DNA of 47,959 nucleotides, taken from the IMG/VR virus record IMGVR_UViG_3300021424_000063, positions 1-47,959 of that record. One strand, given 5' to 3'. Below are positions 1 to 47,959 of this stretch, piece by piece. The notes beneath the pieces are model-generated. The model had not been told where the DNA came from, ran no database searches, and saw only the letters and a list, made by a program, of their open reading frames with translations. The translations under genes and the position numbers were made by a program. Within the stretch, counting starts at the first letter, position 1. The number at the start of each line of letters is the position of its first letter. Source of the DNA: a virus.

Positions 1-263
1 TCATTTTTTCCTGGATCGTAAAATTTTTGGTATTTACCGTCCACAAGGATTTCGTGGAACCATACTTCTTTGAACGGTGAAGATCCGTCAGTTGTAGGAA
101 GAATACGTACTCGTCTCTGTCCTTGTTTTTCATTGTCTTTCAAAAGAGCCGCGAAATATTTTTTCATTCGGTCTTCTTGAGACATTTTAGAACCGCTCGA
201 AGCGCTGTTCTGAGTTGATTTTTCGTACTGTGCAAGTACTGCGTCTAATGAATTTGTCGCCAT
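1..263 (-). CDS. 32: gp32-like single-stranded DNA-binding protein, N-terminal part
   Basis: This gene starts with ATG at 263 and runs off the left edge, so only about 87 residues are visible. It begins MATNSLDAVLAQYEK. The stretch RRVRILPTTDGSSPFKEVW followed by a 'DGKYQKFYDPGKN' segment resembles the start of the OB-fold of T4 gp32, where a VIRFLP-type strand precedes a segment around 'KNGKWYIE'. gp32 proteins coat single-stranded DNA and organise the T4-type replisome. The zinc site, core and acidic tail lie outside the window and cannot be checked. The leader is A/T-rich with no Shine-Dalgarno sequence. The TATTTAT motif seen before most genes here is absent from the 107 bases upstream, which could mean an earlier-class promoter. 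The family call is from recognition of the N-terminal pattern only. Confidence 0.72.
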   Translation of the reverse strand, partial: MATNSLDAVLAQYEKSTQNSASSGSKMSQEDRMKKYFAALLKDNEKQGQRRVRILPTTDGSSPFKEVWFHEILVDGKYQKFYDPGKN

Positions 264-370
264 GTGTAAATAAAAATTAAAGGTTTATGTTAAAATTATA
301 AGTGTATAAAAAGTTATAGTCAAATAGTGTCGCCAAAAAAAATCAAGGTTGAATTAATCGACCTTAATCA

Positions 371-1060
371 TTATTTATAATATATTTCAGGGTCAAAAGG
401 TTCTATACCTTTGTCAAAAGATTTCGCTACTTCAGAAGGACTATAGTTATCAATCTCATCAGAAGTTAAAACGTATTCATTTTTACCTGATTTTTCCATC
501 TCAATTTTTTTATCATCAAAAAAGTCTGAAAGTTTTTGTTTGAATGGTCCAGAGTCTAGAGTTCTGAGTTCAAGTTTTTCTTCGGGAGTCTTGGGTTTGT
601 ATTTTTCAACTTTGGCCTCAAGCGAGTCTAATTTTTGAACTAATTGATCCATTTCTCCAAGTTTACTTTGTAGAGTTTCTAATTGACTAAATAGGTTGTT
701 GAAGTACTCTTCTTGTTTATCTGACATAGATTTTTGAGTATCGATTAAATCGGTAATATCTACCTCTTCAACTTCTTCATCACCTTCTTTTCCCTCCGCA
801 CCAATTTCTTCAACTTCATCGTCTTGTGATACATCAACTATTTCGGGAGTGTCTCCTGTAGATGGTGGTACAGGTGGCGGTGGTAATGCCCCTTCTGCCG
901 GTGGTGCTCCCGTTGCCGCATCACCTGCCGGTAGTATTGCTCCAGCGGCGTCGTCTGGTGCTGGTGGTGGGGCTAAAGCTTCAACACCTTGTTCGTTGAT
1001 ATAATTTGTAATGGATCTATATCGTTGTATCTCTTGGAGAATTTTCTTATCAATTGCCAT
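371..1060 (-). CDS. Unknown acidic, proline/alanine-rich protein with coiled coil
   Basis: The 229-residue product is not recognised. It has a short amphipathic N-terminal helix (MAIDKKILQEIQRYRSITNY), then a low-complexity Pro/Ala/Gly region at about residues 30-70, then a very acidic stretch at about 75-105. A probable coiled coil follows at about 110-155 (LETLQSKLGEMDQLVQKL), and the C-terminal part is charged. It lies directly downstream of a 74-residue gene (one base between) and upstream of the gp32-like gene. The disordered acidic middle and coiled coil would suit a scaffold-like or virion-associated role, but that is inference. The start is fixed by the tight spacing to the gene before it. 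Confidence 0.7.
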   Translation of the reverse strand: MAIDKKILQEIQRYRSITNYINEQGVEALAPPPAPDDAAGAILPAGDAATGAPPAEGALPPPPVPPSTGDTPEIVDVSQDDEVEEIGAEGKEGDEEVEEVDITDLIDTQKSMSDKQEEYFNNLFSQLETLQSKLGEMDQLVQKLDSLEAKVEKYKPKTPEEKLELRTLDSGPFKQKLSDFFDDKKIEMEKSGKNEYVLTSDEIDNYSPSEVAKSFDKGIEPFDPEIYYK

Positions 1061-1061
1061 T

Positions 1062-1286
1062 TTACCCGTTTAATAATGTTTTTATACCATTGTTGGTTTC
1101 TACTTGAATTTTTCTGAAGGTTTTCATGGTATTGTCTACTCTTTCAATCAACCCATCTTTCATTCTAACTGTGTAACAATCTCCAGTGTCCAAATCACAG
1201 ACTTCTTTATATCCGTTTCCTTTGTCTTTTTCACTTACTCGGGTGTTTTTACCCAAATAATTATCTAATATAAGTTTTACATTCAT
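1062..1286 (-). CDS. Unknown small protein
   Basis: This 74-residue protein is not recognised. It is mixed alpha/beta with a central C-D-L-D-T-G-D-C segment (two cysteines six residues apart) and ends ETNNGIKTLLNG. It is preceded by a TATTTAT motif at 1304-1310 and appears to begin the small unit that continues into the 229-residue gene. The leader contains AACACAAG before ATG and no Shine-Dalgarno sequence. A function cannot be inferred. Confidence 0.6.
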   Translation of the reverse strand: MNVKLILDNYLGKNTRVSEKDKGNGYKEVCDLDTGDCYTVRMKDGLIERVDNTMKTFRKIQVETNNGIKTLLNG

Positions 1287-1303
1287 CTTGTGTTGTTTTT
1301 ATA

Positions 1304-1310
1304 ATAAATA
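1304..1310 (-). promoter_or_regulatory. Candidate late-promoter motif TATTTAT
   Basis: On the coding strand this reads TTATATTTATTAT, 17 bases upstream of the ATG at 1286. It is one of about 16 copies of the same heptamer placed before genes in this window. Confidence 0.4.
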
Positions 1311-1342
1311 TAAAGTTTTGTAAAAAAAGTTTCATTTCACAT

Positions 1343-4300
1343 TTATAATGATCTGTAAACTCTAATCGCATCATTAAATTTCGCAACAAGTATCGCTTTA
1401 TCTTCATTAGTCATTTCAGTCCAAACTTTTGGATCTCTTGGTACAGGGTATTTTGTCACATAAAGTTCTGCAAAATATTCGGCTAGTGTACTTGACGGAG
1501 TTGTATTTTGTATCAATCCACTAACTTTATTAAAAGCAAAATCAATAAACGAATTCAAATCGATGAAACTAACTATTGGAAAGTTAACATTTTGACCTCT
1601 GTTTATACAATAATATTTTTTGTTGAAATAGTTGGAGTAGTTTGTGAAGTATTGTCTTAAATCTATAGTACTATAGTTATTTTCATAAGTCTCAAATCCT
1701 GTGTTTGTGGATGAATCAACATATAGGAAAGAAAATAATAAACTAGTGTATTGTTTAAGACTGTCACCCGTATAGTTTTTACTAACTAAGAATGTACCTA
1801 TACTTGTTTGCATTTGTTTGAATGTAGTTCTTGTCACTGCAGGAAATTCGGTTTGCGTAAATCCAAGATATTTCGGGTTAATTTCCGAATTACAATCTTG
1901 ATTTGATGTTAATTTGTCTTCTGCAACAACGTTTGACAACACGTTTGCCTTTTCTTGTTCTATGGTTGCTGGATCTGATAATTTTTTTGTTTCATTTTGT
2001 TGTATGGTTTGTTGTATACTTTTCAATATGTTTTGATTGAGTGACTGTATAAAATTATCTATCTTAGGTAAAGAATAAAAAGGTTGTCTAATTCCTTCGA
2101 AGAATGTATCAAATCCATTTTCACTAATTCTATGTCTCACAGTTGTTATCATGTAAGGACCCGAAAACATCGGTATGTTTCTAACATTAAAATACATTGT
2201 TGGTTGTATCAACGCATTTCCCATCATATCAACGGAACATCTGTAACTTCTATTTTTGTATAGATTGTATAATGAAACGTTTTGTGTTGAGCTTCTTCTA
2301 TTTTTAGAAAGATTGGCCAATTGGTTCAAAACTTCCAATGATTCAGACGTTGGTTTTCCAGGATCTTGAGCCACGTCAAATTGTTTAAATATTTGTTGGT
2401 TTTGTAGTGTCATGTCGACATTAAACCCAACAAGTTTATTCGATCTGGCCCAATCTGTTTTATTTTCTTGACTCTCAACTAATGGGTTGTCACTAGCCCT
2501 TCTTAGATCAAAAGCGTCATCTCTATATCTATAATCAACATTTTCATTCATCGCCAAATGTTCACTTGGTTTGTTAGCGTAAACACAAACGTATTTTGGT
2601 GAACTGTCTCGGTAATCCACATTTAGATATGTACCAAACAAATTTCTTGCAAATTCAGTGGTACCTTCAAATCTCGGTGTTGGGTTAAGTTGTGCGTCCT
2701 GTACATTATAAAAATTAATATAAGAAGGTAACATGTATGTTACAAAATTATTGTTCTTAAGTATAGTTTCTATCATACCTAAAAGAGTGTTTTTATAAGC
2801 CCCGTCTTCAATCAATTCTTTAACCTCAAATATGTCTACTAATATTTTGTCTCCAATATCTCTTGAGGCTCTGTCCATTAAAAGAACATCTTCAAACAAT
2901 GTTTTGTTCGAAAAGTCGTAACCAGAAATCCATGTGTCGTTCAAAGCCTTGAACATTTCCCACAATTCAGTTCTTGTCTGTTCTGTAAAACCTGCTTCTA
3001 AGTCTGCACGTACCGAACCTTCTTGTGGACTGATGATTACTGTTGGTAAAGTATTTCTGACTGTTGGCATTAAAACACTTATGACATTATTAAGATATTC
3101 TTTTGATGCCAATAGGTAATTATCCATACCCGAATAAAAAGATGTTATATCTATGTTTGGGTCCAAAAGTTTTTGAGTGGCAAATATTTTAATAATTGGT
3201 GCAAAATCTTTAACATTTTTTTCGTTAAATCCAACATTCATATCAATAAAGAAATCAGTAATATAAGACCCACTATTTGTATATTCTAACTGTGGTATTT
3301 TAGAAAAACCTACATATGTTTCAAGAGCTTTCCAAACATCAGGATTTTGTGTTTTTGAATTTGCCAAAGATAAGTTCGGAACGGTTCCGTCACCAGGTAG
3401 ATTACCTTTTATGTATTGATCCAACACTATAGGTTCCTCAATAAATTGAGTCGAAAAAGTGAAAAATGTTTTTCTGTCAAATCCTGAAGGGTTTCCGTAT
3501 TTAAAAACAACATCGTATTCTAAAAAGTTTTTTAGTACGGTTTGGAAAACTTGGTTTTGTGCTGATATTACATCATTGAGTGTTTCCTTTGGAGAAGTTT
3601 TTATTGGATTTCTTATCTTTAACAATTCTCTCATCAACCCTTGGAAGTTTTTATAATATTGTTCGCTTGGAGTTTCAGTACTACTTAGATTTTGTAAGTT
3701 TGGTTGAGAAAGATCCGCCAAATTATTTTGTAATGTTGGTGGAATCAAGTCGGTATAATCATAAATTGATTTACTGAAGTTCAGAAATTGAAGTTCAAAC
3801 AAATCTAAAACATTCTTATCAAAAGCGCTAAACATATCGTCCAAATAAGAATAATCACTTTTTTGTCCTGAGATCAAGAAATTTTGTTGGGTGTTCGAGT
3901 TGTTCAATATGTTTTTTAAATACGTGTCAGGATTGTTTTTAACGACAAAAGAGTTGTTGTAATATCCGTAAGTTGGTGCATTCCAAAATAATCTTACCGA
4001 CCCATTGAAGACTGCGGGGTTTTGTGATAATTCAATTCTCATAGACCCGTTTTTGAAACATTCAGAATACGTTTGGTTCTGATCATAACCAAATGATGGG
4101 AATACAAAATAGTTATCGGTTTTTTGTGATTTGACTAAAACTGACCAAGTTCTTAGTGTTAAAGTTCTGGTCAAATTGTTAGGGTCAAATCCAATGGATC
4201 CTTCTATGTTTGCGGTACTATTATTAAATAGAAGTAAAATATCATCATTTATCAACTGTTGTATGTCTACGGAACTCGGTCCATTAACAATTAAATTTTG

Positions 4301-7300
4301 TACTGTAAATGGTGTGGTCGAAGCACTTTGTGATAATGAAACAACATATTGACCTATACCACCTGTAGTTCCTGCTATCTGACTCAAAATTGTTGTGTTT
4401 GGTAGTATACCCAAACCAGTTATAATTGCACCAATGAATAAATTATTACTACTTACAGTAGATACATTCATCACAGAACCGCTTATTGAACAAACACCTT
4501 GTACTAAACTTGACCCTGTGAGTAATTTTGTCCCTTGTAAAAATACATTAAAGTCGTCAATTAATTGAGGGTAAAACCCAACGTTCATGTTTGTGTTTGG
4601 TGTTGGGGTATTTGTTGTTTGGTCTAAAACAATATTGTATAAATTGTTACCGACCGTAAGTGGGTAGTTGTAAGTTGTTGCCGAATTGATTGGGTCAAAG
4701 TTTCTAACCGCATTAAAGTCCTTCCATACATCATCCAAAAAGTCAATTCCAGTATCTTTCCATGTTTTATATCTATGCCAAATACCACCATACTTTAAAA
4801 CCCAAGCGTATGGTAATTTATGAATTGCCCCAAACTTTTTTAGTGTTGCCAAAATATAATTTAAATCAACACTAGCCCCACCTTCTCCATATGTCTTAAA
4901 TTTTTCTTTAGTTGTTGCCAATGGTAAACTATCCAAAAACAAATACGCGGCAGACTTATATGGACTTGTTTCTCCCGATCTGAACCTAAATTTAAAAACC
5001 CCGTCTTGAATTGCATTTATAAAATACGGTGTGTTTAACATTGATATTGTTTGATTGGGTTCTAAATATCCATTGTAGTTTGTATACTTTAAGTTACCTT
5101 CAGTGGTTAATTGTTTTGGAATAGTTCTTGACGTATAAAACAATGAGAAATTAACAGGTTGTAGTACGTCAGTTAAATTGAAATAATTGAAGTTAGATAT
5201 TGGTCTTTTGATTGTTTGGTCTTCTCCGGCTTCAAAGCTTGCAATAGTTTTTTGGTTGTCATTGTATTCCAAAACTTTTTGTGTATCAAAAGCCTCTTCA
5301 GCAGCATTTAATGTATCTCCATTCGCCAAATTACTTTTATCCCAATTTAAATCCAATAAAGGATAAATGTCTGTAAAGTCAAAGACGTTACTAGCACTTG
5401 AGTCGGCAATATACTTTTCAATGTTTATTTTGTTTGTTTCAATTGTTAACTCAATATCAGGTTGTGATTTTGTGTTGACTAAAATGTCTTGATTGAATAG
5501 TCTACTTGGGTTTTCAACTTCATTTCTAATGTATGGTGTAACAAAAATTCCTCTAATAAAATCTTGCCAACTCTCCCCTTGTCCTTCGTTAGATATGTGT
5601 CTTAAGAATATTTCAAAGTTGGTTTGATCTATATTATATTCTTTTAATATTTTTGACATGTATGGACTTGAGGAACTTAGACTTTCTAAAATATTCAACG
5701 TTTCATTTTCCGCCTCAACGTTGTAAACACTGAAAGGATATCCACTTTGTCTATTTAATTTGCTGTAGTATGCGTTAAGAATTACTCTTTCATATATTTC
5801 ATACATGTATTTGACTTGTTGTTTGTTCTGAAATATTTGATTTGATGTTGGGAAATCTATTGAATTAAGAGATACTCTTCTTGGTTTGTTTAATAAATTT
5901 GTTTGATTATCGCTCAACTCTTTGAAGTCGTCATCACGGTGAGTATATCCTTTTATAAACTCTTCAACAAACTGTACTTCAGGCCAAATTTCAGGAAGAT
6001 ACGACCTGTATAAAAATGCAACATCTGGAGCTCCGGGATAAACAATTTCAAATTTTTCTTTATTATCATCTTCGGTGATTTCTCTAATGACTTGCGGCCA
6101 AGGATATATTGGTTCATCGTTTTGTGTTGAGGTTTTGATATCAACACTCGGGGCGGTAGATGCGTTTCCAAAAATTGCTTGTTTTCTATAAGGTTCTTGT
6201 CTTACGTCCCAAGCTTTGGTGTGAACTTCATCCATCAATCTTAAAAACGCCTCTCCTTGACAAAAGAAAACTGCCAATATATTTCTTACGGTAGGAATAA
6301 ATCCTAAACCATATTGTTTATTATTAAATTGTGAACGTAGGTTTTCTGTTATTCTTGTTTCTATTTCTCTTTTAAAACTTTCTACTTGTTTACCCATTTT
6401 GGTTGTAATGTACATGAAAGAACCAGGTCCTTCAAAATAAAACAAGTTACCTTTCAATAGTTCAATTTCGGCAAGTTTACTAGTTTTAAATGCTCTTACT
6501 TTTTCAGGATATAAATTACCAAAGACACTTTGGGTTGGGTTTTTTAATCTATATGTTTTTTCCCAATCAATATCCGTTTCGGGATTTATCTTTCTAATAA
6601 AAGTCGTGTCTTTGATTGAGAACTCTATTCTACTTGGGTATATTGTACCACCAACGCTGTAAGTTCCAGGAGTTTTTCCAAAAACACTATTAGTATTCAA
6701 TTGTGTGTTATATTTTTGTATTCTACCTGTCAACTCTGAAAACCATTTGTCTTTGTTTTCAGGTGTTAATGTTGGTTTGAATTGATACATTTTTTCACCG
6801 TTGGTAAGAACAAAAGGTTCTTTAACATCCATAAATTGGTTGAACCATGATGTTGTGGTGTACGTATAAATAACTTGTTGGTAATTCAACAACGAATTTA
6901 GATAATTATTTATTTCTGTTAGTACTCCCAAGTTTTCTTTTGTAAACTCCGACAAAACTTTTTTGATAAATTCATCTAAACGATATCTCAATTGATTTAA
7001 TGTCAGTTCAGGAAAATCTTCAGCAATCATTCCTTTTGATTTATAATCTGAATATATTTCCCTCATTTTTTCATAACCTTTACTACTCAGAAATGAAGTT
7101 TGGTTTGTGTTTTTCGCAGTTTGATTTGTTTCGTTAATTTTTGCGGGTATTGTCACCAAATTTTTATACATGTGTGGAACCGCTGTTAAAGAACCAAAAT
7201 TAACAGCAGACAATAAAGTATACTTGTAACCAAAGAATTTCAGTCTTATAATAAAATTATGTGACGACGGATCAAAATTCGAAGTAAAAGATTTCAACAT

Positions 7301-7924
7301 CAAAGGATACTTTACCGCCTTTCCAAAATATCCCTTCATTGTTAAAGTAAATAAAGGGTATGGTAGTTGGAAGAAGGCGGCGTAAGGAGAGTTATTTCCT
7401 GATTCGAAAAGGGCTCTTCCTTTTACGTCCTCTAAAGTTATTTCAACCACAGGTAGAAAATCTTGACCCATACTCATATTGATGTCTTTCATACCTAAAA
7501 GTCCGTTGTCGGTTGCCCCAGGTTTTCCATCAGAGTAAGTTCTTTGTGTGTAGTAATACTCAGGTGACTTATCAGATTCTTTGACCGCAGTAATTCTTGG
7601 TTGATTTTGTCCTCTACCTTGTATAGTATCTTTTCCTGTTAATTCATTGGACCATCTTGTATCCAAAAAGTCTTTGAACCCTGGATTTAAAAAATTAATT
7701 TTTCCAACGGATATTGTTCTTTGGTTATCACCAAAAGAACTACCAACCGCCAATTTTGTTCTAGGTAAAACACTACACTCTAAATTAGCGTAGTAAACTA
7801 AGTTTTCTTGTTTAACTAATCTTTCATTAACGTTTCCCAAATTGTCAACAACTTTGTTTGGGTCAATTATCGTTATGTTATCATAATCAAACTCTACTAA
7901 AATATTTTCATTACTATCTACCAT
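1343..7924 (-). CDS. Giant baseplate/tail-hub-like structural protein
   Basis: The product is 2193 residues, far longer than T4 baseplate subunits. The N-terminal quarter includes a beta-rich segment (FPYPLFTLTMKGYFGKA at about residues 195-215) of the kind seen in tail-hub or baseplate proteins. At about 1140-1200 there is a small G/T/S-rich beta module (CSISGSVMNVSTVSS, then GTTGGIGQYVVSLSQSAS), a repeat-like module common in phage virion proteins. At about 1920-1950 the segment GPYMITTVRHRIS followed by GFDTFFEGIRQPF resembles the C-terminal strands of tail-hub (gpD/gp27-type) domains. The start overlaps the end of the 107-residue LysM/gp53-like gene by 11 bases, so the two are translationally linked. 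The baseplate role is inferred from context and these short resemblances. Which T4 subunit it replaces is not clear; it may fuse several. Confidence 0.65.
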   Translation of the reverse strand: MVDSNENILVEFDYDNITIIDPNKVVDNLGNVNERLVKQENLVYYANLECSVLPRTKLAVGSSFGDNQRTISVGKINFLNPGFKDFLDTRWSNELTGKDTIQGRGQNQPRITAVKESDKSPEYYYTQRTYSDGKPGATDNGLLGMKDINMSMGQDFLPVVEITLEDVKGRALFESGNNSPYAAFFQLPYPLFTLTMKGYFGKAVKYPLMLKSFTSNFDPSSHNFIIRLKFFGYKYTLLSAVNFGSLTAVPHMYKNLVTIPAKINETNQTAKNTNQTSFLSSKGYEKMREIYSDYKSKGMIAEDFPELTLNQLRYRLDEFIKKVLSEFTKENLGVLTEINNYLNSLLNYQQVIYTYTTTSWFNQFMDVKEPFVLTNGEKMYQFKPTLTPENKDKWFSELTGRIQKYNTQLNTNSVFGKTPGTYSVGGTIYPSRIEFSIKDTTFIRKINPETDIDWEKTYRLKNPTQSVFGNLYPEKVRAFKTSKLAEIELLKGNLFYFEGPGSFMYITTKMGKQVESFKREIETRITENLRSQFNNKQYGLGFIPTVRNILAVFFCQGEAFLRLMDEVHTKAWDVRQEPYRKQAIFGNASTAPSVDIKTSTQNDEPIYPWPQVIREITEDDNKEKFEIVYPGAPDVAFLYRSYLPEIWPEVQFVEEFIKGYTHRDDDFKELSDNQTNLLNKPRRVSLNSIDFPTSNQIFQNKQQVKYMYEIYERVILNAYYSKLNRQSGYPFSVYNVEAENETLNILESLSSSSPYMSKILKEYNIDQTNFEIFLRHISNEGQGESWQDFIRGIFVTPYIRNEVENPSRLFNQDILVNTKSQPDIELTIETNKINIEKYIADSSASNVFDFTDIYPLLDLNWDKSNLANGDTLNAAEEAFDTQKVLEYNDNQKTIASFEAGEDQTIKRPISNFNYFNLTDVLQPVNFSLFYTSRTIPKQLTTEGNLKYTNYNGYLEPNQTISMLNTPYFINAIQDGVFKFRFRSGETSPYKSAAYLFLDSLPLATTKEKFKTYGEGGASVDLNYILATLKKFGAIHKLPYAWVLKYGGIWHRYKTWKDTGIDFLDDVWKDFNAVRNFDPINSATTYNYPLTVGNNLYNIVLDQTTNTPTPNTNMNVGFYPQLIDDFNVFLQGTKLLTGSSLVQGVCSISGSVMNVSTVSSNNLFIGAIITGLGILPNTTILSQIAGTTGGIGQYVVSLSQSASTTPFTVQNLIVNGPSSVDIQQLINDDILLLFNNSTANIEGSIGFDPNNLTRTLTLRTWSVLVKSQKTDNYFVFPSFGYDQNQTYSECFKNGSMRIELSQNPAVFNGSVRLFWNAPTYGYYNNSFVVKNNPDTYLKNILNNSNTQQNFLISGQKSDYSYLDDMFSAFDKNVLDLFELQFLNFSKSIYDYTDLIPPTLQNNLADLSQPNLQNLSSTETPSEQYYKNFQGLMRELLKIRNPIKTSPKETLNDVISAQNQVFQTVLKNFLEYDVVFKYGNPSGFDRKTFFTFSTQFIEEPIVLDQYIKGNLPGDGTVPNLSLANSKTQNPDVWKALETYVGFSKIPQLEYTNSGSYITDFFIDMNVGFNEKNVKDFAPIIKIFATQKLLDPNIDITSFYSGMDNYLLASKEYLNNVISVLMPTVRNTLPTVIISPQEGSVRADLEAGFTEQTRTELWEMFKALNDTWISGYDFSNKTLFEDVLLMDRASRDIGDKILVDIFEVKELIEDGAYKNTLLGMIETILKNNNFVTYMLPSYINFYNVQDAQLNPTPRFEGTTEFARNLFGTYLNVDYRDSSPKYVCVYANKPSEHLAMNENVDYRYRDDAFDLRRASDNPLVESQENKTDWARSNKLVGFNVDMTLQNQQIFKQFDVAQDPGKPTSESLEVLNQLANLSKNRRSSTQNVSLYNLYKNRSYRCSVDMMGNALIQPTMYFNVRNIPMFSGPYMITTVRHRISENGFDTFFEGIRQPFYSLPKIDNFIQSLNQNILKSIQQTIQQNETKKLSDPATIEQEKANVLSNVVAEDKLTSNQDCNSEINPKYLGFTQTEFPAVTRTTFKQMQTSIGTFLVSKNYTGDSLKQYTSLLFSFLYVDSSTNTGFETYENNYSTIDLRQYFTNYSNYFNKKYYCINRGQNVNFPIVSFIDLNSFIDFAFNKVSGLIQNTTPSSTLAEYFAELYVTKYPVPRDPKVWTEMTNEDKAILVAKFNDAIRVYRSL

Positions 7925-8237
7925 AATAAAAGAAATAGTTATCTAAACCATTTTTATAGTCCTGTAATGAAGCTATCAAAGGATATGGTATTGTCAATAT
8001 TGCACCATCAGGAATGTTTTGTTCCAATCCACTATATTGTGGATTACCTTGCATTATCAACCACCCAAAAAAAGGACTGTTATAATATTGTTGTGATATT
8101 TTATCTAATCTTGATTGGCCAACAATATAGATATGATTCATGTCACTACTTTTACTTTGTAATGGTATGAACGGAACAACAGTTTGTTGTCCATTGATTA
8201 GAAAATCTGAGTACCTATTTGTATATTGATATATCAT
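7914..8237 (-). CDS. LysM-like baseplate wedge protein (gp53/gpX-like)
   Basis: The 107-residue protein carries SRLDKISQQYYNSPFFGWLI, then N-P, then IPDGAILTIPYPL. This is the pattern of the LysM-like fold in T4 gp53 and in the P2 gpX family: a 'D-x-I-A/S-x-x-Y-Y-x-x-P-x-x-W' helix pair, an Asn-Pro turn, and a 'I-P-x-G-x-x-L-x-I-P' closing strand. Such proteins clamp baseplate wedges together or sit at the tail hub. It lies between two giant baseplate genes, two bases after one and overlapping the next, which supports a baseplate role. T4 gp53 is larger (about 196 residues), so this is a minimal version. Confidence 0.68.
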   Translation of the reverse strand: MIYQYTNRYSDFLINGQQTVVPFIPLQSKSSDMNHIYIVGQSRLDKISQQYYNSPFFGWLIMQGNPQYSGLEQNIPDGAILTIPYPLIASLQDYKNGLDNYFFYYGR

Positions 8238-8239
8238 GT

Positions 8240-11200
8240 TTATAAAAATGTAACTTTACCATTAAATGTTGTGTCCGTATTCAAATTTTGATTTGCATAT
8301 AGATCTTTAATTTTAACTTTTTTCTGTTCAACGTCTACAGTTGGTGGTGATGTCCATTTAGCAACGTTTGGTATAACTGGTAGTGTATACTCAGTTAAGG
8401 TTTTGAAATCTTGAGATGTTTTAAGATCATCAAAATATTTCTTTTCTTTTTCAAAAATCTCAGTGTATCTAGTACTCAAAGTATTTACAACGTTGGTCAA
8501 GGCAACCAAAACCTTTGGTTCTTTTTTAACTTCTTCTCCGTTTGAAAGTTCGGTTAGAAAGGTTTCTTTTTTTGTTTTGTCTGTTAAAATAGATGACATT
8601 GCTAAATAAAATCTATCGTCCTCAACGTTTGTAAATGATGGTTCACTAGAACTTCCACCAACATCGGTTAATAACCCATCCCAATTTAATGTTGTAAGAG
8701 AATCGTTAAATGTGTCAGGTCTATTCAATTTCATTTTTGCCCAATCGTCAAATTTTTTAAGTATTGTATAACAACTTGCAATTTGAGCTTCGGGAACAAA
8801 ATCACCCAAATAAAGATAATTTATACTTTCTTTATTAACAGCATCCCCAAAGAAAGTATCACCACTCAAGTCGTAAATAACAGGATTATTAGTGTCAACC
8901 AATACTCCATCTAACTTATTACATACTAAGTCCATTTTTCTAAAAGTGTAGTTGAGGTTCTGTTGATTTGTTACAAACGTGTTTATTAGAAGATTAACAG
9001 AATTTGATATTTCACCACTTCTTTTTTCTACTTGAATTATTAATTTTTCCTCTATCTCTCTAAGTACTTTATTTTTAAATTCGTTTGTATTGTTTTTCAA
9101 CGATTTCATAATTGGGTCTTCTCTTTGTTTTACATCTTTTGAAACATTACTTATTAAAGCTCCTACCAATTGTTCGGGGTTACTTGGTTTACCATAGATT
9201 ATTACTTCTTTTGGTGTGGTAAGGTTTGCCAAATTTCCCTTCGAATAGTTTACTGATTTGTTTGCTAATTGTACAATACCTAAATTATTTTGTTGTTGTA
9301 CACTTGACATGTAATCAAAATATGCATTTATGTATGATTTTAAATTGGCATCCAACTCTGTAAATAATACCTGATAATTAGAATCATTGGTACCTCCTAA
9401 GGTTCCGATAGTAGATTGTCCTTTTTTTGGTTGTTGTGTGTTCACTGGTGGTGATACTGTAGGTTGGTTTGCAGCAATTTTACTTACAACATATTTGTCT
9501 AATTTTTCAACACTTTGTTTGTCGGTTGATGTTGCTCTCTCGTCGTATATTTCTGTATTTGCATAAAAATTAAATGATAAAGCATTTTGTAATTCTTCAA
9601 CAGGTTCTTTAAGACCCATTCCTCCAATTATATTGAAACCCATTGAGATTTTTGCAATCATCGGTTGTACCCCTATACCCTCGGGATTGATGTCGTATAT
9701 TAGAGGTTCATACTGTATACCTAAATTTGTTGGTACAATCTTAGTATGATAGAAGTCACCAACCCTTAAAACCAAAATTGGTGGTGAACCAAATGCCGTA
9801 TTTAAAGCGTCGTTATATTTTGGTCTACCATCGGGTCCTATAACAGGTATTGTTTGACCAGGTCTCATACATTGTTGTAAAAATGTAAGTCTTGAATTGA
9901 GACCTTCAGGTGTCATCGAGTGGAAAGCAGGATTAAAGTATTTTATTTTTTCTTTTATGGTATCATACACCATAGGGTTATTTTCTTTTATAAGTTCAAA
10001 ATAATCACATTCAGAAAATAAATGTCTTAAAACTTTTTTTGATATTCCGTCTTTTATTTTTTGTTCAATGTTAACTTCTGCCTGTGGTTTAATTGTTCTT
10101 GTATATCCAGTATACTTTACATCAGTCTGTTGGATCTCAATCTTAATTTTTTCATCATCACTATCTTCATCCTCTTTTTTATCTGGCGGGGGAAGAATAG
10201 GTGTAATCCTTTTCATAACAACTCTTCTACAAGCCATAGCAGGAATACTGTATACTTGTGCCGCATTTGTTACAACATATGATGAACCGTCTTTTTCTTT
10301 TATATCTATTGTACAAGTAACCTCAGGGTAATCACCAGTCTCGGGCCCTTTTGGGATTGTGGCGGTTTCTCCTAAAGCGTTATCATCAGTGATAAATTTA
10401 ATTTTTGGGGTATCTCCAGTTCTATACTCCCCAAATGTTTTACCATTTCCAGCGGATTGTTTGTCAAACCATTGAATAACGCTACTAATTCTTCGTGTTG
10501 ATAAGTCAACATTATACTCTGGAGATTCAGGAGCCGATGCTGATCCAACTAATTCAATTTCAACACTTCCGTTTTTTTCTATAATTATTTTTTTAATAAT
10601 ATCTAAAAATTCACTTTTAATTATATCAAAATTTGCTTCAATAATATCTCCAAAAAAGTTTTGTATGCCAGCTTTGGTGTAAGCTCCCGCGGCACTTAAA
10701 TTGTCAGTATAAACCTCATCGGGTGCTTTAGTCACATATGACGTACTCTTTAATGCAATATATTTGTCATACCAAAAATCAAAAGGTTGGGTCGCAACTT
10801 TTAATCTTGTATCTGGATCGGGTAAATCATTATGAAAGTAAAACGCATAGTTTTCATATTTTTTTACTTCAGATGTAAAAGGGTCTTCAGTTTCTTTTTC
10901 AATCCAAGAAGTTCCACCCAATTCGAGAGTATTACCGTCAGAACCAAATGCGTTATCTTCAACAAGACTACCTTCAGGATTTGTTCCAATACTTGTTAAA
11001 ACTTGAGCATATTCTTCAGTTGTTAATCTTGGGTTATTTAAAATTTGTTGGTAAGTGTATAAATCTTTTGTTGGTATCTGATTAAATTTGATACCCAAAT
11101 CATAAATGTCATATTTTGTACAACCAGCAAAAAACGAGTCCATAATCGAATCTATTCTTTCTTTGGCGACTCCTTTAAGTTGTTTTTCAATAATTGTGTT

Positions 11201-13291
11201 TAACATAGCAGGATTATCAACAATAATTGTCCAACTTAAAGATCCTGACCTACTTGTATTCTTATAAGTGTAAATTGGTTCAGGTCTACCTAAAAAAGTT
11301 GTTTCATTAAACTGAGGTCTTGAGTCGTCATTAAATTTCAAATCGTATGGTGGAAACCACATTATTCTTCCTCCGTTTGGTCCTTTTTCACAGGGAGGTA
11401 AATCATCGTATCTAAACCCTGGTCTATCTGAAGTTCTCCAAGCTAAATTTTCCAAAGAGAACATATATTTTTTTACCTTACCATTAATAATGTTTGTTGA
11501 TCCTGGTTGTCTGATAGGGGCGATGTTGAGATTATATGTGTTGTTGAATATTGAATAGTCAAATTTTCTTCCGCTCTCAACTATACCATCAGTTTTTTGT
11601 AAATCGGCATACGTAAAATAAGGAGTATCTTTAGTAAAAATTCTACAATACTCTATTCCTGCTTCTTGTCCTGTAGTTTGATCAGTGTAGGACATTACTT
11701 GAGAACCTTTTGTTATTTCTTTGTATCCGTCATTAAACACTTTGGACACTTGATTTATCGCGTTTCCTACATGTTTTAATCTTTGTACTCCTTGTACGCT
11801 ATCTGCAGATTCAATCAATCTTTGTGTTTTATCGAGTATTGAACCTATCTTGAAGTCTACGTCAGTAGATTGATATTTGTTATAATCAGCAGAAACTACA
11901 TTGAATTCTTGATCTACAAACTTTGGGTCTCCTCCTTTACCAACTTTCCATCCCGCGTTTGGTTTGTATTTTGGTGAGGTCCAAACAAATTGTCCTGCAA
12001 TCCCTCCATCATTAGTATATGATTTACCGGCTAAACCAAACTGAAGTTGTCCTATATTACCTTCGTATAATTGTCCCAATTCTTGAGGACCATATACAAT
12101 AGATTGTTGTTGTTGACCGAACTCATTTACAGGAACTTCGTTGGGTGGTGAATCAATTTGACTCGGTTCTGACTCTCTACTACCAACATAGTATCCACCA
12201 CTTGATTTATTATCTTGATTAAATAGGTTGGATACCGCTTGAGTTAACCCTAAGAATATTCCTTTGTTGTAAGTTGGTTTGTATTTGTTGTAATCTAAAC
12301 TGGCAAATAAAACAGATTTTTGACCGTTTCCTGTATTTGCAATAAAAATTTCAGAGGGGTTTCTTGTCTTATTAAGTATCGGACCTAACAATCCGCCAGT
12401 AAAATTATTTATTGTACTAAGGGCCGCAATGTTTTGTGGTAATTGCTCGTTTACGTTTTCGTTAAAGTAATCTCCAGGTATTAAAGACACAGGAAAATAA
12501 GTTCCTGTTAGTCGGTTTGCCAAAGATACCGTGGCTAACAAAGGTCCTTCGGGTACTGTAATCTTCCAATTTTTTTCAAAAAAAGGTTGTTTACCTGTTG
12601 CCAACATTGAGGCAGAAAAAGGATCTGTAATTGTATCTAAATTAATTAAACCGACAGTGTTTTGAATTATTTCTGATGCAATCCTCTCTTGAAATAGTCC
12701 TTGTAGTTGTTTTGCAGCAAGGTTCATCATTGGGGTATCGCTAGATAGCAACCCGTTTGATCCTAAAGGATCTTGGTAAAATATAATATCAAAAGTACTA
12801 TATGATGATGTGTTATAATAACCCAAGTACGGTTGATAGATACCCCCAGGTACCGCGTCTAATATGTCGGTTATAACAACTAAATCTTTGTAACCTCCTG
12901 TTGGTCCCCATGTATTTGTAATATAGGCGTCATCAATAAAAAATTCATTAACTAACTCTAGGGGTGAATCATTACCCACAGGATAATAAGGTCCTTGATT
13001 TGTCCCTTCAGGGTTATTTGTCGATGCAACCGAATTAATTCCAATTGGGTCCCCAAATCCTCCTTCGGGTCCATATTCATTTAGCGGATATAAATTTTCT
13101 GCAAAAACATTTGTGGAAACTAAAGTGTTGTCAGAATCAATAACATTTGATACTGTTAAATTTGTCTCATAGTTTACTGCCGGTTGTGTTGGTGTATACA
13201 CACCAGGTACATTGTATGGTTGTAAATTTCTAGTTAATAATTTATTTCTAAAAAATTCTGAACCGGCAAATGAAAGAGTACTTTCTGACAT
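8240..13291 (-). CDS. Giant baseplate protein with internal OmpA-like domain
   Basis: The product is 1683 residues. The N-terminal third is rich in Asn, Gly and Pro and looks structural. At about 640-690, GRPEPIYTYKNTSRSGSLSW followed by 'TIIVDNP' resembles a beta domain found in large-phage baseplate proteins. At about 890-1010 there is a likely OmpA-like fold: 'SVEIELVGSASAPES' followed by NVDLSTRRISSVIQWF, matching the 'I-x-I-x-G-x-(T/A)-x...N-x-x-L-S-x-R-R-A-x-x-V' pattern. OmpA-like domains bind peptidoglycan. The C-terminal part is helical with long charged helices. The gene has its own TATTTAT motif and is followed after two bases by the LysM-like gene. A baseplate position is inferred from neighbours. 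A domain aimed at peptidoglycan could help anchor the baseplate during wall passage. Confidence 0.68.
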   Translation of the reverse strand: MSESTLSFAGSEFFRNKLLTRNLQPYNVPGVYTPTQPAVNYETNLTVSNVIDSDNTLVSTNVFAENLYPLNEYGPEGGFGDPIGINSVASTNNPEGTNQGPYYPVGNDSPLELVNEFFIDDAYITNTWGPTGGYKDLVVITDILDAVPGGIYQPYLGYYNTSSYSTFDIIFYQDPLGSNGLLSSDTPMMNLAAKQLQGLFQERIASEIIQNTVGLINLDTITDPFSASMLATGKQPFFEKNWKITVPEGPLLATVSLANRLTGTYFPVSLIPGDYFNENVNEQLPQNIAALSTINNFTGGLLGPILNKTRNPSEIFIANTGNGQKSVLFASLDYNKYKPTYNKGIFLGLTQAVSNLFNQDNKSSGGYYVGSRESEPSQIDSPPNEVPVNEFGQQQQSIVYGPQELGQLYEGNIGQLQFGLAGKSYTNDGGIAGQFVWTSPKYKPNAGWKVGKGGDPKFVDQEFNVVSADYNKYQSTDVDFKIGSILDKTQRLIESADSVQGVQRLKHVGNAINQVSKVFNDGYKEITKGSQVMSYTDQTTGQEAGIEYCRIFTKDTPYFTYADLQKTDGIVESGRKFDYSIFNNTYNLNIAPIRQPGSTNIINGKVKKYMFSLENLAWRTSDRPGFRYDDLPPCEKGPNGGRIMWFPPYDLKFNDDSRPQFNETTFLGRPEPIYTYKNTSRSGSLSWTIIVDNPAMLNTIIEKQLKGVAKERIDSIMDSFFAGCTKYDIYDLGIKFNQIPTKDLYTYQQILNNPRLTTEEYAQVLTSIGTNPEGSLVEDNAFGSDGNTLELGGTSWIEKETEDPFTSEVKKYENYAFYFHNDLPDPDTRLKVATQPFDFWYDKYIALKSTSYVTKAPDEVYTDNLSAAGAYTKAGIQNFFGDIIEANFDIIKSEFLDIIKKIIIEKNGSVEIELVGSASAPESPEYNVDLSTRRISSVIQWFDKQSAGNGKTFGEYRTGDTPKIKFITDDNALGETATIPKGPETGDYPEVTCTIDIKEKDGSSYVVTNAAQVYSIPAMACRRVVMKRITPILPPPDKKEDEDSDDEKIKIEIQQTDVKYTGYTRTIKPQAEVNIEQKIKDGISKKVLRHLFSECDYFELIKENNPMVYDTIKEKIKYFNPAFHSMTPEGLNSRLTFLQQCMRPGQTIPVIGPDGRPKYNDALNTAFGSPPILVLRVGDFYHTKIVPTNLGIQYEPLIYDINPEGIGVQPMIAKISMGFNIIGGMGLKEPVEELQNALSFNFYANTEIYDERATSTDKQSVEKLDKYVVSKIAANQPTVSPPVNTQQPKKGQSTIGTLGGTNDSNYQVLFTELDANLKSYINAYFDYMSSVQQQNNLGIVQLANKSVNYSKGNLANLTTPKEVIIYGKPSNPEQLVGALISNVSKDVKQREDPIMKSLKNNTNEFKNKVLREIEEKLIIQVEKRSGEISNSVNLLINTFVTNQQNLNYTFRKMDLVCNKLDGVLVDTNNPVIYDLSGDTFFGDAVNKESINYLYLGDFVPEAQIASCYTILKKFDDWAKMKLNRPDTFNDSLTTLNWDGLLTDVGGSSSEPSFTNVEDDRFYLAMSSILTDKTKKETFLTELSNGEEVKKEPKVLVALTNVVNTLSTRYTEIFEKEKKYFDDLKTSQDFKTLTEYTLPVIPNVAKWTSPPTVDVEQKKVKIKDLYANQNLNTDTTFNGKVTFL

Positions 13292-13304
13292 AGTTTGTTT
13301 TTAA

Positions 13305-13311
13305 ATAAATA
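13305..13311 (-). promoter_or_regulatory. Candidate late-promoter motif TATTTAT
   Basis: Coding strand AGAGTATTTATTTAAAA, 13 bases upstream of the ATG at 13291. Same motif as before most other units here. Confidence 0.45.
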
Positions 13312-13326
13312 CTCTTTTTTCAAATT

Positions 13327-15144
13327 TTATCCGAATTCAGGAGTCCTCAAAATATGTTTAAGTTCTGCAGCAGAAGCATTACTTTCTTTTAATCCTGTTA
13401 TAGTCGCTTCAGTAATTTCTCTAGGACTTAGTTTATTAAGTACTTCGGGATTTCCTTCAAATTTAAAATTATGATTTACTGTAACTACGCTGTTATTACC
13501 TGATGCGGCGTTTTTCTTTTTATTCTCTTCTTCTATTTTATTAATTACTGGAGTGTATATTTCTTTTGCCTTGTTAATTACGTCTTTTCCATAATTATTC
13601 AAAATTTGTACTACTGATTTTTCAAATTTTGGTCCTATTTCTTTCAAATCCGGACCAAATTTCTCAAATTGTTTTATAACATCCTCCAATTTTGCATTAC
13701 CAGTTGCGTATTTTACTAGAACTTCTTCAATCGGACCAAATAGTGTTTTTGAACTAGTTTCCCTTACACTTTCAACCGAAAACTCTTTATCTATTTCTTT
13801 AAATAAACTACTTATAGTTGTGTTTCCGAGTTTTTGAGCTCTTAGACTTTCTTTTGAGGTTGCTAAACCTAAACCAAACTCTGAAACTAAAGCACTAACA
13901 TTCGCATTCAAATCTTCTAATTGATTTAATTGATCTCTTGCCAACTCTTCTATTGATTTATTTGCTTCTGCCTCTTGGTCTTTTAAACTTTTAATGTCGT
14001 CAGATGTAAGTTTACTTACGTCTTTCATTTTACCTTCTATTTCAATAACCGCCGTACCACCACTTATTTGAGAAAGGCTCGCGATTAATTCTTGTTCTTC
14101 CTTGTTTGCCGTAGGAAATTCAATAGACTTCATTTTTCTATCAAACTCCGCAGCTTTAATTGACATCTCGGCCAATTTTTCGGGAAGAATCCCCATTTCT
14201 TTCGCTATTTCTCTAATTCTTCTTTTTTCACCAGGTAGGATTTCAAACTTACCCGATTCTTGGTTAAATTTTGTGAAGGTTTTAGTAAGATCTACTAATT
14301 GGTTTTGTAGTTCCTCTGGATCGTTTTGAGCCAAATCCATCGCTCTTAATGGGTCAAGTAAATCGTTAGAAGCGACTCCTAATCTTTGTAATGAAGCCGC
14401 CAAATCGATAGCTCCTTCAGGATCAAATACTTTTTCAGCTAAAGTAAATGTTGTGTTCAAATCAATTCCGAGTCTTGCCGCTTGTGCTGCCATCTTGGTA
14501 AGACCTTTAACTCCATTGTCAAAGTTGAACAGGTTCATTTTACCAAGGTTACTAACTACTCCATCTGAAACTGCTTTAACAGAAACACCAACACTTTTTG
14601 CGTAATTAGCAACCTCTTTCATTGTGTCACCTACATCATATATTGAGATTCCGACTTCTCTAAAATTGGTCGCCAATTTTGACGTTTCAATACCTGTAAG
14701 TTTTGTTGTTGCAGCCAACTCTGTTATTGCCTCTTTTCCAATAACTCCAGTGTTACCAAACGCATTTCCAACGTCAACTATAATATCTTTGGCCTCATCA
14801 GCACCAACACCCATTCTTAATAATTCAGGGGCAGCGTTAGCTAACGATACTTTAAAATCATCAATTCTCTCTCGAGATAAACCAAATGCTTTTTGTATTT
14901 TGTTAGATTCCTCAATTGTAAATTTTAGTGGTGTTTCAAAATCTAGTAGGGATTTGACTGCAGCTGAGTAAGCTTCACTGATTGTTTTAGTTGTTGGAAT
15001 AACAGTGCTAGCATATGAGTTGAATAAATTTTGTTGTAACGATATACCTCTGTTACCCCCTGAAATAAATTCCTCAATTCCTTGGTATTTCTTCTTTTGT
15101 TCTTCATAAAGTTTTCTAAAATCTTCTTGGTCGTTGAAAAACAT
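13327..15144 (-). CDS. Probable tail tape measure protein
   Basis: The 605-residue product is mostly alpha-helical and rich in Ala, Leu, Lys and Glu, with no visible enzyme motif. Helical Ala-rich runs occur at about 60-290 (for example KMAAQAARLGIDLN) and long charged helices at about 300-440. Three facts suggest a tape measure (T4 gp29 equivalent, 590 residues): the composition, the length, and the position just downstream of the tail tube and a chaperone-like gene, the usual order in tailed phages. A length of 605 residues would suit a tail of roughly T4 size if the usual ruler rule holds. Sequence similarity to gp29 was not recognised, so this rests on context. A TATTTAT motif lies 10 bases before the start. 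Confidence 0.6.
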   Translation of the reverse strand: MFFNDQEDFRKLYEEQKKKYQGIEEFISGGNRGISLQQNLFNSYASTVIPTTKTISEAYSAAVKSLLDFETPLKFTIEESNKIQKAFGLSRERIDDFKVSLANAAPELLRMGVGADEAKDIIVDVGNAFGNTGVIGKEAITELAATTKLTGIETSKLATNFREVGISIYDVGDTMKEVANYAKSVGVSVKAVSDGVVSNLGKMNLFNFDNGVKGLTKMAAQAARLGIDLNTTFTLAEKVFDPEGAIDLAASLQRLGVASNDLLDPLRAMDLAQNDPEELQNQLVDLTKTFTKFNQESGKFEILPGEKRRIREIAKEMGILPEKLAEMSIKAAEFDRKMKSIEFPTANKEEQELIASLSQISGGTAVIEIEGKMKDVSKLTSDDIKSLKDQEAEANKSIEELARDQLNQLEDLNANVSALVSEFGLGLATSKESLRAQKLGNTTISSLFKEIDKEFSVESVRETSSKTLFGPIEEVLVKYATGNAKLEDVIKQFEKFGPDLKEIGPKFEKSVVQILNNYGKDVINKAKEIYTPVINKIEEENKKKNAASGNNSVVTVNHNFKFEGNPEVLNKLSPREITEATITGLKESNASAAELKHILRTPEFG

Positions 15145-15154
15145 GTTTTATTTG

Positions 15155-15161
15155 ATAAATA
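15155..15161 (-). promoter_or_regulatory. Candidate late-promoter motif TATTTAT
   Basis: Coding strand GATAAAGTATTTATCAAAT, 10 bases upstream of the ATG at 15144 and just after the TGA of the small overlapping frame at 15169. Confidence 0.42.
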
Positions 15162-15168
15162 CTTTATC

Positions 15169-15309
15169 TCAAGTTTTGTGTAGTTCAATTATTTTTTGAA
15201 TAAAATATTTTCTTTCAAAAGTTGGGACTTTCCAAAACTCAGAATATTGTAAATTCATGTGTTTGGATAAAAAATAAAGTTCGTCTAGTATATTTTTTTT
15301 ATACTCCAA
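15169..15309 (-). CDS. Small chaperone-like frame, possible frameshift extension
   Basis: In the frame one base downstream (+1 or -2) of the 269-aa (257-aa from preferred start) gene there is an open frame that begins inside the end of that gene and ends at TGA 15169-15171. Read from a possible TTG at 15309 it gives 46 residues; from ATG 15258 it gives 29. It contains ILDELYFLSKHMN and YSEFWKVPTFERKYFIQK. The aromatic/basic 'W-x-(V/L)-P-x-x-E-R-x-(Y/W)-F-I' pattern is reminiscent of the short T-like half of tail assembly chaperones and of small gp51-like hub proteins. Position fits too: tube, chaperone, this frame, tape measure is the order in which many phages use a programmed frameshift. 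It could equally be a separate small gene. An A8 run lies at the junction. Confidence is moderate that the frame is coding. Confidence 0.5.
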   Translation of the reverse strand: MEYKKNILDELYFLSKHMNLQYSEFWKVPTFERKYFIQKIIELHKT

Positions 15310-16072
15310 AGAAAGGCCGAAAAAACTCCACCCCAAAGGCGATATTGAAATTCACCTTTTCTCCTGACGGGGCTGTTGTTGTTTTGGTTAAATCTAAACC
15401 GGGTTCATTTTCATTAAGAAATTTTCTTATAAACTTAGAATCAGCAATTGGCATGTTTTCTGAAAAAACAGATATTTCAGATAAATCACGTTTTCCGTTA
15501 ATCTCAACTATTTGTCTACTCAATTTTAAAGTTACGGTAGGAGGAACTCTATCTATAGGATATGATGATATTGTGTTGTCTAAATCAATATTATCTTTCA
15601 AGTTTAGAGGTTTCAACTTTACAATTTTTTTTGTAATTGGTAATTCAACAGAGAACAAACCATCAGAATCTGGTTGGGTTTTAGTTCTTTTCATATTTAA
15701 TTCTTCTAAACTAAATTCAAAATTAAACTTTTTCCCCGTCATTGGGTCTTCTAGTTGAGCCTCATAACTTGGTCCAAACGATGTGTTTCTCAAGAAAATT
15801 AAAATTGCTTCAATGTCACAATCTAAAAGTTCTTCCGGTCTCAAATCTTTTTCATAAATTTTATTTCTAAGAAGTGGGAGAATTATTGATTCCTTGACAC
15901 TTTTTTTAAGACCTAAATTTGCAATTACATTTTCGTCAGCTGCGGTTAGGTAACCAACTTTCACCGATTTTTTTTTGGATGGGTAGAAAATCCCACCTGA
16001 AGGTAACTGTACCACGTCGTGTGGTAAATTAAAATCTTGTTGACCATATTTGTATTCGTCTGATGTTTCCAT
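15299..16072 (-). CDS. T4 gp26-like baseplate hub / tail assembly protein
   Basis: I place the start at ATG 16072 (257 residues, METSDEYKYGQQ). An upstream in-frame ATG at 16108 would put the start inside the terminator hairpin of the tube gene, so it is less likely. The sequence shows VVQLPSGGIFYPSKK, then 'YLTAADENVIAN', then LLDCDIEAILIFLRNTSFG. This is the pattern of the T4 base plate family that includes gp26: 'LPSxGxFY', 'LTAxDEx-I' and 'D-x-x-A-I-(I/L)-x-x-R-x-x-x-(Y/F)-G'. In T4 these proteins act in hub assembly. Here the gene sits between tail tube and tape measure, as tail assembly chaperones do, and its end overlaps a second frame that may extend it. Confidence 0.65.
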   Translation of the reverse strand: METSDEYKYGQQDFNLPHDVVQLPSGGIFYPSKKKSVKVGYLTAADENVIANLGLKKSVKESIILPLLRNKIYEKDLRPEELLDCDIEAILIFLRNTSFGPSYEAQLEDPMTGKKFNFEFSLEELNMKRTKTQPDSDGLFSVELPITKKIVKLKPLNLKDNIDLDNTISSYPIDRVPPTVTLKLSRQIVEINGKRDLSEISVFSENMPIADSKFIRKFLNENEPGLDLTKTTTAPSGEKVNFNIAFGVEFFRPFFGV

Positions 16073-16091
16073 AGTTTTTTTTTTAAAAGGT

Positions 16092-16125
16092 AAAAAAAAA
16101 CCGTACACTGTAAAGTATACGGTTT
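16092..16125 (-). terminator. Intrinsic terminator after the tail tube gene
   Basis: An inverted repeat (AAACCGTACAC at 16098-16108, GTATACGGTTT at 16115-16125, one mismatch) is followed on the minus strand by a run of nine T. It lies just downstream of the tail tube stop and upstream of the gp26-like gene. Confidence 0.75.
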
Positions 16126-16144
16126 ATATTATTATATTAATTTA

Positions 16145-16633
16145 TTAATAAACTAAAATACAACGGTCCATTCTCATATTACAAGTAATTTTTGCAATAC
16201 CATCTGTTGCATAAGACAATGAACCCCCATCGTAACCAAGAAGAAAACATCCTTCTAAAATCCATTTTTCAACAACAACTCCTGTTGGGTCCAACATTTC
16301 AAGGTCAACATTTTTTTTGTAACCTGCTGCATAACCCATACGACCTGTAACTGATTCAGCACATAAACGGATCCATTCCATAACCGCTTGTGAAGCTGAA
16401 GGTCCAATTGGATCCCTAAATGTCACCCCTAACTCTTGCCAATTAAATCTACCAGCAACATATGTTGAAGTATTTAAAAACTGTATCTCTGTCGAACCGA
16501 TTGTAAGTTTCGGTCTTGATGTTGTTTCAACGTACCACTCATTAATACCAAGTGATGAAGGGAATCTTAGAATCCAACGGTTCTCCCTTTTCGGTTCGTA
16601 GGGAATCGGCATTTTCATTAGTAAATCAGCCAT
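16145..16633 (-). CDS. 19: Tail tube protein (gp19-like)
   Basis: The 162-residue protein matches the size of T4 gp19 (163 residues). Early on it has P-K-R-E-N-R-W-I-L-R-F-P, then SRPKLTIGSTEIQFLNTSTY, then a 'W-x-x-(L)-x-V-x-x-(R)-D-P-I-G-P-S-A' turn, and ends KITCNMRMDRCILVY. These are the landmarks of the T4 gp19 tail-tube family, whose hexamers stack inside the sheath. It is bounded by its own TATTTAT motif and a strong terminator, so it is probably a single-gene transcript made in large amounts. It lies one gene away from the sheath gene, as expected. Confidence 0.9.
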   Translation of the reverse strand: MADLLMKMPIPYEPKRENRWILRFPSSLGINEWYVETTSRPKLTIGSTEIQFLNTSTYVAGRFNWQELGVTFRDPIGPSASQAVMEWIRLCAESVTGRMGYAAGYKKNVDLEMLDPTGVVVEKWILEGCFLLGYDGGSLSYATDGIAKITCNMRMDRCILVY

Positions 16634-16667
16634 GTCTTATTTTTTAATTTTTCTTTTTATTTTTATT

Positions 16668-16674
16668 ATAAATA
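16668..16674 (-). promoter_or_regulatory. Candidate late-promoter motif TATTTAT
   Basis: Coding strand AATATATTTATAATAAA, 34 bases upstream of the tube ATG at 16633. Confidence 0.45.
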
Positions 16675-16745
16675 TATTCATTTTAAATTTTTTCTATTTA
16701 CTTCAATAATTTTTAAAGTTATAACTTTTATAAGCCTAGTTTTAA

Positions 16746-17573
16746 TTAAAATTTAGTTTTTTTACCTCCTCCTGTATGATAGATATCTAAACCAGATTCG
16801 TCATCAAAATGTTTCTTCATTGCTTGTACATTCTTTAAGTCGTCATCTGAAAAACCAACATAAGGTACAAAGTAATTACTTATTTTGTTCTTAAGGTAAG
16901 CCTTTTCTTGTAGTCTTTGAGATAGTGTTCTAACATATTCCATGAACTGTTTCATCGCACTTACTTTAAGTTCTTCGGGATTGGCGGCCGAACCCTCACC
17001 GAAACTAACAGGATGATACTTACACATTTCTAAATAAGATTGGATTAATTCTTCATCAGACAAATCTTCCTCGTCATTCATTTCACGATACTTTCGAAGG
17101 TTTTTTACTAACTCATCTTTATTTAATCCGTGCATATTTTTTTTAATAAGTTGATATATTGCAGTTTTTAATATACTTGGTGTATGTCCTCTTGCGGTAA
17201 TTATTGCAAAAATTGATCCATCATTTACTGCCTCCACAAAATCACTCCATGCTGGACCCGTTGGGGCTTTCATAGAATCCACTAAAAATTTTTTATCACC
17301 CGTTACCGTAAAGTCACGAAATGCGTCGTTATCGAAACCAACAATGGTATGTCCATCGTAATCAAAAGGTTCTTTTCCAATTTCAGTTCTATACTCCGCA
17401 AAATCATCCGTGGACATACCAACACTTTGACCATTGTCATCTTTTAAGTAAATCTTTGTTGGCATATACATAAGATTATCATCCCAATCAAATGCATAAT
17501 ACTTCATTGTTGGTGTCAGTTGGTCTTGTATTATTTCTGATATAATACCTCTTACTAATTTTTTATAATCCAT
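16746..17573 (-). CDS. HAD-superfamily-like protein of unknown substrate
   Basis: The 275-residue protein has an N-terminal amphipathic helix, then YYAFDWDDNLMYMP with Asp29 and Asp31. This resembles HAD motif I (D-x-D-x-x). IFAIITARGHTP supplies Thr126 in the place of motif II, and VPYVGFSDDDLKNV (Asp243-245) fits motif IV. A large insertion between motifs I and II (about 35-115) and a helical segment (about 140-220) could be cap regions. HAD enzymes are mostly phosphatases; the substrate cannot be told. It is inserted between sheath and tube genes, an odd place for an enzyme. Two TATTTAT copies precede it, at 4 and 15 bases. Motif III Lys was not assigned. The fold call is moderately sure, the activity is not. 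Confidence 0.6.
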   Translation of the reverse strand: MDYKKLVRGIISEIIQDQLTPTMKYYAFDWDDNLMYMPTKIYLKDDNGQSVGMSTDDFAEYRTEIGKEPFDYDGHTIVGFDNDAFRDFTVTGDKKFLVDSMKAPTGPAWSDFVEAVNDGSIFAIITARGHTPSILKTAIYQLIKKNMHGLNKDELVKNLRKYREMNDEEDLSDEELIQSYLEMCKYHPVSFGEGSAANPEELKVSAMKQFMEYVRTLSQRLQEKAYLKNKISNYFVPYVGFSDDDLKNVQAMKKHFDDESGLDIYHTGGGKKTKF

Positions 17574-17577
17574 AATA

Positions 17578-17584
17578 ATAAATA
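17578..17584 (-). promoter_or_regulatory. TATTTAT motif, proximal of two
   Basis: Coding strand AGGATATTTATTATTATGG. It ends only 4 bases before the ATG at 17573, too close for an ordinary promoter with a leader. A second copy lies 5 bases further upstream. Confidence 0.3.
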
Positions 17585-17588
17585 TCCT

Positions 17589-17595
17589 ATAAATA
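17589..17595 (-). promoter_or_regulatory. TATTTAT motif, distal of two
   Basis: Coding strand TTTTATTTATAGG, 15 bases upstream of the ATG at 17573. It overlaps the T run of the sheath terminator. Confidence 0.35.
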
Positions 17596-17622
17596 AAAAA
17601 AGGGGGAAGACCCCCCTTTTTC
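17594..17622 (-). terminator. Intrinsic terminator after the tail sheath gene
   Basis: A near-perfect hairpin (A-run plus GGGGG, loop AAGA, CCCCCC plus T-run) followed on the minus strand by seven T lies just past the sheath stop. It is the strongest terminator in the window. Confidence 0.85.
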
Positions 17623-17637
17623 CTTTTTCATTGTTTT

Positions 17638-20600
17638 TTAGATGTTCTCGAAAGAAGCTCCAGTCGGTGTAATAAAGAACGTAATATCGATAAACTCAAG
17701 TGAACGTGTAGGTTTAATATAAATTTTACCTGTCATTTGGTTTCTGTCGATATCTTGTGGATCACTAGAAAGTGTAACTCTAAAGTCATATAGACCTCGG
17801 TCTCTTCTAATCGAATCTAAGATTGGGTTTACAGCGTTTAAGAAGTCTTGTCTTACTTGTGCGTCGTTTTGTTCAAACAATAATCTTACAGATACTGCTG
17901 AAATCAACTTACGTGCTTGTAACAATAATCTTCTAACATTGATTCTATCAAGAGCTGATTCTCTAATTTGTAGAGTTTTGTTACCCCAAATTACACAACC
18001 AACATCAGAGAAAGTTGCGATTGGGTTTATTCTACCTGTATAAAGAACATCTCTATCTTCTTGTGTCAACTTCTTACGAGCCTTGATACAATTAACAATA
18101 CCACGAGTGTAACCCGCCGCAGCGAACCATGGGAACGCAATGTTGTCTGTCAATGCCAAGTTTCTTGTTACCTCAGCAGTTGGTGGGATGTAGATTTGAG
18201 TGTTGTTAACACTGTCTCTTGTTAATACCCAGGGGTAATAAGTTGCGGTATAGTTAGAGTCGATACCTGTATCTTCTAACAAGTTAACCGCTTCTTGAGG
18301 GTAAATTAATCCATCAACACCAGTTGTAGTTGGTAAGAACAAGTTGTAATCAGGACATGTAGTTACATAAAGTGAATCCGCTCTGTTAAACTCAATCATA
18401 TTAATTGCTCTTTCTATCAAGTTACTATTGTTTGAGAAATCAATACCTGGAGTTGTGAAAACATTTATATTAACTGATTCAGGGTTTGCAAATGTTTGTT
18501 GACCTAAAAGATATGCGTAGAAGTCAGTGTTTGCATAGTCTTGTGTACCATCACCAATTGCGATTTGTTTGAATGCTCCCCAACCAGTTGCATTCGGATA
18601 TCTGTTGTCAGGACATGCTCCGTAAAGGTATCCTGTTCTTCCCAATTCGAATCGGTCTGAGTTAGTTCTATATTCTCTATAAATATCCCATCCATCGAAC
18701 CCTCCTTGAACCAAGAATGTGAATTTTCTTGAGAACAATCTGTAATAATCATTTGTTGGTAATTGAGGTTCTTGATCGAAAGTTGAACTACCACAGATAA
18801 ATCTTGGGTCACCACTTGTACTGAATGCTGCACCTAATGTAATACCAGAAGCGTTTTTGTCCATGTGGAAACCTGATGATCTGTAGTTCCAATCAATTCC
18901 GTCAATATCACAAGTATTGTTCGGATTTCTCTTTCCAATATACTCATAATAACTTGGATCCCAACCATAGAAGTTTCCAATACCTAAGTAAGTCCTTCTG
19001 ATGTTGTCACCGGAACTAACGATAACATCGTCAACTCCAGTACTCAAACCAAAGGGCGGATTCCAAATAACTTCACCAGGAAAGTCATATTTTGCTTTGA
19101 TAATTGGGAACGGTGGTTTTCCTCCTTGATACAATTTGAAATTGTAACCGTTAAATCCACATGGAAGAGCATCAATAGGAGCGTCCTCATGAATCTCAAT
19201 CATAATGTATTTAGAGTTTAAATTATACTCACCATCTACCGTACCAATTTTAACACCAATAAAGTTGTTTTGATTTGGATCCATAGAACAATTTGTAAAT
19301 TTTTCTAACACAACAGGGTTAGAATCTGTATCGAAATAATCTCTTACTAATAGTGTAAAGTTGTTATTAGAGAAAGATACGTCTGCGATCGACACTTTAA
19401 GTAGAGTATTTGCTCCATCACCATCAGAGATAGTATAAACTTTAAATAAGTCGAATACTTTATTACCTCTAAGTTCGGACACAACCCATGGAGAACTCGG
19501 AGTTTGGTATCTGTCTAAGTACCATCCGATTGAGTGCACATTTCCACTTTGTGCTGAATCTAATCTTACAAGACTTGGGTTCAAACCTCTGATGTATCCT
19601 TTTTTCCACCCGTAGTTCAACCATGATTGGAATCTTTCTTCACAGAATAATGGAACTTCTAAACGAGGTTTTTGGAAGTTTGTAACTCCAAATACTTTTG
19701 TAACATAACTTGGGTCATTTTGAGAGAATGAAGTTTCAAAAGTATATTGTTGTCCATATCTATTAGTACAGTTAATTGCAAATTTCTCATAAGGATTTTT
19801 TAATACTGAAACATACTGTCCTGTCATATCAATGTTAACATTGGTAAGACCAGTAATCTCATAAGTTGGGTTTTCAGAACTTGTGTAGTATGAAATACCT
19901 CTCGATCTGAAAGTTCCAACTACAACATCATCATATTGTGTATATGAAGTTCCTGTGTAATAGTACACTTTAATGTGTAGCTCACCTGAGTAACAGTTTA
20001 CAGGGACTGGAGATGGTGTTGGTGTTGGGTTAACATGAGCCGATGGTGTAATACATGGGTTCTGAGGAGATGGTGTTGGTGTAGGTGTTACTGAAGCCAA
20101 CGGTGTTGATGTTGGTGTAGGATACAAATACTGAAGATTCTGTACAATTGAAAAGAAAGAGAATCCTGTATACCCATTTCCGTTTAATTCGTGTTCGAAT
20201 TGTGAGTAATACCAAGGATCATTGAATCCTGAACACAAAGTGTTTGCTGAGAAACCAATATTTGGTACATTGTAAACATTTGTAGAAGCTGTGAAAATAG
20301 CATCCAATGTATTATAATCACCATCTTCAATCGAACCAAAATAAGAAATTGTATGATCTTCAGCATCAAAAGGTAGTGGATCGGTGATCACATCAAAAAC
20401 CAAGTCTTGAAGTTGTGTTCCAATTGTTGAAGTTCCTCCATCACCAGTTGTATATGGAGTATTCAATAAGTTTGCGATTTCCGAAGGGAAGGTTCCTTGG
20501 AACTCAACTGTTGTGACTGAGTTAGAACATGCCGTAAAAGGGATGATAAATGTTTCAGTTTTAGCGGATAGACAAACAGGAACACAATCAATTGTTGCTC

Positions 20601-20988
20601 CTGATAAACACCAAACGTCGATTGTTGAGCAATCAACATTTGCCGTTGTGGTAATTGACCAAGATGGTCCTCCGTCATACCCAGAAAGTCCTAATATTCT
20701 TGTAACGAACAATTGATTGGATTGTTGTAGATAAGCTTTAGCAATGTATCCAGCTTCATATTTTGGTATTTGTGTGTTAACAAATTTTTCAGGAGATACA
20801 CCCCCAAAATAAGTTGTAAACTCATCATAGTTCGTTATGAAAATTGGTTCGAAAGCAGGTCCGATAATAGTTTCCCCTACAACACCAAGTGTGGTAACAC
20901 CAACACTTTGAGCAACAAAACTTAGATCAACTTCTGATGTATAGACTCCTGGTGAGACAAAAACCTTACTGTTAGATGAAGTAGCCAT
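17638..20988 (-). CDS. 18: Tail sheath protein (gp18-like) with large insertion
   Basis: The 1116-residue protein begins with the sheath signature FVSPGVYTSEVDLSFVAQS and VGETIIGPAFEPIFI. It ends with the conserved C-terminal domain: CVIWGNKTLQIRESALDRIN, then VRRLLLQARK, then 'LYDFRV', 'IDRNQMTGKIYIKPTRSLEF' and 'IDITFFITPTG'. T4 gp18 is 659 residues, so about 450 residues are extra. The insertion includes a Thr-Pro rich linker at about 293-330 (TPTPTSTPLASVTPTPTPSP) followed by Cys-containing beta-rich material. Inserted domains of sheath proteins usually face outward, so this could display a Thr-rich stalk on the tail surface. The gene has its own TATTTAT motif and strong terminator, fitting high late expression. 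Family call is firm; function of the insertion is unknown. Confidence 0.93.
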   Translation of the reverse strand: MATSSNSKVFVSPGVYTSEVDLSFVAQSVGVTTLGVVGETIIGPAFEPIFITNYDEFTTYFGGVSPEKFVNTQIPKYEAGYIAKAYLQQSNQLFVTRILGLSGYDGGPSWSITTTANVDCSTIDVWCLSGATIDCVPVCLSAKTETFIIPFTACSNSVTTVEFQGTFPSEIANLLNTPYTTGDGGTSTIGTQLQDLVFDVITDPLPFDAEDHTISYFGSIEDGDYNTLDAIFTASTNVYNVPNIGFSANTLCSGFNDPWYYSQFEHELNGNGYTGFSFFSIVQNLQYLYPTPTSTPLASVTPTPTPSPQNPCITPSAHVNPTPTPSPVPVNCYSGELHIKVYYYTGTSYTQYDDVVVGTFRSRGISYYTSSENPTYEITGLTNVNIDMTGQYVSVLKNPYEKFAINCTNRYGQQYTFETSFSQNDPSYVTKVFGVTNFQKPRLEVPLFCEERFQSWLNYGWKKGYIRGLNPSLVRLDSAQSGNVHSIGWYLDRYQTPSSPWVVSELRGNKVFDLFKVYTISDGDGANTLLKVSIADVSFSNNNFTLLVRDYFDTDSNPVVLEKFTNCSMDPNQNNFIGVKIGTVDGEYNLNSKYIMIEIHEDAPIDALPCGFNGYNFKLYQGGKPPFPIIKAKYDFPGEVIWNPPFGLSTGVDDVIVSSGDNIRRTYLGIGNFYGWDPSYYEYIGKRNPNNTCDIDGIDWNYRSSGFHMDKNASGITLGAAFSTSGDPRFICGSSTFDQEPQLPTNDYYRLFSRKFTFLVQGGFDGWDIYREYRTNSDRFELGRTGYLYGACPDNRYPNATGWGAFKQIAIGDGTQDYANTDFYAYLLGQQTFANPESVNINVFTTPGIDFSNNSNLIERAINMIEFNRADSLYVTTCPDYNLFLPTTTGVDGLIYPQEAVNLLEDTGIDSNYTATYYPWVLTRDSVNNTQIYIPPTAEVTRNLALTDNIAFPWFAAAGYTRGIVNCIKARKKLTQEDRDVLYTGRINPIATFSDVGCVIWGNKTLQIRESALDRINVRRLLLQARKLISAVSVRLLFEQNDAQVRQDFLNAVNPILDSIRRDRGLYDFRVTLSSDPQDIDRNQMTGKIYIKPTRSLEFIDITFFITPTGASFENI

Positions 20989-21021
20989 AATTTTAATTCA
21001 AATTTTTATTTATTTTCTTTA

Positions 21022-21028
21022 ATAAATA
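21022..21028 (-). promoter_or_regulatory. Candidate late-promoter motif TATTTAT
   Basis: Coding strand GTGAATATTTATTAAAG, 33 bases upstream of the sheath ATG at 20988. It shares a 120-base divergent region with the motif of the small plus-strand gene at 21109. Confidence 0.45.
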
Positions 21029-21064
21029 TTCACAGTTTCTGTAAAAACTTTACATAATAAAAAC

Positions 21065-21071
21065 TATTTAT
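21065..21071 (+). promoter_or_regulatory. Candidate promoter motif TATTTAT for the small plus-strand gene
   Basis: Plus strand AAACTATTTATATTTTGG, 37 bases upstream of the ATG at 21109. It faces away from the sheath motif at 21022-21028. Confidence 0.4.
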
Positions 21072-21108
21072 ATTTTGGTAAGATTTTATTCTGCCTTTTT
21101 TCTGCCCT

Positions 21109-21273
21109 ATGTCCAAAGATAACAAGAAGATAAAAAACCTTAAGATTGACTCCGAAGTTCACGAAGTCCTGAAAAAATATTGTGATAAAAGAGGAATAAA
21201 AATGTATAGATTTTTAGAATCTCTTATATTGGAAAAGTGTAAAGATAAAAAAGATATCTACGGAGAAAATTAA
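21109..21273 (+). CDS. Small ribbon-helix-helix-like DNA-binding protein
   Basis: An ATG at 21109 opens 54 codons ending in TAA 21271-21273. The product has a Lys-rich start, then KNLKIDSEVHEVLKKYCDK and RGIKMYRFLESLILEKC. This matches the ribbon-helix-helix (Arc/MetJ-type) layout: a short beta strand 'x-L-K-I-D', then helix A 'x-V-H-x-x-L-K-x-Y-C', a Gly turn, and helix B. Such dimers bind DNA as repressors. It is transcribed away from the sheath gene and its last four bases overlap the convergent stop of the 346-residue gene. The open frame is short, but the helix pattern and clean fit between neighbours argue it is real. Regulation of the divergent sheath promoter is a guess. Confidence 0.6.
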   Translation: MSKDNKKIKNLKIDSEVHEVLKKYCDKRGIKMYRFLESLILEKCKDKKDIYGEN

Positions 21274-22310
21274 AGCAAATTTTCATTAAAGATTAACTTT
21301 GATTCTGAGGATATAACCGAAGGAACGATTTCAATTTTTAACTCGTCTTTAGTATTGATTTGAATGTATTCTTGGTCTAACCCATAATACAGGTTATTAA
21401 TGTAAACATCAAAGGAAGATACGTTAGTCGACTCAATCAAGTTCAAATCACAAGTATATTCAAATATTGTAGATGCGGTGACTGCAGAAACTTGGTAATT
21501 GAATATTGTTTCTTTTGGTGTGTTTGATACAGGTCTTCTTTTGTTTTTCACTTGGTTTCTAAGGTCTGTTTCAATCATTGTAAATGTTCTTGATATTGCG
21601 GGAGATACTTCAAAGTCATCTTCGTCCATCAAAAATCCCATCATAGTAAAATCATATTTTTGTATGTAATACTTTCTTTTGTCAACATCCATAACTGATT
21701 CGTCAGTAATACCATCATTAATAATTGGAATATAATGACCCTTAATTACTTGATAAGCCTGACGAGATGCAAAAGTTTGATTAACAATTTGATTAAATTT
21801 ATTTATTTCTCTCATTCGATTACAAACAATAGCCACTTGGAACTTGATGTCAATTGGGACTGGTTGTGGAATTTTATAAATGTTCATCCCGTTTCTCTGA
21901 CCATCCCAAGTAGGAACTTGCATATAATAATAAGTTCTTCTGTTTGGGATATTATAAGTCACAGATGGATTATTACCATATTTCACTTCAGGAATTCTTA
22001 TGGTTGTAATAAATGGGGGCTCAACGTTTTTATCAATATTTTGAAAATCCCAAGTTTCAACAAACTGAGACCAATTTTGTGAAGTTATCAATATATCAAC
22101 CACAGGAATTTTTTGTCCTTCAACTATTGTCTCCAAAGAACCTTTGACAAAATCTAAAAACCCTCTATCTAAATCGGCATGTAAAAGTGATTTGGGAAGA
22201 TAAGTACCATCTTCAGAAATCATATCCGCCATTTGGTATCTTCTCGCCAAAAGGGTTTTTGGATATTTTATTGGTAAATAAGGTTTAACTTTTTTATTTG
22301 GTAACGCCAT
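21270..22310 (-). CDS. Probable tail completion / sheath stabiliser protein (gp15-like)
   Basis: The 346-residue protein contains 'PVPIDIKFQVAIVCNRMREI' followed by 'NKFNQIVNQTFASRQ', at about residues 150-185. This resembles the 'P-V-P-Y-x-I-x-Y-x-V-x-I-x-x-K-x-x-x-x-x-x-Q-I-(V/L)-E-Q-I' core of T4 gp15-type proteins, which cap the tail and stabilise the sheath. The C-terminal 80 residues form a beta-rich addition. It overlaps by 4 bases the convergent small gene and follows the 170-residue gene after two bases. Neighbours (sheath downstream, neck candidates upstream) fit a tail terminator. T4 gp15 is 272 residues. Identification is by weak pattern and context. Confidence 0.5.
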   Translation of the reverse strand: MALPNKKVKPYLPIKYPKTLLARRYQMADMISEDGTYLPKSLLHADLDRGFLDFVKGSLETIVEGQKIPVVDILITSQNWSQFVETWDFQNIDKNVEPPFITTIRIPEVKYGNNPSVTYNIPNRRTYYYMQVPTWDGQRNGMNIYKIPQPVPIDIKFQVAIVCNRMREINKFNQIVNQTFASRQAYQVIKGHYIPIINDGITDESVMDVDKRKYYIQKYDFTMMGFLMDEDDFEVSPAISRTFTMIETDLRNQVKNKRRPVSNTPKETIFNYQVSAVTASTIFEYTCDLNLIESTNVSSFDVYINNLYYGLDQEYIQINTKDELKIEIVPSVISSESKLIFNENLL

Positions 22311-22312
22311 AA

Positions 22313-22825
22313 TTAAATTGATTGAAATTCATTCGGACCAACGTATGAACCAATTATTGATCTGTAGAAAGGTTTATACCCTTTATAAGTGTGTTTCAAG
22401 TCAGAGTATACACGTCCGTCGTCTACAACTGTGTAATATCTAACAAAATTTTCTGAATCGTAATAACCTATGTAATCACCTAAATTTACATCAATCTCTA
22501 GATCTTCTAAAGTTTTAATGTAAACGTAAATTGAAATGTTTCCAGGTTCCGATTGTTGTATTTTTGAAGATCCAATTTTCGCAGAAGTTGGTTGAGCGAT
22601 TGTTATGTAGGCATTAAACTCTACAGGGGGTAGAAATTTAATTCCATCCTCTAAAGCCTCACCATAAACGTCGTCTACTTTGGTTTTGTTTTTATCAACA
22701 CGATATAGTACACAAGTGAAATTCATATCACCTATTAACCACTCTTGACCCATATCTATTTCTAAATCAAAGTCCTGACTCCCAAAAAATTTACCTAACC
22801 TTGTAATAGGAACTTTACCGTTCAT
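22313..22825 (-). CDS. Possible neck / head completion protein (gp14-like)
   Basis: The 170-residue product is beta-rich. It contains DDVYGEALEDGIKFLPPVEF followed by 'NAYITIAQPTSAKIG', loosely like the 'D-P-x-x-G-E-...-(Y/F)-x-x-x-(I/V)-x-(I/A)' segment of T4 gp14 and other neck proteins. It is upstream of the gp15-like gene by two bases and divergent from the SNF2 gene, with the gp13-like neck gene nearby on the plus strand. T4 gp14 is 256 residues, so this would be short. The assignment is from context and a weak pattern. It might instead be another connector protein. Confidence 0.4.
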   Translation of the reverse strand: MNGKVPITRLGKFFGSQDFDLEIDMGQEWLIGDMNFTCVLYRVDKNKTKVDDVYGEALEDGIKFLPPVEFNAYITIAQPTSAKIGSSKIQQSEPGNISIYVYIKTLEDLEIDVNLGDYIGYYDSENFVRYYTVVDDGRVYSDLKHTYKGYKPFYRSIIGSYVGPNEFQSI

Positions 22826-22839
22826 AAACTCATTTATTG

Positions 22840-22846
22840 ATAAATA
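22840..22846 (-). promoter_or_regulatory. Candidate late-promoter motif TATTTAT
   Basis: Coding strand AAAGATATTTATCAATAAA, 14 bases upstream of the ATG at 22825. Confidence 0.42.
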
Positions 22847-22880
22847 TCTTTTTTTTTAGTATTTTTATTAAAAAGTAGTA

Positions 22881-24650
22881 TTGGAAAATATACAAACACT
22901 TTTAGAACACAAATCATTGGAAATGCTCGAGTCATACTCGGGGGCAAATAACTATATCCTATACCTAAAAAATAAAAAATTAGTTTCCAAAAAGTTTTAC
23001 CTTACAAGATCACAAGCGGACTACATCATAACCTATCATGATACCAGACCTAAAGTTGCGAGAAAGTGGGTTGACTTGGATAGTTACTTTGCAAAAAAGT
23101 TTGCTGAAGAAAAATATCTTATAGAAACTCCTGATAAGATCTTTATCGAAAAGTTGTTAGTTGAAAAAGAAAAATCTTATCATGTTTGGGGTAAGTTTTT
23201 TGAAAATGATCCTTTGTCTGAATTTTGGGTTCCTAAATCTGCTTTGATTAAAACACATACAGTAGAAAAAGTGGAAATAGACTACTCGAAATATAGTCAT
23301 AGACCTCCATTAAATCACCAAAAAGAAGCAATTGAAAAGTTGGTAAGATCAAAAAGATTTATATTGGCAGATGACATGGGTCTTGGAAAAACAACCTCAA
23401 CAATTATTGCCGCTTTAGAAACAGGAGCAAAAAAAATATTAATAGTTTGTCCAGCATCTCTTAAAATTAATTGGCAAAGAGAAATTTCAAACTATTCAGA
23501 CAGACCCGTTTTTATTTCGGAAGGTAAAAAATATTCAACAGAATCAGATTTTGTTATTGTTAACTATGACATACTGAAAAATTTTCACACAACTGACCCT
23601 AAGAAAAAAGATGAATCTTTATTGTTAAAATCAAATTTTGATTTAGTAATTTTAGATGAGGCACACATGATCTCTAATGTTCAGGCACAAAGAACGAAGT
23701 TAATTAATAGTTTTGTAAAAAAAATTAATAGAGTATGGTTGTTGACTGGAACTCCAATGACATCAAGACCTATGAATTATTATAATCTTCTAAATATAAT
23801 CGAAAGTCCTGTTGCTCAAAATTGGATGGCGTACGCAATTCGATACTGTCAAGGATATCAATTCAAAGCTGGTAACAGAAAAGTTTGGAACGTAACGGGA
23901 GCCTCGAATTTAGAGGAGTTAAGGGAGAGAACATCAAAACAAATTATACGAAGACTGAAAGAAGAGGTTTTAGATCTACCTGACAAAATCATTACACCAA
24001 TTTATTTAAGATTACAATCAAAACAATATGAAGAGTTAATGGGTGAATATTACGATTGGTATGATAAAAACCCCGACGAGTCTTCTTCTCTTACAGTTCA
24101 GTTTTCAAAACTAATGAAAGTTAGAAAAGTAATAGCGAACGAGAAGGTAAACCAAACTATCGAATTTGTCGAGAACATTATCGATCAGGGAAAAAAAGTT
24201 ATAATTTTTACTAATTTCACGGACTCATTACAAACAATTTACCAACACTTTGGTAAACAAGCGGTTTATCTTGACGGTAGTTGTACCAATGCGATGCGTC
24301 AACAAGCGGTTGATTCTTTTCAAAACGATGAAAAAATAAAAGTATTTGTTGGTAATTTAAAAGCCGCAGGTGTAGGTCTTACTTTAACTTCGGCTGAAGT
24401 TGTAATTATGAATGACCTATCTTTTGTACCTGCAGAACATTCACAGGCAGAAGACAGAGCTTATCGTTATGGTCAAAAATCGAATGTTTTAGTTTACTAT
24501 CCACTTTTTGACAACACAATTGAAGCGGCAATCTACGACATTTTAAATAAAAAGAAAGAAATTATTCGAACCGTAATGGGAGATCAACAAATGGAAAATA
24601 GTGGTGATGTTGTTGAGGAAATACTATTTCTTATCAATAAGTCACGTTGA
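22881..24650 (+). CDS. SNF2-family DNA helicase / annealing translocase
   Basis: The 589-residue protein has a complete SNF2 core. Residues 143-172 hold the Q-like region and Walker A (ADDMGLGKTTST, Lys170). Residues 186-199 (IVCPASLKINWQRE) are motif Ia, 256-262 (VILDEAH) is the DEAH box and 286-292 (WLLTGTP) motif III. The helicase C lobe ends in 'HSQAEDRAYRYGQK' (about 520-533), the SNF2 motif VI. The closest layout is the SMARCAL1-like group, which rewinds or remodels DNA; T4 uses UvsW for a comparable role. The first 140 residues are unrecognised and may guide substrate. The open frame begins at TTG 22881; ATG 22923 (residue 15) is an alternative start. It begins a plus-strand cluster that continues into the next three genes. 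Confidence 0.88.
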   Translation: MENIQTLLEHKSLEMLESYSGANNYILYLKNKKLVSKKFYLTRSQADYIITYHDTRPKVARKWVDLDSYFAKKFAEEKYLIETPDKIFIEKLLVEKEKSYHVWGKFFENDPLSEFWVPKSALIKTHTVEKVEIDYSKYSHRPPLNHQKEAIEKLVRSKRFILADDMGLGKTTSTIIAALETGAKKILIVCPASLKINWQREISNYSDRPVFISEGKKYSTESDFVIVNYDILKNFHTTDPKKKDESLLLKSNFDLVILDEAHMISNVQAQRTKLINSFVKKINRVWLLTGTPMTSRPMNYYNLLNIIESPVAQNWMAYAIRYCQGYQFKAGNRKVWNVTGASNLEELRERTSKQIIRRLKEEVLDLPDKIITPIYLRLQSKQYEELMGEYYDWYDKNPDESSSLTVQFSKLMKVRKVIANEKVNQTIEFVENIIDQGKKVIIFTNFTDSLQTIYQHFGKQAVYLDGSCTNAMRQQAVDSFQNDEKIKVFVGNLKAAGVGLTLTSAEVVIMNDLSFVPAEHSQAEDRAYRYGQKSNVLVYYPLFDNTIEAAIYDILNKKKEIIRTVMGDQQMENSGDVVEEILFLINKSR

Positions 24651-24653
24651 TGA

Positions 24654-24660
24654 TATTTAT
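24654..24660 (+). promoter_or_regulatory. TATTTAT motif close to the start
   Basis: Plus strand TGATATTTATCATTAATG, ending 5 bases before the ATG at 24666. It is nearly palindromic (TGATA..TATCA) and directly follows the SNF2 stop. Confidence 0.3.
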
Positions 24661-24665
24661 CATTA

Positions 24666-25769
24666 ATGAAAGTATCTATTTTATTCAAAGACACAAAATT
24701 TAAAGATTCGGATAAAGAATTTATTGAAAAATTTTTAAAGTTTTTGCAATCCGAGTACCCATTAAAAAAAGACATCAAGGTGCGATTTTTGGGTGACAGA
24801 GAAGGTCAAATGTCGACTGGATCAAGAACTGAAGGATCAGAAATAAAAGTTTTAGCAAAAGGAAGACTAAACAGAGACATAATGAGAACCCTGTCTCATG
24901 AGTGGGTTCATGAACACCAACGCTTAATTCTAAACAGAAAAAAAGGGCCAGATATTGGTGGTCAAAATGAAGATGAAGCAAACGCATTTGCGGGACAATT
25001 AATTAAAAAGTTTGAAAAAAAGTATCCTGATTTAGAACATATGATGTATGAGTCTAAAACTATAAACACCAAATTAGGAATACTCCAAGAACAAATTCTT
25101 TTCGAGGAAAGGGAAACTATTAAAGAAAATTTAATAGTTGAAATGAAAAAAATAGGGATCGAAAAACTACCATACTCTTATTCTTCTTTATCACGTTTTA
25201 TTGATTCCAAAACCATGAACGTTCACTATAATAAACATTACAAAGGTTATGTGGACAAACTAAACAAATTCTTAAAGGACAAAAAAGGGGATTTGAGTTT
25301 AGAGGAAATCATTAAATCGATTAATAAATTTGACGATAAAGTCAGAAATAATGCTGGCGGTGCCTTTAATCATGCTTTATTTTGGAAAATGTTGTCACCA
25401 ACAAAACAACTACCCAAAGGTGAAATTTTGAAAAAAATAAATCAAGATTTTGGTAACATAAAAAAAATGAAAGATGAGTTCAACGAAGCCGCTAAAGACA
25501 GATTCGGTTCGGGGTGGGCGTGGTTATATCTTGGTAATGATAATAAGTTGAAAATTATGTCGACACCTAATCAAGATAATCCTTTGATGAACATCGTAAA
25601 AGGCGGTGGATACCCATTATTGGGATTGGACGTTTGGGAACACGCATATTATTTGAAATACCAAAATAAAAGAGATGAGTACATCAAAAAATTTTGGGAT
25701 TCAGTAAATTGGGAATTTGTGGATGAACTATACACCACTAAAATTTCAAAAGAAAAAAACAAAAATTGA
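24666..25769 (+). CDS. Metalloprotease-like domain fused to Mn-type superoxide dismutase
   Basis: The 367-residue protein has two domains. Residues 1-125 carry a zinc-metalloprotease motif, LSHEWVHEHQ (His78-Glu79-x-x-His82), followed by 'GGQNEDEANAFAGQLI', where Glu104 in ExANxFA is the likely third ligand, as in ImmA/IrrE-like proteases. A helical linker covers about 126-165. Residues 166-356 are an Fe/Mn superoxide dismutase: SYSSLSRFID, 'MNVHYNKHYKGYVDKLN' (His187, Tyr195), 'NNAGGAFNHALFWKML' (His236), GSGWAWLYLG (281-290), 'MSTPNQDNPL' (Gln303) and 'GLDVWEHAYYLKYQNKR' (Asp322, His326). All four metal ligands of the family are present. The GG before His236 and the Gln in NQD match the manganese type. 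Superoxide dismutases convert superoxide to peroxide and oxygen. It lies between a helicase and a neck gene, so it may be carried in the virion or act late. I know no such fusion. Confidence 0.88.
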   Translation: MKVSILFKDTKFKDSDKEFIEKFLKFLQSEYPLKKDIKVRFLGDREGQMSTGSRTEGSEIKVLAKGRLNRDIMRTLSHEWVHEHQRLILNRKKGPDIGGQNEDEANAFAGQLIKKFEKKYPDLEHMMYESKTINTKLGILQEQILFEERETIKENLIVEMKKIGIEKLPYSYSSLSRFIDSKTMNVHYNKHYKGYVDKLNKFLKDKKGDLSLEEIIKSINKFDDKVRNNAGGAFNHALFWKMLSPTKQLPKGEILKKINQDFGNIKKMKDEFNEAAKDRFGSGWAWLYLGNDNKLKIMSTPNQDNPLMNIVKGGGYPLLGLDVWEHAYYLKYQNKRDEYIKKFWDSVNWEFVDELYTTKISKEKNKN

Positions 25770-25785
25770 TTTTTTAAGTAAAAGA

Positions 25786-25792
25786 TATTTAT
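25786..25792 (+). promoter_or_regulatory. Candidate late-promoter motif TATTTAT
   Basis: Plus strand AAAAGATATTTATAGAAAA, 11 bases upstream of the neck-gene ATG at 25804. Confidence 0.42.
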
Positions 25793-25803
25793 AGAAAAAA
25801 GCG

Positions 25804-26928
25804 ATGGCAGTAATCAACGAACCAGAAAGATCAGAATTTTATCAAAAAGTGAGACATTTATTAGGTGCCCCTCTTAGATCAGTTGAGTTAGAGGACGAAA
25901 TGATGGATACTCTTTTAGAATATTCTATTGACGATTATTCACAATACGTACAAGATTGGTTGATAGAATCACAATGGACATCACTTTATAATTTAAACTT
26001 GGATACACAATCTTTATCAAGAGCGTTTCTTACAAAAAGTTTAGATTATGAAACAAGATACACTTACGCATATTCTAAAATTGTTGGTCTACAAGCCGGC
26101 GGAGATTGGGTTATGAAAAAAGATTATGTCCAATTAGTACCAAACCAACAAATTTATGAAATTCCAGCAAACAGAGAATTAAATGAAATTTTATGGTTCA
26201 CACCACCAACATTAAATAATTTAATGTTTGACCCTTGGGCATTCGGTGGTATTGCAGGTGGTGGTATTTCAGGTCCTGCAGGTTACGCACAAATGGGAAA
26301 CATGTCAGGTAGTTATTTTTTGATGCCGGCATTTGACATGTTACTTAGAATGCAAGAGATTAACATTCAAAGAAGAATCATAGCGGGTGAAATGACCTAT
26401 AGAATTACAGCACTACCTGAAGGTAAAAAAGCACTACATCTAATGAACACACCTGGCGGTAAATTTGACTTTGGTAATGCAGAATTGATGCAAGGTAGAG
26501 TTTGGTATTGGTACTATGATATAGGTGATGGTGACAGAGATCAATGTTTAAAAGACAATCCTGATATAATTAAATTACCTTCCGACATACCATTCGAAAA
26601 AATTAGTTGGTACGAACTAAATAACCCTGCACAGATTTGGGTTAGAAGATGGTTCACTGCATATTGTAAAGAAACCCTTTCTAGAGTAAGGGGTAAATTT
26701 AGCGGAAGTCTCAAAACACCCGAAGGTGATTTGACCATGGATTATACGTCATTGGGTACTGAGGCAAAAGACGAAAAAACTAAATTAATTGAAGAACTAA
26801 CAGGTGCAGAAGGTAGATTAACAAGGTTGAAACCTGAAAAGGTTATGGAAAGAGAAGCGTTGTTGGCAGAAAATCTTAACAAACAACTTAAATTTAGGGC
26901 AATGCCAAGACAGATATATGTAATTTGA
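25804..26928 (+). CDS. 13: Neck protein (gp13-like)
   Basis: The 374-residue protein starts with a helical segment, FYQKVRHLLGAPLRSVELED followed by 'EMMDTLLEYSIDDYSQYVQDW'. This matches the 'x-x-x-R-x-L-G-x-P-x-x-x-V-E-L-x-x-(E/D)-Q-(I/L)-x-x-x-(I/L)-x-x-A-(L/M)-x-x-Y' start of T4 gp13-type neck proteins. The C-terminal half holds 'WVRRWFTAYCKETLSRVRGKF', then a Gly/Pro turn and a charged helix, like the end of gp13. A Gly-rich loop (GGIAGGGISGPAGYA) sits at about 147-161. T4 gp13 (309 residues) sits on the portal and helps attach the tail. ATG 25804 is preceded by a TATTTAT motif at 11 bases. Confidence 0.75.
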   Translation: MAVINEPERSEFYQKVRHLLGAPLRSVELEDEMMDTLLEYSIDDYSQYVQDWLIESQWTSLYNLNLDTQSLSRAFLTKSLDYETRYTYAYSKIVGLQAGGDWVMKKDYVQLVPNQQIYEIPANRELNEILWFTPPTLNNLMFDPWAFGGIAGGGISGPAGYAQMGNMSGSYFLMPAFDMLLRMQEINIQRRIIAGEMTYRITALPEGKKALHLMNTPGGKFDFGNAELMQGRVWYWYYDIGDGDRDQCLKDNPDIIKLPSDIPFEKISWYELNNPAQIWVRRWFTAYCKETLSRVRGKFSGSLKTPEGDLTMDYTSLGTEAKDEKTKLIEELTGAEGRLTRLKPEKVMEREALLAENLNKQLKFRAMPRQIYVI

Positions 26929-26931
26929 AAT

Positions 26932-27273
26932 ATGAAAGGTCGAAAACCACATAGAAAAGTAATAATAAAGGGGGATATACCTGAAACCTTGAAATCAACT
27001 TTTACCTCAATTGTTAAACAATCACATTATCAAAGTAATGGTGAGGAGTTAACAATAATAAAAGAAATTGATTTTTGTGAATTTTTACTCAACTCTGAAA
27101 AAAATCAAAAAATAACAATTAAAACATTAACCAATTGTAAAGTCATACCCGATCAAAACAAAATTGACGAAGAGTGGGATGAAATATTACTTTCAAAAGG
27201 GGCTTGTGTGACCTTCCAAGTTGTAGAGAACGTTTGGTACATACTATCTTCAGACGGACTCAAGCTTGAATAA
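26932..27273 (+). CDS. Small beta-rich protein, possibly virion-associated
   Basis: The 113-residue protein is not recognised as a family member. After a basic start (MKGRKPHRK) it has a helical part and then 'KITIKTLTNCKVIPDQN' and GACVTFQVVENVWYILSSDG. The spacing of a strand, a polar loop, then 'G-A-x-V-T-F-x-x-x-x-x-x-W-Y-(I/L)' resembles jelly-roll strand pairs common in phage tail fibres and virion decoration proteins. It starts four bases after the neck gene and its last 24 bases overlap the convergent end of the DNA polymerase gene. Confidence 0.55.
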   Translation: MKGRKPHRKVIIKGDIPETLKSTFTSIVKQSHYQSNGEELTIIKEIDFCEFLLNSEKNQKITIKTLTNCKVIPDQNKIDEEWDEILLSKGACVTFQVVENVWYILSSDGLKLE

Positions 27274-30063
27274 TTTTTGGTCAGGTAGATATTTCCACAT
27301 AAACTCATCGGCATTTTTGTACATGTGGTATGGAGTTTCACCGACCCTATTCCAAAACAACATTTCTTCATCTGAGATTTCCATCACGTCTTCCAACTTA
27401 TCTTGATCACTTTCATCGAAAGGTTGTCCATTGATTAGTTCACACTGATCTTTAGTAAAAAAAGGTCTGTCTTCAGGATTCTTAACTAACAATCCGTTTC
27501 TTACTTCTTGTTTGAATACGACAAGTAATGGCTCCACCCTTTTGTTAAATGTTGCAATTGCTCTTTGGATGTTGTACTGGCCTTTCATTGTTGGGTTATT
27601 TTCTAAATCCAAAGGGTCAATACGGTAGCAGTTCAACTGAATTATAGAATCTAAGTTATTAGGAATAGTTCCACCGTAAGTGTCAATATGTTCTTGGGAC
27701 CAACCTTTCTTTGGTTTGTTAACTTTCTGAACATCTCCGTGGGATACTTTAGTTCCGTTGTTAACATAAAAAATTACATCACCAAGATTAACATTAAGAC
27801 CTTCCCTAATTGCAAGTTCCATGTGTGCCTGACGAGACATTAAACTTCCTGCCCTTGTTGTTTGTTTACTACGAATAATGTAGTCATCAATACTTTGTTT
27901 TACTTTTGCCTTGTTTGCAATATCCATCAAAGGAATTTGTAAGTCAAAAATTTGTTGTACATACTCGTAATACCATTCAACAAACTCTTGTCCTTTACCA
28001 TCAAGGAGTAATTTAATACCTTTATCCAAGAACTTTTCAATATAGATTGGCATTTTTTTAGATTTAATTGAGTTTCCTGTAAGTTTGATTTTACCTTTTG
28101 CAGTGATAAGAGCGTAGTTCTTACGTGACAAGTTAATACACGCCGGCCATTGACCATCAGTATCAAGAGCCATCTCACCCCTCATCGCAAGATCGTTAAA
28201 CTCCATCACATCAGCTTCTTCACCTACATATTCTTTACCCTCAACAACTTTCCAATTCAGACCTTTACCAACATACTTTCTTTCCTCTACCCTTTCAGGA
28301 ACCGAGAAGTTAATACCGTCCGTGTCCATTACCAAAGGTGTATAACCACGATCCATAAAGAAATTAATCATCATACGAAGATACTGACGACCTGTACAAG
28401 TAATCATCTCACCTTTATCCATGTCACCCCAATGAAAAACTTGTGGAGCTGACAACGCACCGAACATCGAGTTGATGAAAATCTTAATTGGTAATTGTTT
28501 ACGGTCATAAGAAGTTGATTTCTTTTTGTCAATAGTCGCATATTCCTCAGATAATTGTTTGTATTTGATACGAGTGTTACGGAAGTAGGATAGTAAACCT
28601 TTCATCGCACCTGTGACATCACACTCGGGGAATACATCATGTACCAACTGAATACACGGGTATAGAGACGAGTAGTCAAGTTTTAATACATTCTTTGAGT
28701 ATCCTGTTCGAATTAGACGAGAAAGTCCTCCTACGAAGTTCCCTTTGTCGTTTTTAGAAGGAATTGCAAGTCCATGTTTATAAGACCAAGCTAACATCAA
28801 CATTTTCCATAATGTTGCAGTACCCATCGTTGAAACTCTTTCATATGTTGTTGGAAGAAGTGATGCCAACAAGAATGAACCTTGGTTGAATTCTTCATCA
28901 ACCAATAGAGTTTCTTCCAAGTCATCGTCAAGATAACGCTCAATAATGTCGTCCCCAGTTGTTTTGATATACACTTTAGAATGTCTACCACAGATATCAT
29001 CAATCTTTGGGTCTACCCCAACTTTTTTATATTTACCATTTTCAATATTTAACCAATACTCTTCTTTCTCACGATACATTGACCCAATTTTGTTATGCTC
29101 AACATAAATACGATCAGTAGCCTCAGCCTCAATATATTTGGTAATATACTTCAAACCAGCTTCTTTGATGTTTGAGTTAATCGCCTGAGCTCTTCTAACT
29201 GAATGTAGAATATCAATAATATTGTAACCCCACATTTGAGTTTGAGTGAATTTCTCTACCTCGTTTGCAAGTTTCAACATTGACTCTTTTTGTGAAATAG
29301 ATTTCTCAGTGTTAAGAGATTTTGCAACTCGTTTAATATCAAGATTTAAAATTTTACATCTTTCATAAATCCAATACCAGTCAAAGTTAAATGAGTTGTA
29401 CCCTGAAAGAATGGAAGGTTTTTGTTCCTCAATAATATTAAAGAACTCCGTAATACCTCTACGTTCTTCGTCTTCGTTGGTACACTCAATAACTTTTTTG
29501 AATCCTTTGTTTGTTTTGATTCCGATCATGAAGATACGACCATCCTTGGGCTCAAGTGAGGTCGTCTCAAGGTCAAATACCATCCTCGTAATGTCGTTGT
29601 ATTCCTCAAAACCTTTGAATAATCTTTTTTCTTTTGAGATGAGGTATTGTTCAACGGGAGGTAATACCATGATGAGGTCTCTTACATTTTCACCCCAAGG
29701 ATCTACCCCACCTTCTCTAAAGAACTGAATCAGGTTTCTATAACCTTTCATGGACTTAACAAGAAATGTTAAACCACGTTCTAAACGATCATTACCATCA
29801 GTTCGTAGTTTTTCTATAATAATACCATGTTTTGTCATGGCTTCTTTTTGTAATGCTTTGGATTTTGAATAGAAGTTAAGATTACGTAGATCTCCTACCC
29901 AAGCAAAAGATATCAATGTATCTCGTTGGATCTGTTTTCCTTTTTCAGGAACTTCTTTAATTTTAAAAATCTTGTCGGATAAGTAATCGTATTCTACCGA
30001 TACGATGAATTCTTCAGGATCATTTCCCTGAAGAAATTGTTCAATTTCTTCTTGTGATATCAT
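27250..30063 (-). CDS. 43: Family B DNA polymerase (gp43-like)
   Basis: The 937-residue protein copies phage DNA with proofreading. The exonuclease domain shows MVFDLETTSLEP (Asp164, Glu166) and SGYNSFNFDW (Asp228). Polymerase motif A is KLDYSSLYPCIQ (Asp463), motif B 'KIFINSMFGALSAP' (about 527-540) and motif C is LVMDTDGINFS (Asp580, Asp582). Motif C has DTDG where T4 gp43 has DTDS. Length is close to T4 gp43 (898). The start (MISQEEIEQF) is ATG 30063. Upstream lies a TATTTAT motif 56 bases away, further than for the structural genes. Being embedded among late structural genes is unlike T4. Its 3' end overlaps the convergent gene by 24 bases. Confidence 0.95.
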   Translation of the reverse strand: MISQEEIEQFLQGNDPEEFIVSVEYDYLSDKIFKIKEVPEKGKQIQRDTLISFAWVGDLRNLNFYSKSKALQKEAMTKHGIIIEKLRTDGNDRLERGLTFLVKSMKGYRNLIQFFREGGVDPWGENVRDLIMVLPPVEQYLISKEKRLFKGFEEYNDITRMVFDLETTSLEPKDGRIFMIGIKTNKGFKKVIECTNEDEERRGITEFFNIIEEQKPSILSGYNSFNFDWYWIYERCKILNLDIKRVAKSLNTEKSISQKESMLKLANEVEKFTQTQMWGYNIIDILHSVRRAQAINSNIKEAGLKYITKYIEAEATDRIYVEHNKIGSMYREKEEYWLNIENGKYKKVGVDPKIDDICGRHSKVYIKTTGDDIIERYLDDDLEETLLVDEEFNQGSFLLASLLPTTYERVSTMGTATLWKMLMLAWSYKHGLAIPSKNDKGNFVGGLSRLIRTGYSKNVLKLDYSSLYPCIQLVHDVFPECDVTGAMKGLLSYFRNTRIKYKQLSEEYATIDKKKSTSYDRKQLPIKIFINSMFGALSAPQVFHWGDMDKGEMITCTGRQYLRMMINFFMDRGYTPLVMDTDGINFSVPERVEERKYVGKGLNWKVVEGKEYVGEEADVMEFNDLAMRGEMALDTDGQWPACINLSRKNYALITAKGKIKLTGNSIKSKKMPIYIEKFLDKGIKLLLDGKGQEFVEWYYEYVQQIFDLQIPLMDIANKAKVKQSIDDYIIRSKQTTRAGSLMSRQAHMELAIREGLNVNLGDVIFYVNNGTKVSHGDVQKVNKPKKGWSQEHIDTYGGTIPNNLDSIIQLNCYRIDPLDLENNPTMKGQYNIQRAIATFNKRVEPLLVVFKQEVRNGLLVKNPEDRPFFTKDQCELINGQPFDESDQDKLEDVMEISDEEMLFWNRVGETPYHMYKNADEFMWKYLPDQKLFKLESV

Positions 30064-30119
30064 AGTTATTTACTTTTGGTGTATTAGCTACCGAATAAGG
30101 TCGGCATTTACCTTCGTAA

Positions 30120-30126
30120 ATAAATA
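30120..30126 (-). promoter_or_regulatory. TATTTAT motif upstream of DNA polymerase
   Basis: Coding strand TCCTATATTTATTTACG, 56 bases upstream of the ATG at 30063, the longest spacing of the set. Confidence 0.3.
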
Positions 30127-30152
30127 TAGGAGTAAAAATTACTCTTGTCAAA

Positions 30153-32117
30153 TTATGATTGACAAGTTCCACAATCAACATATTCTGTGGACATGTTTGT
30201 AACGGTGAAAGTTTCTGGACCTGTCGTAATGTTAAGAATATTATAACAAGCATCAAAATCAGCAAAGTCTGTTGTTAAATAATAAGTGTAACCAACTATT
30301 GGTACAAAATAAGGTGGAGTTAAAGAAAACTTTGCAACCCTAATTTCAAAATCAGCACAACTTGAAACACTATAATAAACAAACAGAGGCTCTGGAGTCA
30401 TTGTAGGTGTGGGAGTTGGTGTTGGTGTCGGCGTCTTAGTTGGTGTTTTGGTTGGTGTTGGGGTTGGCGTTGCAGATTTTGTTGGTGTTGGTGTAGGTGT
30501 GGTTTCGGGACCAAAGAAAGAAATAATTTCCAATGTGATTTCCAACTCTTCAAGAGGCGGGTAATTCAATTGGAAAGTTCCAAAATCCGTTTGTTTTGTT
30601 AAATCATCATAATTTCTGGCAACAGTTTCTTTGTAAGTTCCAACCGTAGTGTTACTTTTAATTTCGATAGTTGGGTTGATCACAATTGGTTCACCATTTA
30701 TAGTGGTCAAAACATTGGAACAACTGAAAATGTAATCAAAATTAACAGCGCTTGAAGCTTCTAAAACATAATCACAGACAACCGAACCTTCGGTGTAATT
30801 TGCATATAAAGTTAAAGACACGGCATTAGCACAAGTATTTGACAAATTACTTGCTCCGACTTGCCAATAAGTTGTTCCTGAACATATTTGGGTTTTAATA
30901 CTATTACCTCCCGCAACCGTAATATAATCTATAGTGTCAGGGTCAACTAACGGTTTACTTGTACCGTCCCAAGAAGAAATGTTAAGTTCTGCGGCAACGT
31001 GATCAATTCTACACGCAAACCCAACAGTATACCCACCGGCAAAAACTAAACCAATTATTTTTTGAACCCCCGAAAAGTTGGCAATTAGTGCTGAACCTGA
31101 GTCTCCACCGTCAATTGGGTGTGGACATACAGTTGCTAAATTCGGGTCATTTTCTGGTCTAACAAACTGTATTACATCTGTAAATGTTACAGTCTGTACA
31201 CTACCTTGTAATTTAAAACCCCCAACAGGTATGGTAACACCAACTGCAAAAACCCTCAAAGGGCACGGTAATCCTTGTTTAACACCGGTTCTAGCACCAG
31301 AACTAAACAACATCGGATTTGTAGATAAGAGATTGTTTATTTCAGAGGTTGTTGCAAAGGGATAGGGAGACCCATAACTTATCCCAAATTGTTGTGAAGA
31401 ACCAGGTATACTTACAACAGGAGCACAGTCCAAAGATATTAATGCCCCATCTACTTTATTTACACCACCAGTCAAGAACATTGGCACATACCTTACAACC
31501 TCACCAATTTTCCAAGCATTCGGGATAGGCCAAGGAGAATTAGATGGACTATAAACAAAATCCTCATCTCTTGATCCTGTATTACCTAAATCATACTCAT
31601 TTTGAATTACACCTGACAAATTTCTTTGACTTGTATAAAAAGCATCACGTATAACAACGTGGTTATTTGTTACACCAACTAAAGCCTGAGTTTGATTGTC
31701 AACGGCAACAAACCCCAAAGTACCCAAAGAATAAGAACCGGCAGGAAGTGACTGAGCAATACCTTTACTAGCAATCATAGTTCCACCTAATATTGGTCTT
31801 ATGTATTGTCTATTAGGACAGGGATTTGATAATGTATGACAAAAAAGACAAGTCGGGTTACAAGCCATTGTTTTAATTTCACCCACCTCAACAACGTCTA
31901 CTTTTAAAACTTCACCATTTACAATAAAATCATCGTTTGGTAGTAGTTCATTTTGTGGTATAACATCAACAGGGAACTTTGTTGGGACTGTAAAAACAAT
32001 TGCCATTTCCCCTGTCATTTCTCCATTTTTTATTTTATGACCATAACCTACACCCACATAATCAGGTGTAGTTATGTATAAGTCATTGATTAACTTTTGT
32101 ATTTCACTATTTAACAT
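30153..32117 (-). CDS. Trypsin-like serine protease with Thr-Pro linker and C-terminal beta domain
   Basis: The 654-residue protein has an N-terminal part with [19 protein letters not shown], a Cys cluster (Cys86, 90, 93 and 100, possibly metal binding) and a chymotrypsin-like core. The likely triad is His153 (GVTNNHVV), Asp223 ([10 protein letters not shown]) and Ser340 ([10 protein letters not shown]). The GDSGS motif is the serine nucleophile site of this family. Residues 400-535 are beta-rich. A Thr-Pro tract ([16 protein letters not shown] and further repeats, 539-574) links to an 80-residue C-terminal domain with Cys587, 624, 649 and 652. It overlaps by 7 bases the 224-residue gene, which shares the same kind of tract. 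A protease joined to a virion-type stalk suggests a surface-exposed enzyme or a self-processing fibre; both are inference. Confidence 0.8.
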
Positions 32118-32785
32118 ATCGGTTTAGTTTTAAATGTCATATAAATTGTTGAGACACCAGCTACCGCAGCACTTGGGGTTGGTGTTGGAGTAGGTATTAA
32201 ACCTCTTGTTGGTGTCGGTGTTGGTGTTAATCCTGAAGTTTGTGTTGGCGTTGGTGTCGGTGTTGGGTTTGTATCAGGAGAAACACTTGGAGTTGGTGTT
32301 GGTACAGGTACTGAAGGTTCAGGTGTTGGCGTTGGTGAAGGCGTAATTGATGGTGGTAGTGGTCCAGGTCCGATACAACAAGGGAATTCAATAACATAAC
32401 AACTTTCCCAAGGCAAATCGTCAGCTATGAAACTTTCTTGTACATTTATGTATAACCTTTCTCTTATTGGAAGAAGTAGGGTACCTTGGTCATTTCTGAA
32501 TAAAAATTGACCTTCGTATCTTCCTGTAGTACTAGTATCTCGTGGTGTAAATTGGTAGTAAACATAATACTCAGGACTTGCGTTTGGCTCGATAAGAATT
32601 TTTTCTACAAAACCGCAAGGTCTTGTTGATATCTTTGGAATACCTGTCTCTGTGTTAACCATCGAAAAGAATATTGCAGACTCTTCGATGAAATCCATCA
32701 TGTTGTTGTAATCACTTCTCCCATCTTTTATAACTTGCATTTTTAAAAGAGGAAGCGTAGCATTTTTCTTTATAAAGAAATCCAT
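32111..32785 (-). CDS. Virion-like protein with C-terminal Thr-Pro repeats
   Basis: The 224-residue protein has a beta-rich N-terminal domain (about 1-135; [20 protein letters not shown], and [20 protein letters not shown]). After a CC pair it has a proline/threonine tract ([20 protein letters not shown] and several more units, about 145-205) and a short end, [14 protein letters not shown]. The N-terminal part could be a small virion domain attached to a stalk, but is not recognised. It overlaps the protease gene by 7 bases, so the two are likely coupled. It has a TATTTAT motif 14 bases upstream and probably leads this small operon. Confidence 0.65.
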
Positions 32786-32799
32786 TAACAGTTTTCTTT

Positions 32800-32806
32800 A
32801 TAAATA
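32800..32806 (-). promoter_or_regulatory. Candidate late-promoter motif TATTTAT
   Basis: Coding strand GTTATATTTATAAAGAAA, 14 bases upstream of the ATG at 32785. Confidence 0.43.
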
Positions 32807-32812
32807 TAACAA

Positions 32813-35131
32813 CTAACATTCTTTTCGCAATTCTGCAGCATAAAAGTCAAATCTGTTATGTTCAGTTGGTGTCATCAAAAGAACCCCCGATTTTATTCTT
32901 CCTTTGACGGTTTCTTGGTAACAATGAGACATTAGGGTTTGTTCGTAAGGATTTGCAAATTTTGTTTCCAAGTAACATTTATAATTACCTTCTTTACTCA
33001 TTATAATTGGCCAATTCGAGAGATATATTTCTCCAGTCGCATAAGGAATTCCTTCTACAGATTTAATGTTTTTAAATTCTAACGATGGAGAATTCGGGTC
33101 TTGTCCGTGGGTTGGTAAATTTTGATTCTGTGGCCAATGTTTAGATCTGAAAGTTTGAGGTACGTTATACCAAGACCATTGTTTTTCGTGACTGCCATAA
33201 AATTCGGTATAGTTAAATTTTAAAAAATCGAGATTTTCTTTTTTTACTATAGATAACATTTTGTTGTAAAAGTTTTCAACGTAACGATTAAATCCATTTT
33301 TACAAACCCCTTTTCTTCCAGAATAAAAAGACATATCGTCTTCAAAAAACATATAATATGACATTTCTGATTGGTCAAAATGTTCTGCAACAAAAACCCT
33401 ACCTCCTGTAATACCAATGTTATCTTTTTTTATGTGTTCAAACCCGTATTGGTCACATAATGATTGATATCTTGAAAATGTGTTAGGGTCTGTAGAATTG
33501 TTTAATAAATATTTTTTTGTTTTCAACAGTATATTTTCATCATAGTCATCCATTGATTTTAATAAAAATTCAAATTGTTCGGGACTATTAAATGTTATTA
33601 CATATAACCCTACTTCACCATTTGTATTATTACTCACAACTTTTATTTTGGATGCGTTTTTTAAAACCGCAGAACCGTTTTTTAAATTTTCAAAAAATGT
33701 GTATAATAAACCATCAGGTAATATTTCAAAGTAGTCAATCAAAGTTGGGTTATTATAAAGTAGGATTGTAAATAAACTTTCCTCAGTACCCATTAATCCT
33801 TTGTTTAAACTATCTTGCATTAAAGAATAATACATCGTATTTAGAATCTCGATCGTTTTTTTTGGACCACCAAAAAAACCTCCTCTTGCAACTTTGTCAA
33901 TTTTTTGATTGGTATAATCATTCATTTTTGAATACTCGAATCCATGAATCTCATTGTGCGCGTTGTATGGAAAACAAACAAAGAAAAACTTATCAAAAGA
34001 TTCTATTTTATCTAAAACATTATCATGAGTGAAATAGTTCATACTTACCGTGTTGGACAGACCGGCATCAATCCAATATAAACTTTCAGAATCGAACTTG
34101 TCTAATATTCTAGCATCGTTTAATAAATACATTTTTGACATAACCAATGGGTTATACATCTCTAATTTTGCTTGTGTTGAGTCCCCAAGCCAACCCGCTA
34201 AACTATACCAATTAGGGTTTTTTCTTATTTGTTGAATTTGATTATAAAACTCATTGTTTTTAAACCAACTTATATCTCTGAGAATAAATTGTGTGTTATC
34301 GGGCTCTCTTTTATTGAACACAAATTTTTCTAATTCTTCGTCACCAAAAATTATCAAATTACAATCGATATCTAATAAATCTGAAAATTTGTTTAGATAG
34401 TGATCATAACTTCTTGACCAACCTTCTTTTAATGAATCTCGACCTATATTCCAAAGACCTGTAACCAAAGTAATTTTTTTACTTTTTACAACAGGTATTG
34501 GTCCGCCAACAACGTGTCTGCCTAATTGACTACACACAACTTCTAAATTATATGGAATATTTTTTTGTTTGAAAAAAACTTTAATTGCAGCGTCAACACC
34601 TGGCAAATCAAATCTTTTAAAATCGTGAAAAAGAATAACTCCACCGTCAACCATTCTATCATATATCTTTTTCAAACTATCGTATATTGAATCGTAAAAA
34701 TCTCCGTCTAAAAAAGCAAAACAAATTTTTTCAGGTAAATCTTCTTCATTAATGTCTTTGAACCACCCTTTTACTATTTTTGGTGGTGTCAACCCATTAT
34801 TTTCAAAGTTTCCTCTAAGTACGTCTTCTGTGGTTTTTAACGTTGATGGTTTCCATCCTGTATTAATTTCATACTCACTCAAAGGAGGTAAACCCTCAAA
34901 AGAATCAAACACAGTTAGGGTTTTTGAAGATTCGAATACATCCAATGTTTTTCTAATATATTTGGATGATTCTCCAACATAACAACCCAATTCAACCACA
35001 TCCCCTTCAAGATTTTTTTGTAAAACTTCAGTTAAGTTTTTTACAATATGAGAAATTTGTTCACTACTAATAATTGAAGCGTCAATTTTGTTGTTTTCAA
35101 AATTTAATATTGATTTTATTATGTTTTTCAT
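32813..35131 (-). CDS. Three-domain methyltransferase / HtrL-like / glycosyltransferase fusion
   Basis: The 772-residue protein has three parts. Residues 1-210 look like a TylF/macrocin-type O-methyltransferase: GDVVELGCYVGESSKYIRK (43-61) binds S-adenosylmethionine, 'FAFLDGDFYDS' holds Asp142 and Asp144, and 'GGVILFHDFK' His169-Asp170. Residues about 219-490 start KITLVTGLWNIGRDS and continue 'YWIDAGLSN', as in the HtrL/YibB family, thought to be sugar-transfer related. Residues about 500-772 look like a GT-A fold with 'YYMFFEDDMSFYSG' (acidic pair near 595). It is the last gene of a run of five on the minus strand, two bases after the GT25-like gene. Substrates are unknown. It may build a methylated glycan. 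Confidence 0.72.
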   Translation of the reverse strand: MKNIIKSILNFENNKIDASIISSEQISHIVKNLTEVLQKNLEGDVVELGCYVGESSKYIRKTLDVFESSKTLTVFDSFEGLPPLSEYEINTGWKPSTLKTTEDVLRGNFENNGLTPPKIVKGWFKDINEEDLPEKICFAFLDGDFYDSIYDSLKKIYDRMVDGGVILFHDFKRFDLPGVDAAIKVFFKQKNIPYNLEVVCSQLGRHVVGGPIPVVKSKKITLVTGLWNIGRDSLKEGWSRSYDHYLNKFSDLLDIDCNLIIFGDEELEKFVFNKREPDNTQFILRDISWFKNNEFYNQIQQIRKNPNWYSLAGWLGDSTQAKLEMYNPLVMSKMYLLNDARILDKFDSESLYWIDAGLSNTVSMNYFTHDNVLDKIESFDKFFFVCFPYNAHNEIHGFEYSKMNDYTNQKIDKVARGGFFGGPKKTIEILNTMYYSLMQDSLNKGLMGTEESLFTILLYNNPTLIDYFEILPDGLLYTFFENLKNGSAVLKNASKIKVVSNNTNGEVGLYVITFNSPEQFEFLLKSMDDYDENILLKTKKYLLNNSTDPNTFSRYQSLCDQYGFEHIKKDNIGITGGRVFVAEHFDQSEMSYYMFFEDDMSFYSGRKGVCKNGFNRYVENFYNKMLSIVKKENLDFLKFNYTEFYGSHEKQWSWYNVPQTFRSKHWPQNQNLPTHGQDPNSPSLEFKNIKSVEGIPYATGEIYLSNWPIIMSKEGNYKCYLETKFANPYEQTLMSHCYQETVKGRIKSGVLLMTPTEHNRFDFYAAELRKEC

Positions 35132-35132
35132 A

Positions 35133-35870
35133 TTATTTAAAAACTTTTTTTAATTGGTGTATTTGAATTTTATTTGGTTCTACTTTTTTTATTTTAAATT
35201 GTTCTGTGTCGTACACAAAATTATGATAGTTCCCTTGTATCCATACATCGTAATTTACTGGACCTCTTGGTTGTAATGTAGATACAAAACCAACCGCATG
35301 ATTGATTAATAGGGGTACCGTCGTTAATGTTGTAAAACCTTTGGAATTTAATAAAGGTAAATAATCGTCAATTGCTATGTAATCTTTTCTATAATTCAAA
35401 TTATCTAAAATGTATTCATAAGCATTTTTTTTAATAATATAAGCCCAAGCTCCAGTACTTTTTGGTATTGTGTAAAGACAATCAGTTACTTTAACCATAA
35501 TTTCTTTCGGATTACAACCAAATAATAAAACGTCCCAATGAACTTTTTGTAAATCTTTGTGGACTTGTTGTAGAGTTGGTTTTAAGTGTTTACGTTGACC
35601 GGGATAGTAAGAAGTGTCTTCAATGTTAAAATCGTCTTCTGCAACAAAAATAGTTTCTAAATTTTGTTCTTTGGAATTTTGAAATATTTTCAAATGACTT
35701 TTAGTACAAGAATAGGCATGTAATTCATCCGTTAGTGCTTCAAATCTTTCTAAACCTTTGATGTTGTATTTTTTTTCTAAATTACGAACGTTTTTCAACC
35801 TATCAGTACTTTGAGGTAGATTTATAAAATAACCCTTGTTAGCAAAATTCAATCCTAAAATACTAAACAT
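35133..35870 (-). CDS. GT25-family-like glycosyltransferase
   Basis: The 245-residue protein has the GT25 pattern: FINLPQSTDRLKNVRNLEKK (15-34), then AYSCTKSHLKIFQ (52-64) and ETIFVAEDDFNI (Glu78-Asp79-Asp80). Such enzymes add sugars in lipo-oligosaccharide synthesis, and in collagens galactose to hydroxylysine. It overlaps the upstream gene by 8 bases and precedes the three-domain gene by two, so it is part of a tight operon. A collagen-like fibre is encoded three genes upstream, which is suggestive, but no direct link is visible. Confidence 0.75.
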   Translation of the reverse strand: MFSILGLNFANKGYFINLPQSTDRLKNVRNLEKKYNIKGLERFEALTDELHAYSCTKSHLKIFQNSKEQNLETIFVAEDDFNIEDTSYYPGQRKHLKPTLQQVHKDLQKVHWDVLLFGCNPKEIMVKVTDCLYTIPKSTGAWAYIIKKNAYEYILDNLNYRKDYIAIDDYLPLLNSKGFTTLTTVPLLINHAVGFVSTLQPRGPVNYDVWIQGNYHNFVYDTEQFKIKKVEPNKIQIHQLKKVFK

Positions 35871-36678
35871 TTTTATATTTTTTTATGTAATTTTCTCCAT
35901 TTATTTCTGGTTGGCTTTTACTTAATCCTTGATATCTTTTTGATGCGTCGGTATGACCAACATAAGGACCTTCATTAAAGTTACCATACAAGTAAGTACC
36001 CCAATCATCTTTGATCTCGTCCCATTTATTTTTAGAAATATATTCTCTATAAACAGAAATCATTTTTTCCTCAACATTACCTTGTCTTTGATTTAGTTTG
36101 CCCACGTGTTCATTATTTATAAAATCACTAAACCATTTTTTCATTTTTGAAGTCCGAAATACTACAGGGTTGTTAGACCATCGACATGTTGTAATTAAAT
36201 TTAATTCTTTAATTCTTTTTTCTAAAGCAAACGGAGTAATATTTCCCGTAAGATCCTGACAAATTTCAAACCCACGTTGGGTGTTGTCGTCTTTACTAAA
36301 CCATACACAATTAACAAAATTATATTTGTCAAAAACCTCAACAACTTTATTAAACTCTATATTAGTTTTGTTTAAGAAAACCCAATCATGTTCTAAAAAC
36401 AAATAATAATCGGTTTCAATTTTTTCCAAACATTTTTTTATTGAGGAAATTAAACCACCAAAACTAAAACTTAATTTGTAATTTAAATTTTTGGAGTTTA
36501 ACAAACCTTCTATTTCATTACGAGATTTCGTTTCATCAAACCCGTCACTATTATCATAATGTACAATAAACTTACAATCTTTAAGACTTTCAGGTAAGCT
36601 ATGTATTAGATATTTTAAATAAAAAATAAAGTTATCAAGCAGATGACCGACAATAACTACCGTTAGTTTTTTCTCCAT
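35863..36678 (-). CDS. GT-A-type glycosyltransferase, family uncertain
   Basis: The 271-residue protein starts KKLTVVIVGHLLDNFIFYLK and has 'DYYLFLEHDWVFL' (Glu96, His97, Asp98), an acidic nucleotide-sugar site in the place of DxD. The 'TVVIVG' strand and size are like a small GT2-type enzyme. It overlaps the upstream gene by one base (TAATG) and the downstream gene by 8 bases. The ring of close overlaps shows that these genes are translated as a unit. The substrate is unknown. Confidence 0.62.
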   Translation of the reverse strand: MEKKLTVVIVGHLLDNFIFYLKYLIHSLPESLKDCKFIVHYDNSDGFDETKSRNEIEGLLNSKNLNYKLSFSFGGLISSIKKCLEKIETDYYLFLEHDWVFLNKTNIEFNKVVEVFDKYNFVNCVWFSKDDNTQRGFEICQDLTGNITPFALEKRIKELNLITTCRWSNNPVVFRTSKMKKWFSDFINNEHVGKLNQRQGNVEEKMISVYREYISKNKWDEIKDDWGTYLYGNFNEGPYVGHTDASKRYQGLSKSQPEINGENYIKKYKNV

Positions 36679-37436
36679 TAGTACCTATCTTCAAATTTAT
36701 GATCCGTAACAAATGGTGTGTGTCTATGAATTAGTCTAAATCCCGACATTGGTATTATAAATGAAAGATTAGATAAGTATCCTGTTTTATAACCGTAACC
36801 TTTTTGATAACCGTAGTCACAAATAAAATCCCAATTATCTAAAAATTTTAAAAGAGAATTCTGAGAATCACCAAAAAATAATTGATTAGTACCGTCTAAA
36901 GTGTCGTATTGATCATCATTAAAATTTAATTGTAAGTCCGTTATGTAAGTTGGGTGATAGTAAAATAACTCTTGATTTGGTTGCCTATCTTTGTATACAA
37001 ATCTAGCAGAAGAAGTTTTAACTGTGTTTGGTTCATAAATTTCATTCATAAAAGAAATCAAATCTTCTTTTGTTGTGTGATCAGATATTTTTGTATCACA
37101 CTCTAAAAAAAATAGTCCATTGAATCCGTCCTCGATTGCCTTTCTTAATATAAAACGCCTAAGATTCCATGGGTACCTTGCGGGATAAATTCCTTTAGGG
37201 TCCGTTGGTAAAGGTTCATTAAGTTGTGAATTTTTATTATTTTTTCTTAAATCCTCAATATCAAAAACTTTTATCAATGGGTGATTTTCATACTCTAAAA
37301 AATCGTAAGGTCGATTTGTTGAGATATAAAATGGTATATCAAGCCCCAAATCTAAATAACGTTTTAGGTTGTAGTCCTTGAGTCTTTTGGTATAGTTAGG
37401 GTAATTAGCTTCAGATAAAAAACAAAATTTATTCAT
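36678..37436 (-). CDS. Probable glycosyltransferase-like protein
   Basis: The 252-residue protein is not firmly recognised. It has GLDIPFYISTNRPYDFLEYE (31-50) and 'GLFFLECDTKISDHT', with Glu112 and Asp114 in place of the metal-binding DxD of GT-A folds. The end MSGFRLIHRHTPFVTDH carries several histidines. It lies between two other transferase genes, overlapping the next by one base and following the GlcNAc-transferase-like gene after four bases. The enzyme role is inferred from context and the acidic motif. Confidence 0.5.
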   Translation of the reverse strand: MNKFCFLSEANYPNYTKRLKDYNLKRYLDLGLDIPFYISTNRPYDFLEYENHPLIKVFDIEDLRKNNKNSQLNEPLPTDPKGIYPARYPWNLRRFILRKAIEDGFNGLFFLECDTKISDHTTKEDLISFMNEIYEPNTVKTSSARFVYKDRQPNQELFYYHPTYITDLQLNFNDDQYDTLDGTNQLFFGDSQNSLLKFLDNWDFICDYGYQKGYGYKTGYLSNLSFIIPMSGFRLIHRHTPFVTDHKFEDRY

Positions 37437-37440
37437 ATTA

Positions 37441-38685
37441 TTAAAGTGCTCCTACAATTCTTTCACACCATCCTTTGGATGTTGAGTGTGGCCAAACTAC
37501 CCAATAAGTTGGTCTTTCTTGGGTATTAAATTCTCTCCATATTTTAGCAACACCGTCAGGATCTGTTTTCAATCGGTTTATTTCGTCAAGACCTGCGTCT
37601 TGTCTGTATATTGTTTCATCGTTTTTGTCGTGAAATGCAACAACCCAAAAATCATAATCAGTTTCAGGTAGTCTATTTAAGTCAACGTCAATACAATGTT
37701 TGAATATTGATAAAAAAGTTTCTTTCCACTCATCTTCAGTATTATAATCATATGGATTTGGTGGATAACTTTTATCTAATGTATATTGTTGTATTGCTCT
37801 TTTTTCAAACAACAACCCCGAATACTTTTCATAGTCACGTATACTTCTTTCAGTACCAAACCACTCATTAGTGTCTCCACTATAAATTTCACCGTCAACG
37901 CCTAACAACTGTCTGTTTTTTATATGACACGCCTCATTTTTTTTATACCAATTTTTGTCATCGTCCCATTGTTTAGTCCTTCCTTTTCGTGTGTATTCGT
38001 GCCATATAACAACTTTGTGTGGGTGAAATAAATCATAACCATGAGTAAATGATCTTACAGTAATTGATATTTCTTCGCCGTGGAAATAAAATTCGGGATC
38101 ATGTTGTACTTCTTTAGAAAATTCACCTAAAGTAAAACAGAAGTGTGCCGAATAGAATCTTGCAGGTATAGGACCATCAAGTTTTTTCCAATTTGGAATG
38201 ACTTCAGGTAGAAAGAAAACCACACCTTCAGGTGTGAACCTGTCAAAGGCCATTCTCCAAGGCTCCATAACCCTACCTTTTGGGTCATTGTCAGGGTCAA
38301 AAGATGACACGTAACCTGTCAACAAAGGTTTTTTGTGTCCTTTTGATTGTAGATCTTTTATCATATCAATCAAAGTTTTGTCCCAATTTTTTTCAAATCT
38401 CATGTGAGAGTCTATTTGTAATGTATACTCTTCTCCATCATATTGTTGTTGAGTGAGGTATCTTGCCCAACAAACACCTTTTGATTCTTTATAATCTATG
38501 TTTAAAATTTTAAATCTTTTGTCATTTTCATACTCCGAAAGGTCATCAAATTTATCCTCAGGATTAAATTGTCTTGCAATTGATATGACTAAATTATTTG
38601 GATTTTTAGCATTTTCCAACATGTTTTGAATTGTTGGTATTAACTGTGGGTCTCTATAAGACGCAATTTGTACAAATATTTTCAT
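37441..38685 (-). CDS. GlcNAc-transferase-like (Skp1-type) glycosyltransferase
   Basis: I place the start at ATG 38685 (414 residues, MKIFVQIASYRDPQLIPTIQ). The 29 residues upstream in the same frame (from 38772) are unlike the family and hydrophobic, so the later ATG is preferred. The 'QIASYRDPQ', EYTLQIDSHMRFEKNWD (Asp92-x-His94) and 'YFHGEEISITVR' pattern matches the GlcNAc family related to Skp1 protein GlcNAc-transferases, which act on hydroxyproline in eukaryotes. In phages it could put GlcNAc-like sugars on proteins. It is the first gene of the five-gene run. A 92-base gap separates it from the collagen-like fibre gene. Confidence 0.75.
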   Translation of the reverse strand: MKIFVQIASYRDPQLIPTIQNMLENAKNPNNLVISIARQFNPEDKFDDLSEYENDKRFKILNIDYKESKGVCWARYLTQQQYDGEEYTLQIDSHMRFEKNWDKTLIDMIKDLQSKGHKKPLLTGYVSSFDPDNDPKGRVMEPWRMAFDRFTPEGVVFFLPEVIPNWKKLDGPIPARFYSAHFCFTLGEFSKEVQHDPEFYFHGEEISITVRSFTHGYDLFHPHKVVIWHEYTRKGRTKQWDDDKNWYKKNEACHIKNRQLLGVDGEIYSGDTNEWFGTERSIRDYEKYSGLLFEKRAIQQYTLDKSYPPNPYDYNTEDEWKETFLSIFKHCIDVDLNRLPETDYDFWVVAFHDKNDETIYRQDAGLDEINRLKTDPDGVAKIWREFNTQERPTYWVVWPHSTSKGWCERIVGAL

Positions 38686-38777
38686 AAAAATAAAAATATT
38701 GTAAAATACAAGAAATGTAAATTGTTTTAAGCTGAGGTATCCAGGTAAACATGATACAAAATACACGTTCACCGAGT

Positions 38778-40769
38778 CTACTCCTTCGACATAACATAAA
38801 CTAGTTTACCGTACCAAGAAATGTTTGTCCCCGCTTGTCCTGTAACTCTTAAACGTATTGTTGTTCCGCTGGTGTCTAAGGTAAAGGTTGGGGGACCAGG
38901 AAAATCTTCAAACAACGTGGTCACTGGACTTCCCACAACAGCTAAAACACCTCCTACATGTTCAAAAACCCCTAAAACTTTTCCACCGATTGTATGGTTT
39001 ATTGCCCCACCAATTACCCAACCTTCGACTGTATATCTTCTATTATTACTTGTTGTTATTGTAACTAAAGTAGTTGGTGTTGCGTTAGTTGTTGTAACCC
39101 CCCCCTCTAAATCAAAATTCATTGAACCTGAAGCCCCCGCACCCAAATTGACAGTACCAACATTATCAATAGACATTCTTCTAAGACCACCCGTTGTTAC
39201 ACCAACGGTATCTTGTGCTATTCTATAAAGACCCAAATTGGTGTCCGAACTAAAAGAAAAACTTGGTAAAGAAACACTACCATTACCTGTTCGAACATAG
39301 CCGTCAACCTGTAAAGTATTTGTTGATGGATTATATGTAAATCCAACGTCTGTGTATAAAAACTCTTGAACAGCGGTAGGGTTATTGGAATCAACAAATG
39401 TAGGAAAAAATGTTTGGTCATTGTTGTTTGTAACCGTATCTACTTGAGAAGGTAATGGTGTAGTACCTGATGTTCCGTTAGTACCGGCGGATCCATCTTT
39501 ACCTGAAGTACCATCAGTTCCACTTGTTCCAGAAGTCCCATCAAAACCATTAGTTCCTGATGTTCCATTTATTCCACTAGAACCGTTGATACCAGAAGTA
39601 CCGTTTGTACCGTTTGTACCACTAGTCCCATTAATACCTGATGTTCCATTAGTACCGTTGGTGCCCGAAGTTCCATTAATCCCGTCAGTCCCATTAGTAC
39701 CTGAAGTTCCATTAGTACCACTTGTCCCCAAAGCAGAGGTTCCGCTCGTCCCATTTGTTCCATTTGTACCTGAAGTTCCGTTTGTACCCGATGTTCCATT
39801 TGTACCTGAAGTTCCGTTTGTACCCGATGTCCCATTTGTTCCGTTTGTACCCGATGTCCCATTTACACCCGAAGTTCCATCAGTACCTGAAGTTCCATCA
39901 GTACCTGAAGTTCCATTTGTTCCAGAAGTCCCATCAAAACCATTAGTTCCTGATGTTCCATTTATTCCACTAGTACCGTTGATACCAGAAGTACCGTTCA
40001 CACCGCTAGTTCCATTAATACCTGATGTTCCATCGGTACCACTTGTACCTACGGCTGATGTCCCACTACTTCCATTAGTACCGTTGGTACCTGATGTCCC
40101 ATTAATTCCGTCAGTACCTGATGTCCCATTAATTCCGTCAGTACCTGAAGTTCCATTAGAACCGCTAGTCCCATTAGCACCACTTGTCCCGTTAGTACCT
40201 GAAGTACCATTAGCACCACTTGTCCCGTTAGTACCTGAAGTTCCATTAGTACCACTTGTCCCCAATGCAGAGGTTCCGCTCGTCCCATTTGTTCCATTTG
40301 TACCCGAAGTCCCATTTGTTCCATTTGTACCCGACGTTCCATTTACGCCTGAAGTTCCATTTGTACCTGAAGTACCATTTACGCCTGAAGTTCCATTTGT
40401 ACCCGACGTTCCATTCACACCTGAAGAACCGTTGGTTCCCGAAGTACCTGAAGAACCGTTAGTTCCGTTAGTACCCGATGTTCCACTAGCACCTGAAGTT
40501 CCATTTGTACCATTTGTACCTGAAGTTCCATTGATACCTGACGTACCATTTGTACCTGAAGTTCCATTCGCTCCCGATGTACCTGATGTCCCTGATGTAC
40601 CTGATGTCCCACTACCAATTGCCGTAGCAACTTGTGCCAAAGTTGCCTTGTAGGACGAACCAGCAGGGTTACCTTGAGACAAGTCAGTTGGTATTACAAC
40701 GTGAATTAAATCCGTTGATGTCAAAGGAGGTGCTGGTAATTGATCCGTAAGAAAAGCGTAGTTTGGCAT
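38778..40769 (-). CDS. Collagen-like tail fibre with GTS/GTN repeats
   Basis: The 663-residue protein has a short N-terminal domain (about 1-50, MPNYAFLTDQLPAPPL) for virion attachment. From about 52 to 450 follows a Gly-X-Y tract dominated by G-T-S, G-T-N and G-I-N triplets, without proline. The register breaks at three places (GTSALG twice and GTSAVG once), giving four collagenous segments. The C-terminal 210 residues begin with a fibre-type 'FTYNPSTNTLQVDG' and end with a jelly-roll-like domain. Collagen-like phage fibres are trimers. Thr and Ser fill the X and Y positions, so the surface offers hundreds of hydroxyls for O-linked sugar. Neighbouring genes are glycosyltransferases. It is probably a receptor-binding or side fibre. 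A TATTTAT motif precedes it. Confidence 0.85.
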   Translation of the reverse strand: MPNYAFLTDQLPAPPLTSTDLIHVVIPTDLSQGNPAGSSYKATLAQVATAIGSGTSGTSGTSGTSGANGTSGTNGTSGINGTSGTNGTNGTSGASGTSGTNGTNGSSGTSGTNGSSGVNGTSGTNGTSGVNGTSGTNGTSGVNGTSGTNGTNGTSGTNGTNGTSGTSALGTSGTNGTSGTNGTSGANGTSGTNGTSGANGTSGSNGTSGTDGINGTSGTDGINGTSGTNGTNGSSGTSAVGTSGTDGTSGINGTSGVNGTSGINGTSGINGTSGTNGFDGTSGTNGTSGTDGTSGTDGTSGVNGTSGTNGTNGTSGTNGTSGTNGTSGTNGTSGTNGTNGTSGTSALGTSGTNGTSGTNGTDGINGTSGTNGTNGTSGINGTSGTNGTNGTSGINGSSGINGTSGTNGFDGTSGTSGTDGTSGKDGSAGTNGTSGTTPLPSQVDTVTNNNDQTFFPTFVDSNNPTAVQEFLYTDVGFTYNPSTNTLQVDGYVRTGNGSVSLPSFSFSSDTNLGLYRIAQDTVGVTTGGLRRMSIDNVGTVNLGAGASGSMNFDLEGGVTTTNATPTTLVTITTSNNRRYTVEGWVIGGAINHTIGGKVLGVFEHVGGVLAVVGSPVTTLFEDFPGPPTFTLDTSGTTIRLRVTGQAGTNISWYGKLVYVMSKE
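39470..40620. repeat. Low-complexity tandem repeat coding for Gly-X-Y tract
   Basis: About 1.15 kb of short direct repeats, mostly 9-18 bases (on the plus strand GTACCTGAAGTTCCATT-type units) code for G-T-S/G-T-N triplets. Repeats differ at wobble positions, so they are kept by selection on the protein. Such tracts can change length by slippage or recombination. Confidence 0.85.
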
Positions 40770-40777
40770 TTTATTTT

Positions 40778-40784
40778 ATAAATA
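40778..40784 (-). promoter_or_regulatory. Candidate late-promoter motif TATTTAT
   Basis: Coding strand AATAATATTTATAAAAT, 8 bases upstream of the ATG at 40769. Confidence 0.38.
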
Positions 40785-41081
40785 TTATTGATTCTGAAAT
40801 AGATAGACATCACCATCCATCATCAATAAAATTGTACTGTCTTGGAATAGTTTTGCTTTGTCAGGACATTCTAGTACAACAAAAGATGAACACCCACAGG
40901 AATCTTGTATTTCCAAAATAATACTCTCGGCAACATCAAGTGGTGGTGGTGGTACAAATGAAATTAAAGGAGGTAGTGTGATTGAAGAATAAACCAAAAT
41001 ACACAAAGAATATGTAACATCACAAACTATAATATTGTAAGGTGAGCATCCTGTTATTCCTGATAGTTGTATTTGTGGCAT
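40785..41081 (-). CDS. Small Cys-rich protein, probably virion-associated
   Basis: The 98-residue protein is not recognised. It has Cys13 and 20 in an N-terminal beta segment (QIQLSGITGCSPYNIIVCD), a Pro-rich turn (SFVPPPPLD), then 'DSCGCSSFVVLEC', giving three close cysteines. It starts three bases after the propeller-adhesin gene and ends 15 bases before the collagen-like gene starts. It is probably a fibre-associated or linker protein, by location only. Confidence 0.55.
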   Translation of the reverse strand: MPQIQLSGITGCSPYNIIVCDVTYSLCILVYSSITLPPLISFVPPPPLDVAESIILEIQDSCGCSSFVVLECPDKAKLFQDSTILLMMDGDVYLFQNQ

Positions 41082-41084
41082 TTT

Positions 41085-43226
41085 TTAAAAATTAACTGTG
41101 TTACATGTTCTTGATGCTGACCAAACTCCGTAATTTGTACTTGTTGATGACCAAACAGGTGTAAATGTGTGAGGCGGAGTTAAACCAACCAAGAAAATAG
41201 AAGTCCCTGTTGAGTCCATTCTAACAATATAAATTCGATTAGATTCTTCAAATAAAGAATAATATCTCGATATACTTGGAACTCCGAGAGGTAAAGTACT
41301 TATGTCGAATTCCAAAACACCGTTAGGGTATGAATATTGTTGTATAAAATATAAATCCGTATAAGGGGCCGAGTTTTTTCTTGCCATTAATATGATTTTA
41401 TTGTTCGAGGTATACATTATTGACTCACCTAAATTAAGTGCTTGTACTTGAAACAATTGTGTAATTTCTGAGTTTGTGACGGTATTGAATGTGATATCCA
41501 TCTCAATTACATTTATACTATTAACTAAATTTGTTGTAAACATAATTAATCTTGTGTCTGTAATTGATCCCATAGGCCATAACCAACCATTTCCTGGTAA
41601 GGTTGCCGTAACCGTTATTGTTCTTACAAATGACATAGAAGCCGGAGTTGATGTCGTCCATTCATTTATTAGTTTATTGGCCTGATCGGCTTTCCACAAT
41701 TTAGTAGATGTATGTGTTATAGGAAAATTACTAAAACTATCATTTGGTAATGTAACTTGTGTTAAAGTGTTGTTGATTAAATCGTAAGTTTCAATGTAAC
41801 CATTAATACCTCTACTGTAAACCGCACAACTTAATTGAACTGGATCAAACTCCAATGTTACACAACCGGGTATTTGAGAAGACTCTATTGTTTCAGATTG
41901 TAAAAGATTTCCAAGAAATGTGGTAGTATATGGTTGTGAAGTTTGTATTAAATTAAGAGCCCCAAAACCTAAAGGGGTATATGAACCAATATAAAAATCA
42001 TTATTCCATTGAAATAATGAATGAATTAAAGTTGGTACTGGAATCAATATGTCAATATCCACTTGCCAAGAACCCGAAACATATTTAAATTGAGTTACAT
42101 ATTTTTGAGATAAAGTTGTATCAAAATTTAATGTTATCATTTTAGAATTAGTATTCATAACAATAGCACTTACTTGTCTATCGGCACTCAACGTTGTTAA
42201 ATTGAATATTGGTATTTTACTCCATACAGATCCACTTATATCAACTAAAACAAGTTCAAAACCACCGCCACTACGGAATCCCATGGATACTAAAAGATTT
42301 GGATTTACAATGTTTGTTATCGGATCTCTATAAACACAAAGAGCCCCTGCCAAGGCCCCCAAACTTGGAACCCCGCTAGGTGATGTAATGTCTCTTGAAA
42401 AAACTGCCGACCAAGGGTTAATTGTTATGTCCCATTCTCGAATTGTGTAAGTTGAATTTTCACAAATCCACAATTTATTAGATGTTTGAGCCATTATTAA
42501 ACCAAAAAATCCTGAAGACAAAGGTAGTGCTAGCGAAGTTGTGATATTTGTTGTTGGGTTATAAGAATATAAATTTGATGATGATGTTGCATTGTCTCTG
42601 TCTAAAAATAATGGTACACATAGAGAGGCAGCGTCAGTTGTTTCTGTTGGGGTTGGTGTGGGAGTTGGTGTGTTAGTTGGTGTGGGAGTTGGTGTATGAG
42701 TTGGTGTTACCGTTGGGGTTAAAGTACACCCACAAGGGTTTGTACATGTAGGTGGTGGAGGTGGAGGTAAAGGTGAATTTGTTGGTACGGGTGTTTGTGA
42801 TGGGTTTGGACACCCACAAGGGTTTGTACAAGTTTCTGTTGGGGTTGGTGTAGGAGTTGGGGTTATTGTTGCAGTAACAGTAACTGTTGGTGTGGGTGTT
42901 GGTACCAAACAAGGATCAAACGTAGGTGTAGGGGTCATTGTTGGTGTAGGGGTTGGTGTCTGAGTATGAGTCGGTGTTGGTGTCGGTGTAGGTGTTGGGG
43001 TTGTTCTTGGTACTCTAAGGAAGTTTGTACATCTTGGGTTATATGTCAAAATTGTATAGAATCCGAATCTTTCTCTTGGAGGTACAAGATTACAAGGCTC
43101 AAATAAAAAGGGTAACACAACATCTCCTAAATTTATTGAGATATCTTCATTGTCTGGCGTAAATATAATATTAGCCAACTCACCATCGTAATTAACACTT
43201 TCAATAATTAATGCGGAACAATCCAT
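41085..43226 (-). CDS. Adhesin-like protein: Thr-Pro stalk plus beta-propeller-like domain
   Basis: The 713-residue protein has an N-terminal beta domain (about 1-70), a long Thr-Pro tract (about 78-205; [20 protein letters not shown] and others) and a C-terminal domain of about 500 residues. Within the tract a Cys unit, CTNPCGC, occurs twice with a Pro run between, perhaps small disulfide knots. The C-terminal part has repeats like [20 protein letters not shown] and [19 protein letters not shown], with Y/W-D-I ending blades. This suggests a beta-propeller, as in secreted adhesins. It is likely a fibre or spike that presents a propeller on a Thr-Pro stalk. A TATTTAT motif lies 11 bases upstream of the start. 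Confidence 0.68.
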
Positions 43227-43237
43227 ACAACTTTACA

Positions 43238-43244
43238 ATAAATA
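43238..43244 (-). promoter_or_regulatory. Candidate late-promoter motif TATTTAT
   Basis: Coding strand CAAAGTATTTATTGTAAAG, 11 bases upstream of the ATG at 43226. It is flanked by a short inverted repeat CTTTACAA...TTGTAAAG. Confidence 0.43.
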
Positions 43245-43268
43245 CTTTGTAAAGTAATTTGGTCCTTA

Positions 43269-44201
43269 TTAAATTATCTCTAATATTTTTTTATAAACTT
43301 GTATTACTTGAGGATGACACTCGAACGATTCTTTTTTTTCTAAACAATCAACCAATGAAGGCACCCCTTGAATGGAACCCCATTCTCTAACTCCGTACTT
43401 CATGTCAGAAGCGCAATGTAGTTGACACCCACCTATTACGTAACGATATTTGTATTCTTGAGATCCGTTTCGATATGGTGACCTAAACTCAGGATTTATT
43501 GAGCTACCTAATTGTAATATTTCACAGTCAGTTGTTCCTGCTAAATGTAAAAGACCTGAATCCATGGTAACAAAACAAGACGAATTATTTATGAGGTGCC
43601 AAGTTTGATCCAAAGTAGTTTGATTCATTAAGTTATATCCGAGTTTAATTGGGAAGTTGAAAACTGGTTTATCAACATTTGACCCTCCTAACTCAGAAGA
43701 ATCTTTTCCAATAGAAATAACATGAATTCCTTTTTCATTTAAAAGTTGGGTTAATATTTGCCAATTTTTGGTAGACCAAGTTCTTGAGTTCCAATTTTGT
43801 ACAGGATGTATTAAAACATATTTTTTTGGTAGATCTAGAAGTATCACATCTTTCGGGAAATAATCTAAGGTCATTTCATGTTTTGTTAACATGAATCCTA
43901 AATTTATTGCGTGAAGTTGTCTGATGTCCATAACATTATGTTTGTTACAAACACCATTTTCTTTGTATGAAACATCAAAAGTTGAAAGAACTTCGCAATT
44001 GTCTTTTAGCCAATTCAATATAGTTGTGTCATACCCGAAGCTGTTTTCAACATAAGGAGAGTTGGAGAATAATTCAGGGTGGTGAGATATTACCGTGACT
44101 TTTTTATCATAAGTTTGACATATTTTTCTAACAACTGGTGTAACGCATAAAGTATCTCCCAAAGCTCTACAACCCGTAACATCAATACAAATATTTTTCA
44201 T
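43269..44201 (-). CDS. GT9-like (heptosyltransferase-type) glycosyltransferase
   Basis: The 310-residue protein opens MKNICIDVTGCRALGDTLCV, with the 'x-G-D-x-(L/I)' loop of GT9 enzymes. It continues with a linker strand and YVLIHPVQNWNSRTWSTKNW, as in the ADP-heptose:LPS heptosyltransferase family (where an R-x-W-x-x-x-x-W segment precedes the sugar-nucleotide part). Late come MDSGLLHLAGTTDCEILQL and a Cys cluster (GGCQLHCASD, then VDCLEKKESFECHP). The cysteines recall the metal-binding finger of autotransporter heptosyltransferases, but the spacing differs. It sits between the propeller adhesin and a broken LamG gene. The sugar donor is probably ADP-heptose or a similar nucleotide sugar, but the acceptor is unknown. 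Confidence 0.72.
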   Translation of the reverse strand: MKNICIDVTGCRALGDTLCVTPVVRKICQTYDKKVTVISHHPELFSNSPYVENSFGYDTTILNWLKDNCEVLSTFDVSYKENGVCNKHNVMDIRQLHAINLGFMLTKHEMTLDYFPKDVILLDLPKKYVLIHPVQNWNSRTWSTKNWQILTQLLNEKGIHVISIGKDSSELGGSNVDKPVFNFPIKLGYNLMNQTTLDQTWHLINNSSCFVTMDSGLLHLAGTTDCEILQLGSSINPEFRSPYRNGSQEYKYRYVIGGCQLHCASDMKYGVREWGSIQGVPSLVDCLEKKESFECHPQVIQVYKKILEII

Positions 44202-44243
44202 TATAAAAAAATATAAATCAAAATGGTATAAAATCTATCTTTT

Positions 44244-45245
44244 TTAATATCCAAACCTTGATTTTTGTGCATTCCAATTTTGTGCCACTTCAGATGATAA
44301 AAATGCTCTATTATAAACTCTAACCACCGCAATGTTTCCATACATAACCAAAGGTGCGTTTGGGAAATAACCAACATATACTGGGGTGTTATAATAAGTT
44401 ATTGTCCCTGTTTGAGATCCGAAAGCATACAAACCGTTGTTTACATAAATTTGTTGTCTACCACTTTCAACTACACCGACAACATAATACCAATTACCTG
44501 CAGTAATTACGGTACCTCCTGTTTGAATACTCGAACCAAATCCACCCATATTCCAACCCAAAAAAATCTGACCTGTTCCTGTGTTTCTAAGGTGTACTGA
44601 GTAATATGGTGGGTTAAAACTTGTGAAGTCATAACTAAAGATTGGGATGTCACCACTATTACTTGTGAATTTTACTCAAGCTTCTATTGTGTATTTTTGA
44701 TTATTGAATGTCCCAAAACCATTTGAGGTAACAACACATTGATCATTAGTACCATCAAACAACAAAGATCCCCCATTAGCCGAATCAAAAGTTGGCCCAT
44801 TGACTAATGTTGTGGATAAAGAATTATATGATAAATCGTAACATGTATTCCCTGATGTAAAATATGATGGTGTAAATGAAGCATCTAAACAAAGAGTCAA
44901 ACCTGAAGTTATAATTGGGTCATAATCTTTGTTGACACATACGTAATTAGTTTGAGTGTTAAACTAATTAACACATTCAGTTGCCGTTGAGAAATCTTGA
45001 TTTAAAAAATTGTTTGTGTACGTCACCAAATCAGATCATGTTGGGTTGATATAAAATGCCAATTTACTATTTTCAGTTGGTTCATATCTATAAACAGTAT
45101 ACCCATTAGTTGCAGGAGTAATACCATTGTAATAGTTGGTGTCGGCACTTGGCCCTTTTGGAACATCCCCAACACCAAAATATAAATTACCCTTTTTTAT
45201 TGATTGGGTATCTCCTGTTGTAGAGTATTTTATTGAATTTGGCAT
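44244..45245 (-). pseudogene. LamG-like fibre protein gene with three in-frame stops
   Basis: From ATG 45245 (MPNSIKYSTTGDTQSIKKGN) to TAA 44244 the frame runs for 334 codons without any frameshift but is cut by TGA at 45036-45038, TAG at 44964-44966 and TGA at 44676-44678. The reading resumes sensibly after each stop. The last stop is in YTIEA-stop-VKF, exactly where LamG/concanavalin-like domains carry Trp ('x-T-I-E-A-W-V-K/R'). The LamG-like domain runs from about residue 116, LTLCLDASFTPSYF, to the end, NIAVVRVYNRAFLSS. TGG to TGA or TAG would be G-to-A changes on the coding strand. Other Trp codons (GWN, NWYY, NWNA) are intact. It is called a pseudogene, but stop suppression cannot be excluded. 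A TATTTAT motif precedes it. Confidence 0.75.
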
Positions 45246-45258
45246 TTTTCTTTATTCT

Positions 45259-45265
45259 ATAAATA
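45259..45265 (-). promoter_or_regulatory. Candidate late-promoter motif TATTTAT
   Basis: Coding strand CTAAAGTATTTATAGAATA, 13 bases upstream of the ATG at 45245. Confidence 0.43.
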
Positions 45266-45300
45266 CTTTAGTTTACCAACTATAAACTTATTTTTTATCC

Positions 45301-47959
45301 ATGAAAAAGATTAGATTGTTATACTTAACACCCCACCTATCAACTGGTGGAATGCCACAATTTGTTTTAAAAAGAATTGAATTACTACAAAAATACAAAG
45401 ATGAGATTGAGATTTTTTTGATCGAATATTCACAATTTAGTGACACATACATTGTCCAAAGAAATAAAATCATAGAGTTATTGGGTAAAGATCATTTTTA
45501 TTCGTTGGGTGGTACAACAGAAACCGAAAAAAAATATAATCTTATAAAAATTATAAAAGAAAATAATATTGATATTGTTCATTCAGAAGAATTACCTGAG
45601 GCGTTTGAGAGTTTTAATAAAATACCTTTTGAGTTGTTAAATGAACTTTATGATAACTCAAGATCATATAAAATTGTTGAGACATGTCATAACATTTGGT
45701 TTGATGGTAACAACAACAAAAGATTAAATCCTGATTATTATTGTTTTGTAACACCTTACCACGGCGAAGTTTCATTTAAAAATACGGTATCACCTAAAGA
45801 TTTAATAATTTATCCATATGAAGATAAGGTTAAACCAATTCTGAATGAATTAGAAATATTTTATGACGATCATAAAGTTCCACTTTTGAAAAAAATTGAG
45901 GTAAGAAATGAATTGGGATTGGACTCTATGAAAACACACATAATAAATGTTGGGTTATGGACATCAGGTAAAAATCAAAAAGAAGGAGTTGAGGTTGCAA
46001 GACTTTTAGAAAATTCTCATCCTGATATTCATTTTCATTTCATTGGAAATCAAGCGCCAAATTTTGAAGATTATTGGAAACCTATAATGGATAGTTTACC
46101 AAGTAATGTAACTGTTTGGGGCGAAAGAAATGACGTTGAGAAATTTATGATTGCGTCTGACGCTTTAATGTTTAATTCTACTTGGGAATGTAATCCTTTA
46201 GTTATTAGAGAATCAATAAATTATGGTTTGAAGATATTAGCAAGAGATCTTCCTCAGTATGTGAATATGTTTTCAAATTACATTTATCCAATATCTAGTA
46301 ATAATCCCGAACAAATTAAAAACGACTTATTAAATTTAATTTCAGAAACTAATAGTTACAAGTTGAAAATAGAAAAAGATTTTGGTACTCAATTGTTGAG
46401 TTTCTATAATAAAGTTATGGAGTCACCGTTTGTTTCAAATTTTAAAATAAAAAATGATTATGTGATTAATCAACATTTTGTTGTTAATCCATTTTTAGAA
46501 GTCTTAGGTGAAAGTGACAATGATTTTGAAATTAAATATTTTGATGGAGAAGATTTAATATATTACAATAAATCAAAAATAAATCATTGGGTAAAACTTA
46601 ATAGAGAATATTACACAAAATGGAAAACTGAAATTAGAGAGAACAATGAATTGATTTATGAAAACACTTTAGATTTAAAAGGTCGTAGGGTTTATATTTC
46701 ATTTGGTTCTAAATCATTGGGTGATACAATGGCTTGGTTTCCATATTGTGAGGAGTTTAGAAAAAAACACGACTGTGAACTAATAGTTTCTACATTTATG
46801 AACTTCTTGTTTGAAGATCAATACCCCGATATTGAATTTGTAGAACCTGGTGAACTTGTTTATAACGTTTATGCACAATACAAATTAGGGTGGTTTTATA
46901 AAGACGACGGGGAAATTAATTTAAATAATCACAAATTCGATGTTAAAAGTCACCCACTTCAAAAAACAGCTAGTGACATCTTAGGATTAGATTATACAGA
47001 AATTAGACCCAAATTAAATTTACCAAAAGTAAAAAAACAAAAAAAGGTTGGTATTGGATTTCACTCAACGGCACAGGCAAAATATTGGAACAACCCAAAT
47101 GGTTGGCAAGAAGTTGTTGATTATCTCACATTACAAGGATATGAATGTATGATTTACTCAAGAGAAGGAGATAGTTACATGAATAACAATTACCCAAAAG
47201 GTGTAAAAATATTCAAAGGAGGTGATTTACAAGAAGTTATTGACGATCTGTCAACTTGTGAATTTTTTGTTGGTCTTGGGTCAGGGTTGTCATGGTTAGC
47301 ATGGGCTTGCGAACTACCAATTGTTTTGATTTCAGGTTTTAGTGAAAAATGGACAGAAACTACTTTGGACACTTATCGGGTAATAAATGAAAACGTCTGT
47401 CATGGATGTTTCAATAAAGAAAGATTAGACGCGGGTGACTGGAATTGGTGTCCATTACATAAAGAAACTGAAAGGATGTTTGAATGTACAAAACAAATAA
47501 CATCCGAAATGGTTATTTTTGAAATAAACAAAATAATAAATAAAAAATTAATGAACAAAAATTTTAACGACCATTCATTTGATTGGGGAAAGAAAAGTGA
47601 ATGGTATGTAAATGCCGTAACCAAAGAAATATTTGAGGGTAATATCTATGAAAGAATTTTTCAGGTTGAGGAGGGGGATGTTGTTGTAGATTTGGGGGCT
47701 TCTTTAGGGCCGTTTACATATTCAATATTACCAAAAAATCCTAAACAATGTTTTGTTGTGGAACCTTTATCATATCAAGTTGAGGTATTGAAAAAAAATG
47801 TTGGTCGAGAAAATGTAAAAATAATTCAAGGGGCAATTACAGATAAAAAGAAAATAGAAATCAGTTGGGACAACATTTCTGAAAGTGTACCAACATTTAG
47901 TTTTAAAGAATTCTTAGATGACAATAACATTGAAAAAATCGATTTTTTGAAATGTGATT
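45301..47959 (+). CDS. GT4-like + TibC/AAH-type heptosyltransferase + FkbM-like methyltransferase, partial
   Basis: An open frame from ATG 45301 runs to the right edge (886 codons, no stop). Residues 1-370 are a GT4-like transferase: LYLTPHLSTGGMPQFVLKR, then 'WTSGKNQKEGVEV' and WECNPLVIRESINYG with Glu296-x7-Glu304. Residues about 461-760 match autotransporter heptosyltransferases (TibC/AAH): SFGSKSLGDTMAWFPYCEEF, 'FHSTAQAKYWNNPNGWQ', 'GLGSGLSWLAWA', VLISGFSEKWTE and a Cys finger 'CHGCFN...NWCP...EC' (Cys700, 703, 717, 729). In TibC this cluster binds iron. Residues about 781-886 begin an FkbM-like methyltransferase: VVVDLGASLGPFTYSI and 'KIDFLKCD'. Members of the middle family put heptose on serines of bacterial autotransporter repeats, so the phage likely modifies Ser/Thr-rich proteins. 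It is divergent from the broken LamG gene, 55 bases apart. Confidence 0.85.
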   Translation, partial: MKKIRLLYLTPHLSTGGMPQFVLKRIELLQKYKDEIEIFLIEYSQFSDTYIVQRNKIIELLGKDHFYSLGGTTETEKKYNLIKIIKENNIDIVHSEELPEAFESFNKIPFELLNELYDNSRSYKIVETCHNIWFDGNNNKRLNPDYYCFVTPYHGEVSFKNTVSPKDLIIYPYEDKVKPILNELEIFYDDHKVPLLKKIEVRNELGLDSMKTHIINVGLWTSGKNQKEGVEVARLLENSHPDIHFHFIGNQAPNFEDYWKPIMDSLPSNVTVWGERNDVEKFMIASDALMFNSTWECNPLVIRESINYGLKILARDLPQYVNMFSNYIYPISSNNPEQIKNDLLNLISETNSYKLKIEKDFGTQLLSFYNKVMESPFVSNFKIKNDYVINQHFVVNPFLEVLGESDNDFEIKYFDGEDLIYYNKSKINHWVKLNREYYTKWKTEIRENNELIYENTLDLKGRRVYISFGSKSLGDTMAWFPYCEEFRKKHDCELIVSTFMNFLFEDQYPDIEFVEPGELVYNVYAQYKLGWFYKDDGEINLNNHKFDVKSHPLQKTASDILGLDYTEIRPKLNLPKVKKQKKVGIGFHSTAQAKYWNNPNGWQEVVDYLTLQGYECMIYSREGDSYMNNNYPKGVKIFKGGDLQEVIDDLSTCEFFVGLGSGLSWLAWACELPIVLISGFSEKWTETTLDTYRVINENVCHGCFNKERLDAGDWNWCPLHKETERMFECTKQITSEMVIFEINKIINKKLMNKNFNDHSFDWGKKSEWYVNAVTKEIFEGNIYERIFQVEEGDVVVDLGASLGPFTYSILPKNPKQCFVVEPLSYQVEVLKKNVGRENVKIIQGAITDKKKIEISWDNISESVPTFSFKEFLDDNNIEKIDFLKCD

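Follow-up and report, generated by a model that had tools for sequence, protein, structure and literature searches.

Polyvalent proteins (Iyer et al. 2017, PMC5512222) combine several dissimilar domains, including a zincin-like metallopeptidase, in a single polypeptide and are encoded among late structural genes; the main text of that paper uses the word "superoxide" 0 times. The idea of late head cargo is represented by the T4 internal head proteins (IPI-III and Alt), which are processed by the prohead protease gp21. According to PMC9026906, the gp21 cleavage motif is L/I-x-E, T4 head proteins carry propeptides that gp21 cuts, and the peptides that target T4 proteins to the capsid are short stretches at the N-terminus. 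In the giant phage SPN3US, propeptides at the N-terminus are reported to be as long as 254 residues (PMC10052503). As for superoxide dismutase (SOD), the chlorovirus PBCV-1 encodes a Cu/Zn enzyme, A245R, which is expressed from a late gene, packaged in the virion and active, a precedent for virions that contain a working SOD; the enzyme belongs to another family and to an algal virus, and the available text mentions no fusion (PMC7019647). Titles and abstract openings in the open-access literature yielded no report of a phage-packaged or fused SOD.

The SODs of phage Callisto (PA5oct-like) and Vibrio phage 2.275.O belong to the Fe/Mn SOD family, with about 30% identity to the one described here. 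They are 182 and 189 aa long and have no additional N-terminal domain, and the flanks that we compared contain no annotated neck gene. All three annotated phage SOD genes compared are stand-alone. The closest solved SOD (49% identity), the MnSOD of Sphingobacterium sp. T2 (6gsc, 5a9g), is bacterial and also stand-alone. The Kyanoviridae have a stand-alone relative of the N-terminal domain (for example QPX48222.1 of cyanophage S-SRM01) that shares the HExxH...ExxAN arrangement at 25-30% identity; it has no SOD, and a pyrophosphatase gene adjoins it.

Here we analyze a gene that fuses both domains. It lies in a stretch of 47,959 nucleotides, the whole of which we call the window (IMG/VR record IMGVR_UViG_3300021424_000063). 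The features that we refer to are as follows.

22881..24650, + strand: helicase, syntenic upstream neighbor
24654..24660, + strand: TATTTAT, resembling a late promoter element, 5 nt upstream of the start codon
24666..25769, + strand: fusion gene, 367 aa
24666..25055, + strand: N-terminal zincin-like (ImmA/IrrE/SprT-like) domain, residues 1-130, with HEWVH at 78-82 and EDEANAFA at 102-109
25056..25142, + strand: linker (residues 131-159) carrying (L/I)xE sites of prohead-protease-like type; the one nearest the SOD is Ile157-Val158-Glu159, right before Met160
25143..25736, + strand: Mn-type superoxide dismutase, residues 160-357, with putative ligands His187, His236, Asp322 and His326
25804..26928, + strand: head-tail adaptor or neck protein, syntenic downstream neighbor

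Like the polyvalent proteins, the fusion has by sequence at least two unlike domains in one chain, including a metallopeptidase domain (and a third module in relatives), and its gene sits in a late, structural neighborhood; it differs in that the SOD is the constant core and in its gp21-like linker sites. As an idea, it is a variation on injected multidomain cargo. With the T4 internal proteins it shares the (L/I)-x-E sites of gp21-processed head proteins, here putative cleavage sites, and related records encode a gp21-type protease and the capsid protein gp23. Unlike T4 proteins, which have a brief targeting sequence at the N-terminus, the chain in our model starts with a folded 130-aa domain, and its sites are internal; we therefore do not class it as a T4 internal protein, and this difference counts against packaging and cleavage.

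Proposed role

We propose that the gene encodes a late polyprotein that is packaged in the prohead and cut in the head, so freeing a Mn-SOD for delivery with the DNA, a reading that we regard as evenly balanced between right and wrong. The fusion protein would be made late, alongside the virion proteins, and taken up into the prohead, and the phage's gp21-type (S77) prohead protease would cut it at the (L/I)-x-E sites of the linker. The cut would free the SOD from the metalloprotease-like domain and linker, a propeptide of 159 residues that would not be extreme next to those of SPN3US; in many relatives, cutting would also release an exchangeable C-terminal module from the SOD. Injected along with the DNA, the freed enzyme would reduce superoxide in the host as infection begins; alternatively, it would protect the particle and its DNA.

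What favors packaging and cleavage is the conserved fusion and synteny, the SOD ligands, the linker motifs, the S77 protease and gp23 in relatives, the TATTTAT element, and the low pLDDT of the linker. From these we infer that the gene is expressed late, that its product is packaged, cut, enzymatically active and injected, and that the phage benefits. Carriage in the capsid, which the initial annotation had offered as one option, thus gains indirect support from the late-promoter-like element, the junction sites, and the S77 protease of related records. If the proposal holds, phage particles can serve to deliver a redox enzyme, a finding that would tie superoxide to phage infection and give the packaged chlorovirus SOD a phage counterpart.

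The fusion in related phages

Positions 24666-25769 (+) translate as a single 367-aa frame with zero internal stops. The chain runs from the HExxH metalloprotease-like domain (residues ~1-130) through a low-confidence helical linker to a complete Mn-type SOD (160-357), so that the frame, the Pfam SOD domains and the HExxH domain bear out the two-domain architecture proposed by the initial annotation. From a scan of viral contigs we obtained 328 relatives and kept the best 80; another scan, for which the query was a distant N-domain, gave 128, and 80 of those were kept. We read 159 related frames (the window, L001-L080 and L115-L192). The fusion is present in 154 of these, 91 of them distinct; of the five frames without it, four are stand-alone N-domains and one is ended by the contig edge. 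An assembly artefact that joined two genes, which would have undone the earlier claim, is ruled out by the 91 distinct fusions together with the fixed synteny. That the pairing is unusual holds among annotated phages, where 0 of 31 matching records cover at least 80% of the fusion protein and none has a metalloprotease-SOD fusion; it does not hold in the uncultured phage group with its 328 relatives. To judge from these sequences, the fusion is common and old in one group of uncultured phages. Relatives are already present in public protein data, as the BFVD structure library includes a 501-aa phage SOD with 63% identity.

We also considered a bacterial origin and rejected it, as a whole-alignment scan of genome contigs gave zero relatives; a scan with the SOD only gave 18 bacterial SODs of several phyla at 37-49% identity.

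The fusion gene is flanked, as had been claimed, by a helicase (phrog_62, E 7.8e-115) and a neck gene (phrog_211, head-tail adaptor Ad2, E 9.1e-10). Across 153 loci, counting those with enough flank, the helicase is upstream in 148/148 and the neck gene downstream in 132/132. Genes for a DNA polymerase and a tail sheath are also near the fusion gene in the window. The tail sheath (17638-20988, − strand) is 1116 aa long and matches sheath families strongly in its C-terminal part only, the rest being a long extra part.

The superoxide dismutase part

Two Pfam domains are above cut-off, Sod_Fe_N (residues 166-244, E 1.3e-20) and Sod_Fe_C (250-354, E 8.8e-41), and a PDB sequence search gives 161 matches, the best to the MnSOD 6gsc/5a9g with E about 1e-64. 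The residues His187, Tyr195, His236, Gln303, Asp322 and His326 are all placed exactly as the initial annotation had them. The three His and one Asp align to the solved MnSOD, and the equivalent columns are invariant over 16 sequences; His187, His236, Asp322 and His326 correspond to the metal ligands of MnSOD. With all ligands and the Mn-type residues present, this part is by sequence a complete Mn-type SOD. There is one SOD per record in each of the 14 records tested (14/14).

The N-terminal domain

HEWVH and the ExANxFA motif noted earlier are both found, at residues 78-82 and 102-109 (EDEANAFA). The HExxH motif and a downstream Glu, as in Peptidase M78, are present, and H78, E79, H82, E102, A105 and N106 are invariant over 34 sequences, cyanophage stand-alone relatives included. 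The predicted structure has pLDDT mostly 85-94. Pfam gives zero matches to the window's own domain; among the 34 relatives, Peptidase_M78 (PF06114) matches weakly in 15 (E up to 1, best 6.5e-5) and SprT-like, also weakly, in 11, and there is a weak match to a phage metalloprotease family. Compared with viral structures, the model matches IrrE N-terminal-like proteins among others (E 1.8e-5); the result list of a PDB fold search meant for this domain is dominated by SOD matches. We call the domain zincin-like on the basis of the weak M78, SprT and phage metalloprotease matches and the IrrE-like structural ones.

The invariance of the active-site residues bears on a different view, in which the fusion belongs to the injected proteins of polyvalent type and its own zincin-like domain, not gp21, separates the parts, either ahead of packaging or once the protein is in the host. 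For injected multidomain proteins such as P1 DdrB, Iyer et al. (PMC5512222) propose that zincin-like metallopeptidase domains do the processing. The linker sites match the gp21 motif, however, and the N-domain also occurs alone, in proteins of 129-139 aa with no SOD adjoining. None of the eight records with a stand-alone N-domain (four of a close form and four of a cyanophage-type form, some of them fragments) has a detected SOD, which argues for a function of the domain by itself. We consider self-processing rather improbable. Stand-alone N-domain proteins kin to S-SRM01 QPX48222.1 form a large family (L193-L272).

Linkers and putative cleavage sites

In 91/91 distinct fusions the SOD Met is preceded by [LIV]-x-E; the first position of this triplet (P3) is I in 53, L in 32 and V in 6, and x takes nine different residues. 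The pattern that locates this site fixed the E and the M, and all frames that reach that point have both. The Met itself, also found in 91/91, is where a stand-alone SOD would begin, so that an internal start at Met160 might yield free SOD by translation and make proteolysis unnecessary. Such a start would leave the invariant Glu, the restriction at P3 and the second junction unexplained, and we find it highly improbable. Shine-Dalgarno-like sites are uninformative on this point, being rare at all starts (3/132 ordinary starts and 2/91 at the SOD Met).

Two more sites lie 11 and 17 residues upstream in the first linker, with Glu in 61/67 and 62/67 distinct linkers. In this linker [LIV]xE is 2.1 times as frequent as in shuffles (27 non-redundant sequences), and in the linker between the SOD and the C-terminal module of relatives 2.2 times (23 sequences), with 0/400 shuffles as high in either case; given so loose a motif and the relatedness of the sequences, the shuffles overstate significance. 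The second linker has the consensus KTKK..(I/L)(K/N)E(N/S)....(I/L)xE. Other spacings served as controls: [LIV]E and [LIV]xxxE occur less often than expected, whereas [LIV]xxE is enriched 1.7x in the first linker and not enriched (1.03x) at the second junction. Only at the second junction is the excess confined to the spacing with a single x. The [LIV]xxE enrichment in the first linker counts against a cleavage-site reading, and part of the pattern there may be an amphipathic helix. The predicted linker structure has pLDDT of about 50-58.

The [LIV]xxE enrichment agrees with the view that the protein is late but unpackaged, an intracellular enzyme whose SOD lowers superoxide during assembly, with the N-domain as a separate or regulatory protease and the (L/I)xE triplets as a feature of a charged helical linker. 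The stand-alone SOD genes of Callisto and Vibrio phage 2.275.O fit it too, since they demonstrate that phage SOD occurs without the fusion. What it does not explain is the fixed position by the neck gene, the [LIV]xE excess at a second, unrelated junction where [LIV]xxE stays at 1.03x, or the exchangeable modules with the same kind of linker. We judge an unpackaged enzyme unlikely, though it is to be taken seriously.

Elsewhere in the window, a frame at 371-1060 (− strand) with no PHROG match has (L/I)xE-like stretches near its N-terminus and a region rich in Ala and Pro.

Exchangeable C-terminal modules

Many relatives continue past the SOD into a third, exchangeable module from one of four unrelated families; the window copy has none. 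The 142 frames with a located SOD end yield 75 distinct tails, of which 62 are long and 13 short (the latter in 48 frames, including that of the window), a count that leaves out 17 frames in which the SOD end is absent or unmatched by the pattern. The four long-tail families have 23, 20, 8 and 11 distinct tails at 32, 35, 12 and 15 loci. At least one [LIV]xE occurs within the first 45 residues in 62/62 long tails, and in 46/46 distinct 45-residue starts of tails of at least 100 aa, where shuffling expects 30. The short tails have the motif in 0/13, and with lengths of 5-12 residues they make no fair control.

Pfam and PHROGs gave nothing significant for ten C-terminal modules. The best PDB match of the module B model is I-Ssp6803I (2ost; E 1.6e-3, low TM), a fold that we take to be of the PD-(D/E)XK nuclease type. 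Residues E149, D189, Q203 and K205 of module B are invariant, and from these residues and its model it probably resembles PD-(D/E)XK nucleases. Module D is a candidate nuclease by motif only. More generally, the fusion might be a head-packaged, modular polyprotein platform of a jumbo T4-like phage group, in which a constant protease-like domain and Mn-SOD are combined with exchangeable payloads (nuclease-like ones and others), released by the prohead protease and injected, and the phage would thereby supply the cell with an antioxidant enzyme of its own; we put this forward tentatively, as somewhat short of an even bet.

Frames of 702-738 aa in many relatives had raised the suspicion of a SOD fused to the neck protein. 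The extra part consists of separate modules, and the neck gene comes after it.

Prohead protease and capsid protein in related records

A gp21-type S77 protease is encoded in 3/11 and 7/9 records, which amount to 8/17 distinct related records, and in 4/4 of those larger than 250 kb. The capsid protein gp23 is encoded in 4/11 related records. Its N-terminal part has LINE|A in 4/4, similar to the linker sites and presumably the gp23 cut position, since it lies ahead of the conserved protein body. Neither gene was found in the window record or in a near-identical relative of 133,946 bases (G009), both of which are fragments, and this counts against packaging and cleavage.

A late-promoter-like element

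TATTTAT lies 4-6 nt ahead of the fusion start in 65/73 distinct upstream sequences, against 4.2 expected from shuffling, and 5 nt before the ATG in 61. The 8/73 without it count against a late, packaged protein. In the related record G006, 103 of 317 frames have TATTTAT within 45 nt of the start, among them a sheath homologue, a neck homologue, the S77 protease and a gene beside gp23; it is from the kinds of genes bearing the element that we call the timing late. The gp23 gene of G006 itself has no TATTTAT within 45 nt, which counts against this argument. At least two [LIV]xE occur in residues 2-41 of 44/90 G006 proteins with the element versus 37/175 without (p 5.6e-6), and a control region (residues 61-100) has no such excess in element-bearing genes. 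The association suggests that the element-bearing genes form a class of late, processed cargo proteins, with the fusion a possible member. The element together with the (L/I)xE signature may expose many more packaged proteins in uncultured jumbo phages.

Several element-bearing genes of G006 have an N-terminus in common, like LTESDLARIVKRVINE. About nine proteins of this record (L093-L106) have in common an N-terminus of the type MKRIIRLTESDLARIVKRVINE, possibly a shared targeting peptide. Shine-Dalgarno-like sites precede only 3 of the 132 large ATG frames of G006. In the window, a frame at 16746-17573 (− strand) with no PHROG match starts with MDYKKLVRGIISEIIQDQ and has TATTTAT ahead of it, a further candidate for the late class.

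Follow-up and report, generated by a model that had tools for sequence, protein, structure and literature searches.

The known acceptors of TibC are autotransporters, the repeat of which is described by the NCBI model TIGR04415 (O_hepto_targRPT), and glycosylated collagen-like surface proteins are known from other settings, among them BclA of Bacillus spores and the mimivirus collagens. TibC and AAH (the BAHT group; model TIGR04414; TibC structures 4rap and 4rb4; PMC4358343) consist of a β-barrel and a GT-B domain with a catalytic Asp, Lys230, Trp305, Phe368 and a four-Cys iron finger, all of which are shared by the phage enzyme described here. For TibC it has been reported that the D110A mutant is inactive, that Lys230 lies at the β-phosphate, that Arg286 hydrogen-bonds the adenine of ADP and that Ser, not Thr, is modified (PMC4358343, from which the residue roles used below are also taken). 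The phage enzyme differs in that it occurs in phages, falls on a separate branch, is often fused to GT4 and FkbM domains and has lost Arg286; its genomes lack the strand-loop-strand target repeat, and the partner is instead a protein with a Gly-Thr/Ser-Ser tract. BclA and the mimivirus collagens resemble this partner in having a Gly-X-Y repeat, with Thr or Ser perhaps bearing sugar, on the exterior of a particle or cell, but they are served by different transferase families, and the phage tracts hold no proline. Virion glycosylation is described for mycobacteriophages at the C-termini of capsid and tail-tube proteins, in the account of Freeman et al. (2023) cited in PMC12619734; glycans on virion proteins would be common to both cases, whereas the phage described here is predicted to use a TibC-type enzyme on long fibre tracts.

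The window (the whole stretch of 47,959 bases that was analysed) comes from the record of a lake phage, a T4-like myovirus with matches to tail sheath, baseplate and tail-tube proteins; of the named isolates that matched in the sheath, Microcystis phage Mel-JY01 had the top score. At its end lies a three-domain gene on the plus strand (45301..47958), of which 886 codons fall within the window, the ORF being open at the 3' end. The complete protein has 974 aa (copy L051:4765-7689), in the order GT4, TibC-type, FkbM. The window is identical at 47,956 of 47,959 positions to part of a 133,946-base IMG/VR contig that holds the whole gene, so that misassembly of a single contig does not account for the fusion; an artefact is ruled out by the presence of the same full-length domain order in about 19 distinct relatives of 57–77 % identity. 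All four parts of the protein lie on the plus strand. The first, a GT4-type (GT-B fold) glycosyltransferase domain (approximately aa 1–375; 45301..46425), matches PF00534 at aa 199–353 with 45.1 bits, over the Pfam cut-off of 26.4. It is followed by the N-terminal β-barrel of the TibC-type unit (approximately aa 385–460; 46453..46680), identified from predicted structure models, by the TibC/BAHT-type catalytic domain (aa 461–746; 46681..47538) and by an FkbM-type methyltransferase domain (47563..47958) that is cut by the window end. The truncated methyltransferase scored only 24.4 bits with TIGR01444, which is sub-threshold, but the complete copy L051 matches PF05050 with 40.6 bits against a cut-off of 22.7. 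Both fusion partners named in an earlier sequence-only reading of this DNA, GT4-like and FkbM-like, are thereby confirmed.

The same reading had placed the middle domain in the autotransporter heptosyltransferase family and proposed a profile search and a structural comparison with TibC, and both bear it out. TIGR04414, hepto_Aah_TibC (Aah/TibC O-heptosyltransferase), matches aa 413–745 with 287.9 bits (E 1.1e-85), against a curated cut-off of 200 bits, and phmmer against the PDB found TibC (4rb4/4rap) with 217 bits and an E-value of about 1e-62. A model of the domain built with 36 relatives (pLDDT 94, pTM 0.92) overlays TibC with a TM score of 0.88 and an rmsd of 2.5 over 377 alignment columns. 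The LPS heptosyltransferases WaaC and WaaF share the GT9 fold and the donor-binding core with the phage enzyme, but they reach a TM score of only about 0.5 with the same model, are without iron finger or barrel, and act on a lipid acceptor. The full-length model was weaker (pLDDT 74, pTM 0.49), its structural matches being TibC first and then the GT4 enzymes BshA, WaaG and MshA; the N-terminal barrel is made of seven to eight strands in this model and in that of the domain alone. Asp475 (46723..46725, plus strand) is the equivalent of the catalytic Asp110 of TibC, and Lys594, Trp665 and Phe727 correspond to Lys230, Trp305 and Phe368. The four Cys residues predicted for the finger, Cys700, Cys703, Cys717 and Cys729 (47398..47487, plus strand), are at exactly those positions and align with TibC Cys339, Cys342, Cys358 and Cys370. 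These eight residues are invariant in all 63 sequences aligned (29 from phages, 14 from divergent bacteria and 20 from the TibC branch). The phage middle domain is a member of the TIGR04414 family (BAHT, GT9).

Within this family the phage enzymes stand apart. A tree, built by a quick method and with moderate support, placed 21 TibC-branch rows (20 bacteria and TibC itself) on one side and 29 phage and 14 bacterial rows on the other, three of the bacterial rows (L085, L086 and L098) coming from metagenome bins and perhaps being phage contigs themselves. Genomes of the TibC branch score 545–655 bits with TIGR04414, the phage-like divergent bacterial relatives 264–322. At the thumb tip, the pair corresponding to the hydrophobic Phe265/Val266, which serve the dodecamer in TibC, is Tyr626/Met627 in 27 of 29 phages and variable in the divergent bacteria. 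The autotransporter target repeat TIGR04415 was found in all four TibC-branch genomes searched and in none of 22 on the other side (11 phage records and 11 divergent-branch genomes). Judged from these sequences, the phage enzymes and some bacterial ones are a branch apart from TibC, and the phage enzyme does not fit the narrower group of BAHT enzymes that act on autotransporters in either its partner repeat or its adenine-contact residue.

Relatives are common. A scan of IMG/VR yielded 323 confirmed stretches with the domain, a profile-guided scan at least 586 stretches encoding relatives, and the records concerned reach 735 kb. INPHARED holds four records with relatives, one of them from a cultured phage, Mel-JY01; its protein, WWT39291, is annotated 'methyltransferase FkbM', but Pfam finds GT4 and GT9 domains and no FkbM match, and the TibC N-terminal domain is below cut-off. 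In the UniProt viral set there is one protein, A0A6J5SVC1, automatically named 'Glycosyltransferase Aah/TibC'. The sequence-only reading knew of no described phage example. For the papers searched, largely without subscription titles, that is correct, since none couples such heptosyltransferases with phages or heptose with collagen-like proteins; for the databases it is not, given the automatic name of A0A6J5SVC1, the hundreds of IMG/VR contigs and the Mel-JY01 relative. Among representatives the domain occurs alone (about 380 aa), as GT4-BAHT (about 700–770 aa), as GT4-BAHT-FkbM (930–990 aa), as BAHT-FkbM (about 610 aa) and in longer forms. The architecture thus varies around the sugar-transfer domain, which is the constant part, the GT4 and methyltransferase parts being optional. 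The proposal of a one-protein line of first sugar, extension and methyl cap is a plausible one with which optional domains fit, without being proof of it, but the GT4 and FkbM domains are missing from many relatives.

The neighbours of the divergent branch include a gene with a tract of Gly-Thr-Ser, Gly-Ser-Ser or Gly-Thr-Asn triplets. The phage tract proteins are collagen-like; over 4,992 triplets, position X is filled by Thr in 69 % and by Ser in 24 %, position Y by Ser in 57 % and by Asn in 30 %. In the window, the collagen-like fibre gene (38778..40769, minus strand; 663 aa; PF01391, 178 bits), a candidate substrate, lies 4.5 kb from the enzyme gene, and its Gly-X-Y tracts (39459-40610) amount to 378 aa with 67 Ser, 99 Thr and no Pro. 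In a 134-kb copy the next gene downstream of the enzyme gene is convergent, ends 39 bases past it and is an ORF of 2,730 codons with a single uninterrupted tract of 642 triplets (572 T, 349 S and no P). The rise of a triple helix is 0.286 nm per residue, and the 1,926 residues of this tract would extend for about 0.55 µm if triple-helical.

One uniform tract detector was applied to phage, background and bacterial loci. After dereplication, 24 phage loci were 9 kb or longer, and 16 of them had a tract, compared with 5.7 % of 12.95-kb windows that lacked BAHT and came from the same long contigs (binomial p 6e-15), and on most long contigs the nearest tract was closer to the enzyme than under random placement (Fisher p 1.3e-5), although the phage rows are related and these p-values overstate independence. 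In bacteria, 13 of 15 divergent-branch loci had a tract, mostly within the gene adjoining the enzyme, compared with 0 of 25 TibC-branch loci (Fisher p 9e-9). Pattern searches of whole genomes found the tract solely around the enzyme locus in several (G018, G028, G029 and G030) and not at all in four TibC-branch genomes. The rule was then applied to hold-out loci fetched after it had been set, from two bacterial orders, 360 genomes in all, of which a few were already known, with new enzymes classed by two profiles; the tract was present in 7 of 8 new divergent loci and 0 of 6 TibC-branch loci (p 0.002), L450 being excluded from the count as an apparent repeat of L094. Phage glycosyltransferase and fibre genes tend to cluster anyway, which counts against a role for the tract, but the bacterial and hold-out results are free of this obvious confounder. 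The pairing does not run in both directions: the converse, an enzyme in every phage that has a tract, does not hold, BAHT having been seen in only 7 of 80 tract-bearing phage loci within the stretch examined, and most tract proteins are therefore either bare or otherwise modified.

With tract genes as neighbours in phages and, separately, in bacteria, and with the autotransporter repeat missing, we infer O-glycosylation of proline-free collagen-like virion fibres. Our working hypothesis, to which we would give odds of roughly two in three, is that this fused enzyme of the TibC family glycosylates the phage's own virion by placing a sugar, likely heptose, on the collagen-like fibre tracts. The TibC-type domain would transfer the sugar to Ser, and perhaps Thr, of proline-free Gly-Thr/Ser-Ser tracts in the cytoplasm of the infected cell, ahead of virion assembly, with ADP-heptose as the most probable donor; extension by a second sugar may then fall to the fused GT4 domain, and O-methylation of the glycan to the FkbM domain. 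The tract as acceptor, the activity of the enzyme, its donor and the order of the three reactions are all inferred from sequence and context. It counts against this reading that Thr dominates the tracts, TibC having modified Ser and not Thr. The benefit could lie in stiffening, protecting or shielding a long fibre, or in altered receptor binding. Proline-free Gly-X-Y chains are expected to form poor triple helices, and sugars on Thr and Ser could stabilize them. The suggestion in the sequence-only reading that a phage version could glycosylate the virion has thus found good support in its context, tract proteins adjoining the gene in many phages and independently in bacteria, which falls short of proof.

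The identity of the sugar is the less secure part of this hypothesis. A variant with the same fibre target, in which the phage branch uses a different nucleotide sugar, strikes us as rather unlikely, although it has several observations on its side. The position of Arg286 in TibC is occupied by Val646 in this enzyme and by Val or Leu in 24 of 29 phages, with Arg kept in 20 of 20 TibC-branch enzymes, and the position of Pro300 is Gly, Ser or Ala in phages; with Arg286 lost the donor may differ. The isomerase gene gmhA was found in 2 of 18 phage records and was absent from the other 16, HldE-C-like matches occurred in 4 of 18, all well under cut-off, and in most large phage records heptose-pathway genes were not found, so that the idea of a phage making its own heptose is only partly borne out. 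Heptose may also be scarce in cyanobacterial hosts, the host of Mel-JY01 among them. Against a change of donor, the catalytic Asp and the equivalents of the heptose-contacting Trp305 and Lys230 are invariant, and Arg286 is missing in some divergent bacteria too. Two relatives have phosphoheptose isomerase matches: a gene in the 636-kb phage record LR756504 (L162, LR756504.1 430182-430640; PRK00414, 307 bits, cut-off 265), 27 kb from the TibC-type gene of that record, and a second match, of 238 bits, in a 373-kb contig. Together with the invariant Trp and Lys, these matches make ADP-heptose the leading candidate for the donor. Heptose, as the sequence-only reading had it, is accordingly retained as likely but not secure, with the catalytic and sugar-contacting residues kept and the ADP-selecting one lost in most phages.

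It is also conceivable that the enzyme glycosylates some other virion protein, the tract genes being mere neighbours in a cluster of fibre and sugar genes. The window does encode an alternative candidate substrate, a Pro-Thr-repeat protein of 713 aa (41085..43226, minus strand; read from the translation, with no Pfam match), lectin-like tips could also serve, and several other glycosyltransferases are present. In addition, 8 of the 24 phage loci had BAHT without a tract within about 6 kb, and contig G007 had no tract anywhere. We nevertheless consider this improbable, because the same pairing occurs in bacteria without a tail module and was repeated in the later-fetched loci. Modification of glycans or proteins on the surface of the infected cell, to stop superinfection for instance, for which it could be said that the LPS heptosyltransferases belong to GT9 and that temperate phages, as PMC12619734 states, are known to carry serotype-modifying transferases, is the least probable reading, since the domain is far nearer TibC than WaaC/WaaF, keeps both iron finger and barrel, is encoded among fibre genes and has divergent bacterial relatives that are likewise paired with tract proteins. 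Glycosylation of the fibre tracts is the reading that we carry forward, and the gene context of the phage branch suggests that its sugars go onto phage fibres, not bacterial adhesins.

It is interesting to speculate further. Tentatively, and with less than even confidence, we propose a second branch of the TibC family, with representatives in large aquatic phages and in certain gamma- and betaproteobacteria, with the Gly-Thr/Ser-Ser tract as its dedicated substrate and with sugars replacing proline and hydroxyproline as stabilizers in the phage fibres. If sugars do stabilize proline-free Gly-X-Y helices, this would be relevant to the making of collagen-like fibres that contain no hydroxyproline. 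The family would be widened from bacterial adhesins to phage fibres and a second class of substrate, and for virion glycosylation in a large and common group of freshwater phages there would be a named enzyme and a named, predicted acceptor motif. A function is likewise predicted for bacterial (GTS)n/(GSS)n surface proteins. Such proteins are encoded next to TibC-type genes of the divergent branch in Methylobacter, Methylomicrobium and others (L087-L099, L438-L443), as in Methylobacter luteus (L087), with the enzyme at 5752-7035 and the tract protein at about 4836-5696; they are small, their start reads by eye as a signal peptide or lipobox, and they are probably glycosylated surface proteins. 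The prediction is directly testable, since the pair is present in a phage and in bacteria that are in culture, Mel-JY01 and Methylobacter respectively.

In Mel-JY01 (L082, PP395634.1, 1-3052) the annotated minus-strand CDS 739-2298 reads as the antisense (PLVPEVPxVP) of a collagen-like plus-strand ORF (2-3049; 1,016 codons) that is itself unannotated; it seems that a spurious call on the opposite strand masks the true tract gene. A 'cytidylyltransferase' near the enzyme gene of this phage (L082:11243-13162) appears by eye to comprise a nucleotidyltransferase and a ligase-like part.

Several other genes of the window are predicted to act on sugars. A separate GT9 (heptosyltransferase-like) gene (43269..44201, minus strand; PF01075, 52.7 bits) is found in 21 loci of relatives, and its own Cys residues 259, 263, 286 and 295 are near-invariant in 23 sequences; it possibly encodes a second iron-finger transferase. 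Beside the collagen-like gene is a PF11397 glycosyltransferase (GlcNAc) gene (37441..38772, minus strand; 235 bits, cut-off 21), from the family of the Skp1 hydroxyproline GlcNAc-transferase. A GT25 gene is also encoded, as is a fusion of a TylF-type methyltransferase, HtrL_YibB and a weak TAGT-like part (32813..35131, minus strand; PF05711, 91.6 bits; PF09612, 44.7 bits), the second multi-domain protein of the window predicted to modify sugars. Together these four make up a predicted sugar-modification island surrounding the fibre genes. The separate GT9 protein also has an FEC motif that recalls the iron finger. Elsewhere in the window, a phage protein of 367 aa (24666..25769, plus strand) contains an iron/manganese superoxide dismutase at aa 166–354 (PF02777, 138 bits; PF00081, 74 bits).
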